Assembly (NCBI GenBank): GCA_017456285.1
Contig: JAFTJQ010000002.1
Coordinates: forward strand, 1 to 55,174
Source: Lentisphaeria bacterium
GTDB lineage: Bacteria; Verrucomicrobiota; Lentisphaeria; Victivallales; Victivallaceae
DNA: 55,174 nucleotides
Direction of reading: 5' to 3'
In this document: positions 1 through 55,174 of the stretch, piece after piece
Numbering within the stretch: position 1 is the first letter of the stretch
How the letters are laid out: the number at the start of each line of letters is the position of its first letter
The notes under the pieces: model-generated
Told to the model about the DNA's origin: nothing
Seen by the model: only the letters and a program-made list of their open reading frames with translations
Databases searched by the model: none
Position numbers and translations under genes: made by a program

Positions 1-432
1 AATATACATCTATCAATAAACTTTACAAGTCCCAACTTATTTCAAGGTGTGCCTGAAAGTGTAGTTAATATACATCTATCAATAAACTTTACAAGTCCCA
101 ACAAAATTCTAAAAGCAAACCAACTTATAAAAAATATACATCTATCAATAAACTTTACAAGTCCCAACAAAAAAATAAGCAGTTAGGATGACCAAGAAAA
201 TATACATCTATCAATAAACTTTACAAGTCCCAACGTATTTCTCGTTCTTATGTAAAAGGTTTTGAATATACATCTATCAATAAACTTTACAAGTCCCAAC
301 AAGCAATGCGGACAAGTTATGATTTGGCATAATATACATCTATCAATAAACTTTACAAGTCCTAACCATTTTTCTGTCAGTGGGAACAATTATATCAATA
401 TACATCTATCAATAAATTTTACAAGTCACAAC
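1..432. CRISPR. CRISPR array, right-hand end, 7 repeats
   Basis: Seven 36-bp repeats start at 1, 67, 133, 199, 265, 331 and 397, beginning AATATACATC and ending AAGTCCCAAC on the plus strand. They are separated by six spacers of exactly 30 bp, giving a strict 66-bp period. The first base of the window is already the first base of a repeat, so the array continues to the left. The sixth repeat has one substitution (CCTAAC) and the seventh has two (AAATTTTACA and TCACAAC), so the right end is the degenerate end. The 36/30 geometry is typical of type II (and VI-B) systems. No cas gene is present in the window, so the type is not decided. Read on the minus strand each repeat starts GTTGGGAC and ends TGTATATT. 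Confidence 0.97.
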
Positions 433-496
433 GTCTTTAATTTTCAAACAACAATATAATATAGCATAGATTTTGAAAAATGCAATGGGGGGGAAT

Positions 497-1129
497 TTAA
501 TTGCTGAGAGAGAGGCGCATGGCGGGAATATACACTTCGTTGCCAACCGATTCACTCAATTTTTCCGGGGCGATTATCCCCCCAAACAAACTCGAAAAAC
601 TATTAAAATATTTTTGACAACTGCACCCCAATAAATTATGACCCGTATAGCCACCACAACGACCCTTATGCAAATTCGCCGCCCGATACCCGTCGATATA
701 CATTTCCGTATCCGCAAAATTTAATGGCAATATCCCCTTGAATATCAAAAAATCATTATACACATAATTTTCATTGCCCGCATCGGAATATTTTTCACTA
801 TTTAGATTACTATACATCTCACCCAAATCCGCAAAGGTTTTCTTTTTCTCATCATGGATCGAAAAAGGTATTTCTACATAATCTCCCTCTTCTCCGTATT
901 GAGTATAGAACCACCTGCGTATTTCTGAACCTGAATTGCCGCTTACCTGATCATGAGATCGCATTTCCGCATCGGTTTTGCTGCACATCAATATATCGAT
1001 ATTCCCTAAAGACAAAGCGATTACCACAAAAACTCCGACCATACAAGCGACAAAGGCAAGCATGATAACCATCAATTCCATGATTGCCTGACCGCTTTCG
1101 CCCTTACGATTTTTCATTAACTTTTTCAT
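497..1129 (-). CDS. TadE/TadG-like pilus assembly protein
   Basis: A 210-residue protein whose N-terminus (GESGQAIMELMVIMLAFVACMVG, written here in part: GQAIMELMV) matches the TadE/TadG type. A short basic segment, a Gly-Gln with an acidic residue 5 positions later, and one hydrophobic helix at about residues 13-43 precede an extracytoplasmic domain. Such proteins are minor pseudopilins of Flp/Tad (type IVc) pili. The remaining sequence, which includes the cysteines in GRCGGYTGHNLLGCSC, has no domain I recognise. It is the last gene of a four-gene operon and its ATG lies 2 bases after the preceding stop. No TadA/TadB/TadC machinery is in view. Confidence 0.7.
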   Translation of the reverse strand: MKKLMKNRKGESGQAIMELMVIMLAFVACMVGVFVVIALSLGNIDILMCSKTDAEMRSHDQVSGNSGSEIRRWFYTQYGEEGDYVEIPFSIHDEKKKTFADLGEMYSNLNSEKYSDAGNENYVYNDFLIFKGILPLNFADTEMYIDGYRAANLHKGRCGGYTGHNLLGCSCQKYFNSFSSLFGGIIAPEKLSESVGNEVYIPAMRLSLSN

Positions 1130-1131
1130 TT

Positions 1132-3030
1132 TTACAAATAACTCGGCCCCGTATTCACTCCGGGATAGTACAATCCATTATGTCCGGTAAACGCTCCGCA
1201 ACCTTTAACCGGATCATTCTCATTATCAAAAATTTTACCGTTCTTAATTACCAAATATTGGGTTTCCTTAAAAACCCACTTTTCATCGCTTTCCGGAACC
1301 GGGTACTGAACTAACTCAATCGGTTTCTTATTCATCAGCGACAACTCGTACTTCTTTCGCAACTCCTCATTCAACTTCTCCGCAATCTCTTTCGTAAACA
1401 GATAAAGCCCATCCCCCTGCGCTCCCGGCGGAGGATTAGCAGTTTCTCTCAAGCATGGTTGTTGGAGCCACCCTGCCCCGTCTACACGATTAGGATACTT
1501 ATATTCGTCGGTAAAAAGCATCGCCAATGGGATATTATCCAGTCCTCGGAAATCGGTGTTATACCCTCGCTTCCTGAAATCAGGATCTGCCAACAACTGC
1601 AAAGCCTCAAGCATATAATCAGTGCCATTCGGCGGTTCAGGATGCGGATTATGGATGTCAACATCGTAATAAGCAAGGTATTTGATAAACTCCTCAACCA
1701 GCGGGATTTGCATCGTAAACGGACGTACCCCGTGCATTGTCCCCGGAATTAATGTAACTTGGTCAAAAACCGGTGCAACTATCGGAACGTCAATCGGATT
1801 GCAAGAGGATGAAAAAGCCTTTGCCACCGAACCGAATCCACCGCCGATTAAATTTGTCCATTTGCCCCGTTGCTCAACAACATTCGCAATTTTGTTTTCA
1901 GGATTTTCCGCAGCTTTGAACTCCGCAGTCCGTCCCATACCAACCATGCTCTCCGCATAAGCAACCGCGCCGCCGAAAAGAAAATTATCCTGCAAATCCT
2001 TTCTTAACCACAGCCCCTGTCGCCACATCGACCACGGCCCGATGTCAGGGCCATTATAGAATGGATATTCCGGGAAATAACGATCATCATAGACGAAAAA
2101 TCGGCAAACGCTTCGATTCAAAACTGAACTGTCGGTACTCGGTGCTAAAACATAAATCCCCGGACGCTGCAGCAATCGCAAAAATTCATCGTAAGTTTCA
2201 TCGGAAACTACCGTATTATCCAAATTTGCGTAGATAGAATAGATTTCACTCTGCTTGATAAAATAGTGGCGGATGTCTCGAAAATCAGGCATATACCACG
2301 ACTTGCCGATAAAAAAATCATCAGGCTTTTTTACCAACTGACGCAACCAATAATGACACCAGACCGTCCTCCCCGCCGATGCAGAAATTACCGCTCGGTA
2401 CAACGTTTCATCCGCTAAAAATCTCGGAGTAATATTCTCAATACCATTAGCATTTCCGCTCGGACGAACTGCAACTCCCGATGCCGCAATTGTATTCAAA
2501 GTCGCCATATACGGCTCTTTCCAGAAAAAACCATTTACCTTATCAGGGTACTTGGAATCCTCTTCCGATACATTTGTATCTATGGTTCGCAGATACTCTC
2601 CGACATCACCGCCGTACATTATAATGGGATTCATCCCATTATTTTTGCCTGCCTGCTGGGCGGCACTGAATCCGATTAAGGGTCCTAAAAAGCAAACTCG
2701 TGTCTGCAATTCATTGATTGCTTTGACCCTGGCTTCAGCTTTTTCTCTGATGTCAGAAACATTCTCCGGCGTCACCACCACCGAAGATGCCAAAATCATC
2801 TCATTGGCTATTAATAGATTCATCTCTCCGACTAAATTTAATGATTCCCCCTGCCATCTCGCACCTGCAAGTGCAGCTGCCTGCTCGGCAGTTTCAACCT
2901 TGATTTTTGCCCTGATTACATTATGGACGTCAAAAAAAATAAAGATCGCGAGCAACAATATCAGCACCATGATAAGTCCCGTAATCAATACCTGTCCGGA
3001 ATTGCAAGATTTTTTTATTTTTAATGTCAT
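1132..3030 (-). CDS. Large TadG/TadE-like protein with N-terminal pilin helix
   Basis: About 632 residues. The N-terminus has a short basic stretch, then SGQVLITG, a hydrophobic helix and AEQAAALAGARW, the hallmark of the 'putative Flp pilus-assembly TadE/G-like' domain. The rest is a long extracytoplasmic region with no domain I recognise, rich in Trp/Tyr/Pro. An in-frame TTG at 3042 would add four residues. ATG at 3030 is preferred because its codon overlaps the stop of a tiny ORF that itself overlaps the upstream gene's stop. The C-terminal GCGAFTGHNGLYYPG resembles the CGGYTGHNLLG segment of the next gene, which suggests the two proteins share a C-terminal motif. Likely envelope- or pilus-associated. 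Confidence 0.72.
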   Translation of the reverse strand: MTLKIKKSCNSGQVLITGLIMVLILLLAIFIFFDVHNVIRAKIKVETAEQAAALAGARWQGESLNLVGEMNLLIANEMILASSVVVTPENVSDIREKAEARVKAINELQTRVCFLGPLIGFSAAQQAGKNNGMNPIIMYGGDVGEYLRTIDTNVSEEDSKYPDKVNGFFWKEPYMATLNTIAASGVAVRPSGNANGIENITPRFLADETLYRAVISASAGRTVWCHYWLRQLVKKPDDFFIGKSWYMPDFRDIRHYFIKQSEIYSIYANLDNTVVSDETYDEFLRLLQRPGIYVLAPSTDSSVLNRSVCRFFVYDDRYFPEYPFYNGPDIGPWSMWRQGLWLRKDLQDNFLFGGAVAYAESMVGMGRTAEFKAAENPENKIANVVEQRGKWTNLIGGGFGSVAKAFSSSCNPIDVPIVAPVFDQVTLIPGTMHGVRPFTMQIPLVEEFIKYLAYYDVDIHNPHPEPPNGTDYMLEALQLLADPDFRKRGYNTDFRGLDNIPLAMLFTDEYKYPNRVDGAGWLQQPCLRETANPPPGAQGDGLYLFTKEIAEKLNEELRKKYELSLMNKKPIELVQYPVPESDEKWVFKETQYLVIKNGKIFDNENDPVKGCGAFTGHNGLYYPGVNTGPSYL

Positions 3031-3053
3031 AGGAAAAACCAATTTAACTTCAT
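3027..3053 (-). other. Possible 8-codon coupling ORF between two tad-like genes
   Basis: The stop of the upstream TadE-like gene (TGA, 3050-3052) overlaps an ATG at 3051-3053, giving ATGA. That ATG opens an 8-codon frame (MKLNWFFL) whose TGA at 3027-3029 overlaps the ATG (3028-3030) of the next long gene. A ribosome could therefore be handed on twice by ATGA overlaps across a gap with no clear Shine-Dalgarno. Whether the peptide is translated is unknown. Confidence 0.3.
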
Positions 3054-3619
3054 TTTAAAAATCTGTGACTATGATTGTAAAAAGAATATGTCGATCGCAC
3101 CGAGGCATCGTCAAAACCCATGTGCAGCAACCCGCCGATACCATCAGTCAACATCGGAGCATGTTCCAACCGAACCTGAATCCTGACTTCCGCTCCGTTT
3201 TTGCTGCTTATTGAATGCTTCAACTGCGTTCCTGAAGCTTGAGAGCATGTAGCACACCCCTTATTCTGCCAATACTCAAAATCGACATCGGCATTGCCTG
3301 ACATCATATACTGCTGCATTCTTTCTTTGAGCGAATATTCGGACAGATCTCGCATTTTCGGCTTTGAATAATCCTTGCCTGAAATTCCCATCGCTGATAA
3401 TCTGACAGTTTTTTCGGTAATTCTGGGGGTGTACCCAAGCGACCACGCTTTCGCACCGTTAAATGCTGCATAACGGCAAACCATTTGATCCATGGCAAAA
3501 GAAAATACTTGCATGACCCCGAAAAAGATTAAACAAAGCAACATAATAGCAATCATCGACTCAAGAATCGATGCGCCTGTTTCATCCTTGATAATCTTTT
3601 TCAAGTCACTGCATTTCAT
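3050..3619 (-). CDS. TadE-like pseudopilin
   Basis: A 189-residue protein with DETGASILESMIAIMLLCL near the N-terminus: a Gly followed at +5/+6 by the conserved Glu of prepilin-like signals, then one hydrophobic helix (about residues 15-45). This is the TadE arrangement. The body contains a CATC pair (GCATCSQ) and no recognised enzyme motif. The ATG lies 2 bases after the acyl-CoA synthetase stop, and its own stop overlaps the next start region, so it is tightly operonic. It is probably inserted in the inner membrane and assembled into, or with, a type IVc-like pilus. Confidence 0.72.
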   Translation of the reverse strand: MKCSDLKKIIKDETGASILESMIAIMLLCLIFFGVMQVFSFAMDQMVCRYAAFNGAKAWSLGYTPRITEKTVRLSAMGISGKDYSKPKMRDLSEYSLKERMQQYMMSGNADVDFEYWQNKGCATCSQASGTQLKHSISSKNGAEVRIQVRLEHAPMLTDGIGGLLHMGFDDASVRSTYSFYNHSHRFLK

Positions 3620-3621
3620 TA

Positions 3622-5292
3622 TTAATGTTTAGTCCAATAAATTCCTGTTTCAGCGTGTTTCCGCAACAAATCTCGTTTAATTTTGCCTGAAAAAGTTTTC
3701 GGCAAAGATTTTACAAACTCGATTTCACGCGGATACTTATAGGGAGCTGTTGATTCTTTTACATGCTGCTGTAATTTTTTGACCATGCTGTCGGTAGCTT
3801 CAAAGCCCTTGTACAATATCACATACGCTTTTACTTTAGCCCCTCTCAACGGGTCAGGTGCGGCAACTACGGCAACTTCATGGACGGCAGGGTGTTTCAT
3901 CATTACCTCCTCGACCTCCATCGGGCCGATTCTGTAACCTGAACTTTTGATAATATCATCACTGCGGCCGACAAAGAAGAAGTAACCGTCCTCATCCTGA
4001 TAAGCTTTGTCGCCTGTAAAATAATAATCCCCTACGAAACTTTTTGCATTCTCCTCCGCAGAAGCGACATACTGCTTGAAAAGTCCGACCGGTTTGCCGT
4101 TTTTAATATTAACAGCAATTTTACCTTCTTCGCCCTGCGGAACCGGATTGCCGTCATCGTCAAGAAGTTTCAAATCCCACCCCGGAGCAGCATACCCCAT
4201 CGAACCCTCTTTAAGGTCTTTATCCTCAAAGTTACCGATCATGCAAATTGTTTCGGTCTGTCCGTAGGCTTCACGAATATCCAATCCCGTTCCCTCTCGC
4301 CAAGCTCTGACCGTCTCAATATGAATCGGTTCACCCGCTGAGCATGTGTGCTTCAAATCTCTCAAGTCAAACTTTCTCAAGTCATTAAGCACCATCATGC
4401 GGTAGATAGTCGGTGGTGCACAGAACGAAGTAATTGAATATTTTTCAAGCAATGGCAACAACTCATCTGCATGGAATTTGCCTCGGATGTCATAGATAAA
4501 TACACAAGCACCCAGAATCCACTGTCCGAAGTAATTCCCCCAGATGTTTTTGCCCCACCCTGTATCAGATACGGTAAAATGCAGATCATTCGGTCCTAAA
4601 TTATGCCACAATTCAGCAGTAATTCGATGTCCCAAAGGATAGTCATAGGTATGTTCAACCATTTTCGGATGCTTACTGGTTCCTGAAGTAAACATATAGA
4701 AAAGTGTCTGCTTACTGTCACTTTCAAATGGTTTGGTCAAATTAACATGACGATTGGAAACACTGATTTTTTTCTCAACCACGTCGAGATATGAATTCCA
4801 CTCCGGACGACGGTCATTGACTATAATTTTGGTTTTCAAAGTCGGACAAAGGTCAAATACCTCGTCGAACTTAGGAGCATTTTCATTATCTGTAATAACG
4901 ACTTTGAATTTGCCGCTGTTGACTCGATACTTAATATCTTCAGGAGTAAGCAAAGTCGGAGACGGGCATTGAATTGCTCCGATTCGTATCATCGCCAAAG
5001 AGAATATCCACCACTCAACCAATCGAGGCAGCATAATTAAAACTCTATCGCCCTTGCTGACTCCGAGTTTTACCAGATAATTTGCCGCCTGAATAGAGAG
5101 TTTGCGGAAATCATGAAAAGTGTAACGTTTTTCCTCGCCCTGCTGGTTAACCCAGATCATTGCGAGTTTATTACGGTCGAACTCGGCCCATTTGTCGAGT
5201 ACATCAGTGGCAAAATTAAATTTCGCCGGTGCCTTAATAGGAAAATCAAAAAAATAATCTTCCTGCAAAGGAGTTCTTGTTCTGTCTTGCAT
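3622..5292 (-). CDS. AMP-forming acyl-CoA synthetase (medium-chain/acetyl type)
   Basis: The 556-residue length is that of the ANL superfamily: acid + ATP + CoA gives acyl-CoA + AMP + PPi. The P-loop TSGTSKHPK is at residues 202-210, the YGQTE adenylate motif near 354, the YFTGDKA and GRSDDIIKSSGYRIGP hinge region follow, and the catalytic lysine is in KTFSGKIKR near the C-terminus. The substrate is not determinable. Overall wording is closest to the medium-chain acyl-CoA synthetase (ACSM) branch. It has a good Shine-Dalgarno (AAGAAAGGGA). It heads an operon with three TadE/G-like genes 2-8 bases apart, an unusual partnership. The 166-bp gap upstream shows no convincing promoter. Confidence 0.88.
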   Translation of the reverse strand: MQDRTRTPLQEDYFFDFPIKAPAKFNFATDVLDKWAEFDRNKLAMIWVNQQGEEKRYTFHDFRKLSIQAANYLVKLGVSKGDRVLIMLPRLVEWWIFSLAMIRIGAIQCPSPTLLTPEDIKYRVNSGKFKVVITDNENAPKFDEVFDLCPTLKTKIIVNDRRPEWNSYLDVVEKKISVSNRHVNLTKPFESDSKQTLFYMFTSGTSKHPKMVEHTYDYPLGHRITAELWHNLGPNDLHFTVSDTGWGKNIWGNYFGQWILGACVFIYDIRGKFHADELLPLLEKYSITSFCAPPTIYRMMVLNDLRKFDLRDLKHTCSAGEPIHIETVRAWREGTGLDIREAYGQTETICMIGNFEDKDLKEGSMGYAAPGWDLKLLDDDGNPVPQGEEGKIAVNIKNGKPVGLFKQYVASAEENAKSFVGDYYFTGDKAYQDEDGYFFFVGRSDDIIKSSGYRIGPMEVEEVMMKHPAVHEVAVVAAPDPLRGAKVKAYVILYKGFEATDSMVKKLQQHVKESTAPYKYPREIEFVKSLPKTFSGKIKRDLLRKHAETGIYWTKH

Positions 5293-5458
5293 TTTTCTTT
5301 CCCTTTCTTGGTAAGTTACCGACTAATCGAGTGTCGCACTTAAGCCTGACTGAGGCGAAGCAATGACAAATCACTTCCCGCCTGCTCCCCGATTAATACA
5401 TTAAGCAATTAATGGTTTTTTATTCAACCCCTATCCCCATGACAGAGGTTTCATTACA

Positions 5459-6250
5459 TCAAAAACTATTGTCTATGGTCGGAAATTTTTTATTTTTTAC
5501 CTCATCGACATAACTTCCGACCGCCTGTGCGATGATTTGATTTAAGTTCGCATACTGCTTCGCATGCTTCGGAATGAAACTCCCCATGCCCAATACATCG
5601 GTAATCACCTGAACTTGTCCGTCACAGTAAATTCCTGCCCCGATTCCGATAGTTGGAATGTCAATAGATTCCGTGATAATTTTAGCAACTGCTTCCGGCA
5701 TGCACTCCAAAACCAGAGCAAAAGCCCCTGCTTCCTCAATCGCTTTTGCCTCTGCAACCAAACGAGCGGCGTCCTCCTCGGTTCTGCCGGCAACCTTATA
5801 AGTTCCGGAAGTTAAAAGTTTCTGCGGCTGCAATCCAATGTGTCCGACAACCGGAATTCCACATGAAGTCATGCGAGAAATCAGGGCAACTGTATTCGCA
5901 TCACCACCCTCAATTTTTACCGCATTGGCGTCACAAACTTGCAAATAACGAGCCGCATTTTTCAATGCTTCCGACTCGGTATTCTGATAAGTCATAAAAG
6001 GCATATCCGCAACTACAAAAGTATTCGGAGCTCCACGTCTGACTGCCGATGTATGAAAAACAGATTCATCCAGAGAGAGGGCGATTGTATTTTTATAACC
6101 CAAAATGCTATTTGCCATTGAATCACCGACCAGAAGCATCTCTACACCTGATTGCTCGGCAATGGTACTTGTTACTGCATCGTAAGCTGTCATCATCACA
6201 ATTTTTTCGCCGTTTTTTTTCATTTTGCGAAAAGAATTAACGTTTAACAT
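5459..6250 (-). CDS. panB: 3-methyl-2-oxobutanoate hydroxymethyltransferase (PanB)
   Basis: This enzyme transfers a hydroxymethyl group from 5,10-methylene-THF to 2-oxoisovalerate, the first step of pantothenate (CoA) synthesis, in the cytoplasm. The 263-residue length is standard. Visible family residues are VGDS (Asp43, Ser44), ADMPF (Asp82), KIEGG (Lys112, Glu114), VGHIGL (His137) and the catalytic Glu182 in LVLECMP. The ATG at 6250 has AGGTGA upstream. It follows the DtxR-type regulator by 19 bases, so it is probably cotranscribed with it. panC and panD are not in the window. Confidence 0.96.
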   Translation of the reverse strand: MLNVNSFRKMKKNGEKIVMMTAYDAVTSTIAEQSGVEMLLVGDSMANSILGYKNTIALSLDESVFHTSAVRRGAPNTFVVADMPFMTYQNTESEALKNAARYLQVCDANAVKIEGGDANTVALISRMTSCGIPVVGHIGLQPQKLLTSGTYKVAGRTEEDAARLVAEAKAIEEAGAFALVLECMPEAVAKIITESIDIPTIGIGAGIYCDGQVQVITDVLGMGSFIPKHAKQYANLNQIIAQAVGSYVDEVKNKKFPTIDNSF

Positions 6251-6269
6251 TTTTTCACCTGTACATTAT

Positions 6270-6962
6270 TTAACGTTGATATTCAGGTACTAACTTAACC
6301 CAAATGTGTTTAGCATCCTGCACTCTGATTGACAAACTTGCTCCCATGACCTTTACTCGGATTAAATTACCGAAAGGAGCGCGTCCCTCCATGGTAAGCA
6401 AAGTGCCTTTGACCAAGCCCAAATCAGCAAACCTGCCGATTCCTTTGAGCGACTCCTCGATTTTGCTGATAACACAGCTGTCACCGTCAGCAACATCCGC
6501 CAAAAGCATCGGAATTGCCGAATTATCGCTGGAAATTGAAGCCATTTGAGTATCAATAATTTTTCTCAACTCCTCACATTCGGGGCTTTCCATAATATTC
6601 TCTGCCAAAAAAGCCAATCTGGATGAGATATTTTCACCGATAACATGCTCAAGTTTGCATGCCAAAACATCCGCATCGGCTAACTCCATTTGCAGAATCT
6701 GATTAAAAAACATTCTGATATTGTAATGACGTCTGCGAAGCATCGCACCGAGTCTGGTTCCCTCGGGAGTGAGCGTTACCGGAGTATGAGACTGGTATTC
6801 AATAAGTCCCAACGCCTTCAAATTCTGCAAAGCATTAGTAACTGACGGCATTTTCACATTCAATTTTTTGGCAATATCTTTCGTATGAGCGTGTTCATTC
6901 TCCTCAATGATCTCGCTGATTGCTTCAATATAGTCTTCTAATGAACTTGAAATTTTAATCAT
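6270..6962 (-). CDS. DtxR/IdeR-family metal-dependent repressor
   Basis: A 230-residue regulator with three domains: winged helix-turn-helix (about 1-70; KDIAKKLNVKMPSVTNALQNL is the recognition region), a metal-binding dimerisation domain (about 71-140), and a C-terminal FeoA/SH3-like domain (about 155-228). The numbering matches DtxR closely: His79, Cys102, Glu105 and His106 are all present (RRRHY, ACKLEHVIGE). A Cys at 102 is the iron-responsive (DtxR) choice rather than the manganese (MntR) one. In the presence of Fe2+ it probably represses iron-uptake genes. It sits between an unknown secreted protein and panB. No DtxR-type operator was recognised here by eye. Confidence 0.9.
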   Translation of the reverse strand: MIKISSSLEDYIEAISEIIEENEHAHTKDIAKKLNVKMPSVTNALQNLKALGLIEYQSHTPVTLTPEGTRLGAMLRRRHYNIRMFFNQILQMELADADVLACKLEHVIGENISSRLAFLAENIMESPECEELRKIIDTQMASISSDNSAIPMLLADVADGDSCVISKIEESLKGIGRFADLGLVKGTLLTMEGRAPFGNLIRVKVMGASLSIRVQDAKHIWVKLVPEYQR

Positions 6963-7008
6963 ATAATTTTAATTCCTTTTATTTTATTTCCTCTTTTATC
7001 ACACAAAC

Positions 7009-7896
7009 TTATTGGACATAGTAAGTCGGAGTTTCTACAATATAATCCACATTCGGGATTGCCGCTTCGCCGCCGCCGATTGCAACTTTGCCATTGCTGT
7101 CGGTAATAAGCTGCGGAGAAATTTTAGTGCTTTTGTAATACTTCACCTCCTGTGCCATCGCTCCGTCAATATCCACCTGATAATACTTGTACAACTTCGC
7201 TCCGTGCGGCATTAAAATATGCAGAACTCCCGCCATATCAACCGACATTTGCGGCATTTCAACTCCGTAAACTTGTCCGATTCGGATAATCTGATAGACT
7301 TTTTGAGAATCCTCAACCACGCAATAAAAAAACTTATTCGGGGTATCCACCATAGTTTTTATGCGATAGAATCGGGATTTCTCTGAAGATACTTTTTCGT
7401 TATTAATTTTGAGATAATTTTCGGGCAATCCGATCTCTCTTGACCAATAGACATTCCCTCTGGAAATATCAAAGCGAATATCGTTACTTTTGAAAGTATC
7501 TTTAATCTGCGGATGCTTAATAAAAGCATGAAGGCGGTAAACTCCCGGAGAATCAAAGTGGTACAATTTATTCAAATCAACTGCCAAATCAACCATTTGA
7601 CCGGGAAACACAACCTTGCCCTTGTTTATAACCAACGGCTTAAGCGGAAATTTATCCATCCGCTTATAGTTTCTATCCTGAACTTCAAAATATACTTCAG
7701 CTCGAATCTCCTCATTAAGACCGAAAACCAACGGTCGCCCCGTATCATTGCGTAATCTTAAAACAAGTCGGATCGGCTCGTAAAGCATGTATGTACGTTG
7801 ACTGCTTGCCAACTGCATGGCAATTTGAGCAAAAATAACAGGAGCAAATCCGACAAAAAATACTGCAATCAAAAAAACTTTAACTAACTTCCTCAT
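7009..7896 (-). CDS. Secreted protein of unknown function
   Basis: About 295 residues with a cleavable signal peptide (MRKLVKVFLIAVFFVGFAP, then AQIA). The mature part begins SSQRTYMLYEPIRLVLRLRNDTGRPLVFG, wording that recalls an Ig-like or cohesin-like beta domain as seen in secreted 'LPS/adhesion' modules, but no family is assigned. A TTG at 7923 would lengthen it by nine residues. ATG at 7896 is preferred because it starts the signal peptide directly and has GAGAGG upstream. The gene follows the metallophosphoesterase at once and precedes the DtxR gene. A periplasmic or surface location is inferred only from the signal. Confidence 0.7.
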   Translation of the reverse strand: MRKLVKVFLIAVFFVGFAPVIFAQIAMQLASSQRTYMLYEPIRLVLRLRNDTGRPLVFGLNEEIRAEVYFEVQDRNYKRMDKFPLKPLVINKGKVVFPGQMVDLAVDLNKLYHFDSPGVYRLHAFIKHPQIKDTFKSNDIRFDISRGNVYWSREIGLPENYLKINNEKVSSEKSRFYRIKTMVDTPNKFFYCVVEDSQKVYQIIRIGQVYGVEMPQMSVDMAGVLHILMPHGAKLYKYYQVDIDGAMAQEVKYYKSTKISPQLITDSNGKVAIGGGEAAIPNVDYIVETPTYYVQ

Positions 7897-7923
7897 CTTT
7901 TGCCCATCCCTCTCATTTTTCAA

Positions 7924-8730
7924 TTAATTACCTTTAGCCAGACGCAATGCCAATCTCTCCGGCAAACCTGCATTCAAAATTTTCTCTTGAGCCGAAGCAA
8001 TATCATAAGGAATTACGTATCTGGTCAATGACAACATATCACTATCATAAATTACAAAAGACGCTCGTGGATCACCATTACGAGGTTGTCCGATACTGCC
8101 GACATTAAAAAGGTATTTGCAATCAACTTTGAGCTTGATAGTTACGCTGTTTTCTACTGTAAAATCATTTACTTCCGGAATACTGATAGACCGCCATTCA
8201 TGCAATTCCTCAATCGCATTTCCGGAGAAAACTACCTGCTTTTTCTCAAAAGCAACCGGAAAATGTGAGTGTCCGCAAAAACAAACCTGGGTATATTGAT
8301 AATTAAAATTATCTCTCGCGTGATGTTCATCAAAAATATACCCCCAATTATCGGGACTATCTAATGTCGCATGCACCAAAGTCATGCCGTATTTGGTTAA
8401 ATTCAATCTCGCAGGGGCTTCAATAAGCCACTTGCGTTCCTCTTCAGTCAACTGAGCAGAAGTCCACTCAATTGCCTTTTTGGCATTCGCATTAAATCCG
8501 ACGACCTCCTTATCGACATTAGCAGCGTAAACATCATGGTTGCCCCGGACTCTACCGACAAGCGGCAACTGCTGCATTGCCTGCAAACACGGTTGCGGAT
8601 CAGCATTATACCCTACCACATCCCCTAAAGAGGCAAAATACTCTATTCCCAGCTCTGCACACTTGTCAAGCACTACCTGAAAAGCTTCTGCATTGCCATG
8701 AATATCACTTATAATTGCAATTTTCGGCAT
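7924..8730 (-). CDS. YfcE/MPE-type metallophosphoesterase
   Basis: A 268-residue calcineurin-like phosphoesterase. The dinuclear metal-site motifs are all present: SDIHGN (Asp9, His11), GDVVGYN, RGNHD, and GHSH, followed by NVGSIGQPRNGDPRASFVIYD, the C-terminal signature of the single-domain YfcE-like group. It hydrolyses phosphodiesters or phosphomonoesters; the natural substrate is unknown. It has GAGTGA upstream of the ATG. It lies directly downstream of the RNase P RNA gene on the same strand with no terminator seen between them, so some transcription may come from the rnpB promoter. Confidence 0.88.
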   Translation of the reverse strand: MPKIAIISDIHGNAEAFQVVLDKCAELGIEYFASLGDVVGYNADPQPCLQAMQQLPLVGRVRGNHDVYAANVDKEVVGFNANAKKAIEWTSAQLTEEERKWLIEAPARLNLTKYGMTLVHATLDSPDNWGYIFDEHHARDNFNYQYTQVCFCGHSHFPVAFEKKQVVFSGNAIEELHEWRSISIPEVNDFTVENSVTIKLKVDCKYLFNVGSIGQPRNGDPRASFVIYDSDMLSLTRYVIPYDIASAQEKILNAGLPERLALRLAKGN

Positions 8731-8785
8731 AATTCACTCTATCAATTTTGTATATTATTAATTCTCATAATCCTTTATCAAGCGG

Positions 8786-9158
8786 AATCAGTGCAACTAT
8801 AAGCCGGATTTTGTATCCGCACGAGGCGGACGGCAATCATCTATCTATGCGACCAGAACCCGAAATTCAAGCGTTACGAGCAGCAACTCATTTCCTATTT
8901 GGTCTTGCTGCGAAAGGGGTTTGCCTGAGCGACAGGGCTTACACTTACTGCCCGGTGGGCTCTTACCCCACCTTTTCACCCTTACTCGCACCTTTTGCAA
9001 GGCACAAGCGGTATCTTCTCTGTGGCACTTTCCTTCCGGCGGCTTATTGTCCGCCGTATCCTTTTCAAAAATCAAAGGACTTCCTGCTCTATGCAGTCCG
9101 GACTTTCCTCTCACATTGAAAAAATCAACATGAACGATTGCCCGTTGCACCAATATCC
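8786..9158 (-). ncRNA. rnpB: RNase P RNA (bacterial class A)
   Basis: Read on the minus strand the sequence holds the universal P4 core GAGGAAAGTCCGGACT (near 9097-9112) and, at the 3' end, ACAAAATCCGGCTTATAG. In between come GCCACAGAGAAGATACCGC, AGGGTGAAAAGGTGGGG and TAAGAGCCCACCGG, all standard RNase P landmarks. The ends pair as P1: GTGCAAC (9144-9150) with GTTGCAC (8791-8797). P2 pairs GGCAATC with GATTGCC. The RNA processes the 5' ends of tRNAs. Ends are approximate to within a few bases. Open frames on either strand here are not genes. Confidence 0.96.
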
Positions 9159-9165
9159 AACTAAT

Positions 9166-9193
9166 AATATAATCTAATAAGTTGTATATTCAA
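9166..9193 (-). promoter_or_regulatory. Promoter of rnpB
   Basis: A -35 TTGAAT (9188-9193) and a -10 TATATT (9166-9171) are separated by 16 bp on the minus strand. The predicted start, about 7 bases on, falls at 9157-9159, right at the beginning of the P1 helix of the RNA. Confidence 0.75.
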
Positions 9194-9262
9194 CTTAAAA
9201 ATGAAAAAAAATGCGTTTTTTTTAGTTTCAACAAACTTTTTTTAACTTGCCGAACTTATCTT

Positions 9263-10150
9263 TTAATCCAAAATACAAGGCACCCCGTCAGCATCTTCAC
9301 CGAAGCGGTAGAGCTTCATGCGTTCAAGCGGACGGTCATTCGGCTGGTGCAATGAAAGATAATACTGTCCGTCAAAGTTCTTGAAAATTCCGCAATGTCC
9401 GCCGTTTGCTCCGAAAAGCGGCTTCTCAAGCTGAGTCCATTCGCCGTCAAGTTTACCATTGCTGCTGACTGCAATACCGACAGTATAACCGCCGTCACCC
9501 TTGCTTGACCAAAGCATATAGAGTTTGCCATTGCTGCTTTGATACATACAGGGGCCGTCGGTAATGTAGCAAGGATATTTTGCTCCATTGTTTGAACTGA
9601 TTGCACGGCACCATGAAGCATCCGTAGCAGAGAACATCAATCTCGGATTGCCGCAGGCTTTTTTCAAATCATCAGTCAATGGCACATAACACATTGTACC
9701 ATCACAAACTTGCAGCCACTCGTGGCAGAAAATCATATAGGGTTTACCGTCTTCAAAATACAAAGTTCCATCCAGACACATCCAATGCTCCGGAGTTACA
9801 GGCCCCTCTGACCACATTTTATATTCGCCATCGGGAGTGTCTGATACTAAAACATAAGTTCCACGATAATCGCCCTCGCGATTAATTGTGCCGAAAAGAT
9901 AATACTTCCCATTGTAAGCATACATTTCCGGTGCCCAATACTCAAGGGTATCTGCCATATCAGGAGTTGGAGTGTAGATAGTTTTTGCTTCACTCCAGTG
10001 GATTAAGTCCTCACTCACATAGACAACGAAAATCACATTGTAATCGGCATTAGTTCCGGTTAAATAATATTTGCCGTTGTGCGGCATGATAAACGGATCT
10101 CTGATTCTAATGTCATCAGCGGTCAACGGATATTTAGTTAAATCTGTCAT
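9263..10150 (-). CDS. Glycoside hydrolase family 43 (beta-xylosidase/arabinosidase type)
   Basis: A 295-residue single-domain five-bladed propeller enzyme. The catalytic base Asp18 sits in IRDPF at the start of blade 1, followed by the GKYYLTGT, WAPEMYAYNGKYYLFG, LDGTLYFEDGKPYMIF and ITDGPCMYQSSNGKLYMLWSS motifs. The last has Asp where many GH43 enzymes have the acid Glu before GP, a variant seen in some subfamilies. No signal peptide, so probably cytoplasmic and acting on imported oligosaccharides. It starts 11 bases after the ADP-ribosylglycohydrolase-fold gene, forming a two-gene operon. Exact sugar specificity cannot be read. Confidence 0.88.
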   Translation of the reverse strand: MTDLTKYPLTADDIRIRDPFIMPHNGKYYLTGTNADYNVIFVVYVSEDLIHWSEAKTIYTPTPDMADTLEYWAPEMYAYNGKYYLFGTINREGDYRGTYVLVSDTPDGEYKMWSEGPVTPEHWMCLDGTLYFEDGKPYMIFCHEWLQVCDGTMCYVPLTDDLKKACGNPRLMFSATDASWCRAISSNNGAKYPCYITDGPCMYQSSNGKLYMLWSSKGDGGYTVGIAVSSNGKLDGEWTQLEKPLFGANGGHCGIFKNFDGQYYLSLHQPNDRPLERMKLYRFGEDADGVPCILD

Positions 10151-10161
10151 TATAAAACTCC

Positions 10162-11634
10162 TTATTTGTTTAAGTTTTTATTATTATCTCTATCAAATGC
10201 ACCCAAAATGAACTTGTATTCATGGTTGGCAAGGCAGAAAAACAGCGGTGTTGAAGTCTGCTCCTCATCGTAGGGAGAGAGAGCTATTGACAAATTATAG
10301 GTGCCTTTTTTCATAAACATACGCAAATTCTGGTTAATGTGCGGACGATTAGTTGACGGAACAAAATCGCCTCTTGACTGACCGAATTGCAGTTCATCAT
10401 TAAGCCACACCAGACAGCGGCAAGTCGCCGCCACGATAAAGGCATAACGTCCGTCATAAGGCACTTCCATTTTCATCTCATAAATACGGAAACTATCGCC
10501 CTCAAGATCACTTAAATCGACATCCCAAGTCAAATTACCCTTGAAAGTCATATCGCTAAGTTCGATTGCATTAATTTTGTCACGGGAAATATCCCCTCTG
10601 GACTTCGGTACAGAGACACCCGTTTTGGCATGAATTTCAAAATCTTTCCAAACAGGCTCAATCGGCATTGAGTCGTCACAAACAATTTTGCCCTGCCATG
10701 CCATAATTAAATCAGTAAGCTCATCCAAAGTTGCAGGCGGATTAATTCCGGTAATCTCTTTACTTACCACCAAATTTCTGCCGATCGGCTTAAGCCACTG
10801 CTCCTCAATTCCGTCGGGATTAATAATTCCCAAAATCGCACCGACAGTTGCCGCAGTACAATCCGCATCACGTCCGCAATTATTTGCCAGACAGATTGAT
10901 TTACCGAAAACTCCCTTGCCCAAAATCAATGCCATAATCATAAACGGAATATTCATTACCACATCGGTAAAATTCGGACTGCCGTATTTACGGATAATAT
11001 TACGGCGGACAACCAATGGGTCATCGCTTTCAGAACACCAGTTAATTGTATCTCTGACCGCTTGTGCCAAACGACTATCTGCGGGAATATACTTAAGACC
11101 TTTTTCAATTAATTGCATAATATCGGTTTCGCCGAATGCCAAACTCTCCAAAGAGGTCAAAAACATTTCAGCATAATATCCGTCACCGCAGTGGTCAACT
11201 TCGGCATCAAATCGAGCATATTTTACCGCTGTATCAGGGTCATTAGGAGCAAGGAACGCCCAAATTTCACTTCGAATTGCCGCACCTAAACCGTCACGGA
11301 AAGCATTATCATACTGTCCTGAAAAAGGCGGCAAAATTCCTTTCTCAATATTACGAATTGCTACCGCATATTCATCGACATAGAAATGTACATTATCAAC
11401 CCATGCTTTAGCGAAATTTTTTCTGGAAAGCACTCCATTCCAATCACTTGCAATTTTACAAATCCACAAAATCTGCAAATCCAAATCATCATTGGGCTGC
11501 ATTTCAGTCGGCTCGGGAGTGTATCTATCTAAATGCAAAGGTCCGCGAAGCCCTTCGCATGGCTGACCTAATGTACCGCCGACAGCTTTGCCGAACAAAC
11601 CGCCCAAAATGCGTTCTCTGATTGAAAAACTCAT
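10162..11634 (-). CDS. ADP-ribosylglycohydrolase-fold protein in a glycan operon
   Basis: About 490 residues. The N-terminal domain (about 1-330) has the ARH/DraG fold signature: RERILGGLFGKAVGGTLGQP, the metal-binding NDDLDLQILW, and NNCGRDADCTAATVGAILG, which corresponds to the GGDTDT metal site. The C-terminal 150 residues look like a beta-rich, possibly carbohydrate-binding module. ATG at 11634 is chosen because AGAAAGGAAA lies just upstream; the 30-codon extension before it is AT-rich leader. Its operon partner is a GH43. Relatives are usually annotated as ADP-ribosylation hydrolases, but partnership with a glycosidase makes a sugar substrate plausible. No nitrogenase genes are here. Confidence 0.82.
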   Translation of the reverse strand: MSFSIRERILGGLFGKAVGGTLGQPCEGLRGPLHLDRYTPEPTEMQPNDDLDLQILWICKIASDWNGVLSRKNFAKAWVDNVHFYVDEYAVAIRNIEKGILPPFSGQYDNAFRDGLGAAIRSEIWAFLAPNDPDTAVKYARFDAEVDHCGDGYYAEMFLTSLESLAFGETDIMQLIEKGLKYIPADSRLAQAVRDTINWCSESDDPLVVRRNIIRKYGSPNFTDVVMNIPFMIMALILGKGVFGKSICLANNCGRDADCTAATVGAILGIINPDGIEEQWLKPIGRNLVVSKEITGINPPATLDELTDLIMAWQGKIVCDDSMPIEPVWKDFEIHAKTGVSVPKSRGDISRDKINAIELSDMTFKGNLTWDVDLSDLEGDSFRIYEMKMEVPYDGRYAFIVAATCRCLVWLNDELQFGQSRGDFVPSTNRPHINQNLRMFMKKGTYNLSIALSPYDEEQTSTPLFFCLANHEYKFILGAFDRDNNKNLNK

Positions 11635-11685
11635 AATATTATTTTCCTTTCTTCTATTTAACCATAATTTTACGGTAATAATCAT

Positions 11686-11694
11686 AATATAGCA
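11686..11694 (-). promoter_or_regulatory. Extended -10 promoter for the GH43 operon
   Basis: On the minus strand TGCTATATT (11686-11694) is an extended -10 about 52 bp upstream of the ATG at 11634. A clear -35 is absent, as is common for extended -10 promoters. Confidence 0.5.
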
Positions 11695-11795
11695 TACTTT
11701 TCGAAAAAAACTCGTTTTTTTCAAAAAAAATTAATAAATATTTCATATTTTTTGCGACAATAACTCTATCCAAAAAAAATTAATTTCGTGATAGT

Positions 11796-11818
11796 TATTC
11801 TTAAATAATACAAGAATA
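11796..11818. promoter_or_regulatory. Inverted repeat in divergent intergenic region
   Basis: TATTCTT (11796-11802) and AAGAATA (11812-11818) form a 7-bp inverted repeat with 9 bases between. It sits in the 407-bp divergent space between the GH43 operon and the first pseudopilin gene. Possible operator; in such AT-rich DNA chance is a real alternative. Confidence 0.3.
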
Positions 11819-11891
11819 CAACTTTTTCAGGAACGATTCAATAATTATTCAGTTTTTTTGCTAAAAAACACAATACATTAAGACAACTTAT

Positions 11892-11945
11892 TTGAAGTTT
11901 TTTTGGCAACTTGATATTGACTTTTGCCATTTTTAGTGTTACAAT
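11892..11945 (+). promoter_or_regulatory. Promoter and degenerate operator of pseudopilin-sialidase locus 1
   Basis: A -35 TTGACT (11917-11922), a 17-bp spacer and a -10 TACAAT (11940-11945) predict a start near 11952 and a leader of about 90 bases. Immediately upstream, TTGAAGT (11892-11898) and ACTTGAT (11909-11915) are 10 bp apart. This is a weak version (5 of 7 in the right arm) of the inverted repeat found at 25947-25970 and 49642-49665. Confidence 0.65.
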
Positions 11946-12041
11946 ATATGTAGTTTTTTCGCACTTGATGTGTTTTTTAATCGCCTCAAGTATTAGACCC
12001 CAAAAAAAACAAACAAATAAAAAAGAAAGAAAGGCTAAATT

Positions 12042-12749
12042 ATGAAAAACTTATTAAAATTCACCCTCATTGAGTTGTTGGTTGTTATCGCAATCATCGC
12101 AATTTTGGCAGGTATGCTGCTCCCCGCACTCAACAAAGCCCGTGAAAAAGCTCGTGCAATTTCATGCACCAACAACAAAAAACAGTGCATGCTCGCAGTT
12201 ACTATTTATTGTCAGGATCACAACGGCACAATGGTTATCCGTCACGGCGAAAACATGACTCCCAAAAATATCACTTGGTTCGCTCTTCTGAAAAATAATA
12301 ACTATGCAGCCAATTTGTCAGAGGCTCAATGCCCGTCAATCAGGTTCAAACCCCACAAAGATGACGACACTTATAATGGTTGCCAAACTATTTACGGTAT
12401 GCCGCGCTCTGTATCAACATGGCAGGATTATTTAGGCAAAAGCAGCTATTCAATCCCCAACAGTGCCGGAGAGGATGATTTTGCATGTATGATTAATTTG
12501 TACAACTTGAAAAATGCAAAAATGCTTATGGCGTGTACTTTCAGTAATACAAATAACTGGCAAAGTTTTGAATGGCATTTAACTTCTGATCGTGCAAATT
12601 TAGCGAGCTTTGTTCATGGCGAAAGAAATGCTATCGGCTGGAGTGACGGTCATGTAGAATCAATGACTGCAACTGCGGTTGCTGATGAATTAGAAGACGG
12701 CGGTTTCACAGGAACTTTTGCCTACTATCTTAACGGCGTCAAAAAGTAA
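12042..12749 (+). CDS. Pseudopilin with H-X9-DG C-terminus (locus 1)
   Basis: 235 residues. The N-terminus has a class III-type prepilin signal: KNLLK, then [20 protein letters not shown], with Glu at +5 after the expected cleavage. The residue before the Phe is Lys rather than the usual Gly. The globular part ends [20 protein letters not shown], where His, nine residues, then Asp-Gly match the 'prepilin-type processing-associated H-X9-DG' domain. Such proteins occur in large paralogous sets in Lentisphaerae. It is probably an inner-membrane or extracellular fibre subunit of a type II secretion-like assembly. The sialidase starts 40 bp downstream with no terminator between. Confidence 0.88.
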
Positions 12750-12788
12750 TATTTTATTCCCTCTTTTCATTTAAAGGAAAATTATAAG

Positions 12789-14504
12789 ATGAAAATAAAA
12801 AAAATACTCTATTGGGGATTATTGTGCCTTTTTTCGGCAGTTTTCGCCGACGAAAAAGATTATCCTTTCGGAACTGTTATCCTAAATGGCGGCAGAATTG
12901 AGCCAGTCAGCATGTCATTAATTGAATCCACTAATGAACACTTGAATTTTTGCTTCGCCCAAAACTTTTCGGACGGTTCAATTTATCTCCGTCACTCCGG
13001 CGGTATTCATACCGTTTCTGAATATGGGTGCCGTGACTACTCTTTGGACAATGGTGTTACTTGGCAGCGTGGGCAAAAAGGGTGTCTGGGTGGATTTAAT
13101 GCCTACGAAACACTTGATGGGAAAAAATGTCAAATTGAGTGCTGGGATAATAAAGTTTCTGATACTCATACTTTAATTCACAAAACTGCTGACAAGAACC
13201 ATATTGGTCAAGTTACAAAATCAACTATTAAACTGCCATACAAAAGTTCTTTCCGCCTGCATCGCAAAGTGCTTCGCACCAAGGATAATCGCTTGCTTTT
13301 AACGGGCTATGGCTACAAAGAAAATGCCAATAAAAATCATTCGTTTTTGATTGAATCGACCGATGACGGCAAGTCATGGCACTACTACTCAACTATTTTG
13401 GAAGACTATTCTGTACAATTTACAGAAGGCCCGAATGAAGCGGATGTAGTCGAATTAACTAATGGGGATTTTTTGGCATTTGTCCGATTGACAGCACTTG
13501 GAGACTTGGTGCAGCTTAGAAGTCGTGACGGCGGCAAAACTTGGGGAGATCGCAAAAATATTGCTCCATTCTGCGTTGCACCAATGGCACATGTGATGAA
13601 AAACGGCACCTTGCTGATTGTTTCCGGGCGTCCGGCACTTTATTTATTAATAGACTTTACCGGCACCGGAAATAATTATCAAACCTATCAAGTCTATGGC
13701 GGAAGCGGAAGTTCTTATGCTTCAATTTTGGAGACAGCCAAAGACCAAATCACGGTTGTTTATGACGAAAGCGACATTGGGGCTTGGAAAAATCTGGCTC
13801 GATTCAGCAGAATTTTTGCCGCCAGATTTAATGTCATAAAAGATGACAAACTCCTTGCTTCCAATGCAACTCACCCAAAAGCAAAAGAATATCAAGTTTT
13901 CTACTCTCCTGATTGTGGAATGGCGATTGAAAAGCGAACTAATTTTTTCTCTCACGGACTACTTCATCGCTCAAATGAAAAAGCGGCTCAAAATAATACT
14001 TGGTGGGAAATTCAAAAAATTGCCGAACGCCCATATCCAGTGTTGCATTTGGAGTTAAAGGGCGAAGCACGCCCCTACCGCTTCGCAAATTACCGTGCCA
14101 ATTTACAGGGAGTTGAACCATACTCAAAAGTCAAAATCGGTTGGGAGTTACGAGTTAATGACCATGGTACTGATGCCCCTCAGTTTCAAGTCCTTTGCTC
14201 TTTTGCTCAAACTTCAAGTTTTGCAGTTGTTGAGTTTACTAAAAACAAAATTTTATTGAAAAGCAATAATCAACCGATTGAAATCCCTTATGATTTACAT
14301 GGTAAATTTAAAGCTTTTGAACTCCACGCAGATGCAAACAGTGCAACTTGGAAGTTAGTTGACGGCACTGGTAAATTGATTTCAGAAGGCAAATTGAATC
14401 CTAACAAAAATCACTTTGACAATCGCATCCAATTCGGAGACGGGTCAAACGGTGTTGCAGGTTCAGTTGATTTGTCCTACATCGGTTATGATTTGCAAAA
14501 ATGA
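12789..14504 (+). CDS. Secreted sialidase-superfamily (BNR) protein, locus 1
   Basis: 571 residues with signal peptide (KKILYWGLLCLFSAVFA). The middle is a six-bladed sialidase propeller: Asp-box-like SLDNGVTWQ, STDDGKSWHYY and SRDGGKTWGD, an arginine-containing FRLHRKVLRTKD in the place of the FRIP motif, and EGPNEADVVELTNGDFLAFVR in the place of the conserved Glu/Arg strand. The C-terminal part (about 420-571) is a beta-sandwich ending GSVDLSYIGYD, shared with the locus 2 paralogue. Probably an exo-sialidase or related glycosidase acting outside the inner membrane; specificity is not shown by sequence. AAAGGA lies upstream. Its neighbours are a pseudopilin and an SSS symporter. Confidence 0.83.
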   Translation: MKIKKILYWGLLCLFSAVFADEKDYPFGTVILNGGRIEPVSMSLIESTNEHLNFCFAQNFSDGSIYLRHSGGIHTVSEYGCRDYSLDNGVTWQRGQKGCLGGFNAYETLDGKKCQIECWDNKVSDTHTLIHKTADKNHIGQVTKSTIKLPYKSSFRLHRKVLRTKDNRLLLTGYGYKENANKNHSFLIESTDDGKSWHYYSTILEDYSVQFTEGPNEADVVELTNGDFLAFVRLTALGDLVQLRSRDGGKTWGDRKNIAPFCVAPMAHVMKNGTLLIVSGRPALYLLIDFTGTGNNYQTYQVYGGSGSSYASILETAKDQITVVYDESDIGAWKNLARFSRIFAARFNVIKDDKLLASNATHPKAKEYQVFYSPDCGMAIEKRTNFFSHGLLHRSNEKAAQNNTWWEIQKIAERPYPVLHLELKGEARPYRFANYRANLQGVEPYSKVKIGWELRVNDHGTDAPQFQVLCSFAQTSSFAVVEFTKNKILLKSNNQPIEIPYDLHGKFKAFELHADANSATWKLVDGTGKLISEGKLNPNKNHFDNRIQFGDGSNGVAGSVDLSYIGYDLQK

Positions 14505-14548
14505 TTATTTTTGCAATATTCACTATCAAATTAATTTAAAGGAGAAAA

Positions 14549-16363
14549 ATGTTAAATAATCTAAACAATTTAATGCAAGCTATTTTGCAAAATGGTTGGG
14601 ACTACTCCATGATAATTATTTATCTTGCAGCAGTTTTGGCTATCGGTTTATACTGCTCAAGAGGCAATAAAACTGCGGAAAAATACCTTATGGCAGGACG
14701 GCAATTACCCTTTTTCGCCGTCGGCATGGCGTGCGTAATGGCGTTACTTAGTTCCGTATCGCTGGTAATGGTTCCGGGAGAAATTTACAATAACGGTCTT
14801 ACGCTGTTTTTAGTGCAAAACACTTTAGTTACTGTTTTGTCAATTCCCTGTTATCTGCTTTTTACCCGATTTTATTTTCGCCTGGGAAGTTTCACTCCCT
14901 ACGAATATCTGGAATACCGCTACGATAAAACCGTCAGAGGAGTAATCGCCGCCGCAGTTTTCTATACCAGAACGATGTATTTAGGTATGGTTATCTATAC
15001 CACAGCTAAAATTTTTGAAGCATCATTTCATTGGTCGCCGTTATTCTCAATTTTGCTGGTCGGAGTTTTCGCAATTTTCTATACCTTCAAAGGCGGTGCG
15101 ACAGCGGTTATCTGGACGGATGTACTGCAATTCGTAGTGCTTTTCGGAACATTTGCGGCAGTTATTTTTATCCTCTGTTATAAAATTGACGGCGGTGCAG
15201 TTGCTGCAGTTTCTACCGCTTTTGCTCAAGGGAAAGGAGCTCCGCAATTCCATGATCCGGACTTCTACAAAATTACTCCGTATGTTCGATTATTGTTTTT
15301 CCTGATGGTGTGGAATGGAATTATGGGGCCATTGACTACCGCATGCAGTGACCAAATCATCATCCAAAGACTTTTAAGCACAAAAAACTGGAAAGAGGGC
15401 TTCAAAGCACAGTGCGTTTCAACCGGATTCAGTGCCATATTTACATTGGCATTATGGTTTGTTGGTTTAGCAGTATTCACCTATTACCACCAAAATCCCG
15501 ATTCAGCCATCCAAGCAGGTGCCGGCGACAAAGCATTTTTCCACTTTGTTGCGACGGAACTTCCGACTCCGATTCCGGGACTGTTTATTGCGGGGATGCT
15601 GGCAGCAATTATGAGTACATTAAGTTCAGGCATGAACTCAATGGCAACCATTTGGCTTAAGGAGTTCCACGTTACATTCATCAATAAAAAACTTGATGCT
15701 TCGGGCGAAGTAAGAATTTCCAAACTTGCCACCTTGTGGATTGGTATATTTGTAATCGTTTTCGGCGTTTTACTTGAGTATTCCGGTAAATATCTCAAGC
15801 AGTCAGTTGCGGAAGTTCAAACACTTTTTATCATCTTCGGAACTGCAATCCTCCCTGCATTCCTTTTTGCCGTACTCTCAAAAAGGGCAAATTCCAAACT
15901 TATCTGGGGATTCTGTATTTATGCTTTCGGAGAGAGAATTGCCAATAATGTTTGGTACGCTTTAAGTCGTCCGGCGGTCGCTGCATGGAATGCCGACCCG
16001 AGTGTAGGTTTCGGCTGGGGCGGCAAATTACCATTTGATTGGTACGTCTATATCTGGATAATTCTCGGAGTTGCATTTGCTGTGCCGTATTTTGTTAAAA
16101 CTATCCGCGATCGCTGGTACGGTAAATTATCCGGACTTACGGCGTGTTTCTGCTTCGGAGTTTTGCAGTCGATGCTGATTTGGTATATTTACAGCAATGT
16201 TTATGTCAAAGATATTCCGCTTGAAAGAAGTTTCGCCTTTGCTTTGCCGATTGATTATATCATCGCCTTTATCGTGCTTCAATTCTGTCCGATTCAGCCG
16301 AAAGAAAAGTATCAAGGCTTAACTTTGAGTACGCTTAACGAACCTATTTTGCAGAAAAAATAA
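14549..16363 (+). CDS. Sodium/solute symporter (SSS family), locus 1
   Basis: 604 residues with about 13-15 hydrophobic helices. SSS signatures: GRQLPFFAVGMACVMALLSSVS and VPGEIYNNG in the first helices, and MLAAIMSTLSSGMNSMAT in TM8, where the Ser/Thr cluster forms the Na2 sodium site. It imports a small organic solute with Na+. Because it follows a sialidase gene, sialic acid or another released sugar is a reasonable guess (known SSS sialic-acid carriers exist), but no sialate catabolic gene is in view. A strong AAAGGAG Shine-Dalgarno precedes the ATG. Last gene of the operon, followed by a terminator. Confidence 0.9.
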   Translation: MLNNLNNLMQAILQNGWDYSMIIIYLAAVLAIGLYCSRGNKTAEKYLMAGRQLPFFAVGMACVMALLSSVSLVMVPGEIYNNGLTLFLVQNTLVTVLSIPCYLLFTRFYFRLGSFTPYEYLEYRYDKTVRGVIAAAVFYTRTMYLGMVIYTTAKIFEASFHWSPLFSILLVGVFAIFYTFKGGATAVIWTDVLQFVVLFGTFAAVIFILCYKIDGGAVAAVSTAFAQGKGAPQFHDPDFYKITPYVRLLFFLMVWNGIMGPLTTACSDQIIIQRLLSTKNWKEGFKAQCVSTGFSAIFTLALWFVGLAVFTYYHQNPDSAIQAGAGDKAFFHFVATELPTPIPGLFIAGMLAAIMSTLSSGMNSMATIWLKEFHVTFINKKLDASGEVRISKLATLWIGIFVIVFGVLLEYSGKYLKQSVAEVQTLFIIFGTAILPAFLFAVLSKRANSKLIWGFCIYAFGERIANNVWYALSRPAVAAWNADPSVGFGWGGKLPFDWYVYIWIILGVAFAVPYFVKTIRDRWYGKLSGLTACFCFGVLQSMLIWYIYSNVYVKDIPLERSFAFALPIDYIIAFIVLQFCPIQPKEKYQGLTLSTLNEPILQKK

Positions 16364-16378
16364 AATCTCAACATAGTT

Positions 16379-16411
16379 AAAGTCGGCAATACAAGCCGAC
16401 TTTAATTTTTT
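16379..16411 (+). terminator. Rho-independent terminator of locus 1 operon
   Basis: AAAGTCGGC (16379-16387) pairs perfectly with GCCGACTTT (16395-16403) around a 7-base loop, followed by AATTTTTT. Confidence 0.88.
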
Positions 16412-16445
16412 ATGTAAAAAGTCTTTAAATATCTATCAAAAAAAT

Positions 16446-16473
16446 TTGATTTCTGTATTTTTCAAATTATATT
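16446..16473 (+). promoter_or_regulatory. Promoter of M28 peptidase gene
   Basis: -35 TTGATT (16446-16451), 16-bp spacer, -10 TATATT (16468-16473), about 40 bp before the start codon. Confidence 0.65.
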
Positions 16474-16514
16474 ATCCAAAACAATAAAAACTTAATTCAG
16501 GAAAGTTGAAAATT

Positions 16515-17804
16515 ATGGATAATATCGCAAAAAATTTGGAAAAACACTTAAGAGTTTTAACCGATGAAATAGGAGTCAGATTAGCAGGTTCACATCAGGA
16601 ATATCAAGCAGCTGAATATCTCGCAAATGAGTTTAGAAAATTCTCTCCGCATGTCTCAATTGAAGAATATCCCGTAATGGAGCGTGCCGTATCTCAAGAA
16701 AAACTCGAAGTTGAAATTAATGGCAAATGGATTGAATTCCCCTGCTCGCTTTTCGGGGCATCATGCACAACTTCGGGCAAAACTTTTGAGGGAGAAATCG
16801 TCTTTTTTGACAGTGCAACTTCTTATCAAAAAAGCGATCTGTCTTTCATCACAAATAAAGCTGTAGTACATTTGGGCTGCCATATTGAAAACGAAGAATC
16901 TTACAAACGCCTCATGGATGCAGCTCCTGCTTTTATCCTTTTTGTTGACACCCGTTACCCCGGCTCAATTCCGCTCGCAGACGGACTTTTCCCTGCTTAT
17001 GTGCAGAAATACGGCTCAGTCCCAAGTTTGAATGTCGCCTACATGGACGCATGGAATTGGCAGAAAAATCAGGCATCTAAGGCAAAAATTTGCGTAGTCG
17101 GAGAAGCCCGTCCGAGCAAAACAAGTGTCGTTATTTGCGAAATCCCCGGTACCGATCCCGATGCAGGAGTAATCTATTGCGGGGCCCACCACGATACTCA
17201 AGCAGGCTCTGTCGGCGCTGATGACAATGCAATTGCCTGTGCAATTTTGCTTGAATTTGCTAAAATTTTTACCGCAAAAAAACATAAATGCACCTTCAAA
17301 TTGATTAGTTTCGGTGCCGAGGAACAGCTCTCGCTCGGCAGTGCCGCTTACGTCAGAAACCACCGAAAAGAAATTACTGAAAATGGTATTTTTATGTGCA
17401 ATTTTGACTCAATGGGCTCTATTGCAGGGTGGTATGACTTCACTATTAACGGCAATGATGAATTACTGTCGCTCATTAGAGAAATATACAACCGAAATGA
17501 TATATATTACCTTGAAAAAACTACCCCCTGCCCTTATACGGATCAATTTCCTTTTGCCGCATGCGGAGTACCGGGAATTTGGCTTTTCCGACCGAATTGT
17601 ACGGCGGGGCTTTTCTATCACCACCGTGTAGATAATGATGCGGAGATTATTGATTTCCGTCAGAGTGCCGTCCTGATGACTGCGACGGCCAAGATTCTGG
17701 AAAAAATTGCAGACTCTGAAAACACTGCACAATACCGCACAATTCCTGCCGATATGCAGACAGAAATTGATGAATTATTTAACAATGTTTACGGGGGATT
17801 TTAA
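16515..17804 (+). CDS. M28-family zinc aminopeptidase
   Basis: 429 residues, no signal peptide. The cocatalytic zinc residues of family M28 are visible in order: GAHHDTQAG (His/Asp, about residues 225-227), GADDNA (Asp, about 236), GAEEQ (catalytic Glu and Glu ligand, about 269-270), NFDSMGS (Asp) and YHHRVDND (His near the C-terminus). It removes N-terminal amino acids from peptides. A protease-associated-like insert occupies roughly residues 80-200. ATG at 16515 is chosen over the TTG at 16506 because AGGAAAG lies about 9 bases before it. Monocistronic, convergent with the amidase gene. Confidence 0.88.
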   Translation: MDNIAKNLEKHLRVLTDEIGVRLAGSHQEYQAAEYLANEFRKFSPHVSIEEYPVMERAVSQEKLEVEINGKWIEFPCSLFGASCTTSGKTFEGEIVFFDSATSYQKSDLSFITNKAVVHLGCHIENEESYKRLMDAAPAFILFVDTRYPGSIPLADGLFPAYVQKYGSVPSLNVAYMDAWNWQKNQASKAKICVVGEARPSKTSVVICEIPGTDPDAGVIYCGAHHDTQAGSVGADDNAIACAILLEFAKIFTAKKHKCTFKLISFGAEEQLSLGSAAYVRNHRKEITENGIFMCNFDSMGSIAGWYDFTINGNDELLSLIREIYNRNDIYYLEKTTPCPYTDQFPFAACGVPGIWLFRPNCTAGLFYHHRVDNDAEIIDFRQSAVLMTATAKILEKIADSENTAQYRTIPADMQTEIDELFNNVYGGF

Positions 17805-17811
17805 TATCCCC
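17794..17811. terminator. Small hairpin spanning convergent stop codons
   Basis: GGGGAT (17794-17799), six-base loop, ATCCCC (17806-17811). The loop contains the M28 stop codon and the right arm abuts the amidase stop. There is no T-tract, so termination activity is uncertain; the position between convergent genes suggests a bidirectional role. Confidence 0.4.
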
Positions 17812-18726
17812 TTAAAGTTGAAGCGACTCGACAATTGACTTGACAATTGCTTGCTGATGTGCTTCAGAATTAAGCACTTGCTCCTCTTCCCTATTGCTGA
17901 TAAAGCCACATTCAATTAAAATTGCCGGAACGGAATTTTTTTTCAACACATAGAAGTCGGCATTTTTGACACCGCGATTGGCAAGACTGCTGTTTTCAGC
18001 TAATTTCTGCTGAATTTTGCAGGCGACGGCGAAATTAAATTTATCACTTTCAGACATTTCGCCATTTTGCAAAATTCGTTTGGGATAATAGGTTTCAATT
18101 CCGCTTGCTTTGGCGTTAGTTGACGAATTCTGATGAATTGAAATAAACAGGTCTATTCGACAATCAAGTTTCTGCACAAAATCGGTACGCTCTTTCAAAG
18201 TCAAATAACGGTCATCACTGCGACTCAAAAAAACTTTAATACCTTTTGCTTCCAAAGCATCTTTCAATTTTAACGCAATAGCGAGGTTAATATTTTTTTC
18301 CAGCGAATTTTTCCCTATTGCTCCGGGATCTTTACCGCCGTGTCCTGCATCAATCACAATTGATTGCACTTGAACTTGCTGCTTTTCCAAATTCAAAAGC
18401 GTCTCCAAAAGATCGTAATTGTCAAATAAAAAATACGGAATCTCCCAAGAAAAAAAGAAATAATCTATTGATTTATTGACAATTTGGGTCTTTGAATTGA
18501 CAAAAATCGGGGTTCTGCCGGTAAATAAAACCCCCGAATTATTTCTGAACTTTATTTGCAGTGCAGATTTCTCCGTATAGAGAACTCCCTCATTCGGATT
18601 CAACATCCGAATTTGCAAATTATCAACATTCTCCGCAAGTGCAGGCTCAATTCTCACACTTCGGCAACCCGATAACGATAAAAGCATAACTGTAAATAAG
18701 ATACAAATTTTAACAATATTTTTCAT
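17812..18726 (-). CDS. N-acetylmuramoyl-L-alanine amidase, lipoprotein
   Basis: 304 residues. The signal peptide ends in a lipobox LSGC with Cys21, so the protein is lipid-anchored. The Amidase_3 catalytic domain occupies the C-terminal 185 residues, with zinc ligands in IDAGHGG (His129), LEKNINLA (Glu143) and SIHQNSS (His198) and the catalytic Glu272 in ILIECGF. It cleaves the amide bond between MurNAc and the stem peptide, acting in cell separation or wall recycling in the periplasm. The N-terminal third has no identified domain. A strong promoter lies upstream. Confidence 0.92.
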   Translation of the reverse strand: MKNIVKICILFTVMLLSLSGCRSVRIEPALAENVDNLQIRMLNPNEGVLYTEKSALQIKFRNNSGVLFTGRTPIFVNSKTQIVNKSIDYFFFSWEIPYFLFDNYDLLETLLNLEKQQVQVQSIVIDAGHGGKDPGAIGKNSLEKNINLAIALKLKDALEAKGIKVFLSRSDDRYLTLKERTDFVQKLDCRIDLFISIHQNSSTNAKASGIETYYPKRILQNGEMSESDKFNFAVACKIQQKLAENSSLANRGVKNADFYVLKKNSVPAILIECGFISNREEEQVLNSEAHQQAIVKSIVESLQL

Positions 18727-18753
18727 GTAACTCCTTGTAATAAACTTGAAGTT

Positions 18754-18781
18754 ATTATAATATTTTTTCCAAAAAAGTCAA
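18754..18781 (-). promoter_or_regulatory. Promoter of amidase gene
   Basis: On the minus strand TTGACT (18776-18781), a 16-bp spacer and a perfect TATAAT (18754-18759), about 28 bp before the ATG. Confidence 0.8.
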
Positions 18782-18817
18782 GAGAAAAATTACTATTTTT
18801 GTTTATTTTTTCAGAAC

Positions 18818-18848
18818 TTGATTTTTGCGATATTTAAGTTATTGTAAT
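18818..18848 (+). promoter_or_regulatory. Possible promoter of Cys-rich secreted protein gene
   Basis: TTGATT (18818-18823) is followed by TATTGT (18840-18845, 16-bp spacer) or TGTAAT (18843-18848, 19-bp spacer). The second choice would be an over-long spacer of the kind used with MerR-type activators. Neither is decisive. Confidence 0.4.
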
Positions 18849-18862
18849 AGCAGAGAGGAGAG

Positions 18863-18881
18863 CTTTACCACGGTGGTAAAG
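18863..18881. promoter_or_regulatory. Perfect 19-bp palindrome in leader (operator candidate)
   Basis: CTTTACCACGGTGGTAAAG is a perfect 9-1-9 inverted repeat lying just after the probable -10 region and 28 bp before the start codon. It could be a repressor operator or a short hairpin in the leader RNA. It stands out by being GC-containing in AT-rich surroundings. Confidence 0.55.
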
Positions 18882-18909
18882 ACAAAAAAAACAAAAGAGG
18901 AGAAGTATT

Positions 18910-19488
18910 ATGAACTTCAAAACAATCTCTGTCGTTGCACTATCTTTATGTTGTGCAGTCACCCCCGTCTTTGCAAGTGCATCAAATTGCGATGATGCCA
19001 AAAAGGACAAGTGCGAACTTAAATGCAAAGACAATGCAGTTAAACACGCAAAAACTGCCCAAAATCAGTACGCCTGCCCGATTGCCGTATGGGCAGCCGA
19101 AGCAGTCGATCAGAATGGCGACGTCGTCGATGAAGCCGTCTCTATCTGGCAGACCGCAGACGGTAATTACTGGATCGCAAAGCAGTTGAAAATCGCTGAA
19201 CCGCAAGAGAAAAATGCAGTAAAAACCAAAGACGGTCAAGTCATGGCGCCGATGACCAAAGATGAAGCCAGAAGCGATAAATCTTTGACCGAAGTTGACG
19301 CGGTTAAAAAAGCTGAAGTCTGCACCAAAGGTATCGACAAGTGCGAAGCCAAAGAGCATACTCAAAGCGTTGACAAAAAAGTCACCATGCACAGCAAAGC
19401 TGATATGAAAAAATCAGCAGCTCAAACCCCTGCTGCTGCTCAAGATGCAGTCGCAGATGATGAAATTTTTATTGTTACCGCAGAATAA
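18910..19488 (+). CDS. Small secreted Cys-rich protein, unknown function
   Basis: 192 residues with a signal peptide (MNFKTISVVALSLCCAVTP, cleavage near VFA-SA). The mature protein is lysine- and alanine-rich and has six cysteines, the first three spaced as C-x7-C-x3-C (NCDDAKKDKCELKC) and others in YACPIA, VCTKGIDKC. The end is low-complexity Ala/Gln. No family recognised. It is a single-gene unit with its own leader palindrome and a strong terminator. Cysteines and charged repeats could bind metal, but this is a guess. AGAGGAG precedes the ATG. Confidence 0.75.
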   Translation: MNFKTISVVALSLCCAVTPVFASASNCDDAKKDKCELKCKDNAVKHAKTAQNQYACPIAVWAAEAVDQNGDVVDEAVSIWQTADGNYWIAKQLKIAEPQEKNAVKTKDGQVMAPMTKDEARSDKSLTEVDAVKKAEVCTKGIDKCEAKEHTQSVDKKVTMHSKADMKKSAAQTPAAAQDAVADDEIFIVTAE

Positions 19489-19510
19489 TTTATAGATTTG
19501 CGAAACAATG

Positions 19511-19537
19511 GGGGCTGTACGGCACAGCCCCTTTTTT
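19511..19537 (+). terminator. Rho-independent terminator
   Basis: GGGGCTGT (19511-19518) and ACAGCCCC (19524-19531) form a perfect 8-bp GC-rich stem with a 5-base loop, followed by six T. Confidence 0.93.
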
Positions 19538-19594
19538 GTTGTTACTTTTTCCGTGATTATTTAATAATTTATAAGATATTTTGGCTTTATTGAT

Positions 19595-19622
19595 TTGATT
19601 TTGCAATTTTTTAGAGTATATT
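19595..19622 (+). promoter_or_regulatory. Promoter of hydF
   Basis: TTGATT (19595-19600), 16-bp spacer, TATATT (19617-19622), giving a leader of about 35 bases with GGAGA before the ATG. Confidence 0.65.
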
Positions 19623-19662
19623 TGAACAAAAAGAATTAAATTTTTAATGTGCGGAGAAAATT

Positions 19663-20883
19663 ATGCAGAATACACCGAAATCTTTGAGATTGCAAATTGC
19701 CATTCTCGGACGGACAAATGCCGGGAAATCAACTTTGCTGAATTTTATTACCAAACAGGATGTCGCAATTGTTTCAGAAATTGCAGGAACAACGACGGAT
19801 ATTGTCGAGAAACCGATGGAATTGCTTCCTTTCGGACCGGTATTATTTATTGACAGTGCAGGATTTGCCGATGAGAGCATTCTCGGAGAGAAGCGAATGG
19901 ACAAAACCATTAAACTTTTTGATCGGGCGGATGTGGTACTTTTGACTATCCGCAACGACGCTTGGAGTGAAGCAGAGGAGCTTATTCTATCACAGGCAAA
20001 ATCTCACAATCAGGGGGTTATTCCGATTATCAATAAGGATGCAACTTGTGATATTTCAGCAGAATTTTTTGACAAAATCAATGAGAAAATCGGCGTAAAA
20101 CCGATTGTGATCAACTTAAATAACTTAAACGAGAGAGAGAATTTTTTGACCGCGTTGAAAGATCGCTTATTTGCCGTTATCCCCGAAGAGTTTATCAAAA
20201 CCCCCGACTTGCTCGGTGATTTTGTCAAACAAGGCGATGTTGTTTTGATGCTTATTCCGATAGATATTCAAGCCCCGAAAGGGCGTCTGATTATGCCGCA
20301 GGTGCAAGCATTGCGAGCATGTTTGGATTTGGGAGCAATTCCGATAATGTGCAAAGAGAGTGAATTTGTACAAACTCTGGCAATGCTTCCAAAAAATCCC
20401 GATTTGGTTATCTGCGACTCTCAAATGGTTGATTTTATGGTCAAAAATACTCCCAATGAAGTCAAATGCACTACTTTTTCAATTCTTTTTTCTCGATTGA
20501 AAGCAGATATGAAAATCATGGCACAGGGAGCTTTAAGTTTGAGCAAATTACAAGACGGAGACAAAATTCTCATTGCCGAAAGCTGTTCACACCACCCGAC
20601 CCATGATGACATCGGCAGGGTAAAAATTCCGATGCTGATCAAGAAAAAAACCGGTAAAAATCTCATTTTTGAGTTTTTTGCAGGCTCGGATTTTCCGCAA
20701 AACTTAAAGGAGTATAAACTCGTAATTCAGTGCGGTTCATGCATGCTTAACCGCCGTGAAACATTATCCAGAGTACAAAAATCCGTTGATGCAGGTGTTC
20801 CGATAACCAACTACGGAATGGTAATTTCTGCGTGTCAAGGGGTTTTCGATCGAGTTATGGAGATTTTTTTAAGTGCGAATTAA
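19663..20883 (+). CDS. hydF: [FeFe]-hydrogenase maturation GTPase HydF
   Basis: 406 residues. The N-terminal Era-like GTPase domain has Walker A GRTNAGKST (residues 16-24) and FIDSAGF (G3). The C-terminal cluster-binding domain has the HydF signature C-x-H-x46-C-x2-C: Cys308, His310, Cys357 and Cys360 (SCSHHPTH and QCGSC). HydF is the scaffold that carries the 2Fe subcluster assembled by HydE and HydG and delivers it to the hydrogenase HydA. It has its own promoter and no hydE, hydG or hydA neighbour, so the partners must be elsewhere. The organism is therefore probably capable of H2 metabolism. Confidence 0.95.
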   Translation: MQNTPKSLRLQIAILGRTNAGKSTLLNFITKQDVAIVSEIAGTTTDIVEKPMELLPFGPVLFIDSAGFADESILGEKRMDKTIKLFDRADVVLLTIRNDAWSEAEELILSQAKSHNQGVIPIINKDATCDISAEFFDKINEKIGVKPIVINLNNLNERENFLTALKDRLFAVIPEEFIKTPDLLGDFVKQGDVVLMLIPIDIQAPKGRLIMPQVQALRACLDLGAIPIMCKESEFVQTLAMLPKNPDLVICDSQMVDFMVKNTPNEVKCTTFSILFSRLKADMKIMAQGALSLSKLQDGDKILIAESCSHHPTHDDIGRVKIPMLIKKKTGKNLIFEFFAGSDFPQNLKEYKLVIQCGSCMLNRRETLSRVQKSVDAGVPITNYGMVISACQGVFDRVMEIFLSAN

Positions 20884-20956
20884 TGCAAGCAAGGTAAATT
20901 TTTTCGATTTTTGCAACTGAAAAAAGCAATTATATTCGGATAATTTACAAAAAAAA

Positions 20957-20985
20957 TTGGCATTTTTCAACTTTGCATGTATATT
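20957..20985 (+). promoter_or_regulatory. Promoter of psd-pssA operon
   Basis: -35 TTGGCA (20957-20962), 17-bp spacer, -10 TATATT (20980-20985) preceded by TG. Start predicted near 20992, 43 bases before the ATG, which has ACGGAGGA upstream. Confidence 0.75.
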
Positions 20986-21034
20986 ACTATAGGTATAAGT
21001 TTAATTTCATAAAATAAAATTAACGGAGGAAAAA

Positions 21035-21715
21035 ATGACTTTAACTAAATACGGATTTAAAGAATGGGGATTAGCCTTTATCATTAACGGAGTATTAATC
21101 GCTCTTTGCTGGTTGTTTTTGAGCAAATATTCAATGGCGGCAACTTGGATTTTAACAGTGTTTTTCACAATAGTTTTTCTGGCAATTGCTGCTTTTTTCC
21201 GCAATCCGTCACGTCATATTCCTACCAACATCAATTTTTTGGTAAGTCCTGCCGACGGCACAGTGCGTGATATTGAAGTTGTTGAGGACTTTGACCAGTC
21301 TCCGTTTAAGGGCGAAGCATTGAGAATCGGTATATTTCTCTCCGTGCTTAATGTGCATGTAAATCGTTCATGTGCGGATTTTCAGGTCGAATCCGTAAAC
21401 TATCGCAAAGGCGAGTATTTAGATGCCCGCCATGCGGAGTGTGCTAAACGCAATGAAGCAATGACTATTGCCGGAACTGCCACGATGGGCGACAAAAACT
21501 TCCCGATGGCAATCCGTCAGATTTCAGGTGCAATCGCACGCAGAATTGTCTGTCCCGTTCAAGCAGGTGCGAAACTCAAAAAAGGTCAGCTCTACGGCAT
21601 GATTAAATTCGGTTCACGCACTGAAATTTACCTCCCGAAAGATCAATTTGATTTGAAAGTAAAAATCGGCGACAAAGTTCGTGGCGGCGAAACAATTATT
21701 GCGGAAATCAAGTAG
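21035..21715 (+). CDS. psd: Phosphatidylserine decarboxylase (short, soluble-type proenzyme)
   Basis: 226 residues, the length of the short Psd class. Two N-terminal hydrophobic helices (about 12-30 and 33-54) anchor it to the membrane. SPADGTV (71-77) and NVHVNR (106-111) are active-site motifs, and the Gly193-Ser194 in KFGSRTE is the self-cleavage site that creates the pyruvoyl cofactor on Ser194. It converts phosphatidylserine to phosphatidylethanolamine. It is followed after 8 bases by pssA, which supplies its substrate. Confidence 0.93.
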   Translation: MTLTKYGFKEWGLAFIINGVLIALCWLFLSKYSMAATWILTVFFTIVFLAIAAFFRNPSRHIPTNINFLVSPADGTVRDIEVVEDFDQSPFKGEALRIGIFLSVLNVHVNRSCADFQVESVNYRKGEYLDARHAECAKRNEAMTIAGTATMGDKNFPMAIRQISGAIARRIVCPVQAGAKLKKGQLYGMIKFGSRTEIYLPKDQFDLKVKIGDKVRGGETIIAEIK

Positions 21716-21723
21716 GAGGTTTT

Positions 21724-22557
21724 ATGATTAAAAAGATAAAATCTGCCGCATCTCTCAAGTGGATGCCGAACTTCCTCACCCTCTGCAATTCGCTCTGCGG
21801 TTTTGCGGCAATCCTTTACATTTTAAGGGTTTACGAAAAAACCAATATCCAGGGAATTGAAGCATATTCGCTGGAGGTTTATGCAGTTAGTGCTTACATT
21901 ATTTTAGGAGCAATGATTTTTGATGCACTCGACGGTTTTGTGGCAAGATTGCTTAATGCCGCAAGTTTGGAGGGAGTTGAAATGGATTCTCTCTCTGACA
22001 TGGTCACTTTCGGACTTGCTCCGGCAACCTTGGTCGCAGTTATGACCCACGCAATGATTGTTCAGCGTGCGGATGTAGATATTACCAAAACTCGGGAAGT
22101 GCTTATCTATTGCCTTTGTTCAATCTATATCGGCGGTGCGGCTCTTCGCTTGGCTCGATACAATATCAAAGCGATGTTCCCCGATGAAGATAATAAAGTT
22201 GTTGACAAAAATTATTTTTCAGGTCTTCCCTCACCCGGTGCGGCGGCGGCGATTTGTGCTGTAGTTTTAGTTGCTCCGCACTTGAATATTTCGCTCAAAT
22301 TTTTGAGTACATTTCTTCCGATTTATGCGGCATTTTTGGGATTGCTCATGGTATCAAATATTCCTTATCGCCATGCGGCACGATATTTAGTATCTGCGAC
22401 TAAAAGCAAGCGAAAAATGCTTTTTGTATTCTTCGTAATTTTAACGATGATTATTTGGCAATTAAAAGGTATTGCATTCTGGGTAACTATCTATATTTTC
22501 TCCGGAATTTTCAATCTTGCGATAATCACTTTCCGCAAAAAAAAGGAGATTCAATAA
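21724..22557 (+). CDS. pssA: CDP-diacylglycerol-serine O-phosphatidyltransferase
   Basis: 277 residues, multi-pass membrane enzyme that makes phosphatidylserine from CDP-diacylglycerol and serine. The CDP-alcohol phosphotransferase motif D-G-x2-A-R-x8-G-x3-D-x3-D is complete: Asp70-Gly71, Ala74-Arg75, Gly84, Asp88, Asp92. SDMVTFGLAPA is typical of bacterial PssA type II. An AGGAGG-like sequence overlaps the psd stop. The next gene begins one base after its stop. Confidence 0.93.
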   Translation: MIKKIKSAASLKWMPNFLTLCNSLCGFAAILYILRVYEKTNIQGIEAYSLEVYAVSAYIILGAMIFDALDGFVARLLNAASLEGVEMDSLSDMVTFGLAPATLVAVMTHAMIVQRADVDITKTREVLIYCLCSIYIGGAALRLARYNIKAMFPDEDNKVVDKNYFSGLPSPGAAAAICAVVLVAPHLNISLKFLSTFLPIYAAFLGLLMVSNIPYRHAARYLVSATKSKRKMLFVFFVILTMIIWQLKGIAFWVTIYIFSGIFNLAIITFRKKKEIQ

Positions 22558-22558
22558 A

Positions 22559-23545
22559 ATGCGTTATCTTATTACCGGCGGGGCCGGATTCATCGGCGGT
22601 CACTTGGCTGAAAAACTTTTGGAGCAGGAAAATTGCGAAAAAGTTATCATTATTGATAACCTGTCAACCGGCTCTTTGGATAATTTAAAGGCTATCGAAA
22701 ATCATCCGAAATTACAAGTTGTTATTGCCGACTTGACCGATAATGATCTCAATTTGGCTCAATATGTATCAGAAATTGACTGCATCTACCACTTGGCGGC
22801 GGCAGTTGGAGTTGAATTGGTTGTCAAAGAACCGGGGCATACAATCTATACTAATGTCCACGGCACCGAGCGAATACTCGATGAGGCAGTCAAATTCAAC
22901 AAGCGAATTATTGTGGCTTCCACCAGTGAAGTTTACGGCAAATCTGATCGTGCTTATTTTTCTGAAACTGATGATCTCCTCATCGGCTGTCCGACTCACT
23001 CACGCTGGTCGTATGCGTGCAGTAAATTATTGGACGAATTTTACGCACTTGCTTACTACAAATCACACAATCTTGCCGCCACGGTTGTCCGCTTTTTTAA
23101 TACCGTCGGGCCTCGTCAGACGGGACAGTACGGCATGGTGATTCCCCGCTTCGTAGAGGCGGCTTTGCAGAATAAAGCAATCAGAGTTTACGGAGACGGC
23201 AGTCAGAGCCGCTGCTTCTGCCATGTTTTTGACACCGTCAGAGCTTTATTGGCTTTAGCAGATAAGCAGGAATCATTCGGTCAAATTTACAATATCGGCA
23301 GTCAGCGTCAAATTTCCATACTTGAACTTGCAAAATTGATAATTCAGGAACTAAATAGCGACTCTGAAATTAATTTGATTCCGTATGAAGAGGCTTACGA
23401 GAGCGGTTTTGAGGATATGATGCACCGTGCTCCGAATGTGAGCAAAATCAATAAGTTAATTAACTGGCAGGCTGAAAACAGCTTGGAAAAAATCATCCAT
23501 GATGTTAAAGAATCCTGCCTGAAAAAAATATCAAAGGATAAATAA
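22559..23545 (+). CDS. NAD-dependent sugar epimerase/dehydratase (extended SDR)
   Basis: 328 residues. The Rossmann motif GGAGFIGGH (7-15), the STSEVYG strand (121-127) and the catalytic Tyr152-x3-Lys156 (YACSK) mark the extended short-chain dehydrogenase family that epimerises, dehydrates or decarboxylates nucleotide sugars. FFNTVGPRQTGQYGMVIPRFV and the downstream CHVFDTVRALLAL are close in style to UDP-glucose 4-epimerase or UDP-glucuronate decarboxylase; the sequence alone does not decide. It is embedded between pssA and thrC, 1-2 bases from each. Confidence 0.88.
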   Translation: MRYLITGGAGFIGGHLAEKLLEQENCEKVIIIDNLSTGSLDNLKAIENHPKLQVVIADLTDNDLNLAQYVSEIDCIYHLAAAVGVELVVKEPGHTIYTNVHGTERILDEAVKFNKRIIVASTSEVYGKSDRAYFSETDDLLIGCPTHSRWSYACSKLLDEFYALAYYKSHNLAATVVRFFNTVGPRQTGQYGMVIPRFVEAALQNKAIRVYGDGSQSRCFCHVFDTVRALLALADKQESFGQIYNIGSQRQISILELAKLIIQELNSDSEINLIPYEEAYESGFEDMMHRAPNVSKINKLINWQAENSLEKIIHDVKESCLKKISKDK

Positions 23546-23547
23546 AA

Positions 23548-24837
23548 ATGAAAAAAATTGAAGCTTTCTTAAAATGTGTCGATTGCGGCAAAGAATATGA
23601 TTTATCTCAAGTGCGTTACACTTGCGATTGCGGCGGAACTCTGGATTTAACTCGTGATTTAAGCGGAGTTGACGGCGAGGAATTAAAAAATCTTTTTGAT
23701 TCTCGCTGGGGACAAAAATGGGGTGCAACTGCTTCAGGTGTATGGCGTTACAAAGAATTGATTTTCGATATTCCCGACGAGCAAATCGTTACTCGCATGG
23801 AGGGAAATACCAGACTTTATCCGGCAGGCAAAGCAGGCGAATATGCCGGACTTAAAAACTTCTTCCTCAAGCATGAGGGTGAAAATCCGACCGGCAGTTT
23901 CAAAGATCGCGGAATGACCTGCGGAACTACTGCCGCCAAATATTACGGGGCGAAAACCGTTGCTTGTGCTTCAACCGGCAATACCAGTGCCTCCATGGCT
24001 TCATTTGCGGCAGTTTCAGGCATGAAAAGTGTTATTTTTATCCCCGAGGGCAAAATTGCTTACGGAAAGTTGGCACAAGCACTTGCATTCGGCGGTAAAA
24101 CCTTGCAGATCAAGGGTAACTTTGACGATGCGATGAGTTTGGTGCAGGATGTTTGCAGAGAACTTAATATTTATCTCTTGAACTCAATTAATCCTTTCCG
24201 TATCGAGGGACAGAAAGCAATCGGATTTGAAGTGCTTCAACAATTTAATTGGGAAGTACCTGATTGGTTTGTCATCCCCGGCGGCAACTTGGGCAATAAC
24301 AGTGCTTTGAGCAAGGGATTGCAGGAACTTTATCAACTTGGAATTATCAATAAAATTCCGAGAATTGCCGTCATTCAGGCAGAGGGTTCAGCGCCTTTGG
24401 CTAAAATGTGGAAAAATCATACCCCGTTTGAACCGGTAAAAGATCCCGATACAATCGCAACCGCTATCAAAATCGGCAATCCGGTTTCATGGAAAAAATC
24501 ACTCCGTGGTCTTGAGTGGTGCAACGGTGTAGTTGAATCAGTTACTGAACAGGAAATCATGGACGCAAAAGCCTTCGTCGATATGGCTGGAATCGGTGCT
24601 GAACCTGCTTCATGCTGCAGTGTCGCCGGAGCAAAAAAATTGGTAGATATGGGTGTTATCGACAAGGATGCAAAAGTCGTCGGTATTTTAACCGGAAATG
24701 TCTTGAAAGACCCCGATGCAGTTATCGGTTACCACAAAGATGAACTTGCTTCAATGGGCATCAAAGGTAACTTCGCAAATAAACCGCTTGTTATTGATGC
24801 GAATGTAGCCGCTGTCAAAGCCGCTTTGGAGGCATAA
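23548..24837 (+). CDS. thrC: Threonine synthase
   Basis: 429 residues. An N-terminal zinc ribbon (Cys10, Cys13, Cys26, Cys28) precedes the fold-type II PLP domain, with the PLP lysine Lys119 in GSFKDRGM and the Gly-rich phosphate loop in PGGNLGNNSAL. It converts O-phosphohomoserine to threonine. The ribbon places it in the archaeal/plant-like class. It is followed, one base after its stop, by a small gene of unknown function. Confidence 0.94.
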   Translation: MKKIEAFLKCVDCGKEYDLSQVRYTCDCGGTLDLTRDLSGVDGEELKNLFDSRWGQKWGATASGVWRYKELIFDIPDEQIVTRMEGNTRLYPAGKAGEYAGLKNFFLKHEGENPTGSFKDRGMTCGTTAAKYYGAKTVACASTGNTSASMASFAAVSGMKSVIFIPEGKIAYGKLAQALAFGGKTLQIKGNFDDAMSLVQDVCRELNIYLLNSINPFRIEGQKAIGFEVLQQFNWEVPDWFVIPGGNLGNNSALSKGLQELYQLGIINKIPRIAVIQAEGSAPLAKMWKNHTPFEPVKDPDTIATAIKIGNPVSWKKSLRGLEWCNGVVESVTEQEIMDAKAFVDMAGIGAEPASCCSVAGAKKLVDMGVIDKDAKVVGILTGNVLKDPDAVIGYHKDELASMGIKGNFANKPLVIDANVAAVKAALEA

Positions 24838-24838
24838 A

Positions 24839-25288
24839 ATGGATGAACAAAAAGAGGCAATGAAAAAATTTATTGCTGAAAAAATCGCAGAAGAAACTCC
24901 TTTAGCGGAAATTCAAAAGGCATTAAATCAACAATTCGGAACTAAATTAACTTTCCTTGAAGTAAGACTTCTCGCCTCCGAACTTGATAGTATCGATTGG
25001 AGCAAAAAAGCTGAAAAAGCCCCTGCTCCGCAAGAAGAAAATGCAAGCGAAAAAGCCGAAGCAGTAACTCCTGAGGCAGACGCAACTAACGGCAAAACCA
25101 TTATCGAAATGAGTAAAATTGAACGCCCGGGAATTATGGCAAGCGGAAGCGTAAAATTTATTTCAGGAGCATCGGCGGAGTGGATGATTGACAATACCGG
25201 TCGTTGCGGACTTGATAAGGTCAATGGTAAGCCTACCGAAGAGGACTTCATGGATTTCCAAAAGGAACTTCAGAAACTTTTTAGTTAA
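24839..25288 (+). CDS. Conserved-looking small cytoplasmic protein, unknown function
   Basis: 149 residues, no signal or TM. The N-terminal half is helical (MDEQKEAMKKFIAEKIAEE, then LAEIQKALNQQFGTKLTFLEVR), a charged Ala/Glu-rich linker covers about 58-85, and the C-terminal 50 residues (GSVKFISGASAEWMIDNTGRCG) form a compact segment. No family recognised. Last gene of the psd operon, followed by a strong terminator. Confidence 0.72.
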   Translation: MDEQKEAMKKFIAEKIAEETPLAEIQKALNQQFGTKLTFLEVRLLASELDSIDWSKKAEKAPAPQEENASEKAEAVTPEADATNGKTIIEMSKIERPGIMASGSVKFISGASAEWMIDNTGRCGLDKVNGKPTEEDFMDFQKELQKLFS

Positions 25289-25308
25289 TAATTGAAAAAT
25301 AATCATTC

Positions 25309-25342
25309 AATGGAACTGTAAAAATTACAGTTCCATTTTTTT
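25309..25342 (+). terminator. Rho-independent terminator of psd-thrC operon
   Basis: A perfect 13-bp stem (25309-25321 with 25325-25337, AATGGAACTG... pairing with ...CAGTTCCATT), 3-base loop and a T-tract. Confidence 0.93.
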
Positions 25343-25417
25343 GTTTTTTTTGTGGGGAGTTGATTGCACTCCCCACACCCCAGCAACCAGCCATCAGGCT
25401 GGACAATTGTAATTTGA
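25343..25417. repeat. Hairpin-rich part of intergenic island 1
   Basis: GTGGGGAGT (25352-25360) and ACTCCCCAC (25368-25376) form a perfect 9-bp stem. CCAGCC (25387-25392) and GGCTGG (25397-25402) form a second. A similar T-tract followed by TGTGGGGA and TCCCC occurs at 54672-54700. No gene is seen in 25343-25870. Confidence 0.55.
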
Positions 25418-25613
25418 GTGGGTGCGATATGGCGGTTTGGTGATTGCTTCAATGTGGCAAAATTTTCGAGTTGTCCTCCCGCTTTTTTGCGGAATGACAA
25501 CTCAAATCTTTTGCCACGAGTTGCCACACAACGGGGGAGATTGCCACTTGTCGCTAAATTGCTCCAAGCTACTCTCCCCCTTTGTATTCCCCCTCTTCCT
25601 TGCCGTTGACAGG
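25418..25613 (+). repeat. 195-bp dispersed repeat, copy 1
   Basis: This segment, from GTGGGTGCGATATGG to GCCGTTGACAGG, reappears in reverse orientation at 54980-55174 with only a few substitutions and a one- or two-base indel. Its open frames are not genes: they run through both copies in several frames and have no coding character. It carries no transposase, so it looks like a non-autonomous or REP-like dispersed element. Confidence 0.85.
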
Positions 25614-25666
25614 ACGAGAGTACGAATGTCCTCATAATCAATACGATTGTTTTTTCTGGATCCTTC

Positions 25667-25767
25667 GGCACTTTCAGTGCCTCTGGATGACGTTGGAGTG
25701 TTTGTGCTTCGTGGATATGATTTGCCCAAGTCCGTCATGCAGAGGAGCGAAGCGACGAAGCATCCAG
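25667..25767 (+). repeat. Hairpin and 35-bp dispersed repeat, copy 1
   Basis: GGCACT (25667-25672) and AGTGCC (25676-25681) form a hairpin. The 35 bases at 25733-25767 (CGTCATGCAGAGGAGCGAAG...CATCCAG) reappear reverse-complemented at 54808-54842 without mismatch. In both islands the 35-bp unit lies 120-140 bp beyond the 195-bp repeat in the same relative orientation. Confidence 0.8.
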
Positions 25768-25890
25768 ACTATTCTTCGTTGCACCCAAAAAGCGACACTT
25801 TATTCCGCAATGCCCCATACCGCCACTAATAACTCTTATTTTTTTCAAAAAATGCACAGATTTTTTTGATTTTTTACACACATTAGGGTA

Positions 25891-25918
25891 TTGACATTTA
25901 AAAAATATCTGCTATAAT
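25891..25918 (+). promoter_or_regulatory. Consensus promoter of pseudopilin-sialidase locus 2
   Basis: Perfect TTGACA (25891-25896) and perfect TATAAT (25913-25918) with a 16-bp spacer; transcription start near 25925 and a leader of about 100 bases. The strongest promoter in the window by match to consensus. Confidence 0.92.
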
Positions 25919-25946
25919 ATATGTAACAGATTATTTTTGGCAATGA

Positions 25947-25970
25947 TTGAGGTAACAACTGTCACTTCAA
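25947..25970. promoter_or_regulatory. Inverted-repeat operator candidate, locus 2
   Basis: TTGAGGT (25947-25953), 10 bp, ACTTCAA (25964-25970). It shares 20 of 24 positions with the site at 49642-49665. It lies 22-45 bases after the predicted start, a position suited to repression. Confidence 0.6.
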
Positions 25971-26024
25971 GTTGTTGAAAAAAGTCTGAAAAACAACAAA
26001 ATCCCTAAACGAAAGGAAAAAACT

Positions 26025-26705
26025 ATGCAAAAATCATTCAAATTCACCCTCATTGAGTTGTTGGTGGTCATTGCAATTATTGCAATCCTTGCAGGTATGT
26101 TGCTCCCCGCCCTCAACAAAGCCCGTGAAAAAGCTCGTGCAATCTCTTGTGCAAACAACCAAAAGCAACTTCTTTTGGGTATCAGATTATATGCTGATAT
26201 GAGTAATGACGTCTTCCCGACTCGCAACAACGCAAGCAATGGATACAATAACTGGTACTCTTGGCCACGCTGGCTGCATATTAACGACTTAATCGTTAAT
26301 CCGAAACTCGTCTTCTGTCCGTCAGGTCCTTCTGTTACTTTAACCGGCACAATCCATGACCAATTCGGCCTGGTTAACGAGAAATGTTACGGCATGCCTA
26401 GACTTCCCGGAGACTGGGTTGGATATTTTGATAGCGGATTGGTACATTTCGGCACAGGAACTGATACTGGCATGCTTGATTTCAAAAATATGAAAGAAAG
26501 CAAAATGATTTTGGTAGACAGTCAAACTTCTGTCGCTGCTGATGCTACCCAAACATTTCAGTGGATGCCCAAAGGAAATGCTGCCATTATCATGCGTCAC
26601 AGCAACCGTTCAAATGTTGGCTGGTCTGACGGTCACGTTGAAAGCATGACCAAAACTCAGGTTCAGGACGAATGGGACGGCGTAACTAAATTCTATGAAA
26701 TTTAA
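26025..26705 (+). CDS. Pseudopilin with H-X9-DG C-terminus (locus 2)
   Basis: 226 residues. The N-terminus [20 protein letters not shown] is almost identical in protein and DNA to the locus 1 gene over the first 110 bases, after which the two diverge. The C-terminus [19 protein letters not shown] again gives His-x9-Asp-Gly. The residue before the Phe is Lys, not Gly. AAAGGAAAAAA lies before the ATG. A strong terminator follows at once, so this gene is expected to be made in excess of the sialidase behind it. Confidence 0.88.
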
Positions 26706-26718
26706 TTAATAACTTTTG

Positions 26719-26759
26719 AATACAATCTCTTTTGCCAACAAAAGAGATTGTATTTTTTT
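26719..26759 (+). terminator. Terminator between pseudopilin and sialidase (locus 2)
   Basis: A perfect 16-bp stem (26719-26734 with 26739-26754), CCAA loop and a run of seven T. No second promoter is obvious before the sialidase start, so sialidase messenger should depend on read-through. Confidence 0.93.
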
Positions 26760-26778
26760 ATCCAATAAGGAAGAAATG

Positions 26779-28464
26779 ATGAAAAAATTTCTGGCTCTAA
26801 TTCTTTTAACAACTTCTGCTATAATTTTTGCCAAAGACTTACTTTTTAACGGGGGTAAATTGATTCCGCTTGAGAGCAATATTGTAGAAACTTCCTCAAA
26901 TCACCTCTGCTTCTGTTTCGCCCACCGATTCAGCGATGGGCAAATTCACTTCAATCACTCAAAAGGGGTTCATACTTCTTCGGAAACGACCTGCACCGAC
27001 ATCTCATTTGATAATGGGAAAACTTGGAAAAACAATGCCGGCAAAGAAATTTTTGGTATCAATGCCGGAGAAAACAGCAAAAAAGAAAAACAGTATGTTT
27101 CAATTTGGGAAAGTTTCCCCAAAAAAATTCATAATGTAACTATCAGCAAAATTGATAACAACGGTAAATTCTCCAAACGTACCCAAAAAATCGAATTCCC
27201 TTATACAACTTATTGCCACACCCATCGGGATATTTTAGTTTTGAAAAACGGCACAATGCTTTTAACTGCTTACGGTCGCCGTGAGGGAGATAAAAAAATT
27301 CACGCCTTTATTATCCGCTCAACTGATGACGGAGAGTCTTGGCACTACCACTCAATTTTAGCAGAAGACAAAGAGGGAAAAACTCCTGAAGGCCCGAATG
27401 AGGCTACCTTGGTTGAACTTGCTGACGGAACAATTTTCGGGGCATGGAGAGACGGAGGAAAACTTAAATATGCTTACAGCAATGACGAGGGCAAAACTTG
27501 GGGTGAAACTTACACTCACGATGGTTTTCCAATGGCATGTTCACCGCATGCAATTTTAACTTCGGATAATGTCCTTTTATTAGTTTCAGGCAGACCTAAT
27601 CTTTATCTTTTGGCAGACTTTACCGGCACCGGCAAAAACTTTCAGCAATACACCATTTACGAGGGCAGCACCTCAAGTTACGGTTCATTAATTGACATGG
27701 GCAATGGTGAAATTCTGCTTTTCCACGATGAAAGTGATTTCGGAGCATGGAGAAATGACGGTCCGTTTAATCGAATTTTCGCCGATCGATACAAAATTAT
27801 CAAAGATCCCTCTATCAAAACTTCCTCTGCCGACCCGAGAAGCAAAAATTTTAATGAATTTTATTCGCCTGCAACTGAAATGACTCCTGACGAAACTAAC
27901 CTTTTCGTCGGCTGGAACTATCAGCAAAATAAAAATATTAAAAATCGTATCGCTTTCGCCGAAGTCGTGAAAATAGCTGAACGCCCCTACCCGATTTTGC
28001 GAATTACCAACCACGGTGACGGAAAAATTGTCCCGTCTTCACAATGGGCTTTATTCCGCAGCAAGCCGCTCCCGAAAAATATTGACAAACTCGAAGTCGA
28101 AGTTGAAATTCGTATTCAAGAACCACACTTAACTTCTCAGCAATTTTATGTCAATGCAACCTTGCCCGACGCAGAGAATAACTGCACCCGTCAGGCAAGT
28201 TTTACCGTCGGAGCTAAAGAAGTTATCCTGAATAATCAAATCAAAAGCACAGGAAATTACGATGTCGGCTTCCACGCTTTTATTTTGAAATTGGATAAAG
28301 AAAGCAATAAATGCTCACTTTACCACAAAAACAGCGGAAAGAAACTTGGCGAAACAACTTTGAAACAGACTCCTGAAAAAACTGAAACGTTGGTACTTTT
28401 CGGAGACGGTTCAAGTGCAACTTTCGGACAAGTAGATTTGAGTTATATCGGCTGGAAATACTAA
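26779..28464 (+). CDS. Secreted sialidase-superfamily (BNR) protein, locus 2
   Basis: About 561 residues, paralogue of the locus 1 sialidase. Signal peptide MKKFLALILLTTSAIIFA. Propeller motifs SFDNGKTWK, STDDGESWHYHS and NDEGKTWGE; CHTHRDILVL carries the first-triad-type Arg; EGPNEATLVELADGTIFGAWRDG and LLLVSGRPNLYLL follow. The end is the same C-terminal beta-sandwich (VDLSYIGWKY). Start: ATG at 26776 or 26779, with AAGGAAGA just before; 26779 gives better spacing. Substrate inferred to be a sialylated or similar host glycan, not proven. Confidence 0.83.
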   Translation: MKKFLALILLTTSAIIFAKDLLFNGGKLIPLESNIVETSSNHLCFCFAHRFSDGQIHFNHSKGVHTSSETTCTDISFDNGKTWKNNAGKEIFGINAGENSKKEKQYVSIWESFPKKIHNVTISKIDNNGKFSKRTQKIEFPYTTYCHTHRDILVLKNGTMLLTAYGRREGDKKIHAFIIRSTDDGESWHYHSILAEDKEGKTPEGPNEATLVELADGTIFGAWRDGGKLKYAYSNDEGKTWGETYTHDGFPMACSPHAILTSDNVLLLVSGRPNLYLLADFTGTGKNFQQYTIYEGSTSSYGSLIDMGNGEILLFHDESDFGAWRNDGPFNRIFADRYKIIKDPSIKTSSADPRSKNFNEFYSPATEMTPDETNLFVGWNYQQNKNIKNRIAFAEVVKIAERPYPILRITNHGDGKIVPSSQWALFRSKPLPKNIDKLEVEVEIRIQEPHLTSQQFYVNATLPDAENNCTRQASFTVGAKEVILNNQIKSTGNYDVGFHAFILKLDKESNKCSLYHKNSGKKLGETTLKQTPEKTETLVLFGDGSSATFGQVDLSYIGWKY

Positions 28465-28488
28465 AAAATACAGACTGCTAAAAATCCT

Positions 28489-28530
28489 AAAATCATCCTT
28501 CCTTGCTTCACATCGGAGGATGATTTTTTT
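28489..28530. terminator. Bidirectional terminator
   Basis: AAAATCATCCTTCC (28489-28502) pairs with GGAGGATGATTTT (28515-28527) with one bulged base, followed by T on the plus strand and preceded by an A-run that serves the minus strand. It separates the convergent sialidase and GTPase operon. Confidence 0.8.
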
Positions 28531-28538
28531 GTCATGAA

Positions 28539-29456
28539 TCAATATCTTTTAAGCAATATCCAAGCGGCAACGATTCGCAGTTCGGGATTATCTGATTTCA
28601 AATATTTATTCAATTCCGTCAAGGCAAATTCAGCATCATCGGTATACAACAAAACTTGACACCACGCCTGACGATAAAGCCATGAGCGATCATTCTCAGG
28701 TAATTTATCCAGAGATTGTTTTACATCTGCAACTTTCTGAAAGGAAATTTTCCCATATTTTAGCAGTAACTCACCTGCAAGCATCCTTGCTTCAGGTGGC
28801 AAATTTGAATTTAATAACGCTTTTTGAAGTGCGGAAAATGTCTCCGGATTTTGCAACTTTTTAATGTAATAAAGTCCCCACACGCCAATTGTCGGAGTAA
28901 GTTTATTTGCCGTATGCTCGCTCAAAGAGCTAACTAAAAACGCTTCTCTCTCCCCATCATTATCATCAATAATCCAACTTGACATGTAACGCATAAGCTC
29001 ATCAGCTTCAGAATTACTTCTCAATTTTTTGAGGTAAATCAAATCCTCTTTTGAACCTTTGTAATAGAGTTTACCCAGCGTCTCCGTAGCCGAAAACTTG
29101 TCAGGCACCTCATCGAGAAATGCTCTCGCATGAATTTCTCTCAAACGTCTTTCCTTATCTGAATTCAATCTCACAAGTATTCGATTATGACCGTTACGCA
29201 AAAACTCTTGCCCGGAATATTTTTGGTCGTGCTTCAAAAAATGTTCTCTTACAGTTTCAAGTTCCAAATTCAAATCCAGAAGATATTCTGCACTATGAAT
29301 CTGCACCCACGGAGAATCATTTTCAAGTTCATCGGTCAATAATTTTTGCCAGCAATGTTTCTTTATTTGAGTATTTTCGCAAATTCGGCACTGACAGCCA
29401 CTAATAAAAATCAGTACCGACACCAAAACAATAATTCTATTTATAGACATAACCAT
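28539..29456 (-). CDS. Lipoprotein with helical repeats, last gene of GTPase operon
   Basis: 305 residues. The signal peptide ends in the lipobox FISGC with Cys21, followed by further cysteines (CQCRIC). The mature part is helical and looks like HEAT/TPR-type repeats: EARMLAGELLLKYG, LYRQAWCQVLLYTDDAEFALTELNKYL and PELRIVAAWILLKR. Such folds bind other proteins. Its start overlaps the end of the preceding GTPase gene by 20 bases, so it is translationally tied to it. It is the only predicted lipid-anchored component of the system. No enzymatic motif is seen. Confidence 0.75.
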   Translation of the reverse strand: MVMSINRIIVLVSVLIFISGCQCRICENTQIKKHCWQKLLTDELENDSPWVQIHSAEYLLDLNLELETVREHFLKHDQKYSGQEFLRNGHNRILVRLNSDKERRLREIHARAFLDEVPDKFSATETLGKLYYKGSKEDLIYLKKLRSNSEADELMRYMSSWIIDDNDGEREAFLVSSLSEHTANKLTPTIGVWGLYYIKKLQNPETFSALQKALLNSNLPPEARMLAGELLLKYGKISFQKVADVKQSLDKLPENDRSWLYRQAWCQVLLYTDDAEFALTELNKYLKSDNPELRIVAAWILLKRY

Positions 29457-31791
29457 TTCCGTCGCAACTGTAACACTTATTACTGGTAGTCCGCTTGCCG
29501 TAAGAACAGTATGAGCAACTTCTTTTGACCTTTACTTTGCCATAAGAATCGCAACTGTAACAAGTAGTTGTGTCAAGCCAGGTTCCCTTGCCATCGCAAT
29601 ATGAACAAGTCCCGTTTATATATCCTGTTTCATTGCATGGTGCACAATAGAGCCAGCCATTGCCATTACACTCCGAACATTGCAAGAAGCCAATATATCC
29701 ATAGCCATTACAAGGACCACATACATATCCATGATAGGTTGAAACCTGTCCGGTTGCACTATTGGTGACTACACCGCATCTGGCTCCATTATAAGTAGCA
29801 TCGCACTCTTTCAAAATTTTGCCATCACCCTCGCAAACTGAACAATTTTTCCAAGCAGAAATTTTTTTACTGCCATTACAGGCGGAGCAATTTTCTTCAA
29901 TGGAAGTTTCGCCTGTCCCATTACAATTCCAGCAATCAGAAGTACTTGAAACTGAACCTGATGCACCACATGAAGTACAATTAGTTCGATGCAGCCAAGT
30001 TCCCTCGGTATTACCGGCTTTGCGTTTTTTATCGAGAGTAATATATCCCGGATTCCAAACTGCTTCAGTAATATAATTTTTATCGGGATCTTTTTGCTTG
30101 TATCCCTCTTCCGTAACCCATTTTCCCTCATCGGTATGACTTATCCAATGCGGATGTTTTTTAGATGGGATACCGGCTTTCCATTCAATTTTGTCCCCGC
30201 CTGCCCAAACATAACCTTCTTCATTAGAAATCCACTTATCTGTTTCAGGGGCGGATGTCAATTTAGAGTTATTAGGGTGAATAAGACCTGCTTTCCATGC
30301 AATATTGCTGCCGCTTGTCCAGACATAACCGGGCTTACTGCAAATCCAAACGCCTTCTTTTTCGCCGGAGGTCAATAAATCATTTGCAGGATGTTTACGA
30401 TTCGGAATCCAAATTGCCACTCTTTTGCCGTTTTCTTCAACAATTTTATATCCATTTTGTTCTTTTTGACGCAAATTTGCTTCATATTGTTCTGCCAATA
30501 ATTTCACGTGCAGTTCATGCTGTTTGTGCTGATAATTTTTATATGCAACATTGCCTGCAACAACCAAAACACCCAACAAAAGAACGATAGACAAAGTAAT
30601 AAATGTCTTTTTTTTGACGGCATTAGCACGAGCTGTTTTAATTTTATTATAAAAATAATTTATTTCAGAACTTAATCGCTCTTGATTTTCTGCAATTTTT
30701 GCGGATGATTGAGCATATTTTTCAAGTTTGGTCAATGCACTATTGCAATCTTGAGCAGTAATACTTTGCATAATTTCACGAGCAGCAACTTCAAATTGCA
30801 AAATTTCTTGTGCTTCATTTGCGATATTTTCAGAAACTTCACAAGCTTTTTGCGGAGATTTAGCATTTGCCTCATGGAGCTGCTGAATAGTATCACTTAA
30901 TTCCTCTGCAATATTACATCGCTCAAAAGTATTCAACTCCAAACTATTAAAATATTTTGCATATAAATCATTTGCTTTCTGACAGAGTTTCGACGGTGCC
31001 AATCTATTTTCAATCATAGATTGTGCCACCGCTTCAAACCCCGGAGTTTTGGCAATAATCCATTCCATGAGTTCATCAAGTCCCTCTGATTCAAACCCTT
31101 GAGCAGGCACAGCCATGCCATTTTCATCAGGGACAGTCTTATTGATTGCAGAAACGGCAAAAATCGGCAAGTCATCATACAAATTCGCCACATGCGGTAA
31201 ATACTTCTGCAAGACCCCCTGATTCCCTCCGCAAGCAGCAATTTCTTCTCTGTAAACATCGGATTGCGATAAAACAATCGCCACATCTTTATTTTTTCCA
31301 TTCCTTGTAGCATAATCAATCACGCTTTTGCTTAACCACATGGTTTCGCGAGTTCGGATATTAGAGGGACTGCCATTAATAATATCACTCAAATTGACAA
31401 TAACTACCAATAAATCAGATTCCGCAATATGATCTTTAAGCACCGTTATTTCGTCGCCCCATGCACTGATTTCTTCTTCGGTGTGTTCTCCGAAAGAGAG
31501 TCGATACAATTCCCCGGCAAAGTCAAGCAATGATAATTGACACACCAATTCTTTCTGCTGACCTGTTCGATGATAAATCGACCAATCCAAGTTGCTGTTG
31601 GTGGTTGTCGCTGCCGGCCATTGTCCATTTTTCATCGCTTCCATGTGTAACTTAACAAAACCGAAAGCTCTGGAATTTTCAGGGGACATGAAGATACCCG
31701 AACTGTCCGGATTCTCATATTTGTCACCAATCGCACTTAAAAGAACAGTTTTCCCGCTTCCTTCAACCCCCACAATAGAAATTTTTCTCAT
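29437..31791 (-). CDS. Membrane GTPase with DnaJ-like zinc-finger array
   Basis: 784 residues, not a standard family. Layout: P-loop GTPase (1-250) with Walker A GVEGSGKT (8-15), Walker B LLDFAGE (88-94) and SQSD (175-178) where NKxD is expected, in the style of the 'double-GTPase' proteins of NTP-dependent conflict systems; helical/coiled region (250-390); one TM helix (395-417); two to three repeats of GYVW..G..I.WKAG (about 445-590); and a C-terminal array of about eleven CxxC(x)GxG modules (605-784) like the DnaJ zinc domain. The GTPase would be cytoplasmic and the Cys array on the far side of the membrane, if there is only one TM. Confidence 0.8.
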   Translation of the reverse strand: MRKISIVGVEGSGKTVLLSAIGDKYENPDSSGIFMSPENSRAFGFVKLHMEAMKNGQWPAATTTNSNLDWSIYHRTGQQKELVCQLSLLDFAGELYRLSFGEHTEEEISAWGDEITVLKDHIAESDLLVVIVNLSDIINGSPSNIRTRETMWLSKSVIDYATRNGKNKDVAIVLSQSDVYREEIAACGGNQGVLQKYLPHVANLYDDLPIFAVSAINKTVPDENGMAVPAQGFESEGLDELMEWIIAKTPGFEAVAQSMIENRLAPSKLCQKANDLYAKYFNSLELNTFERCNIAEELSDTIQQLHEANAKSPQKACEVSENIANEAQEILQFEVAAREIMQSITAQDCNSALTKLEKYAQSSAKIAENQERLSSEINYFYNKIKTARANAVKKKTFITLSIVLLLGVLVVAGNVAYKNYQHKQHELHVKLLAEQYEANLRQKEQNGYKIVEENGKRVAIWIPNRKHPANDLLTSGEKEGVWICSKPGYVWTSGSNIAWKAGLIHPNNSKLTSAPETDKWISNEEGYVWAGGDKIEWKAGIPSKKHPHWISHTDEGKWVTEEGYKQKDPDKNYITEAVWNPGYITLDKKRKAGNTEGTWLHRTNCTSCGASGSVSSTSDCWNCNGTGETSIEENCSACNGSKKISAWKNCSVCEGDGKILKECDATYNGARCGVVTNSATGQVSTYHGYVCGPCNGYGYIGFLQCSECNGNGWLYCAPCNETGYINGTCSYCDGKGTWLDTTTCYSCDSYGKVKVKRSCSYCSYGKRTTSNKCYSCDGNGYVYK

Positions 31792-31816
31792 GCTAATATC
31801 CTCTTGTATCGTTAAT

Positions 31817-33169
31817 TTAATTTTTAATTATTTCAGAACTATTGGTTCGCTGCTTTATAGCGTCATCTGCCTGATTATTCAAAGTTCCTGCCGCATTAGG
31901 CTTATTTTCATCATTATTTTGAGTTGGCTTATCACTTTTATCAAGGGGAGTTCCCCCCATATTAGTTTTTGTTTTTTCTTTTTCTTCCGTTTCAAGAGCT
32001 TTTTCGGAAACATAATCATTATTATTTTTTAACTTCACTTTATGTTTAGGACATAATCTTAACTCGATTTTTTCTCCCCTGCCATTACAGTAAATACAAA
32101 TTCTCCCCCGATATATTCCACTTCTCCGACACTCCTGACAGCCAATAATTGCCTCTCCACAGTCCGGACATGGTTTTTCTTTATTGTTAAAATCAATCGG
32201 GTTTTGATTATTTACGATCGGATTTATCGAATTATGCCTTGAATTGGGCTTCTTCGATGGTCGTTCAGACGGTTCTGCAGGAGCAAAAATAATATCCTCT
32301 TTCGGAGCATCCGGTTTTATGATATTTACATTTCCTTGCGGTTCACGAATCAACTTGTCATTAGTCTGAATTTGCGGTATTTCCAGGGTTTCAATTTTCA
32401 TGCTTTCGGGAGCCTCCAAGAGACCTTTAAGCCAATAACCAATTACAATACCTGTAATCAAACAACTAATTGCAATTATCAAAAACAACAAAAAAGGGCT
32501 TCCATGATTATTTTCACTGGTTCGTTCAATCGGAGTGTAATGGGAAGAAAATTTATTTTCTTTCTTCAACGAATCAGCTTTGTCTGCAGTTTGCTGCGGC
32601 ATGGGATTGGCAATTTTGCTATTGTTATTATGAATAATTGATGAGGCTTTGTAATTTACCGCAATAAGCGGAAAATTTTCACTGCCGTTAATTCTTATAA
32701 TAAGATCATTATTCGGTGCATTACTTAAGAAAGTTCCAATAAGCGATAAATCCTCTTTTTTTGAGTAATTTTTATTGAATGAAGCACCAAAATCAATAGT
32801 TGTCGGCATTGAACTACCGCCGACATAATTTACTTCAACAGGAAAAATATTGCTGGTTCCGGAAAACTCCGGCAATGCAAAAAGTTTTTTGAAGTCAATT
32901 TGCCCTGCTTGAGTTTTTTCACACTCTCCCAAAACCAAGTACAGAGCATCTCTACCTTTGGAATCTGCCTGCTTTGCAATATGAAAACGGTAAAATACCG
33001 CCTTGTTATTACACAAAAAAGCTCCGCCGAATGGAATAACATCAACCGTCGGATCAGGAAATCTCCCAATGATTCGCTTGTAGTTAATCAAATCATTATT
33101 GCTAATTTTAGTGCCATTTTGCCAACTGTACCCCTCAGTTGCAGTATACACAGCTAAATTCAACTTCAT
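31817..33169 (-). CDS. One-TM zinc-ribbon protein, GTPase partner
   Basis: 450 residues. N-terminal domain (1-175) unrecognised, with NNKAVFYRFHIAKQADSKGRD and YLVLGECE; a distant likeness to GTPase-associated N-domains is possible but not claimed. One TM helix at about 226-247, a Pro/Ser/Asn-rich stalk, then a small DnaJ-like cysteine patch (PCPDCGEAIIGCQECRRSG...CIYCNGRG, 334-364) and a charged Asn/Lys-rich tail. The layout (domain, TM, CxxC) parallels the neighbouring 784-residue GTPase, so the two may pair through their cysteine modules. The gene spacing is 25 bases on one side and 23 on the other. Confidence 0.72.
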   Translation of the reverse strand: MKLNLAVYTATEGYSWQNGTKISNNDLINYKRIIGRFPDPTVDVIPFGGAFLCNNKAVFYRFHIAKQADSKGRDALYLVLGECEKTQAGQIDFKKLFALPEFSGTSNIFPVEVNYVGGSSMPTTIDFGASFNKNYSKKEDLSLIGTFLSNAPNNDLIIRINGSENFPLIAVNYKASSIIHNNNSKIANPMPQQTADKADSLKKENKFSSHYTPIERTSENNHGSPFLLFLIIAISCLITGIVIGYWLKGLLEAPESMKIETLEIPQIQTNDKLIREPQGNVNIIKPDAPKEDIIFAPAEPSERPSKKPNSRHNSINPIVNNQNPIDFNNKEKPCPDCGEAIIGCQECRRSGIYRGRICIYCNGRGEKIELRLCPKHKVKLKNNNDYVSEKALETEEKEKTKTNMGGTPLDKSDKPTQNNDENKPNAAGTLNNQADDAIKQRTNSSEIIKN

Positions 33170-33192
33170 AATCTATTTTCTCCCCTGCTCTA

Positions 33193-34218
33193 TTAATTAA
33201 TGCTATTTCTCATCGCTTCAATAATGTCATTTGTTTCAGAGTATTTTTCAAGTTCATGCATCAACTGCAATCTTCTATGCTCAACAAAAAACATCCGCTC
33301 CTTGCGATTCCTTTTAAATCTCTGTAAGTCATTAAAAAATTTAATAATTGAGTTATTGAGATAATTTAAACGTTTTTCTGTCGGACTCAAATTAAGAATA
33401 GTGTGTTCGAAATCACGAATACCCGATTCAATAATTTCTTCATCATTATTATTATTTTTGCCACGCATCGCCATTTTGGCATTCACGAAATGCCAATTAA
33501 ATCGTGATGGCAATGCGGTGCTATTGACCTTGGCAAACTCTTTTTGCTCTTCCAAAGAAAATTCCTCAAAACAATTTACGACAATATTATCACAACGTCC
33601 CTGTAAAAATTTATTGTAAAAATCCAATTCGACTTTAGTAATCCCCTGAAGCGACTTAATTACCCAGAAAATATAATCCACCTGCGGCAAATAATCCAAT
33701 AAACTTGCATAGTGGCTTGCTCCGCCTGCGGCAGTTGCCGCCCCTAAACCGGGGGTATCTGCAATTACCAGACCGTCTTTGAGCAACTCTGACGGCATTT
33801 TGGCGTACAATATACTGGTGCTGGCATTTTCTTTCGCAGTAGCATATTTTTCAATCGCTGCCAACATCTCATCAGGAGAATCAAAAATTTCCGCTGAAGT
33901 TTCAATGGTATTTGAAAACTCAGCATTAATCTCATACTGTGAGGAATATCTGTACTCAACCGGAACTGAACTCCATGGTCGGTTGCATGCAGGAGCAACC
34001 TTGTCGCCGAAAAGAGAGGATAATAATGTCGATTTCCCGGAATTTGTCAAGCCCACAAATGCAACAACAGGTTCTCTATTTTCCTTTAGATTAAGAAGAT
34101 CTCGCAACTTGCCCTGTATCAAGCGGAAAGTTGTTGCCAATTGAGAATTTCCCTCTTTTTCATGAAAAGCAGCACTCTCTGCCAACATTATCCGATAAAT
34201 TTTAAATAAATTCTGCAT
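33193..34218 (-). CDS. Dynamin-like/Era-type GTPase A
   Basis: 341 residues. Walker A GLTNSGKST (56-64) and DTPGLG (154-159). The usual NKxD is replaced by NCFE (215-218), so nucleotide specificity may be relaxed. The last 80 residues are helical and basic (FNDLQRFKRNRKERMFFVEHRR). The pattern PVEYRYSSQYEINAEF after switch I is typical of bacterial dynamin-like proteins. No TM helix. It lies 3 bases downstream of the larger dynamin-like gene, the usual arrangement of paired bacterial dynamins. Confidence 0.82.
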   Translation of the reverse strand: MQNLFKIYRIMLAESAAFHEKEGNSQLATTFRLIQGKLRDLLNLKENREPVVAFVGLTNSGKSTLLSSLFGDKVAPACNRPWSSVPVEYRYSSQYEINAEFSNTIETSAEIFDSPDEMLAAIEKYATAKENASTSILYAKMPSELLKDGLVIADTPGLGAATAAGGASHYASLLDYLPQVDYIFWVIKSLQGITKVELDFYNKFLQGRCDNIVVNCFEEFSLEEQKEFAKVNSTALPSRFNWHFVNAKMAMRGKNNNNDEEIIESGIRDFEHTILNLSPTEKRLNYLNNSIIKFFNDLQRFKRNRKERMFFVEHRRLQLMHELEKYSETNDIIEAMRNSIN

Positions 34219-34221
34219 CGC

Positions 34222-35886
34222 CTATTTCTCCAAAACTGTATATAATTCTTTTGCTTCATTCTGAATAGTTCCCAGCATAGTATCAAGCATTTTCAATCGC
34301 TCAATATATCTTTGGTCAATCGTTCCCTTTGACTCCATGGCACTCTGCAAAGCCTGTACAGTCGGAGATATTTCCAGAATGAAATAATTTTCAAGTTCCT
34401 CCATTATTTCACAGCGTTGACCTTCCAATCCCTTTAATTGAGCTATAAAAGATTCACGCATATCTTTCACTACTCTCGGCAGCTGCTTATGCAAATCAGC
34501 TTTCACTGAAGCAACTGTGTATAAATAAATTCCGGTACCGATTAATGGGACAGCATTTAAAAGCATTAATTTCAACGTTCCGCTGGAAGTTCCGCTCATA
34601 AACATATTACGGTAAACTTCACCATTAATTGCCGCATCAACTCCGGTAAATTTCAATGGTAATTGATTAATGGCAGTCATAATATTATTTTCAAATTCTT
34701 TGAACAATGGATTCATGACATTTTCAACTAATTGAGTAAATTTTTTACAGAAAAGTTTTTTAGCATTGGTACAGTTGAAAAAACCGATAGTATCAATATA
34801 ATTGCTCATCTGCAATTCAATATAATGCATCGCATCATCGACATCCTGCAAAAGTTTATTTTCAGATTGAATCCAAACATTTTTCAATTTAGCCATCTGT
34901 TTTTTTTGCAGTTCCTCAAGGTTGATGCCTTTATCGGTAAGTGCCTCAATTTCCTTTTGCAACTCCTCTTTGCTTTTGCTCAAGGCCGCAATTTCTTCAG
35001 AAACGCCACTTTTTAATAGCTCAATCATCGGGGCAACTTTATTCATGAAGCGAAGACGCGGAATGCGATATTTCTCCTTTTCGAGAAAATCTCTGACATC
35101 CTGAAAAAGTTCCTCCATGCCGCTGTCAATCCAATTTCCCTCCAAAGCAAGTTTAGCACTGATCGGGTAAATTTTATTAACCGCAATTCCAGCGTGTGCC
35201 AAAATATTCAAATTATGTTCAATTGCATCACGCAAATCATCTTCATCAGTTTGGTCTACCCGATTGATAACAAAAAACATCTTCTGCGTATCCTGTTTGA
35301 TAATGGATTGCAGAAACTCCAATTCAGATTCTGTAATCGGCGAATAGGCTGTAATCAAAAAAATTCCAGCATCAACCATCGGCAAAAATTTATAGAGCAA
35401 GTCATCGTGATGCTGATTCAAAGATCCCTCTCCGGGGGTATCCATCAAAACTACCCCATTCGGCAATCTTTCAAAATCATCCTGCACATTGACATGACTG
35501 ACATTTAATGTGTTTCCGGGATTAAGCTGTTCAGTAATATATGATGGAATATCACTTAACGATATCTCCTGTTTTTCACCGTTAAAGAAATTTACCTCGA
35601 TTTTTTTGGAACCTTTTTGAAAGAAAGTTATCGCATTGGAAACCGGAGTTTTGCCAGTTGGAGCATAACAATCATTGCGAACCCCTAAAAGGGCGTTACA
35701 GAAAGTTGATTTCCCGCGTTTAACCATTCCCAAAACCGCCAGAGAAAACACACCGCTTGAGAGATCTTTAATTGAGCGATCAAGCATATTTACTGCAATA
35801 TCCTGTTTGCGTTCAGCGGCTATATTTTTCAAATCTTCAGCAATTTTCAAATATTGTGAATTATCTACAAATTTCAATGTATTCAT
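34222..35886 (-). CDS. Bacterial dynamin-like GTPase B
   Basis: 554 residues. G1 GMVKRGKST (53-61), switch Thr81 in APTGKTPVS, G3 DTPGEG (149-154), G4 NRVD (208-211): a complete dynamin-type G domain. A long helical stalk follows (EEIAALSKSKEELQKEIEALTDKG), with a hydrophobic patch at about 437-461 (LMLLNAVPLIGTGIYLYTVAS) that would insert in membrane like the paddle of BDLP or LeoA-type proteins. Such proteins remodel or seal membranes, and some are anti-phage or toxin-linked. It pairs with the smaller GTPase gene 3 bases downstream. Confidence 0.86.
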   Translation of the reverse strand: MNTLKFVDNSQYLKIAEDLKNIAAERKQDIAVNMLDRSIKDLSSGVFSLAVLGMVKRGKSTFCNALLGVRNDCYAPTGKTPVSNAITFFQKGSKKIEVNFFNGEKQEISLSDIPSYITEQLNPGNTLNVSHVNVQDDFERLPNGVVLMDTPGEGSLNQHHDDLLYKFLPMVDAGIFLITAYSPITESELEFLQSIIKQDTQKMFFVINRVDQTDEDDLRDAIEHNLNILAHAGIAVNKIYPISAKLALEGNWIDSGMEELFQDVRDFLEKEKYRIPRLRFMNKVAPMIELLKSGVSEEIAALSKSKEELQKEIEALTDKGINLEELQKKQMAKLKNVWIQSENKLLQDVDDAMHYIELQMSNYIDTIGFFNCTNAKKLFCKKFTQLVENVMNPLFKEFENNIMTAINQLPLKFTGVDAAINGEVYRNMFMSGTSSGTLKLMLLNAVPLIGTGIYLYTVASVKADLHKQLPRVVKDMRESFIAQLKGLEGQRCEIMEELENYFILEISPTVQALQSAMESKGTIDQRYIERLKMLDTMLGTIQNEAKELYTVLEK

Positions 35887-35909
35887 ACGTCTATATTCCC
35901 CCTCGTTAC

Positions 35910-36887
35910 CTATTGGTAATCCACCTTATTCATTTTTTCCCACAATTCAGGGAATGCTTTTTCTACAAGTTTAATTTTTATAGCAAAAAAGCAATTTTCA
36001 TAATCATCATAACCGAAAGTATTAACTCCAATGACTTGACCATTCAAGTTAAACAGAGGCCCCCCGCTATTGCCGCCATTAATAGTTGCACTCATTTCAT
36101 AACAATCATTGTTATTTACAATTCGATTAACAGCCTTAATTACTCCTTTATCGTAAGTAATTTCCGGAATAACAGTCTTGCTGTTACCCAAAGTATATGC
36201 AGGATAGCCAAGTGTATATACCTCCTCTCCCTGCATTACTTTCCCACAAAAAACTGCCAAAGGATGAATTGACAAATCAGCATATTCAAGTTGCAGCCAC
36301 GCTAAATCATAATCCGAAGAAACAGCTTTCAAAACAACGCTTCTGGCAACCAAGGAACTATCGCTATTTTCCCATTTCGGGTGATAAATAGAAATTTTTT
36401 GACCAATACTTTCCGCAATAACATGTTTATTCGTGATAAAATCACGATTTGTTACAGCAAATGCAGTTCCGTATGACCTCATACCATCAACCGAAGTAGT
36501 TGCCAAGTTGGCCTCTACACCGACCACACTATCACGAACATCAATCTGAACAATATCTTCTTGAATTACGGTATCATTACAAAATAATCCACCCACAAGA
36601 ACAAGCCCGACAATAGCACCGAAAATAATTAAAATAATAATCATTATCGTAAAAAGATAACGTTTTTTAGGCGGAGCAACTACTGTATCGGCAGACATCA
36701 TAAAAGATTTACGGGAAGTATTAATGCTGCTGCTGTCAAAATTGATATTGTTTTCAGCGGCATTATTGGGTTGCGAAAAATTATTATCTCTTTTATTATT
36801 TTTGGTATCTTCAATGCTTTCTTCAGCAGGAGAAAGTTTTTGCATCCTTTTTAATTGACGCTCCAAAAATTCTTCAGTTCTACTCAT
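35910..36887 (-). CDS. Membrane-anchored trypsin-like serine protease
   Basis: 325 residues, first gene of the operon. A cytoplasmic N-terminal tail of about 75 residues, one TM helix (78-102) and a chymotrypsin-fold domain with an intact triad: His155 (TNKHV), Asp194 (DYDLAWL) and Ser274 (INGGNSGGP). It is similar to DegP/HtrA proteases in the S1C family but without a visible PDZ domain. If the TM is type II, the protease domain is periplasmic. It may process a membrane or periplasmic partner when the GTPases signal. A 22-bp palindrome lies 36 bp upstream. Confidence 0.88.
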   Translation of the reverse strand: MSRTEEFLERQLKRMQKLSPAEESIEDTKNNKRDNNFSQPNNAAENNINFDSSSINTSRKSFMMSADTVVAPPKKRYLFTIMIIILIIFGAIVGLVLVGGLFCNDTVIQEDIVQIDVRDSVVGVEANLATTSVDGMRSYGTAFAVTNRDFITNKHVIAESIGQKISIYHPKWENSDSSLVARSVVLKAVSSDYDLAWLQLEYADLSIHPLAVFCGKVMQGEEVYTLGYPAYTLGNSKTVIPEITYDKGVIKAVNRIVNNNDCYEMSATINGGNSGGPLFNLNGQVIGVNTFGYDDYENCFFAIKIKLVEKAFPELWEKMNKVDYQ

Positions 36888-36922
36888 TTTTTATATCTCC
36901 ATAAAATAATTTTTTATGATTA

Positions 36923-36944
36923 TTTATAAATTATAATTTATAAA
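36923..36944. promoter_or_regulatory. 22-bp perfect palindrome before the protease/GTPase operon
   Basis: TTTATAAATTA followed directly by its reverse complement, a perfect 22-bp palindrome made only of A and T. It lies 36 bp before the first start codon in the 244-bp gap to mreC. It is a candidate operator, but chance in such AT-rich DNA cannot be excluded. No convincing -35/-10 pair was found nearby. Confidence 0.4.
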
Positions 36945-37131
36945 AAAATAATTACTTTGCATAAGTTATCACAAATTTGCACAAAAGCAAATAAAAAAAT
37001 AATAATATTGAATTTTTTTCTCCTATATTTGCTTCTAAAGGAACAATTTAAGGTTTTATACGCTATTCCCCGATTGGAGTGCAATTACCCAATCTGCCTG
37101 CGGTTGATAATTTTATGAGTATAAAATTTTA

Positions 37132-38007
37132 TTAAAGTGATTTTTTAATTGCGATGGAGACAAAACGGCTATTGGCAAAATTATTTTTAATTGAAATCAT
37201 GCCAGAAACATACAATTGATTGCTGTATGGAGAGTTATCTCTATCAAGCGATTCCAAATTGCCGATTTTTATCCCTGCAGGGATATTTTCTTCAAATCCG
37301 GTAGTAAAAAGTTCCTCTCCCATGACATAATGACCGTTATTAGGCAATAAATCAATTGAAACATATTGATTATTGGTGCGGTAACGATTCACATTGTAGT
37401 TGATTAATCCGATATTATCGGAAAGTGCCAGTTTGCCCGAAATTTTGAACTCCGGACTGCTCAAGGTAACCACTTCTGCAGAATGGCTGTAAACCTCGGA
37501 GACTACTCCTATTAAAAGCGGTTTTGAGTTATTATCAAAGGTGAAAACCGCTGATCCCTTTTTCACTCCGTCTCGACCTCCCCGATTCACGGTAAAAACA
37601 TCAAACCAATTTATCGGGTCACGAATGATGACTTCGCCGTTGATAAAAGAAAATTGTCCTTTAGCAGGCAAATTTTTCTGAATACGCAGTTCTTTATTCT
37701 GTTTCTCAAGGTCGTTAAAAAGCACCTGTTGTTCAGTTAAAAGTTTATTCTGACTTTTTAACTTCTCAATTTCTGCAATTAATTCAGGTTTGCTCATGGT
37801 ATAATAGATACTATTCTCAACGGTGATATTTCCGGCAACTGCCACTGAATTAGCGTAGGGATAGAAAAAATCATTAACCACTCTGCGGAAATAAAAATCA
37901 AGCGACTTAATACTTGCCACTATGAATATAATCAATACTGCCAAGCCGATAAATAGCCAACTGTTTTTACTGTTTTTTTTATAAGAATAATTCCGTCTCA
38001 CTTGCAC
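37132..38007 (-). CDS. mreC: Rod shape-determining protein MreC
   Basis: 291 residues. A short basic N-terminus, TM helix (about 17-33), coiled coil (about 72-115; ELIAEIEKLKSQNKLLTEQ) and the two-barrel MreC core with GEVIIRDPINWFDVFTVNRGGRDGVKKGSAV and LLPNNGHYVMGEELFTTG. It is the periplasm-facing scaffold of the elongasome. It starts with GTG at 38007, with GGAG upstream. mreB and mreD are not next to it. Transcribed in the same direction as, and just before, the protease/GTPase operon, with a 244-bp gap. Confidence 0.92.
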   Translation of the reverse strand: MQVRRNYSYKKNSKNSWLFIGLAVLIIFIVASIKSLDFYFRRVVNDFFYPYANSVAVAGNITVENSIYYTMSKPELIAEIEKLKSQNKLLTEQQVLFNDLEKQNKELRIQKNLPAKGQFSFINGEVIIRDPINWFDVFTVNRGGRDGVKKGSAVFTFDNNSKPLLIGVVSEVYSHSAEVVTLSSPEFKISGKLALSDNIGLINYNVNRYRTNNQYVSIDLLPNNGHYVMGEELFTTGFEENIPAGIKIGNLESLDRDNSPYSNQLYVSGMISIKNNFANSRFVSIAIKKSL

Positions 38008-38027
38008 TCATCTCCGTAATGAGAGAT

Positions 38028-38055
38028 AATATACTACAAAAACTGAAAATTACAA
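38028..38055 (-). promoter_or_regulatory. Promoter of mreC
   Basis: -35 TTGTAA (38050-38055), 16-bp spacer, -10 TATATT (38028-38033) on the minus strand, about 20 bp before the GTG. Confidence 0.6.
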
Positions 38056-38092
38056 CCGCAAAAAAAAGATTGACGGCAAAATTTTATCCGCC

Positions 38093-38122
38093 CCGATAAA
38101 TCCGTTTTTTTGGATCTATCGG
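38093..38122. terminator. Hairpin after the glycan operon
   Basis: An 11-bp stem with one G-T type mismatch (CCGATAAATCC with GGATCTATCGG) and a GTTTTTTT loop, 33 bp beyond the GH3 stop. No T-tract follows on the minus strand, so termination is likely but not certain. Confidence 0.5.
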
Positions 38123-38154
38123 AGCTGACAATTGTTTTTTGTACTGAACTCGCG

Positions 38155-40854
38155 CTATTCAGCGTGAATAATTACCCTGCCGATATTGGCAAATCCTGAA
38201 GCATTAGTCGCTCTCGTATAGAGTTTAAGTTCATGCTCGCCCTCGGTCAAATCCATTTGCCATTGACCTGTGGTTTGGTATTTCTGCCAATCTCCGGTAT
38301 TTGCAACTTTGATAAGTCCGCAGGATTCATCATCGACAGTAACCTCAAGTGAAACGGTATCAAAAGTCGTTGCAGTACGAACTCCGACCGCATAAGTACC
38401 TGCTTCACGGACATTTAGGCGATAGATGATATAAACATCTTTATCACGCTGATCTTTACATAATCTCGTATGATTCAATCCGCCGTCGCCTGACTCCTCC
38501 AATCGGGTAATATTACATGAAATTTCGCTCAATTCATTGGCATTAATGACCAATTCTTTATCCTTGTCAAGTTCAAAAACAGTCCCGAAATCGTGATTTT
38601 TGAATTTCGGCGTAGTCATAATAACCCGCAAAATTCTGGCGGCACTCTTTCGCACCACCTCACGAGGAAGCAATTTATCCAATCTCGCAAGCGCCATTTC
38701 CAATTCTTCAGGATACCCGAAAGGCATTTTGGCATCATTCCCTGCTAAAAGTTCCTGCCACAAGTTTGAATCATTACGCCAGTCGGTCATCACAAATCCC
38801 TCATAGCCCCACTCATCACGCAAAACTCCGGTAAGCAAATTGTAGCAGCAGCTTACTTTGATCCAATTTATCAAGTTATATGAACTCATAATGCAGTTCG
38901 GCTTGCCGATTTTAATTGCATACTCAAAGTTTTTGAGATAAATTTCACGCAAAGCTCTTTCACTGACCACACTGCTGCTGTAGAAGCGATACTCCTCTTT
39001 GTTATTTGCCGCAAAGTGTTTCAATGTCGCAGAAACTCCCGTACTCTGCAAACCTTTGACCATATAAGCCGCCATGTAACCTGAAATCATCGGGTCTTCA
39101 GAGTAATACTCAAAATTTCTGCCGCACAATGGGTCTCGATGTAAATTCATGCCGGGGGCAAGCATAATGTCAATCCCGGTATTAAGTGCCTCTTCTCCCA
39201 TGATTTTGCCCATTAGGAACAAATTATCAATATCCCAACTCTGGGCAAGCAAGGTTTCGCAGGGGAAACAGCTTGTAGCAACCGCCAATCGAACCCCCGC
39301 AGGCCCGTCAGCAGTTTGCGGATTAGGAATACCGTACTCTCTCATATTGCCGATACCCGCAGTTCCATGTGGGAAAGTCGGAAATTTAGCCTGACACAAG
39401 CCGACTAACTCTCTGTCGCTTAATTGGTCAAGAAATTCATCCATAGTAACTTTGCCGTCGGCAACGTCATAGAGTGTATGGACTTTTTTCACCGCCTTTT
39501 TCTCGTCAAATTCTTTACCTAAATTATCATCTTTGACGTAATTAATAAAACTTGAAACAACCTCAAGTTCAAGTCCTTTATCCTGAATATCGGTAATTAA
39601 ATTACGTTTTTCAACCGCCTTGCCGGGACGGCGTTTTGCTGACATTTCACGGACAAATTTCAGTCCGGGAGAACTCAAAACCACATCACTTTTTTGAGAA
39701 AAAGTTCCAACTTCGAAACGCTCTCGCACCGAACCACCGCAAGTAATTAAGTATTCACCCTTTTCAATTACCCAGCTTCCCTCGATTGCGACATCGCCCT
39801 TTTCATCGAAAAAGGCAAGCTCTTCAGTTGAAAATTCCAAAGTTAAATCACAACTTTTTCCTGCTTCAAGTAAAGGTGTTTTGCCGAAAGATTTCAACTC
39901 AACGGCACAACGCTCAACTTTGGAATTAAAAATCGGTGTTGAATAGAGTGCCAAACTTATTTTACCTGCCGTCTGCCCGATATTGGAAACTTTGATAACC
40001 GCCTTGATTTGAGCATCAGAAGTTTCAAAAGATTTTACTTCCGTCTTAAATTCAGTATAACTTAAGCCATGCCCAAATGGATAGATAACTTTGCTTTTTT
40101 CACTCTCCGCCGACTCAAAGTAACGATAACCGACAAAAATATCTTCCTCATAGTCAACCTGAAATTTGGAACTTCGTAAAATTGAACTTGAGGGATAATC
40201 ATCATAAACACCGCAAAATGTATCAACCAAACGGCCTGACGGATTAACTCTGCCCATTAAAACGTCGACCAGTGCATTTCCGCCCTCCATTCCCGGCAAA
40301 CCTGCATAAAGAATCGCCGATACGGCACTGCTTGATGAGAGTTCAGCAAGCGAAATTACTCCGCAGATATTCAAAACTACAATAACCCGTCCGTCAAAAT
40401 ATTTTTCAAAAAGTTTGAGCAAATCTTTTTCACTTTTTGAGAGATAAAAATCACCCTCTTTCGCATAGCGGTCAAGTCCTTCGGTTGAATTTCTGCCGAT
40501 CACCCAAAGTGCATAATCACTGTTTTCTGATGATTTTTTCACCGCTTCTTCTGTGGGGATATAATCCAAATTACTGCGATACTCGGCAACTAAATTTTTA
40601 TCAAGCGAAATTGATCCAAAACTTTTTTCCTCATTTTCAAGCGCTTCCAGCAAATTAACTACGCTGCCGCAAAAAACATCGCCGCTGCCAAGTCCTCCCT
40701 TAAAAAAATCAATCTGATTTCTGCCGAAAAGGGCGATTTTGGAATTTTTTGCCAAGGGCAGATGCTTAAAATCATTTTTCAATAACACCATACCCTCTGA
40801 TGCCATTTTTCTAATCGGGGCACGGTGAGCTTCAATTACCATCGGGTCATACAT
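38155..40854 (-). CDS. GH3 glycosidase, circularly permuted, with C-terminal CBM-like domain
   Basis: 899 residues with swapped domain order. First comes the alpha/beta-sandwich domain (about 1-215; EGMVLLKND, GRNSTEGLDRY, LYAGLPGMEGGNALVDVLMGRVNPSGRLVDTF), then a fibronectin-III-like domain (about 255-395), then the TIM barrel (about 470-745; ADGPAGVR, APGMNLHRDPLCGRNFEYYSEDP, LKHFAANNKE, and nucleophile Asp691 in GFVMTDWRND). A beta-sandwich at about 765-899 resembles a CBM6-type module. The same permutation is known from Ruminococcus albus and Butyrivibrio fibrisolvens beta-glucosidases. No signal peptide. Last gene of the operon. Confidence 0.9.
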   Translation of the reverse strand: MYDPMVIEAHRAPIRKMASEGMVLLKNDFKHLPLAKNSKIALFGRNQIDFFKGGLGSGDVFCGSVVNLLEALENEEKSFGSISLDKNLVAEYRSNLDYIPTEEAVKKSSENSDYALWVIGRNSTEGLDRYAKEGDFYLSKSEKDLLKLFEKYFDGRVIVVLNICGVISLAELSSSSAVSAILYAGLPGMEGGNALVDVLMGRVNPSGRLVDTFCGVYDDYPSSSILRSSKFQVDYEEDIFVGYRYFESAESEKSKVIYPFGHGLSYTEFKTEVKSFETSDAQIKAVIKVSNIGQTAGKISLALYSTPIFNSKVERCAVELKSFGKTPLLEAGKSCDLTLEFSTEELAFFDEKGDVAIEGSWVIEKGEYLITCGGSVRERFEVGTFSQKSDVVLSSPGLKFVREMSAKRRPGKAVEKRNLITDIQDKGLELEVVSSFINYVKDDNLGKEFDEKKAVKKVHTLYDVADGKVTMDEFLDQLSDRELVGLCQAKFPTFPHGTAGIGNMREYGIPNPQTADGPAGVRLAVATSCFPCETLLAQSWDIDNLFLMGKIMGEEALNTGIDIMLAPGMNLHRDPLCGRNFEYYSEDPMISGYMAAYMVKGLQSTGVSATLKHFAANNKEEYRFYSSSVVSERALREIYLKNFEYAIKIGKPNCIMSSYNLINWIKVSCCYNLLTGVLRDEWGYEGFVMTDWRNDSNLWQELLAGNDAKMPFGYPEELEMALARLDKLLPREVVRKSAARILRVIMTTPKFKNHDFGTVFELDKDKELVINANELSEISCNITRLEESGDGGLNHTRLCKDQRDKDVYIIYRLNVREAGTYAVGVRTATTFDTVSLEVTVDDESCGLIKVANTGDWQKYQTTGQWQMDLTEGEHELKLYTRATNASGFANIGRVIIHAE

Positions 40855-40873
40855 AATAATTTACCTCTCAAAA

Positions 40874-41830
40874 TTACAAATAACGATTCAAAATTTCCGC
40901 ATAATCTTGAAACTCCTGATCGCCATGGGCTTCCATATACTCTCCGTCCTGACGAACCGCAAAAGTAGTAATGCTTCTGATACCTTTGCCGGTGTAATAA
41001 CGAATATCCTCCTCAACTAACTTTTTGTCAAAAATCGGTTTAAGCGGCGGATGCTGGGTAAAGCCATAAAGCGAACTGTCAAGCCAATACTCCAACACAT
41101 GAGTTCTCTCTGTGCCGAAAAGATTTAATAAATGCTCAAAAATCTCCCGATTATGGACATTTACCGCACAATTCGGGTCATTAAATGCGTGGAAATAACA
41201 ACGGAAAAACGGTGCAAATTCCAAGAAAACTCGCTCATGCGGTTTAATTCTTTTAGGTCCGTTCAAAGTCCCGTGGTATGCCAAAAAGCAAACCTGCCCG
41301 TCTGGATCGACTTCGGCAATTCTCTCCGCAATCGCATTAGCACTAATAAGTGCCTGATCTGCTCCGTTTAAGTGCGAACACTTTTCGCAATGGCACCAGT
41401 CATTCTGAAGTCTGTCAACGCCCCAGAAAAAATATCTGTGAGTGCTTGAGGGCAAGCGTCTGACCATTTCAAGTGCATTCTCAACCACCATATTGAGAGC
41501 AGTCGGATTAGATGTACACCAATTAGCATCAGCAAGCGGAGTTCTGCGACGGATATTCTGCGGAAAATACTCCGGGTGCTCGTCAAAAAGTTTGTGGTCA
41601 ATCAAAACATCTGAAGCGTGAACTTCGTATTCATAATCAAGTCCGTTTGCTTTAAGTTTATCTCTGAATGATTGTTCCCCCATGAACTTTAATTCATTAT
41701 AAACATTGTGAGCAACTCCTCCTCCGGAGTGAAGTCCGAGAGTATTAAGCCCTGATTTTGCCATTTTTTCAACCCAATCTACGCCCTCAAAATCTGACGG
41801 CACCAAAACGATTCCTTTGTGATTTTTCAT
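40874..41830 (-). CDS. DUF4838-like putative glycoside hydrolase
   Basis: 318 residues. The segment SSTHRYFFWGVDRLQNDWCHCEKC with a downstream VCFLAYHGTLNGPKRIKP and FAPFFRCYFHAFND pattern is characteristic of the DUF4838 group of TIM-barrel proteins related to GH20/GH67 enzymes. The Asp-Trp-Cys-x-Cys-x2-Cys cluster is its most recognisable feature. No signal peptide. It lies between a GH20 gene and a GH3 gene, so a role in the same glycan pathway is likely. Catalytic activity is not established. Confidence 0.72.
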   Translation of the reverse strand: MKNHKGIVLVPSDFEGVDWVEKMAKSGLNTLGLHSGGGVAHNVYNELKFMGEQSFRDKLKANGLDYEYEVHASDVLIDHKLFDEHPEYFPQNIRRRTPLADANWCTSNPTALNMVVENALEMVRRLPSSTHRYFFWGVDRLQNDWCHCEKCSHLNGADQALISANAIAERIAEVDPDGQVCFLAYHGTLNGPKRIKPHERVFLEFAPFFRCYFHAFNDPNCAVNVHNREIFEHLLNLFGTERTHVLEYWLDSSLYGFTQHPPLKPIFDKKLVEEDIRYYTGKGIRSITTFAVRQDGEYMEAHGDQEFQDYAEILNRYL

Positions 41831-41873
41831 TTTCTTTATTCCTTGTATTTTATCAATAAATTATTGTAATATG

Positions 41874-43301
41874 CTATTTCAAAAAAGAGTTTCTTGCTTT
41901 TTCAAGATGCCCTAATCCCTCTTCCATACCGCCGATACGATTGCGTTCAAGCCACAAAGCACAGTGCTCTGCAATTGCTTCAGTAACAAGTTGATATGCT
42001 TTAACTTTGTCATAAGGCAAATTTTTATTCTGATACAATCTTGAAATTGCAACTTCGACTAAACGCAAAGTATTTTTCATCTCTCTGCAAACGAGAGAAG
42101 AATCGGCAACTTTCTCAAATTTCTTCTTGAGAATTTCAAACTTTCGAGCTGCCTCGTCAATTTCTTCTTTGGTAATTCCGTCCATAAAAATCGGCCCACC
42201 CGGATAATCTTCATAAATTAAACCGACATTAAAAAGTGTTACATTAATGCGTTTGGTTTTGAAAACTTCATGCAAGTGTCCGAGTTCTAAAATAATCTCT
42301 CCGAATGGAGAATTTTTATCATTAAAAAAGACTTCATTAACTTTGGCAATCACTTTGGCTTCAGTTAAATTCTCTGCTCCCTCATGGAAAGCGATTGATG
42401 CCGCACAGATTCCTGCATAAGATAAATAAGAATACTGCATGTGTCCGCGGTCGCCCCAGTCGGTTAATAAAATTCCCTCTGCACCGTTTTTTTCAGCATT
42501 AATTTGTGCTGAAATGATATTTCCAAGCATATTTTTGCTTCTGCCTGCAACGCTATTCCATGATGAAGTTCCGGGGCAAACGATAAATTTGAGGCCGCTG
42601 TCGGCAATTTTTTTCGTTTCTTCAGCAAATGGGTGATTATCCTCATACCCCCAATTTAAAACCGTTGCATCCTTGGGGAGTTCTGAAATTAATTCAGGGT
42701 ATTTTAAAATAATATCACCCCAAAAATAAATATTTTCGGCATAATTTTTAGCCAATTTATAAATTTTTTGCAATCCCTCTAAATAGAGTCTGCCCTTACC
42801 GACTTTCCTGCAATACTCCTGACATCTCCCCATGCCGAGTTCAAAAGTCTCATCACAACCGATATTGAGTTTATTGCTTTCAAAATATTTGGTGTAACTT
42901 GCAAGCAATGAATCAACAAAATTCAATCCTGCCTCGTCAACGACAATTACTCCCTGCCGATAGGCTTTTGCTGTCTCCTCATAATAAGGTGGATCGCATT
43001 CTGCAAGGTGCTTAAACTCATCATGCTTCAAAAATCTTTCCAAATGTCCGAAAGTATTGCAATTCGGTACAAGTTCAATTCCTTTGCTTTTTGCATAAGA
43101 ATCAATTTTTTTAATATCATCGGGAGAGAGCGGAGAAGCGTCACGCCACGCAGATTCTTTGCCCTCAAACATAAAGGCGTGTTCAATGTACAACTCCAAG
43201 TGGCTGTATCCCAAACTTGCCAATTTATCAATCAGAACAAAAATTTCCTCCAACTTCGGCACTTTCCCTCTGGTAACATCAAGCATATAACCCAAAAACA
43301 T
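41874..43301 (-). CDS. GH20-type beta-N-acetylhexosaminidase
   Basis: About 475 residues, single TIM barrel. The catalytic Asp-Glu pair is Asp150-Glu151 in LNIGCDETFELG, with upstream HLELYIEHAF, GIELVPNCNTFGHLERF and downstream VLNWGYEDNHPF and GILLTDWGD. It releases terminal GlcNAc or GalNAc. ATG at 43301 is chosen over the ATG at 43319 because GGGAGA lies 6 bases before it. No signal peptide, so it probably works on imported oligosaccharides. Confidence 0.87.
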   Translation of the reverse strand: MFLGYMLDVTRGKVPKLEEIFVLIDKLASLGYSHLELYIEHAFMFEGKESAWRDASPLSPDDIKKIDSYAKSKGIELVPNCNTFGHLERFLKHDEFKHLAECDPPYYEETAKAYRQGVIVVDEAGLNFVDSLLASYTKYFESNKLNIGCDETFELGMGRCQEYCRKVGKGRLYLEGLQKIYKLAKNYAENIYFWGDIILKYPELISELPKDATVLNWGYEDNHPFAEETKKIADSGLKFIVCPGTSSWNSVAGRSKNMLGNIISAQINAEKNGAEGILLTDWGDRGHMQYSYLSYAGICAASIAFHEGAENLTEAKVIAKVNEVFFNDKNSPFGEIILELGHLHEVFKTKRINVTLFNVGLIYEDYPGGPIFMDGITKEEIDEAARKFEILKKKFEKVADSSLVCREMKNTLRLVEVAISRLYQNKNLPYDKVKAYQLVTEAIAEHCALWLERNRIGGMEEGLGHLEKARNSFLK

Positions 43302-43333
43302 AACTCTTCTCCCTTGCATTCAATTTCTAAAAT

Positions 43334-43364
43334 AATGGAGCTTAAAAATTTTTTAAGCTCCATT
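43334..43364 (-). terminator. Hairpin between pseudopilin and GH20 genes
   Basis: An inverted repeat with arms AATGGAGCTTAAAA and TTTTAAGCTCCATT. On the minus strand it is followed by ATTTTAG, a weak T-tract. It may attenuate or process the operon transcript rather than end it. Confidence 0.6.
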
Positions 43365-43400
43365 AATATATCTCAACTTTTTAATCAAGTCAAATAATAA

Positions 43401-44144
43401 TTACTTGTTTTCAGCGCCAATATCAGCTTTCTTGAAGAATGCTGCCAATTTACCTGTGCCGCTATCATAGAATTCATTTTCTTTACCTTTCAATGCTTCG
43501 ACATGACCGTCGCCATAGCAGATATTGAAAGTAGTTCCGCCGTGAACAACCGGACGGCTTGCACCATAGAATGCACCATGGTCAAATACCAACGCACGGT
43601 TTACACCTTTTGACTGAACATCGGTAATTTTGGGCTGACACCAACCATCGGTATAGAGGCCGTTAGCCTTTGCAGATGCTTCGATATAAGCATTTGCAGA
43701 ACGGAAAAGATAACCGATAGTAATTGTACCTGAACCATTTACATCGCCATTGTTTTTGATAAAAGTTAACAAGCTTCCTGCGTTTGCACCACCACCATCT
43801 TTGCTATCTCCGATAGCACTCGGGCAAAAGAAAACTTTGCCGCTCTGGATGTAAGCTTCTTTGTAAAGAAGTCCGGGACCTGCCCAATCACTTCCATAGC
43901 GAGCAATTTCACGAGCCAAATAGTTCCACGGTGCGGGAGTCGGAACATTCGGCAAGAAATCGTTGTAATCGCCTGCATACATTGCATTAGCGGTACCGAT
44001 TTGTTTGAGGTTGCTTACGCAGTTTGATTGTCTTGCTTTTTCACGTGCTTTATTCAAAGCGGGGAGCAACATTCCTGCCAAAATTGCGATAATTGCAATT
44101 ACGACGAGAAGTTCGATCAAGGTGAAACGGAATAATTTTTTCAT
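43401..44144 (-). CDS. Pseudopilin with H-X10-DG C-terminus (locus 3)
   Basis: 247 residues. N-terminus [21 protein letters not shown], with Arg before the Phe. The C-terminus [22 protein letters not shown] has His-x10-Asp-Gly, one residue longer than the other two. [22 protein letters not shown] after the helix is typical of this paralogous family. Here the gene lies after, not before, its sialidase. Confidence 0.88.
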
Positions 44145-44217
44145 TTTTCTTTCCTTTCGTTTCGTTTATGGTTTATAAATCTGCCAACCACAGCAGATTT
44201 CCTATTACTTATTTTAA

Positions 44218-45858
44218 CTATTTACCAAGTTTCTCAATAACTTCTTTTGAGAGCATAATACACTGTGATTGTGCATCCCATGGGAGCAAATTACTACCTA
44301 CTGCATAGCAGATAATTGCTACACTGCCATCGGCAAGCTGCACTGCTGACGGATATCCGCAATCGGTATTCGCACTATCCCAAGAGACAAATGCAGTATT
44401 TTCTGCTTTCCAAGTTTTGCCGTTATCCTTGCTGATTGCAACTTTAACACCATAAGGACGATTACGGCTTCCGTAGGTAAGGAAAAGTTTGCCGTCAGCA
44501 AGTTTAATAATTGAAGCAGGATGAAGTCCTTTATCTGTAAGTCTTTCAGGTTTGCTCCAAGTTTTGCCATTGTCGCTTGAGCGGAGGGTAAAAAGTCCGT
44601 CAGCACGGGCGATTGCGAGTAATTCATTAGGAGCAATTTCTACAACTGCAATCTCACTGCAGCCCTGCTTCATAATAACTTGCGGAGCCTGCCAAGACTT
44701 ACCGCCGTCAGTTGAGCGGATAAATCCACCGCCTGCCCAATACCACGGCATTAAAATATCGCCATTAGCAAGGATAATTCCCTGACCGTAAACATTGTAA
44801 TTTACATGACCGTCAAAGGTGATTGACTTTTTCTCACTCCAAGTTTTGCCGCCATCGGTTGACTCCACTTGAAAAAGTTTGAAAAAACCTGAAGAGGGCG
44901 ACCACTGTCCATTCGCATCATACATGCTTGCTTCGGCGTAAAGAACAACGATTTTACCGTCTTTATCGACATAAACACCGGGATTGCGATCGTCATAAGG
45001 ACTATCGACAATTACAGTCGGTCTGCTCCAAGTTTTACCGCCGTCTTCACTTGTAATCCAGTCCAAACGGCCTCTAATACCGATATGCCCTGCACCGCCG
45101 CGAATAACTGCACCGAGTTTCTGACCGCCCAAGTGAACCATTACCGGGAAATAACCGCAATTTTTAGTGGCAATTACTCTTGGGAGTTCAAGACGTTGAG
45201 TTGCATTATCTTCACCGACTTTGGTCATCACAAACTTAGAATCATCTGTCAAACGACCTGAAACTTCAAAGTCATCAAATGAAATTAAGCCCTGACCGAC
45301 ACGCATACCGACACGACCCTCGGTCAAAGCGCCATCTTCTTTTTCCAAAACGACTTTTCCATTAAGTTTAACGGTAATCAATTTGCCGACCGCAGTAACT
45401 TCTGCTTCATGCCATTGCCCGTTAACCATTTTGTTTTTCGGTGCACGCTGAATCACGATCCAGCCGTTATTGGTCGCACATCTTGCCAAAACCACCTGCG
45501 AATTACGACTGTCAAAGTGAATCCAATAGAAGTTTTTGCAATCTTTTGCTCGGAAAACAACCCCCGCAGCACGAACACCCTTTTCATTTCCGGTAGGATT
45601 AAATTTGACTTTGATTTGACAATCACTGAAAGATTTGCCGTCAAGGAAAATTAATCCGCCGTTAAGCACTTCGTCTGTCTGCCGCAAAATACCATTTACA
45701 ACTTCCCAACGACCGTTATGGCTGACCCAATTCGGCGAAGCGTCAGAAAGAAATGGATATTTTTCGAAGTTGTCCTTGTAAGAAAAAACTTCATTTGCTG
45801 TTACTGCGGCAACAGTACTTGCTGCACAACAAGCAAATGCCATCATTTTTTTTAACAT
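44218..45858 (-). CDS. Secreted sialidase with N-terminal LamG/DUF1080-like domain, locus 3
   Basis: 546 residues. A signal peptide (LKKMMAFACCAASTVAAVTA) and a concanavalin-like sandwich (about 28-200; WVSHNGRWEVVNGILRQ, KGVRAAGVVFRAKD, VGMRVGQGLISFDDFEVSG) precede the propeller. Five Asp-boxes are visible: SEDGGKTWS, STDGGKTWS, STDGGKSWQ, SSDNGKTWS and SKDNGKTWK. The order of domains differs from the locus 1/2 enzymes, so this is a separate sialidase lineage. It lies 42 bases after the GH36 gene and 73 before the pseudopilin. Confidence 0.85.
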   Translation of the reverse strand: MLKKMMAFACCAASTVAAVTANEVFSYKDNFEKYPFLSDASPNWVSHNGRWEVVNGILRQTDEVLNGGLIFLDGKSFSDCQIKVKFNPTGNEKGVRAAGVVFRAKDCKNFYWIHFDSRNSQVVLARCATNNGWIVIQRAPKNKMVNGQWHEAEVTAVGKLITVKLNGKVVLEKEDGALTEGRVGMRVGQGLISFDDFEVSGRLTDDSKFVMTKVGEDNATQRLELPRVIATKNCGYFPVMVHLGGQKLGAVIRGGAGHIGIRGRLDWITSEDGGKTWSRPTVIVDSPYDDRNPGVYVDKDGKIVVLYAEASMYDANGQWSPSSGFFKLFQVESTDGGKTWSEKKSITFDGHVNYNVYGQGIILANGDILMPWYWAGGGFIRSTDGGKSWQAPQVIMKQGCSEIAVVEIAPNELLAIARADGLFTLRSSDNGKTWSKPERLTDKGLHPASIIKLADGKLFLTYGSRNRPYGVKVAISKDNGKTWKAENTAFVSWDSANTDCGYPSAVQLADGSVAIICYAVGSNLLPWDAQSQCIMLSKEVIEKLGK

Positions 45859-45900
45859 ATTACCTCCTTTTCTTGTGCTTGATTATTTAATGTTAAAAAC

Positions 45901-47994
45901 TTACTTGCTATATTTAACGACCATAAAAGAAGCTTTTTCATTCAGCACCGCTTTAATTGCGGAATTTCCGATTGATTGCACCTCTCCGCTGCCGTATAAT
46001 TTTTCCCACTTACAATTTGCAGGCAAATACTGCAAATTAACTACCGCTTCTTTATTTTGAGAGCCATACTCTCTAAACAAAATTACCATACCATTTCCAG
46101 TATTGAAATTATGGGCATGAAATCCGGTTATTGCCTTGCCATTAGGTTTTGAACCAATTGCAAAAACCTCTGATTCATGAAGTTCTTTCTGCAAACTTTT
46201 GTGTAAATCCATAATAGTTTTGAATCTGCCACGCATTTCCGGAGAAGTTTTTGAGGGCGACAGCCACAACAAAGGTGATGCAAAAAGCGGAATTGCACTC
46301 CAATATTCAACTGGATAATTCTCTAATGATACAAAATTTTTGCCTTTGTAATTCTCCGGATTAACCTCCTCCGGCGACGGAATTTCTATCTGCAAAACTT
46401 GCGGACGAATATACTGACTTAACTCCCACAATGAACGCAAAGCCTTTTCCGGGTGATAAGTTACAGTTGCATAAGTTTTGACCGAAACATAACGATTTTC
46501 AAGGAAAATATTACCATATTGTTGCATATAGAAATAACCGCTTCTCTGTCCATTAGTAACATCCAAATTAAAATAAATTTTGCCATTACTTTCATCACGC
46601 ATTGAACTCAAAAGTTTTATCAAATTCTCTTGAGCAGTATAGGTTCGCATTTTCACAAAATCAACTTTGAACATCTCAATATTGTATTTACGGTGATAAT
46701 CAAGCAGCATATTTTTCATTACTTCCCAATCATCAAAATCACTATTGGCAGATGGAGCAATCCACAAGCCTAATTTGACATTATTTTTTGCTGCCATATC
46801 AGCACAAGACTGCAAAGAACCTTTTAATTTCCTTTGCGATATTGTCCAAAAATCAGGCGTGATTTTCCGATTGCGATTTGATAATTCACCCAATCCGGCC
46901 CCTGTTTGCCAAGCATCATCAATTTGATAATGGGTTGCTCCGAAATCCGGCACTGCTTTGATTTCATCCAATAAAAACTGCTCATTTACCAACTTGTAGT
47001 AGTTACCGACGCCCCAAGGATTGACCATAATCGAGGCATGTCTTTCGACATCAAAAGGATAACGCAAACGCAGATACTGTTTAATCAATTTGGCTTCATC
47101 TGCGGCACTGTCAACAACAATCATGGCATTTCTATATCCCTTGAAAAGTTTATCAGGAACAATTTCAGACGGGAAAATCCCCCAGTTGCAACTGTAAAGT
47201 GTACCATTCATGTAGCGGAAATCATAACTTTCATAATCTCTACGCTCATTTGAGGGCGGTGCTTCTTGGAGAATTACGATTCCTTTGCCGTTATTATCGT
47301 AGCAACTTAAAATATTACCGTTTATCCGACTTTTCCCGACCGCACTGACGATTTCCACTCTTTTGTCAAAACCATCAGTTATGGCATAAAATACGGCACT
47401 TTTTTTAGGTGTAATATCTTTTTTCAAAGTAATACTATCAACGCAACTCTCATGCTTGAAAGCATTTTTATCAGATGTTTGTCCCGTATGCCAATAAGTT
47501 CTCGGACTCCAGTACATGTGCGGCTTAACCGGGCTTGACACATAATTCTCAACACTCAAAGCAGGAAAATCGGGGTAGATGAAATAATCTCTGATATACG
47601 AAGTTTTTTGATAAGACTCTGACATTTTCAATCTGACCCTGACACATTCTGAATTGTAAATATTTGCAGGACAAACCTCTGCAGTAACCTCATCAAGAGA
47701 CCAATTAAACAATCCCTTCTGACTTGGCAATCCCAATCCGATAAAAGAGAAATCCGCATCCTGTTTATTTGCAGAAGCAAATTCCTCCCCCTTTGAATTT
47801 TGCAAAGAAACTGTTTTAGGAGCATTAAGTGACAAATCAAAAATTCGTTGCAAGCGAGAGTTTTTAATTATCAATCTGTTTGCAGTTTTTGATACTGTAA
47901 TGTCTTTATGCTGTACAAGCACATCATCGGCGTGAACTGCCGAAAACAGTACAGTTAAAAAAATTGTTAAAACAAAAAATATCAATTTTTTCAT
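45901..47994 (-). CDS. Clan GH-D alpha-galactosidase-like enzyme (GH36-type), secreted
   Basis: 697 residues with signal peptide (KKLIFFVLTIFLTVLFSAVHA). An N-terminal beta-sandwich (about 25-300) precedes the barrel with HYQIDDAWQ (Asp359/360), KLGLWIAPS (408-415) and the nucleophile region MFKVDFVKM (Asp445), the K-x-D pattern of GH36/GH27. The second catalytic segment is altered (NGQRSGYFYMQQYGNIFLENRY) compared with the GGGRFD form. Likely alpha-galactosidase or alpha-N-acetylgalactosaminidase on host glycans; specificity unproven. Confidence 0.78.
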   Translation of the reverse strand: MKKLIFFVLTIFLTVLFSAVHADDVLVQHKDITVSKTANRLIIKNSRLQRIFDLSLNAPKTVSLQNSKGEEFASANKQDADFSFIGLGLPSQKGLFNWSLDEVTAEVCPANIYNSECVRVRLKMSESYQKTSYIRDYFIYPDFPALSVENYVSSPVKPHMYWSPRTYWHTGQTSDKNAFKHESCVDSITLKKDITPKKSAVFYAITDGFDKRVEIVSAVGKSRINGNILSCYDNNGKGIVILQEAPPSNERRDYESYDFRYMNGTLYSCNWGIFPSEIVPDKLFKGYRNAMIVVDSAADEAKLIKQYLRLRYPFDVERHASIMVNPWGVGNYYKLVNEQFLLDEIKAVPDFGATHYQIDDAWQTGAGLGELSNRNRKITPDFWTISQRKLKGSLQSCADMAAKNNVKLGLWIAPSANSDFDDWEVMKNMLLDYHRKYNIEMFKVDFVKMRTYTAQENLIKLLSSMRDESNGKIYFNLDVTNGQRSGYFYMQQYGNIFLENRYVSVKTYATVTYHPEKALRSLWELSQYIRPQVLQIEIPSPEEVNPENYKGKNFVSLENYPVEYWSAIPLFASPLLWLSPSKTSPEMRGRFKTIMDLHKSLQKELHESEVFAIGSKPNGKAITGFHAHNFNTGNGMVILFREYGSQNKEAVVNLQYLPANCKWEKLYGSGEVQSIGNSAIKAVLNEKASFMVVKYSK

Positions 47995-48023
47995 ATAATT
48001 ACAAACTCCTACGGTTAAAAAAA

Positions 48024-49586
48024 TTACTTATCTTTCTTCTCCCATTTGAGTAATGAATTACCCCAGACAACGAGATTGCGTTTCTCTGTGGATTTGACAA
48101 AAAGTCCTGCCAATGAACCAATTGCAAAAACTCCGAACGGCGCCAAAACCGCAAACCAGAGAAAACTCATTCTTTCGCCCGGAGCTTTCATCAGAAAATG
48201 AAAAATCGCGAAGTAAAAAGTTACAATCAACGAACCGATAACCCCGATTATTGCAGAAACGCTGTTTGCTTTGAAATTCAATAAGCCAAGTGCGAAAAGT
48301 CCCATAAGAAGACCACTGAAAATTCCGAGACAAGTATTGGAAATTTCCAAAAGCGGCACATCAAATTTAGCACATATTACTGAAATTCCGATACCGCAGC
48401 CAACTGCCAAAAGCCCCCATGCAATAGTTAAAACTTTTGAGACAACCAAGTAGTGTGTCTCATTCTCATTCGGAGCAACAGTTCTCTGGTAAATATCTTT
48501 CAAACTTACTGTCGCTAAACTATTTAAAACTGAAACCACAGTTGACATAATCGCCGCAAGCAAACCTGCCACAATCAAACCGCGGAAACCAATCGGCATA
48601 ATATGAGTTACAAAATAGGTGTAAACCTTGTCGCCCTTTTCAAGTGCCGCAATCGGAGTACCCTGCCCTAAAATTTTAACATAAGCAAGAAGTGCCAAAC
48701 CGGCAATATAGAAAAGAAATACTACCGGCCAACCGCCAACCGCAGAACCGATCATTGATTTAGAAAGACTCTTATAATCTTTGCAGGAGAGACAAAGCTG
48801 CAAATTGACTTGATCTGTTGCCGGTGCAATACATGCAGGAATCGCCGCAATCAGCCATGCCCAAATAGTAATTCGTTTTGAGAAATCAAAATCCCAGAAA
48901 CCGCTATCGGCACCGACATTAAATCCGTGTTTAGTTTCAATTGTGGTATTCCAAATATCAACTACACCATTCGGAAGTTTCCACCAAATAAAGACGATAA
49001 TTGCCAAAACTCCACCGACAAGCACGACAAATTGAGCAACGTCCGTCCAGATAACTCCCTTTAAGCCGCCGAATGCCGCATAGATGAACCCGACAACTCC
49101 AACCAACCCGATTGAAAATGCCATGCTCCAGCCCAAAGCAGGTTCGAGCATAAGTGCAGTTGCATACAAGGCAACTCCCAAATATACACAGCGAGTTAAA
49201 AGAAAAACAATACTCCCCATGACTCTTATTTTCAATGAAAAACGGTTTTCCAGATATTCGTAAGCAGTCCAGAGTTTGAGTTTATAAAAAAGTTTCAGAA
49301 AAACCAACAATGCAATCGGAACAGGTAAAGCATTAAAAATCATCGCAATAAACATGGTTGTTCCGTAATTATATGCCTCTCCCGGGATAGCAACATAACT
49401 GATTGAGGAGAAAAACGCCGCAAATAAACTGATCGCAATCGGCCACCACTTCATACTGCGTCCTGCAAGCAAAAATTCCTCGGTATTTTTTTGACGCATA
49501 CCATGCCAAACACCCAGGGCAACAATACCTGCCAAATATACCACAATTACTAAATTATCTATCCAAGTCAGACCTGAATCCACCAT
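48024..49586 (-). CDS. Sodium/solute symporter (SSS family), locus 3
   Basis: 520 residues, about 13 TM helices, with GRSMKWWPIAISLFAAFFSSIS, IPGEAYNYG, and LLAAIMSTVVSVLNSLATVSL (the TM8 sodium-site motif). Shorter than the locus 1 symporter and a paralogue of it. First gene of the glycan operon, followed 29 bases later by the GH36-type gene. Probably imports a sugar released by the enzymes encoded behind it. GGGAG lies before the ATG. Confidence 0.9.
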   Translation of the reverse strand: MVDSGLTWIDNLVIVVYLAGIVALGVWHGMRQKNTEEFLLAGRSMKWWPIAISLFAAFFSSISYVAIPGEAYNYGTTMFIAMIFNALPVPIALLVFLKLFYKLKLWTAYEYLENRFSLKIRVMGSIVFLLTRCVYLGVALYATALMLEPALGWSMAFSIGLVGVVGFIYAAFGGLKGVIWTDVAQFVVLVGGVLAIIVFIWWKLPNGVVDIWNTTIETKHGFNVGADSGFWDFDFSKRITIWAWLIAAIPACIAPATDQVNLQLCLSCKDYKSLSKSMIGSAVGGWPVVFLFYIAGLALLAYVKILGQGTPIAALEKGDKVYTYFVTHIMPIGFRGLIVAGLLAAIMSTVVSVLNSLATVSLKDIYQRTVAPNENETHYLVVSKVLTIAWGLLAVGCGIGISVICAKFDVPLLEISNTCLGIFSGLLMGLFALGLLNFKANSVSAIIGVIGSLIVTFYFAIFHFLMKAPGERMSFLWFAVLAPFGVFAIGSLAGLFVKSTEKRNLVVWGNSLLKWEKKDK

Positions 49587-49641
49587 TTTTCTCCCTTTCT
49601 TTTTTCTTATACTCAGTAAATAATAACAAATTGCACCAATA

Positions 49642-49665
49642 TTGAAGTAACCTCTATCACTTCAA
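49642..49665. promoter_or_regulatory. Inverted-repeat operator candidate, locus 3
   Basis: TTGAAGT (49642-49648), 10 bp, ACTTCAA (49659-49665): a perfect 7-10-7 inverted repeat, 56 bp before the symporter start, shared with locus 2 (20 of 24 positions). It is the best-conserved form of the motif in the window. Confidence 0.65.
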
Positions 49666-49818
49666 GCTTTCTTCACAGACCTGATTATTGAATTATTCAG
49701 CCTAAAAAAATACTAATTTTCTCATTATTCTACTGTAATTCTCCCGTTTTCACCAACATAGCAGTAACAGACGTCAATGCAATGTTTTTGAAATACGGCA
49801 AGTCCAATCAAGCAACAA

Positions 49819-49863
49819 TTATGTATTACATAACAATATTATACACCATGTTTTTAAAAAAAG
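49819..49863 (-). promoter_or_regulatory. Possible promoter and palindrome, glycan operon
   Basis: On the minus strand a perfect TATAAT (49838-49843) preceded by TG, with TTGCTT about 18 bp upstream, predicts a start near 49831. A perfect 7-1-7 palindrome TTATGTATTACATAA (49819-49833) overlaps that start. The leader would be about 245 bases long and contains the 49642-49665 repeat. The 555-bp gap 49587-50141 holds no gene. Confidence 0.5.
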
Positions 49864-50141
49864 CAATAGCAAAATGAAAATATTTTCAATTTTTTTTTAA
49901 TTTTCTTATAAAATTCCTACTATTTTCACAATATTCCATACCGCCACACCAAAGAAAAAACATAAAAGAAAAGCATTATTTGTAATACAATAAACGCTAT
50001 TATTTTTACGCCTCACGCTCAAAAGAAAAATTAATTGCTTAAAATCATGGTCTAAAAAATACCAAATAAACCATTTTTATTCGCAAATGAAAAATAAAAA
50101 TCATCCTCTCTAAAAGAACTCTTTTTATCCAATATGCGCAA

Positions 50142-51815
50142 TCAAAGCTTAAATACGGATGAGATTTTTTTGTGTGCCAGAATCGAAGCCCCGAAAAGCG
50201 TCGATGCCAGAAATGCCATCGTCCATACCCCAAAAGCACACGCTATATCAGGTCCCTCGCCCAAAAATTGCGACAACTCAAAAAGTGCTTTGGTTATCGG
50301 ATAATACTCTTGCTTCTGGGCTAAAATCAAGGAGTCTGACACCTCCAGCATTGAGAAACTGAAAGCAAAAAGTCCGCCGACAATCAGATTACTTAAAATC
50401 AACGGCAAAGTAATTTTGCATAATGTAGAGAACTCCCCTGCCCCTAAATTCCTTGCCGCCGCCTCCAAATCATCGGGAGTCTGCAATAATCCTGATGCCG
50501 CACTTCTGATAACGTAGGGGATTCGTCTGATTGCATAAGCAACCCCCAACAGCAAAAAGGGATTTAATGCCGGATTCAAGTATTTTTTCGCAAAAAGAAA
50601 TTCATTACTCATCCCGATATAGCCGAATGCAATAACGATTCCCGGTACTGCCAATGGCAGCATGCAGAGAATATCCAGCCAAATTCCGCCACGCAAACGC
50701 CACTTAATTACAATATATGCCCCCATAAATCCGATAAAAAGGGCAATCAAAGTCGCCAATAGCGAATATTCCAAACTATTGACAATACTCGGCACAACCA
50801 ACTTATTTGAAAGTGCTTCTTCAAAGTGCGCCAATGTGAAACTTGCAGGAACTATTCGCTGATAAAATCCCCGCCCGAATGCGGTGAGAATCAAGGCTAT
50901 ATGGGGCAAAATACTGACTAATGCCACAATCAAAAAACAACCAATCGGCAGCAATTTACCGATTCCATGAACTTTTTCCTCCCTGCCTGCGGACACACCT
51001 TTGGAAATAATTGCTTCATCGGTACGGAAAATAAACTTCACTATTCCGTACAGAACTGCCGAAAATACCAGCATTAAACTTACCAACGTATATGGCAATG
51101 GATTACTCTCAAGTTCCGTCAAACCATTAAAAATTTGCACCGGCATTGTCCGATTAAATCCGAACATCAGCGGCGTGCCAAGTTCAGTAAAGCTCCAAAT
51201 TAAAATAATACTGCACCCCGCAAAAATTCCGTTTTTCGCCAAAAGCAGAGTGATTGAAAAAAATCTTCGCCATTTCGATGCACCGAGATTTTTCGCCGCT
51301 TCATCAAGTGTCGGGTCAATCCCCCCCAACGCTGAAATTAAGTTAAGATACAAAATCGGATACAAATGCAGTGCCTCGGTAATGCAAACCCAGAAAAATC
51401 GGTTTTCCCCACCGAGAAAATCAATTCGCTCAACTCCGAAGTGATTAATTAAGAGACTATTAAAAACTCCGTAGTACCCAAGCAATTGCTGTATCCCCAA
51501 TGCCCCGACAAACGGCGGTAGGATCATCGGCAGCATAATCAAAAATGATGTCCATTTTTTACCGCAAAAATTGTATTTATCAAAAATTAATACCAGCGGA
51601 AACGCTATCAAAAGAGTAATCAAAGTCGTAACTACCGCTATCAAAAGCGAGTTTATAATACCGTCAATATACAATTTATTGCTGAAAACTTCTCCGATAT
51701 AACTTAATTTGACACCCTCTGAAACCACTAAATATATCGGCATCAGGAGAAACATAAAAAGGAAAACCGCAATCAATGCAAAGATCGCATAACGAATTAT
51801 ATTTTTGAGAATCAT
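50142..51815 (-). CDS. ABC importer permease (Fe3+/thiamine-type double permease)
   Basis: 557 residues with two fused BPD-transporter-1 halves, about 12 TM helices. The EAA loops appear twice: EAAKNLGASKWRRFFSITLLL in the first half and EAAARNLGAGEFSTLCKITLPL in the second. That doubling is the form seen in FbpB/ThiP/CysW-like iron permeases. Its start abuts the solute-binding protein stop. The strong iron-type look and the DtxR gene nearby suggest iron or a similar cation, but substrate is not certain. Confidence 0.88.
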   Translation of the reverse strand: MILKNIIRYAIFALIAVFLFMFLLMPIYLVVSEGVKLSYIGEVFSNKLYIDGIINSLLIAVVTTLITLLIAFPLVLIFDKYNFCGKKWTSFLIMLPMILPPFVGALGIQQLLGYYGVFNSLLINHFGVERIDFLGGENRFFWVCITEALHLYPILYLNLISALGGIDPTLDEAAKNLGASKWRRFFSITLLLAKNGIFAGCSIILIWSFTELGTPLMFGFNRTMPVQIFNGLTELESNPLPYTLVSLMLVFSAVLYGIVKFIFRTDEAIISKGVSAGREEKVHGIGKLLPIGCFLIVALVSILPHIALILTAFGRGFYQRIVPASFTLAHFEEALSNKLVVPSIVNSLEYSLLATLIALFIGFMGAYIVIKWRLRGGIWLDILCMLPLAVPGIVIAFGYIGMSNEFLFAKKYLNPALNPFLLLGVAYAIRRIPYVIRSAASGLLQTPDDLEAAARNLGAGEFSTLCKITLPLILSNLIVGGLFAFSFSMLEVSDSLILAQKQEYYPITKALFELSQFLGEGPDIACAFGVWTMAFLASTLFGASILAHKKISSVFKL

Positions 51816-53450
51816 CTATTTCCCCTCCTCGGCAAGTTTTTGTGCTTTTCGAAAATTATTTGCCGCGGTTTCGCTCCATTTTTTTCGTAAGCGGACGACG
51901 TCAAGCATCGTATTATCGGAGTTTACATAGAGTAAATCCGATACTTGCCGACACTCTGAATACGGCACAATTATTTGGTTAAAAGCCTCGGCTGCCTGCG
52001 GAACTTTTTCTTCTCCTCCGGCTTTGATAATTGCCTGCCACGCACTTTTTAATTCAGTTTCCACGTCCAGCATAGTACAACGAATCAAAATTCTAATCAA
52101 ATTAAAATATCTTCCCGTCCAATCTCCGCGATAGACGGCATTTTCGGCACTTTGATAGGGATTGTAATCGGGGTCGGCAAAATACTTCAAGTATTTTTCA
52201 CTGTATAAATCTCTCCTGACCGGCGGACGGCGAAGCGCATATTTAATCGGCCCCCCCGGAGTGCCTACCCGATAATCCCAAATTTTCTGCCCCTCTATTG
52301 ACAGAAGAAAATCAATAAATTCCTCTGCGATCTGACGATTGGGCGCACCTCGAAGCAACTGAATTGGGTCGGCACTGATCGGCGAACCTGATTTCGGTGC
52401 ATTATAGTAAATTGTCGGTCGATTATCTGCTGAATTAACTCCGCTATACTCATTCTCCGAAAGTGCATAAAAATCAATTGCAATTCCTGCCGCGCCATTA
52501 CCTTTAGCAACTTCTCTGGTTACTTTCGAGGCACTATCAGTAATAATCAAAGAATTACCAACCATTTTTTTGATCAGATTGAACCCATTTTGCCAGCCGA
52601 TTTCCACACCCTTACTCTCGCCGTATTTTTTAACAGCCTCCTGCATGGTATGCTGGATAATTGTTTCAAAACACTTGTTAACTGAACCTGATTTGCTCGG
52701 ATCAGCAAGAATCAAACTATTAAAAAAGTGCTTATCCCCCAGAGTTTCCCATTCAGTCGCCAAATAATTACTCCCCCCATTCAGACAATCACAATCTAAT
52801 TCCGCCAAGCGGTCGATATTGTAACAAATTCCAAAACTTGAGAGGCAAACTCCATAATAACGACCCTTTTCATCATAAATTTTTTCTCCTGAATAGTACA
52901 TCGGAATAACATCAGCTCGGAAATATTCAGGATGTCTGCGAGCTACTCCTGCATCGACGGCAAATCCCTGCTGTGCATGGCGATTCTGGTCATAAGTACC
53001 GCCGCCCCAAAATAGGTCTATGCCGATAGAAACATCGGAAGCTAAAAAAGTTTTCCTTGCCCACTCTGCTTCAGCGTCATTGCCTTTCAAGCGATAATTA
53101 GCAAAATTCTGTGCCATTTTGGGAGTCCACTCTTTTTTCAAGGTATTTTCGCAATAATTTTTGAATTCCGACTGGTAGCGGTCATAGATATAACGCACAA
53201 TATCGCTTGTGCCGCCCATATTGCGATAATCAATTTTGACCTTTTTGTGGTATTTTTCAAAGTAATATTTCTCAAAAGCGGCGGCAAATTCATACTTAAT
53301 CTGGTCGCTGTTTGGGGTGATAATAACCAAATTTTCCACCTGCGAATCAGCATTTGGCGCATCCGAAAACAACTCATCTTCCCGCAAGATAAAAGCTATT
53401 GCAATCAAAAAAACTGTCGGCAAAATTGCAATCAAAAATTTTCTCCACAT
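51816..53450 (-). CDS. ABC importer solute-binding protein (Fe3+/polyamine type)
   Basis: About 544 residues, larger than usual for this family (about 330-360). A hydrophobic N-terminus (WRKFLIAILPTVFLIAIAFIL) is a signal or anchor. LVIITPNSDQIKYEFAAAFEKYYFEKYHKKVKI is the typical first strand-loop-helix of the family 1/FbpA-like binding proteins, and RGAPNRQIAEEFIDFLLSIEGQKIW the typical closing helix. A central insert (about residues 70-170) accounts for the extra length. TTG at 53456, with GGAG 6 bases before, is an alternative start. Confidence 0.82.
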   Translation of the reverse strand: MWRKFLIAILPTVFLIAIAFILREDELFSDAPNADSQVENLVIITPNSDQIKYEFAAAFEKYYFEKYHKKVKIDYRNMGGTSDIVRYIYDRYQSEFKNYCENTLKKEWTPKMAQNFANYRLKGNDAEAEWARKTFLASDVSIGIDLFWGGGTYDQNRHAQQGFAVDAGVARRHPEYFRADVIPMYYSGEKIYDEKGRYYGVCLSSFGICYNIDRLAELDCDCLNGGSNYLATEWETLGDKHFFNSLILADPSKSGSVNKCFETIIQHTMQEAVKKYGESKGVEIGWQNGFNLIKKMVGNSLIITDSASKVTREVAKGNGAAGIAIDFYALSENEYSGVNSADNRPTIYYNAPKSGSPISADPIQLLRGAPNRQIAEEFIDFLLSIEGQKIWDYRVGTPGGPIKYALRRPPVRRDLYSEKYLKYFADPDYNPYQSAENAVYRGDWTGRYFNLIRILIRCTMLDVETELKSAWQAIIKAGGEEKVPQAAEAFNQIIVPYSECRQVSDLLYVNSDNTMLDVVRLRKKWSETAANNFRKAQKLAEEGK

Positions 53451-53457
53451 AACCAAA

Positions 53458-54573
53458 TTATTCTCCTAAAGCAATTAATTTCTCCGCAGGGAATTTCAAT
53501 CCATATTTTTGATTTTTCTGCAATTTTCTAAAGGGACTCAAAGCAACTCGGACATTTTTGCCGTCTGCAAGCTCAAAAATATACTCGCCGCGATCCCCCA
53601 TAAAGCAAAAATCAAGCAGTTTTGCCTCAAATTCATTAATCGGAAATTCAGGGTGCGTTTGTGCAGGAAGTTTTTCAGAAACGATGATATTCTCCATTCT
53701 GATTGCGGCAGTTATGACAGGAGTCGCCGCATAATTAAAGTTATAATGGTTCTTAACTTTCAAACATCCGTAAGGCGTTTGAATGGGTATAAAATTATCG
53801 ATTTCCTCGAAGCCTTTACTAACATTTCTCGGAATAATTTCACCCTCAAAAAAATTGACTTCTCCCATAAATTCAGCACTGAATTTGCAATTCGGATAAT
53901 CGTATAATTCAAATGGCGTACCGATTTGCACAATTTCTCCATCCCGCATAATAGCAATTCGATCTGCAATCGCCATTGCTTCATTGCGGTCATGGGTTAC
54001 ATAAATAGCACTTAAGTTATTGTCTTTAATGATTTTACGAATTTCATTACGCATTGATTCACGCAGTTTGGCGTCCAAATTCGACAATGGTTCATCGAGC
54101 AAAAGTAATTCAGGATTTACTGCTAAAGCCCTCGCCAAAGCAATTCGCTGCTGCTGACCACCTGAAAGCGAAGTAATTTTCCGCTCGGCATACTCATCCA
54201 TGCGAATAATTTTCAATAATTCCGACACCTTTTGACGGATAAAATCCTTACTTTTTTTCGCAACTTTCAAACCGAAAGCAATATTTTCCGCCACCGTCAA
54301 GTGCGGCCACAAAGCGTAATTCTGAAAAACCATTGCGGTTCGACGCTTTTCTGGCGGAATATTGTTTATGACTTCGCCATTTAAAAGAATCTCGCCCTCA
54401 TCTTCCTTGAGCAAGCCGGAAATAATTCGCAAAAGAGTTGACTTTCCACAGCCTGACGGGCCAAGTAAAAAAAGAATCTCCTCACGCCGTAAACTTAAAT
54501 CAATATCCTGCAAAATCACCTTGTTTTTTGCATAAGACTTTCGTAATTTTTTAATCTCCAAAATATTATCCAT
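53458..54573 (-). CDS. ABC importer ATP-binding protein (PotA/FbpC type)
   Basis: 371 residues. Walker A GPSGCGKS (38-45), Q-loop MVFQNYALWPH, signature LSGGQQQR (136-143), Walker B LLLLDEP (Asp160-Glu161), H-loop VTHDRNEA. A C-terminal TOBE-like beta domain (about 235-371) as in Fe3+, spermidine and molybdate importers. First gene of the operon ATPase-binding protein-permease, all within 0-7 bases of one another. It powers import. Confidence 0.95.
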   Translation of the reverse strand: MDNILEIKKLRKSYAKNKVILQDIDLSLRREEILFLLGPSGCGKSTLLRIISGLLKEDEGEILLNGEVINNIPPEKRRTAMVFQNYALWPHLTVAENIAFGLKVAKKSKDFIRQKVSELLKIIRMDEYAERKITSLSGGQQQRIALARALAVNPELLLLDEPLSNLDAKLRESMRNEIRKIIKDNNLSAIYVTHDRNEAMAIADRIAIMRDGEIVQIGTPFELYDYPNCKFSAEFMGEVNFFEGEIIPRNVSKGFEEIDNFIPIQTPYGCLKVKNHYNFNYAATPVITAAIRMENIIVSEKLPAQTHPEFPINEFEAKLLDFCFMGDRGEYIFELADGKNVRVALSPFRKLQKNQKYGLKFPAEKLIALGE

Positions 54574-54606
54574 ACAAACACCCCGTAAAAAAACTATTTA
54601 TTAAAT

Positions 54607-54635
54607 AATATAGCACACCAATTTTGATTTTTCAA
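54607..54635 (-). promoter_or_regulatory. Promoter of the ABC importer operon
   Basis: On the minus strand TTGAAA (54630-54635), a 17-bp spacer and TATATT (54607-54612). Start near 54600, about 27 bases before the ATG. No DtxR-like inverted repeat is evident over it. Confidence 0.82.
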
Positions 54636-54671
54636 ATCATACAAAGAACATGCAAGAGTGTTATTCTGTAA

Positions 54672-54802
54672 TTTTTTTTGTGGGGACTAACGCCGTCCCC
54701 GAAGATGCATAGAGGCATGGAATTAAAAATTAAGAATTATGAATTAAGAATTATGAGTGGTGTCGTGCTTGTGGCACGACTAAAAGCGAGCCTTTCGGCT
54801 CG
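54672..54802. repeat. Hairpins and tandem repeat of intergenic island 2
   Basis: A T-tract with TGTGGGGA...TCCCC (54672-54700) resembles 25343-25376. The 15-mer AATTAAGAATTATGA occurs at 54728-54742 and 54742-54756, a 14-bp tandem period. Hairpins follow: GTCGTGC/GCACGAC (54762-54780) and CGAGCC/GGCTCG (54787-54802). No gene seen. Confidence 0.6.
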
Positions 54803-54807
54803 TAGTT

Positions 54808-54842
54808 CTGGATGCTTCGTCGCTTCGCTCCTCTGCATGACG
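54808..54842 (-). repeat. 35-bp dispersed repeat, copy 2
   Basis: Exact reverse complement of 25733-25767. Between it and the 195-bp copy (54843-54979) no gene is seen. Confidence 0.85.
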
Positions 54843-54979
54843 TAAAAATTGATTTTGCTACGGTGGCAGAGATAACCTATTTGGTCAGACGGGTCGGAAA
54901 ATTTTAGGCACTCTCGCTCCCAGGTTTCCCAGGCATCTTAGGCTTCCCATAATCATCGCAACAACCACCGCAGTCACGA

Positions 54980-55174
54980 CCTGTCAACGGCAAGGAAGAG
55001 GGGGAATACAAAGGGGGAGAGTAGCTTGGAGCGATTAGCGACAAGTGGCAATCTCCCCCGTTGTGTGGCAACTCGTGGCAAAAGATTTGAGGTGTCATTC
55101 CGCAAAAAAGCGGGAGGACAACTCGAAAATTTTGCCACATTGAAGCAATCACCAAACCGCCATATTACACCCAC
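54980..55174 (-). repeat. 195-bp dispersed repeat, copy 2 (cut by window edge)
   Basis: Reverse complement of 25418-25613 with few differences (for example GTGGGTGTAATATGG against GTGGGTGCGATATGG). It reaches the last base of the window, so it may continue. Short frames in it are not genes. Confidence 0.85.

What the first reader, a model, noticed from the sequence alone, without database searches (positions are those of the whole stretch)
9263..11634. ADP-ribosylglycohydrolase-fold gene coupled to a GH43
The metal-site motifs (NDDLD, GRDADCTA) are kept, but the partner is a glycosidase and the protein has a beta-rich C-terminal module. This argues for a sugar substrate, potentially a new glycosidase activity on the ARH fold.
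Basis: partly seen in the sequence, partly recalled or inferred. Interest (0 to 1): 0.58.

Follow-up and report, generated by a model that had tools for sequence, protein, structure and literature searches.

The report
ARH-fold enzyme, probably for sugars
A bacterial gene related to enzymes that strip ADP-ribose from proteins belongs to a large, untested branch whose altered metal site and sugar-binding-like extra domain suggest that it cuts sugars instead; the glycosidase gene beside it looks like a peculiarity of this one genome.

Summary
In detail: a 490-residue PF03747 protein (10162-11634, minus) with a beta-rich C-terminal module is followed 11 bases later by a GH43 gene (9263-10150).

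The GH43 argument fails: this GH43 is absent from the 40 other window-type ARH neighbourhoods read, and ARH from 20 neighbourhoods of this GH43 type.

The sugar reading gains other support. The C-terminal module resembles PA14/GH2 beta-sandwiches of glycosidases and lectins. Relatives sit beside LacI regulators, ABC importers, dehydrogenases and assorted glycosidases; a paralogue in the same genome precedes a TIM-barrel gene, an FGGY kinase and a GH130.

The metal motifs are only partly kept. Metal Asp residues and the flap Glu are invariant in 69 of 69, but the position of ARH3 Asp34 is Gly in all 69 (D34G cripples ARH3), and the two Thr ligands are Asn (69) and Cys (61) or Ser (8). The Cys signature (84 domains) lies on one side of a fully supported branch, 14 canonical ones on the other.

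Best reading: a cytosolic metal-dependent hydrolase of a small imported glycoside, on an ARH fold retooled away from ADP-ribose. Substrate unknown; no activity tested. The window copy is a divergent member.

The parts
10162..11634 (-). ARH-fold protein, 490 aa, PF03747 plus C-terminal beta module; ATG at 11634, stop at 10162-10164
10684..11634 (-). ARH-fold domain, residues 1-317
   Evidence: VIA-align Z about 31 to ARH3 (2.9 A over 294), 28.9 to DraG
11554..11577 (-). GGTLGQPCE: residues G20 (position of ARH3 Asp34) to E27 (position of ARH3 Glu41)
   Evidence: G20 and E27 in 69 of 69; ARH3 D34G and E41A severely reduced
11479..11493 (-). NDDLD, residues 48-52; Asn in place of the Thr of TDD
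   Evidence: N48, D49, D50 in 69 of 69; TDD in DraG and YegU
11266..11292 (-). GLGAAIRSE, residues 115-123; place of the GNGAAMR loop of DraG
10852..10875 (-). GRDADCTA, residues 254-261; Cys259 in place of the metal-ligand Thr
   Evidence: D256 and D258 69 of 69, Cys 61 and Ser 8 of 69
10222..10635 (-). C-terminal beta-sandwich, residues 334-471, like the N-terminal domain of GH2 enzymes and PA14 domains
   Evidence: PF07691 hits 1 of 69 members, E 0.0014
9263..10150 (-). GH43-type protein, 295 aa, no obvious signal peptide; nearest PDB entry 5c0p ('Endo-arabinase'); place of the general acid is Asp198, not Glu
10151..10161 (-). 11-base gap between ARH stop and GH43 start
12042..16363 (+). 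Divergent genes: pseudopilin-like (12042-12749), BNR-repeat protein (12789-14504), sodium:solute symporter (14549-16363); possible source of substrate, link inferred only

Best explanation
The gene encodes a probably cytosolic, metal-dependent glycoside hydrolase built on the ADP-ribosylglycohydrolase fold. A small glycoside is imported (ABC or Na+ symporters in relatives), binds in the cleft of the helical domain next to a PA14/GH2-like beta-sandwich, and chelates a two-metal site through its glycosidic oxygen and a neighbouring hydroxyl, as ribose does in ARH3. Asp49, Asp50, Asp256 and Asp258, with Asn48 and Cys259 in the Thr positions, hold the metals. Glu27 takes the role of ARH3 Glu41, and a metal-bound water attacks the anomeric carbon. 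The freed sugar enters catabolism by dehydrogenases or by isomerase and kinase. Shown here: the predicted fold, the conservation pattern, the separation from canonical ARH, and the neighbourhoods. Inferred: that it is active at all, the metal, the substrate, the mechanism, the place of the sandwich relative to the cleft, and the location in the cell. The GH43 beside it is a local addition.
For: Model with pLDDT 95.1; ARH fold, Z about 31 to ARH3; C-terminal module like Kluyveromyces beta-glucosidase, GH31 enzymes and PA14 lectins (Foldseek E down to 7e-6) and GH2 N-domains (Z about 10). Metal Asp residues and Glu27 invariant in 69 of 69. Cys signature in 84 rows that form one side of a branch with SH-aLRT 100, 14 canonical rows on the other. 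Operon neighbours: Gfo/Idh/MocA in 8 and Zn-dehydrogenase in 6 of 85, each at most 1 of 85 in distal controls; LacI-type regulators near 16 of 80; ARH-SBP-permease-permease in actinobacteria; GH95, GH20, GH2, GH78, GH38, GH29 nearby in single cases; own paralogue with TIM barrel, FGGY kinase and GH130; Ensifer operon with carbohydrate ABC genes and two ARH.
Against: I know of no member with a measured activity. The neighbours are heterogeneous, with no fixed partner; the two closest relatives sit in a conserved stretch without an evident sugar gene (thyX-like and other genes by eye). Distal control genes are also rich in sugar-type regulators (GntR 9, LacI-like 5, ABC permease 4 of 85). The window copy lacks residues typical of the C-terminal module (N429 where 66 of 69 have H, Y446 where 68 have H, F475 where 64 have W). 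D34G cripples ARH3, so loss of that Asp could mean loss of hydrolysis. Z near 10 for a beta-sandwich is only moderate, and PA14 is a Pfam hit in 1 of 69.
Confidence: 0.58

Rival explanations
1. It is a true ADP-ribosyl hydrolase (protein, nucleic acid or free ADP-ribose), with altered metal ligands.
For: PF03747 and ARH fold; metal Asp residues and the flap Glu kept.
Against: The position of Asp34 is Gly in 69 of 69, and D34G severely reduces ARH3. The GNG of the DraG loop is G-L/M-G. No macro gene near: macro domains in 15 of 30 genomes, none on a contig of an ARH gene listed, none in the own genome. ART searches were empty but without a positive control.
Confidence: 0.1
2. It hydrolyses an N-riboside or nucleoside-like compound (or a nucleotide sugar) rather than an ordinary O-glycoside; the released pentose is phosphorylated.
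For: ARH enzymes act at ribofuranosyl bonds. PfkB kinase adjacent to ARH in L172 and a similar gene, by eye, in L177, of 19 DDD-type loci read; an IU nucleoside hydrolase gene upstream of the LacI-ARH-ARH run in L154; E. coli yegTUV has a putative nucleoside transporter, ARH and sugar kinase, linked to ADP-glucose.
Against: YegU has the canonical signature and lies on the other side of the tree; the kinases go with DDD-type paralogues, not the window type; LacI regulators and SBP_bac_1-type importers point to oligosaccharides.
Confidence: 0.17
3. The family is a non-hydrolytic sugar-binding or regulatory protein, as the ARHL protein of the chloroplast motor is thought to be (recalled).
For: Loss of the Asp34 position and of both Thr ligands; ARHL is the best profile match in the PDB (E 6.4e-6); the window copy has lost typical C-terminal residues.
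Against: Four metal Asp and Glu27 invariant across 69 members of several phyla, which a non-catalytic protein would not be expected to need.
Confidence: 0.13
4. The pair is a specific two-enzyme unit in which GH43 and ARH attack one arabinose- or xylose-containing glycan (compatible with the best explanation, but narrower).
For: 11-base gap and shared strand; neither protein has an evident signal peptide; a BNR protein and a symporter lie divergently.
Against: The adjacency is seen nowhere else; the GH43 has Asp in place of the usual Glu acid in 22 of 22, so even its activity is open.
Confidence: 0.12

Closest known systems
ARH3 / DraG / ARH1 ADP-ribosyl hydrolases (PF03747)
   Same: All-helical fold over residues 1-317 (Z 26-31); metal Asp pairs and the flap Glu.
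   Different: Gly for Asp34, Asn and Cys for the two Thr ligands, G-L-G for GNG; extra C-terminal beta-sandwich; sugar loci instead of ADP-ribosylation loci.
E. coli YegU (yegTUV operon)
   Same: PF03747 protein in a sugar/nucleoside-type operon with transporter and sugar kinase; function untested.
   Different: Canonical GDAMG, TDD, NG and DTDT residues, 334 aa without the C-terminal module; other side of the tree.
DDD-type PF03747 proteins with DTDC (own paralogue C27; Agrobacterium, Ensifer and Enterobacter plasmid genes)
   Same: Same Cys for Thr; sugar importers or kinases beside several of them.
   Different: Cys or Val instead of Gly at the Asp34 position and Asp instead of Asn before DD; C27 has an N-terminal extension and no C-terminal module.
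PA14 / GH2 N-terminal beta-sandwich domains of glycosidases
   Same: Fold of residues 334-471.
   Different: Attached to an ARH catalytic domain; sequence similarity below Pfam's reach in 68 of 69 members.

Membership tests
PF03747 / ARH fold | Score over the Pfam cut-off and ARH fold | tested here: met
   127 bits against a cut-off of 26.2; 69 of 69 members hit; Z about 31 to ARH3
ADP-ribosyl hydrolase (ARH1/ARH3/DraG) | Two-metal Asp ligands and the flap Glu | tested here: met
   E27, D49, D50, D256, D258 in 69 of 69
ADP-ribosyl hydrolase (ARH1/ARH3/DraG) | Asp at the ARH3 Asp34 position and Thr/Ser metal ligands | tested here: not met
   Gly20 in 69 of 69, Asn48 in 69 of 69, third position Cys 61 and Ser 8 of 69; of 14 canonical rows D in 13, T/S before DD in 13, T/S in the last place in 12, the rest gaps or another residue; effect of ARH3 mutants
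ADP-ribosyl hydrolase (ARH1/ARH3/DraG) | GNG loop that binds the ADP part | tested here: not met
   G-L/M-G in nearly all window-type rows against GNG in DraG; that this loop binds the ADP part is recalled, save that S148A and G150E of ARH3 are listed as adenosine-coordinating
ADP-ribosyl hydrolase (ARH1/ARH3/DraG) | Genomic link to an ADP-ribosyltransferase | tested here: inconclusive
   PF07357 0 of 1 genome, PF01129 0 of 30 genomes, but no control rang
ADP-ribosyl hydrolase (ARH1/ARH3/DraG) | Cleavage of ADP-ribosyl bonds | not testable with these tools
   needs an assay
PA14 / GH2-type carbohydrate-binding module | Fold and profile match of the C-terminal module | tested here: inconclusive
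   Fold match clear but moderate; Pfam PA14 hits 1 of 69, not the window protein
GH43 (partner gene) | Profile match over the cut-off | tested here: met
   115.3 bits against 32.2
GH43 (partner gene) | Asp-Asp-Glu catalytic triad (recalled) | tested here: not met
   Asp18 and Asp127 kept, third residue Asp198 in 22 of 22; 3kst has Glu there in the alignment
Glycoside hydrolase (any CAZy family) | Shown hydrolysis of a glycosidic bond | not testable with these tools
   no CAZy library on hand and no assay

The most novel reading that the evidence does not exclude
A new glycoside hydrolase class: hundreds of bacterial genes in which the ADP-ribosylglycohydrolase fold, with a Cys-containing two-metal centre and a PA14/GH2-like module, cleaves imported glycosides by metal-chelated substrate activation rather than by the usual pair of carboxylates.
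Probability: 0.45. Interest if true: 0.75.

Novelty: new variant of a known kind. Interest (0 to 1): 0.5.

Why it matters
Genome annotation calls these proteins ADP-ribosylglycohydrolases, which points readers to signalling or nitrogenase control. If the clade acts on sugars, many such labels in Verrucomicrobiota (including Lentisphaeria), Planctomycetota and Actinobacteria are misleading, and a metal-based way to cut glycosidic bonds is missing from the carbohydrate-enzyme catalogue. The signature (G..E, NDD, DxDC, C-terminal sandwich) lets anyone pick test proteins at once.

Tried and rejected
GH43 as a conserved partner: rejected. In one search the script lost ARH in 6 of 41 loci through ORF resolution; one search recovered it in all 40 fetched loci. 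A single conserved partner for the window-type ARH: none found; the largest neighbour cluster (LacI-type) is in 16 of 80 loci. Neighbour tally: 84 of 128 candidates plus the window's GH43 were scanned; long or doubtful ORFs were dropped by hand, and 7 near-duplicate loci before that. Only 25 of 108 families were shown. Control: 85 entries, 84 different (one entered twice by mistake), from 182 non-operon candidates, of which 90 were drawn at random and 6 dropped.

Plasmid-collection relatives: 5 regions opened, of which two had no annotation. DRAT and ART searches gave no control signal. The paper library yielded no paper that assigns a glycosidase activity to a PF03747 protein; I saw listings only, except passages of three papers (PMC10434189, PMC8319183, PMC10819704). 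The library holds open-licence papers only, so this does not show that none exists. The tree was the quick type, had long branches among canonical rows, and was built with the signature columns in place. One search read only 2 of the 80 loci by a file-naming slip and was replaced.

Full report
What is there. The minus-strand ORF with ATG at 11634 and stop at 10162-10164 encodes 490 residues; Pfam finds PF03747 (ADP_ribosyl_GH, E 1.5e-36) at residues 11-272 and nothing behind it. The next gene, 9263-10150, starts 11 bases after its stop and is GH43 by Pfam (E 4.4e-33); its nearest solved relative is 5c0p, deposited as an endo-arabinase (E 9e-61). By sequence alone the ARH protein hardly reaches solved ARH enzymes (TRI1 6dre E 0.044, DraG 3g9d E 0.066). 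Divergently transcribed upstream lie a pseudopilin-like gene, a BNR-repeat gene and a sodium:solute symporter; downstream is the RNase P RNA (Rfam RF00010, 8784-9153 minus).

Relatives. A search of 288 genomes of the phylum found matches in 110. A scan of GTDB genomes with a 29-member alignment gave 403 relatives, the best 80 kept, with record titles from Lentisphaeria, Kiritimatiellae and other Verrucomicrobia, Planctomycetes, Armatimonadetes and Actinobacteria. An alignment of the window protein with 68 of these (A2) was used for structure and conservation.

Structure. The AlphaFold2 model has mean pLDDT 95.1 and pTM 0.93. Residues 1-317 match ARH3 at Z about 31 (2.9 A over 294 residues), DraG at 28.9 and ARH1 at 26. 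Residues 334-471 form a beta-sandwich. Folded alone (pLDDT 91.1), it matches Kluyveromyces beta-glucosidase and GH31 alpha-xylosidases (in their PA14 parts, by recall) and named PA14 carbohydrate-binding domains (Foldseek E from 7e-6), and N-terminal domains of GH2 beta-glucuronidases at Z near 10. Pfam's PA14 model reaches 1 of the 69 members at E 0.0014. I read this as a carbohydrate-related module; that is a fold argument, not a binding test.

Active site. Four metal Asp (49, 50, 256, 258) and Glu27 are invariant in 69 of 69. But residue 20, seven before Glu27 as Asp34 is seven before Glu41 in ARH3, is Gly in 69 of 69; the Thr before the first Asp pair is Asn in 69 of 69; and the Thr after the second pair is Cys in 61 and Ser in 8. 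The ARH3 paper (PMC8319183, passages read) reports that D34G, E41A, T76R, D77N and D78N severely reduce activity and that substrates chelate a Mg ion through oxygens of the ribose. The GNG loop of DraG is G-L/M-G here. ARH3's own sequence was not on hand; the mapping rests on spacing, on DraG, TRI1, Thermus and M. jannaschii rows and on YegU.

A clade, not an oddity. Of 98 PF03747 domains gathered from fetched loci, 84 have Cys in the last place and 14 do not. On the tree these are two sides of a branch (SH-aLRT 100, length 2.72), and the Cys side splits into the window type (NDD, 49 rows, support 97) and a DDD type (35 rows, support 84). The sample was gathered with the window protein and with Pfam's best hits, so the proportions mean nothing; the separation does. 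All four PF03747 genes of the window's genome are on the Cys side.

Neighbourhoods. The GH43 is absent from all 40 fetched window-type ARH regions and from the 80 named loci at E 1e-20 (these overlap in part), and ARH is absent from 20 regions round GH43 genes of this type, though 42 of 288 genomes, the own one included, have such a GH43. So the pairing is local. What relatives do show is sugar metabolism of many kinds: Gfo/Idh/MocA in 8 and zinc dehydrogenases in 6 of 85 same-strand operon neighbours, against at most 1 of 85 in distal genes of the same loci; LacI-type regulators within four genes in 16 of 80 loci; ARH followed by solute-binding protein and two permeases in Leifsonia, Agreia, Subtercola and others (partly checked by Pfam); GH95, GH20, GH2, GH78, GH38 and GH29 nearby in single cases (3 of the 10 proteins chosen there had no hit). 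Among DDD-type genes, an Ensifer operon holds LacI, carbohydrate ABC genes and two ARH genes, one canonical and one of the Cys type. The own paralogue on contig 27 is followed by a TIM-barrel protein, an FGGY kinase and a GH130 phosphorylase, and a PfkB kinase adjoins one of 19 further DDD-type loci, with a similar gene by eye in a second. Against this, distal control genes are also rich in GntR (9), LacI-like (5) and ABC permease (4) hits of 85, and the two closest relatives of the window gene sit among genes with no evident sugar link.

Known context. E. coli yegTUV already places a PF03747 protein in a transporter-kinase operon, and a 2024 paper ties that operon to ADP-glucose and glycogen while calling the gene functions unknown (PMC10819704, passages read). 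YegU, however, has the canonical residues. I found no paper that gives a glycosidase activity to a PF03747 protein in ten searches (listed under Tried and rejected); most papers of subscription journals are not held.

Window copy. It is a divergent member: its branch is 0.74 against 0.14 and 0.20 for its sister pair, and it lacks His429, His446 and Trp475, which 66, 68 and 64 of 69 members have. A typical member is the better test protein.

Verdict. A sugar-directed, metal-dependent hydrolase on the ARH fold is the best-supported reading (0.58), the substrate being open. It is a new variant of a known kind: the fold is known, while the altered metal site, the fused sandwich and the genomic setting are not those of any characterised ARH that I know.

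Noticed in passing
8784-9153, minus strand: RNase P RNA (RF00010, 207.9 bits) directly downstream of the GH43; the 123-aa plus-strand ORF 8748-9119 lies antisense to it and is unlikely to be a gene.
   Followed up: yes
9263-10150 (GH43), residue Asp198: In this GH43 subgroup the place of the general acid Glu is Asp in 22 of 22 sequences (window plus 21), also in 5c0p, so its activity is itself open.
   Followed up: partly
12789-14504 and L163:4894-5688: The window's BNR gene has an internally deleted relative right behind another ARH gene of the same genome (contig 62): N-terminal start present, C-terminal third at 45% identity. Both ARH loci also have a pseudopilin-like gene, so a shared module may have been duplicated and partly lost.
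   Followed up: partly
L162:392-8054 (G000 contig 27): Own-genome gene run ARH (DDD type), TIM barrel, FGGY kinase, GH130, a 441-aa protein and a creatininase-like gene (last two not scanned): looks like a sugar salvage operon.
   Followed up: partly
L157:6761-10082 (Ensifer sp. PDNC004 plasmid): One operon holds both a canonical-signature PF03747 gene and a Cys-type one, inside a carbohydrate ABC operon: a natural pair for comparing substrates.
   Followed up: no
L090, L091, L094, L150: Shared operon of Gfo/Idh/MocA dehydrogenase, zinc dehydrogenase and ARH, with a PIG-L-like gene (by eye) after ARH in L094: hints at an oxidative sugar route.
   Followed up: no

Follow-up and report, generated by a model that had tools for sequence, protein, structure and literature searches.

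A DO-GTPase-type operon in a Lentisphaeria bacterium with a predicted exoplasmic DnaJ-type cysteine array and a dynamin-like gene pair

Longin and roadblock domains bind and regulate Rag, Rab and MglA GTPases. In 2020 the DO-GTPases and their GAP1-centred systems were reported as belonging to conflict systems, and exoplasmic domains beyond a C-terminal transmembrane (TM) helix are known in them (Kaur et al. 2020, PMC7159879); the word "dynamin" is absent from the main text of that paper. Within the Psp network, a DO-GTPase has been tied to membrane stress (PMC11237479). DynA of B. subtilis functions in membrane surveillance and in phage resistance (PMC8844932). In plastids, ZnJ6 is DnaJ-like and zinc-only, sits at the thylakoid membrane and has holding and oxidising activity (PMC7865324), and FIP consists of a membrane anchor followed by a C4 zinc finger (PMC5915565).

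The window analysed here is a stretch of 55,174 nucleotides from a Lentisphaeria bacterium (contig JAFTJQ010000002.1). It carries the operon listed below, together with the parts of two of its products and the basis of each assignment.

28539..29456, minus strand: HEAT-repeat protein with a lipobox (FISGC); PF13646, E 9e-6, below the cut-off
29437..31791, minus strand: whole DO-GTPase/TM/zinc-array gene, 784 aa; open reading frame list
29455..29979, minus strand: array of 11 CxxC(xGxG), DnaJ-type zinc modules, aa 605-779 of the GTPase; motif scan
29992..30447, minus strand: tryptophan-rich beta-repeat domain, aa 449-600, predicted exoplasmic; modelled to about aa 560
30547..30603, minus strand: single TM helix, aa 397-415, N-flank charge +6; hydropathy and charge
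30604..31035, minus strand: helical stalk into the membrane helix, aa 253-396; AlphaFold, pLDDT mostly 78-94
31042..31791, minus strand: DO-GTPase2-type GTPase domain, aa 1-250; PF19993, model and motifs
31817..33169, minus strand: whole partner gene, 450 aa; open reading frame list
32042..32170, minus strand: zinc-ribbon-like module of the partner, aa 334-376, three CxxC and one CxxH; weak zinc-ribbon matches
32438..32494, minus strand: single TM helix of the partner, aa 226-244; hydropathy, model helix 225-251
32825..33169, minus strand: N-terminal partner domain, aa 1-115, D-x-x-G-R-D motif, longin-like model; co-occurrence and model
33193..34218, minus strand: dynamin-like GTPase B, 341 aa; PF00350, E 7.6e-16
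34222..35886, minus strand: dynamin-like GTPase A, 554 aa, hydrophobic stretch 440-458; PF00350, E 1.7e-21
35910..36887, minus strand: membrane-anchored trypsin/HtrA-type protease, TM 81-99; PF13365, E 3.1e-18

The two central reading frames (31791-29437, 784 aa, and 33169-31817, 450 aa, both minus strand) were recovered as stated in an earlier note on this DNA. Intergenic gaps across the operon are 23, 3, 23, 25 and -20 bases, and promoter and terminator scans returned no more than did shuffled sequences. The gene for the HEAT-repeat lipoprotein starts inside the 3' end of the GTPase gene, with an overlap of 20 bases.

The 784-aa protein was found to consist, in order, of a GTPase, a stalk, a TM helix, a coiled region, the tryptophan-rich beta-repeat domain and the cysteine array. 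Its match to PF19993 (DO-GTPase2) has an E of 8.8e-6 and 26.0 bits, just under the Pfam cut-off of 27; among its homologues, L038 scored 30.7, above that cut-off, and L023 scored 18.7. The GTPase core begins at residue 3 and all of its motifs are intact, namely the P-loop GVEGSGKT (8), LLDFAGE (88), LSQSD (174) and VSAI (213), with the glutamate after Walker B in LLDFAGE being a DO-GTPase2 trait. Searched by sequence against the PDB, the whole protein gave weak DnaJ matches and nothing else. In AlphaFold, residues 1-264 gave a model similar to Gtr1p (Z 16.1) and, over 239 residues, to YcjX (Z 15.0); the longest alignments in the match list were those with YcjX. Based on model and motifs, the protein resembles a DO-GTPase2-type GTPase which is Rag/Gtr- and YcjX-like.

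About eleven CxxC pairs had been claimed for residues 605-784, after one TM helix, and exactly 11 were counted, at 605, 620, 635, 650, 691, 705, 716, 729, 744, 759 and 773; all CxxC motifs of the protein are confined to 605-776. Shuffling residues 601-784 (n=20,000) gave a mean of 2.9 CxxC and a maximum of 10, and never 11, while the full CxxCxGxG form, seen in six of the 11, had a shuffle mean of 0.06 and a maximum of 2. C663, C672 and H687 are additional candidate ligands, and by our own count the array holds 12 ligand pairs if C663/C672 are taken as one. The Pfam model DnaJ_CXXCXGXG (PF00684) matched with an E of 2.1e-6 and 28.4 bits, below the cut-off of 32.7, which the L023 homologue passes with 34.2. 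Pfam gave no J-domain match in the 784-aa protein, and no thioredoxin fold match. Because the pLDDT of the array in AlphaFold is <50, no fold is claimed for it. "DnaJ-like" is a fair label for this array and a loose one for the cysteines of the 450-aa neighbor. In relatives, most of the remaining matches to the 784-aa query, over about residues 598-680, fall in frames of 380-403 aa which look like ordinary DnaJ and were set aside. A 519-aa protein of another genome (L018:1453-3012, G059) starts with what may be a signal sequence and has CxxCxGxG motifs arrayed at its C-terminus, perhaps a further DnaJ-type array of extracytoplasmic location.

The array was also observed in homologues from three other genomes, L023, L024 and L038, with identities of 54%, 25% and 34%, respectively; a loss of the CxxC pairs in close homologues, raised in the earlier note and looked for here in the GTPase, was seen in none of the three. 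In L023 (a Lentisphaerae MAG, SIG79, G175) all 11 CxxC are aligned, as are C663 and H687, and the total is 13 CxxC. After the single TM helix L038 has 10 CxxC and L024 has 5, the latter making 6 ligand pairs by our count if one C/H pair is included.

Profiles for VKOR and DsbA found no match in the source genome, which is 98% complete; in control searches they matched in 3/14 and 8/14 genomes, respectively. Since these profiles were silent and the C/H ligands fit zinc sites, structural zinc is favored over a disulfide switch, and the zinc-bound form is the likelier state of the array cysteines.

By hydropathy no second TM helix was found in the 784-aa GTPase, with no further candidate above KD 1.3. 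The N-terminal flank of the TM helix is positively charged in all four array-bearing GTPases (+6 in the window protein, and +4, +4 and +2 in the others). Furthermore, the tryptophan-repeat domain, which is the part of the GTPase between TM helix and array, recurs in L010 (G027): a protein of 617 aa there matches it with an E of 1e-11, and the N-terminus of that protein, judged by eye, resembles a signal peptide. The positive-inside TM helix and the domain held in common with a predicted signal-peptide protein place the array outside, so that the most likely orientation of the GTPase is N-in, C-out with an exoplasmic cysteine array, in agreement with the proposal that a single TM helix puts GTPase and array on opposite faces. 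The L010 frame (1486-3339) combines the predicted signal peptide and the GTPase-type tryptophan-rich repeats with an N-terminal CxxC motif.

For the 450-aa partner the charges flanking the TM helix are uninformative on orientation. In L075 the partner N-terminal domain is present in a 143-aa protein that has neither a TM helix nor a signal sequence; the domain is therefore taken as cytosolic. Beyond the TM helix the partner has CxxC at 334, 344 and 358, followed by C373-P-K-H376, making four ligand pairs, and zinc-ribbon models matched these cysteines weakly (HVO_2753_ZBP, E 0.0045; DZR, E 0.026). The cysteine pairs placed at 334-361 after a single TM helix were thus seen, with C373/H376 in addition. 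It had also been pointed out that both proteins carry cysteine modules, which is true in this operon and is not a rule: most homologues of the partner have no CxxC beyond the TM helix, so that paired cysteine modules do not appear to be a common principle. The 344-aa partner of L073 has C278, C287, C301 and C304 beyond its TM helix.

The partner homologues have an N-terminal domain in common, in which the motif D-[SF]-x-G-R-[DS] recurs. The AlphaFold model of this domain in the 450-aa partner (pLDDT mostly 74-90) gave as top match, over residues 1-123, a Loki longin with a Z of 7.7, an rmsd of 3.8 and 118 aligned residues, and was further similar to TagF (Z 7.2), Lst4 (6.9) and GATOR1 subunits (about 6). 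The match list is mostly of longin folds; as Z values <8 can come from chance, the longin likeness is regarded as a lead and not as an assignment. A relationship to GAP1-N2 was rejected: the hhalign probability was 0.3%, the single aligned segment was the common D..GR motif, and the Pfam GAP1-N2 model was silent in the source genome.

Members of the GTPase subfamily were identified by scanning in 19/388 genomes of the phylum and the partner domain in 13/388, all 13 being among the 19. The hypergeometric probability of this co-occurrence is 5e-20; when the eight seed genomes of the profile are left out it is 7e-9, and both values are optimistic owing to genome relatedness. Twelve of 14 partner-domain loci lie no more than about 4 kb from a GTPase gene. 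Most genomes with members of the GTPase family are drafts. The partner domain appears to be an unannotated domain strictly tied to the DO-GTPase. A heterotypic contact of the two proteins, as had been suggested, agrees with the near-perfect co-occurrence, but the conserved parts are the cytosolic GTPase and the longin-like domain and not the cysteine modules.

Past the GTPase domain, most of the family members retrieved have one or two TM helices, followed by outer parts that vary: sulfatase-modifying-like in L063/L064, a basic tail in L065/L066 (both named from reading the sequence, not from profiles) and none at all in L067 and L069-L071. The cysteine array was seen in only four of the members found. 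Because outer parts differ, it is viewed as one of several exchangeable tails, and because array-less members still pair with the partner, it is placed outside the core of the module. In genome searches the partner domain was not found in G020 or in G175. Upstream of the GTPase gene the L023 contig (SIG79, G175) has only 369 bases left, which cuts the operon, and the absence of the partner in SIG79 has to be read against the contig end. Neither GTPase nor partner was found in the congeners G001 and G002 (drafts, 84-87% completeness); the operon may therefore be mobile or have been lost. A fuller DO-GTPase cluster (L039:3-13674, G135, Lentisphaeria) encodes an HSP70-like protein, together with a DO-GTPase with a GYF domain and a protein in which a single TM helix precedes zinc-ribbon cysteines and PKD repeats. 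It also encodes an alpha/beta-hydrolase protein with a weak match to the partner domain at its N-terminus (E 1.2e-6).

Two adjacent Dynamin_N proteins (PF00350), the mark of a bacterial dynamin-like pair, are present in the operon. Dynamin A is 31% identical to an L038 gene and matched BDLP1 (2j68, E 2.9e-13) and IniA (E 7.9e-9); dynamin B is 35% identical to an L038 gene, with profile matches to BDLP1 and mitofusins. PADLOC models for LeoA matched the operon dynamins, and no complete PADLOC system was found. Dynamin A, dynamin B, DO-GTPase and partner are clustered in two distant genomes, L038 and L073, and in L024 dynamin-like genes precede the DO-GTPase-TM-CxxC gene; loci with dynamin genes nearby, besides those of the window type, number only three. 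The L024 stretch 8854-15045 (G020) has three consecutive dynamin-like genes followed by a short DO-GTPase in which G3 (LLELPG) and G4 (TQAE) look degenerate. The 325-aa protease has catalytic H, D and S motifs and Trypsin_2 at 140-288; no PDZ domain was matched in it, unlike the HtrA/DegS layout of TM helix, trypsin and PDZ. No GAP1 match was obtained with Pfam in the operon proteins or the partner homologues.

Our preferred reading, to which we give a probability of roughly 0.5, is that the locus encodes a DO-GTPase membrane module lacking GAP1, whose exchangeable outer domain, here the DnaJ-type array, relays a signal from the envelope to dynamin-like proteins. The cytosolic Rag/YcjX-like GTPase would be the switch, and the longin-like domain of the partner would bind and regulate it, as in Rag, Rab and MglA. 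The outward DnaJ-type motifs would bind structural zinc and so form a rigid or peptide-binding surface which might sense misfolded protein, damage or an invader in the envelope, possibly assisted by the membrane-anchored protease and the lipoprotein with HEAT repeats. The array might be an unfolded-protein sensor, as put forward in the earlier note. The signal would pass from the outer domain through the TM helix and stalk to the GTPase, and this could then recruit or license the dynamin-like pair, by which the inner membrane would be remodelled or resealed. A bolder form, doubtful as it stands, is a bacterial outside-in dynamin receptor, in which exoplasmic zinc arrays on a Rag-like TM GTPase sense envelope damage and switch the dynamins through the longin partner; if true, it would parallel, in prokaryotes, the control that longin and Rag proteins exert at membranes. 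For the control of where and when bacterial dynamin-like proteins act, the recurring cluster is a concrete, testable candidate.

The array might alternatively be a chaperone or disulfide-handling device which holds or oxidises envelope proteins, serving the GTPase and the dynamins as an anchor and not as a sensor. The full, DnaJ-style CxxCxGxG motifs, the plastid precedents ZnJ6 (PMC7865324) and FIP (PMC5915565) and the protease and HEAT lipoprotein genes of the operon agree with this; however, the lack of a J domain or thioredoxin fold match, a genome without VKOR or DsbA matches, and the very different outer domains in the family, which fit exchangeable ligand binding better than catalysis, make it unlikely. 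A DO-GTPase-type conflict system, against phages or of another sort, with the dynamin pair as an effector isolating or sealing the membrane of infected cells, would be in keeping with the conflict systems in which the family was described (PMC7159879), the LeoA model matches, the phage resistance conferred by DynA (PMC8844932) and a patchy distribution that leaves out the two congeners searched, but GAP1, a classical effector and a complete PADLOC system were all not found, and we consider it rather improbable. That the cysteine modules are redox switches forming disulfides under oxidative stress, close to the redox sensor of the earlier note, agrees with the predicted exoplasmic side of the CxxC pairs and is nevertheless very improbable, with DsbA and VKOR unmatched in the genome and with xGxG residues and C/H ligand pairs that suit zinc sites.

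Returning to the relay reading, the nearest relatives are the DO-GTPase systems of GAP1-N2 type. Both have a TRAFAC GTPase whose Walker B motif is followed by a glutamate (LLDFAGE), both have a partner linked to the membrane, and in both the exoplasmic domains past a C-terminal TM helix vary, whereas no GAP1 was found at this operon, and the tubulin or HSP70 parts of those systems are replaced here by the dynamin-like pair. About 60% of DO-GTPase/GAP1 members have an N-terminal zinc ribbon; the 784-aa GTPase has none, its zinc-type modules being C-terminal and, by prediction, exoplasmic. The family would thereby be widened to systems without GAP1. The CxxCxGxG motifs are those of the DnaJ cysteine-rich domain (PF00684) and of the J-less plastid proteins BSD2, PSA2, ZnJ6 and FIP, and FIP, too, joins a membrane anchor to a zinc finger at its C-terminus. 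DnaJ has four CxxC, whereas three of the four array GTPases have 10-13 and L024 has 5; unlike in DnaJ and its plastid relatives, the CxxC of the array are mostly 11-15 residues apart and are joined to a GTPase. With DnaJ-type zinc motifs apparently on the outer side of a membrane, the array seems an uncommon case among bacteria. Two adjacent, unequal dynamin-like genes are also found in Cj-DLP1/2, LeoABC, DynA and IniA, but here such a pair goes with a DO-GTPase that spans the membrane and with the partner of that GTPase. With Rag/Gtr and their longin regulators (GATOR1, FLCN) and with YcjX the locus has in common the GTPase fold (Z 15-16) and the longin-like partner model; the identity, however, is about 12-16%, and here each protein is tethered by a TM helix of its own.
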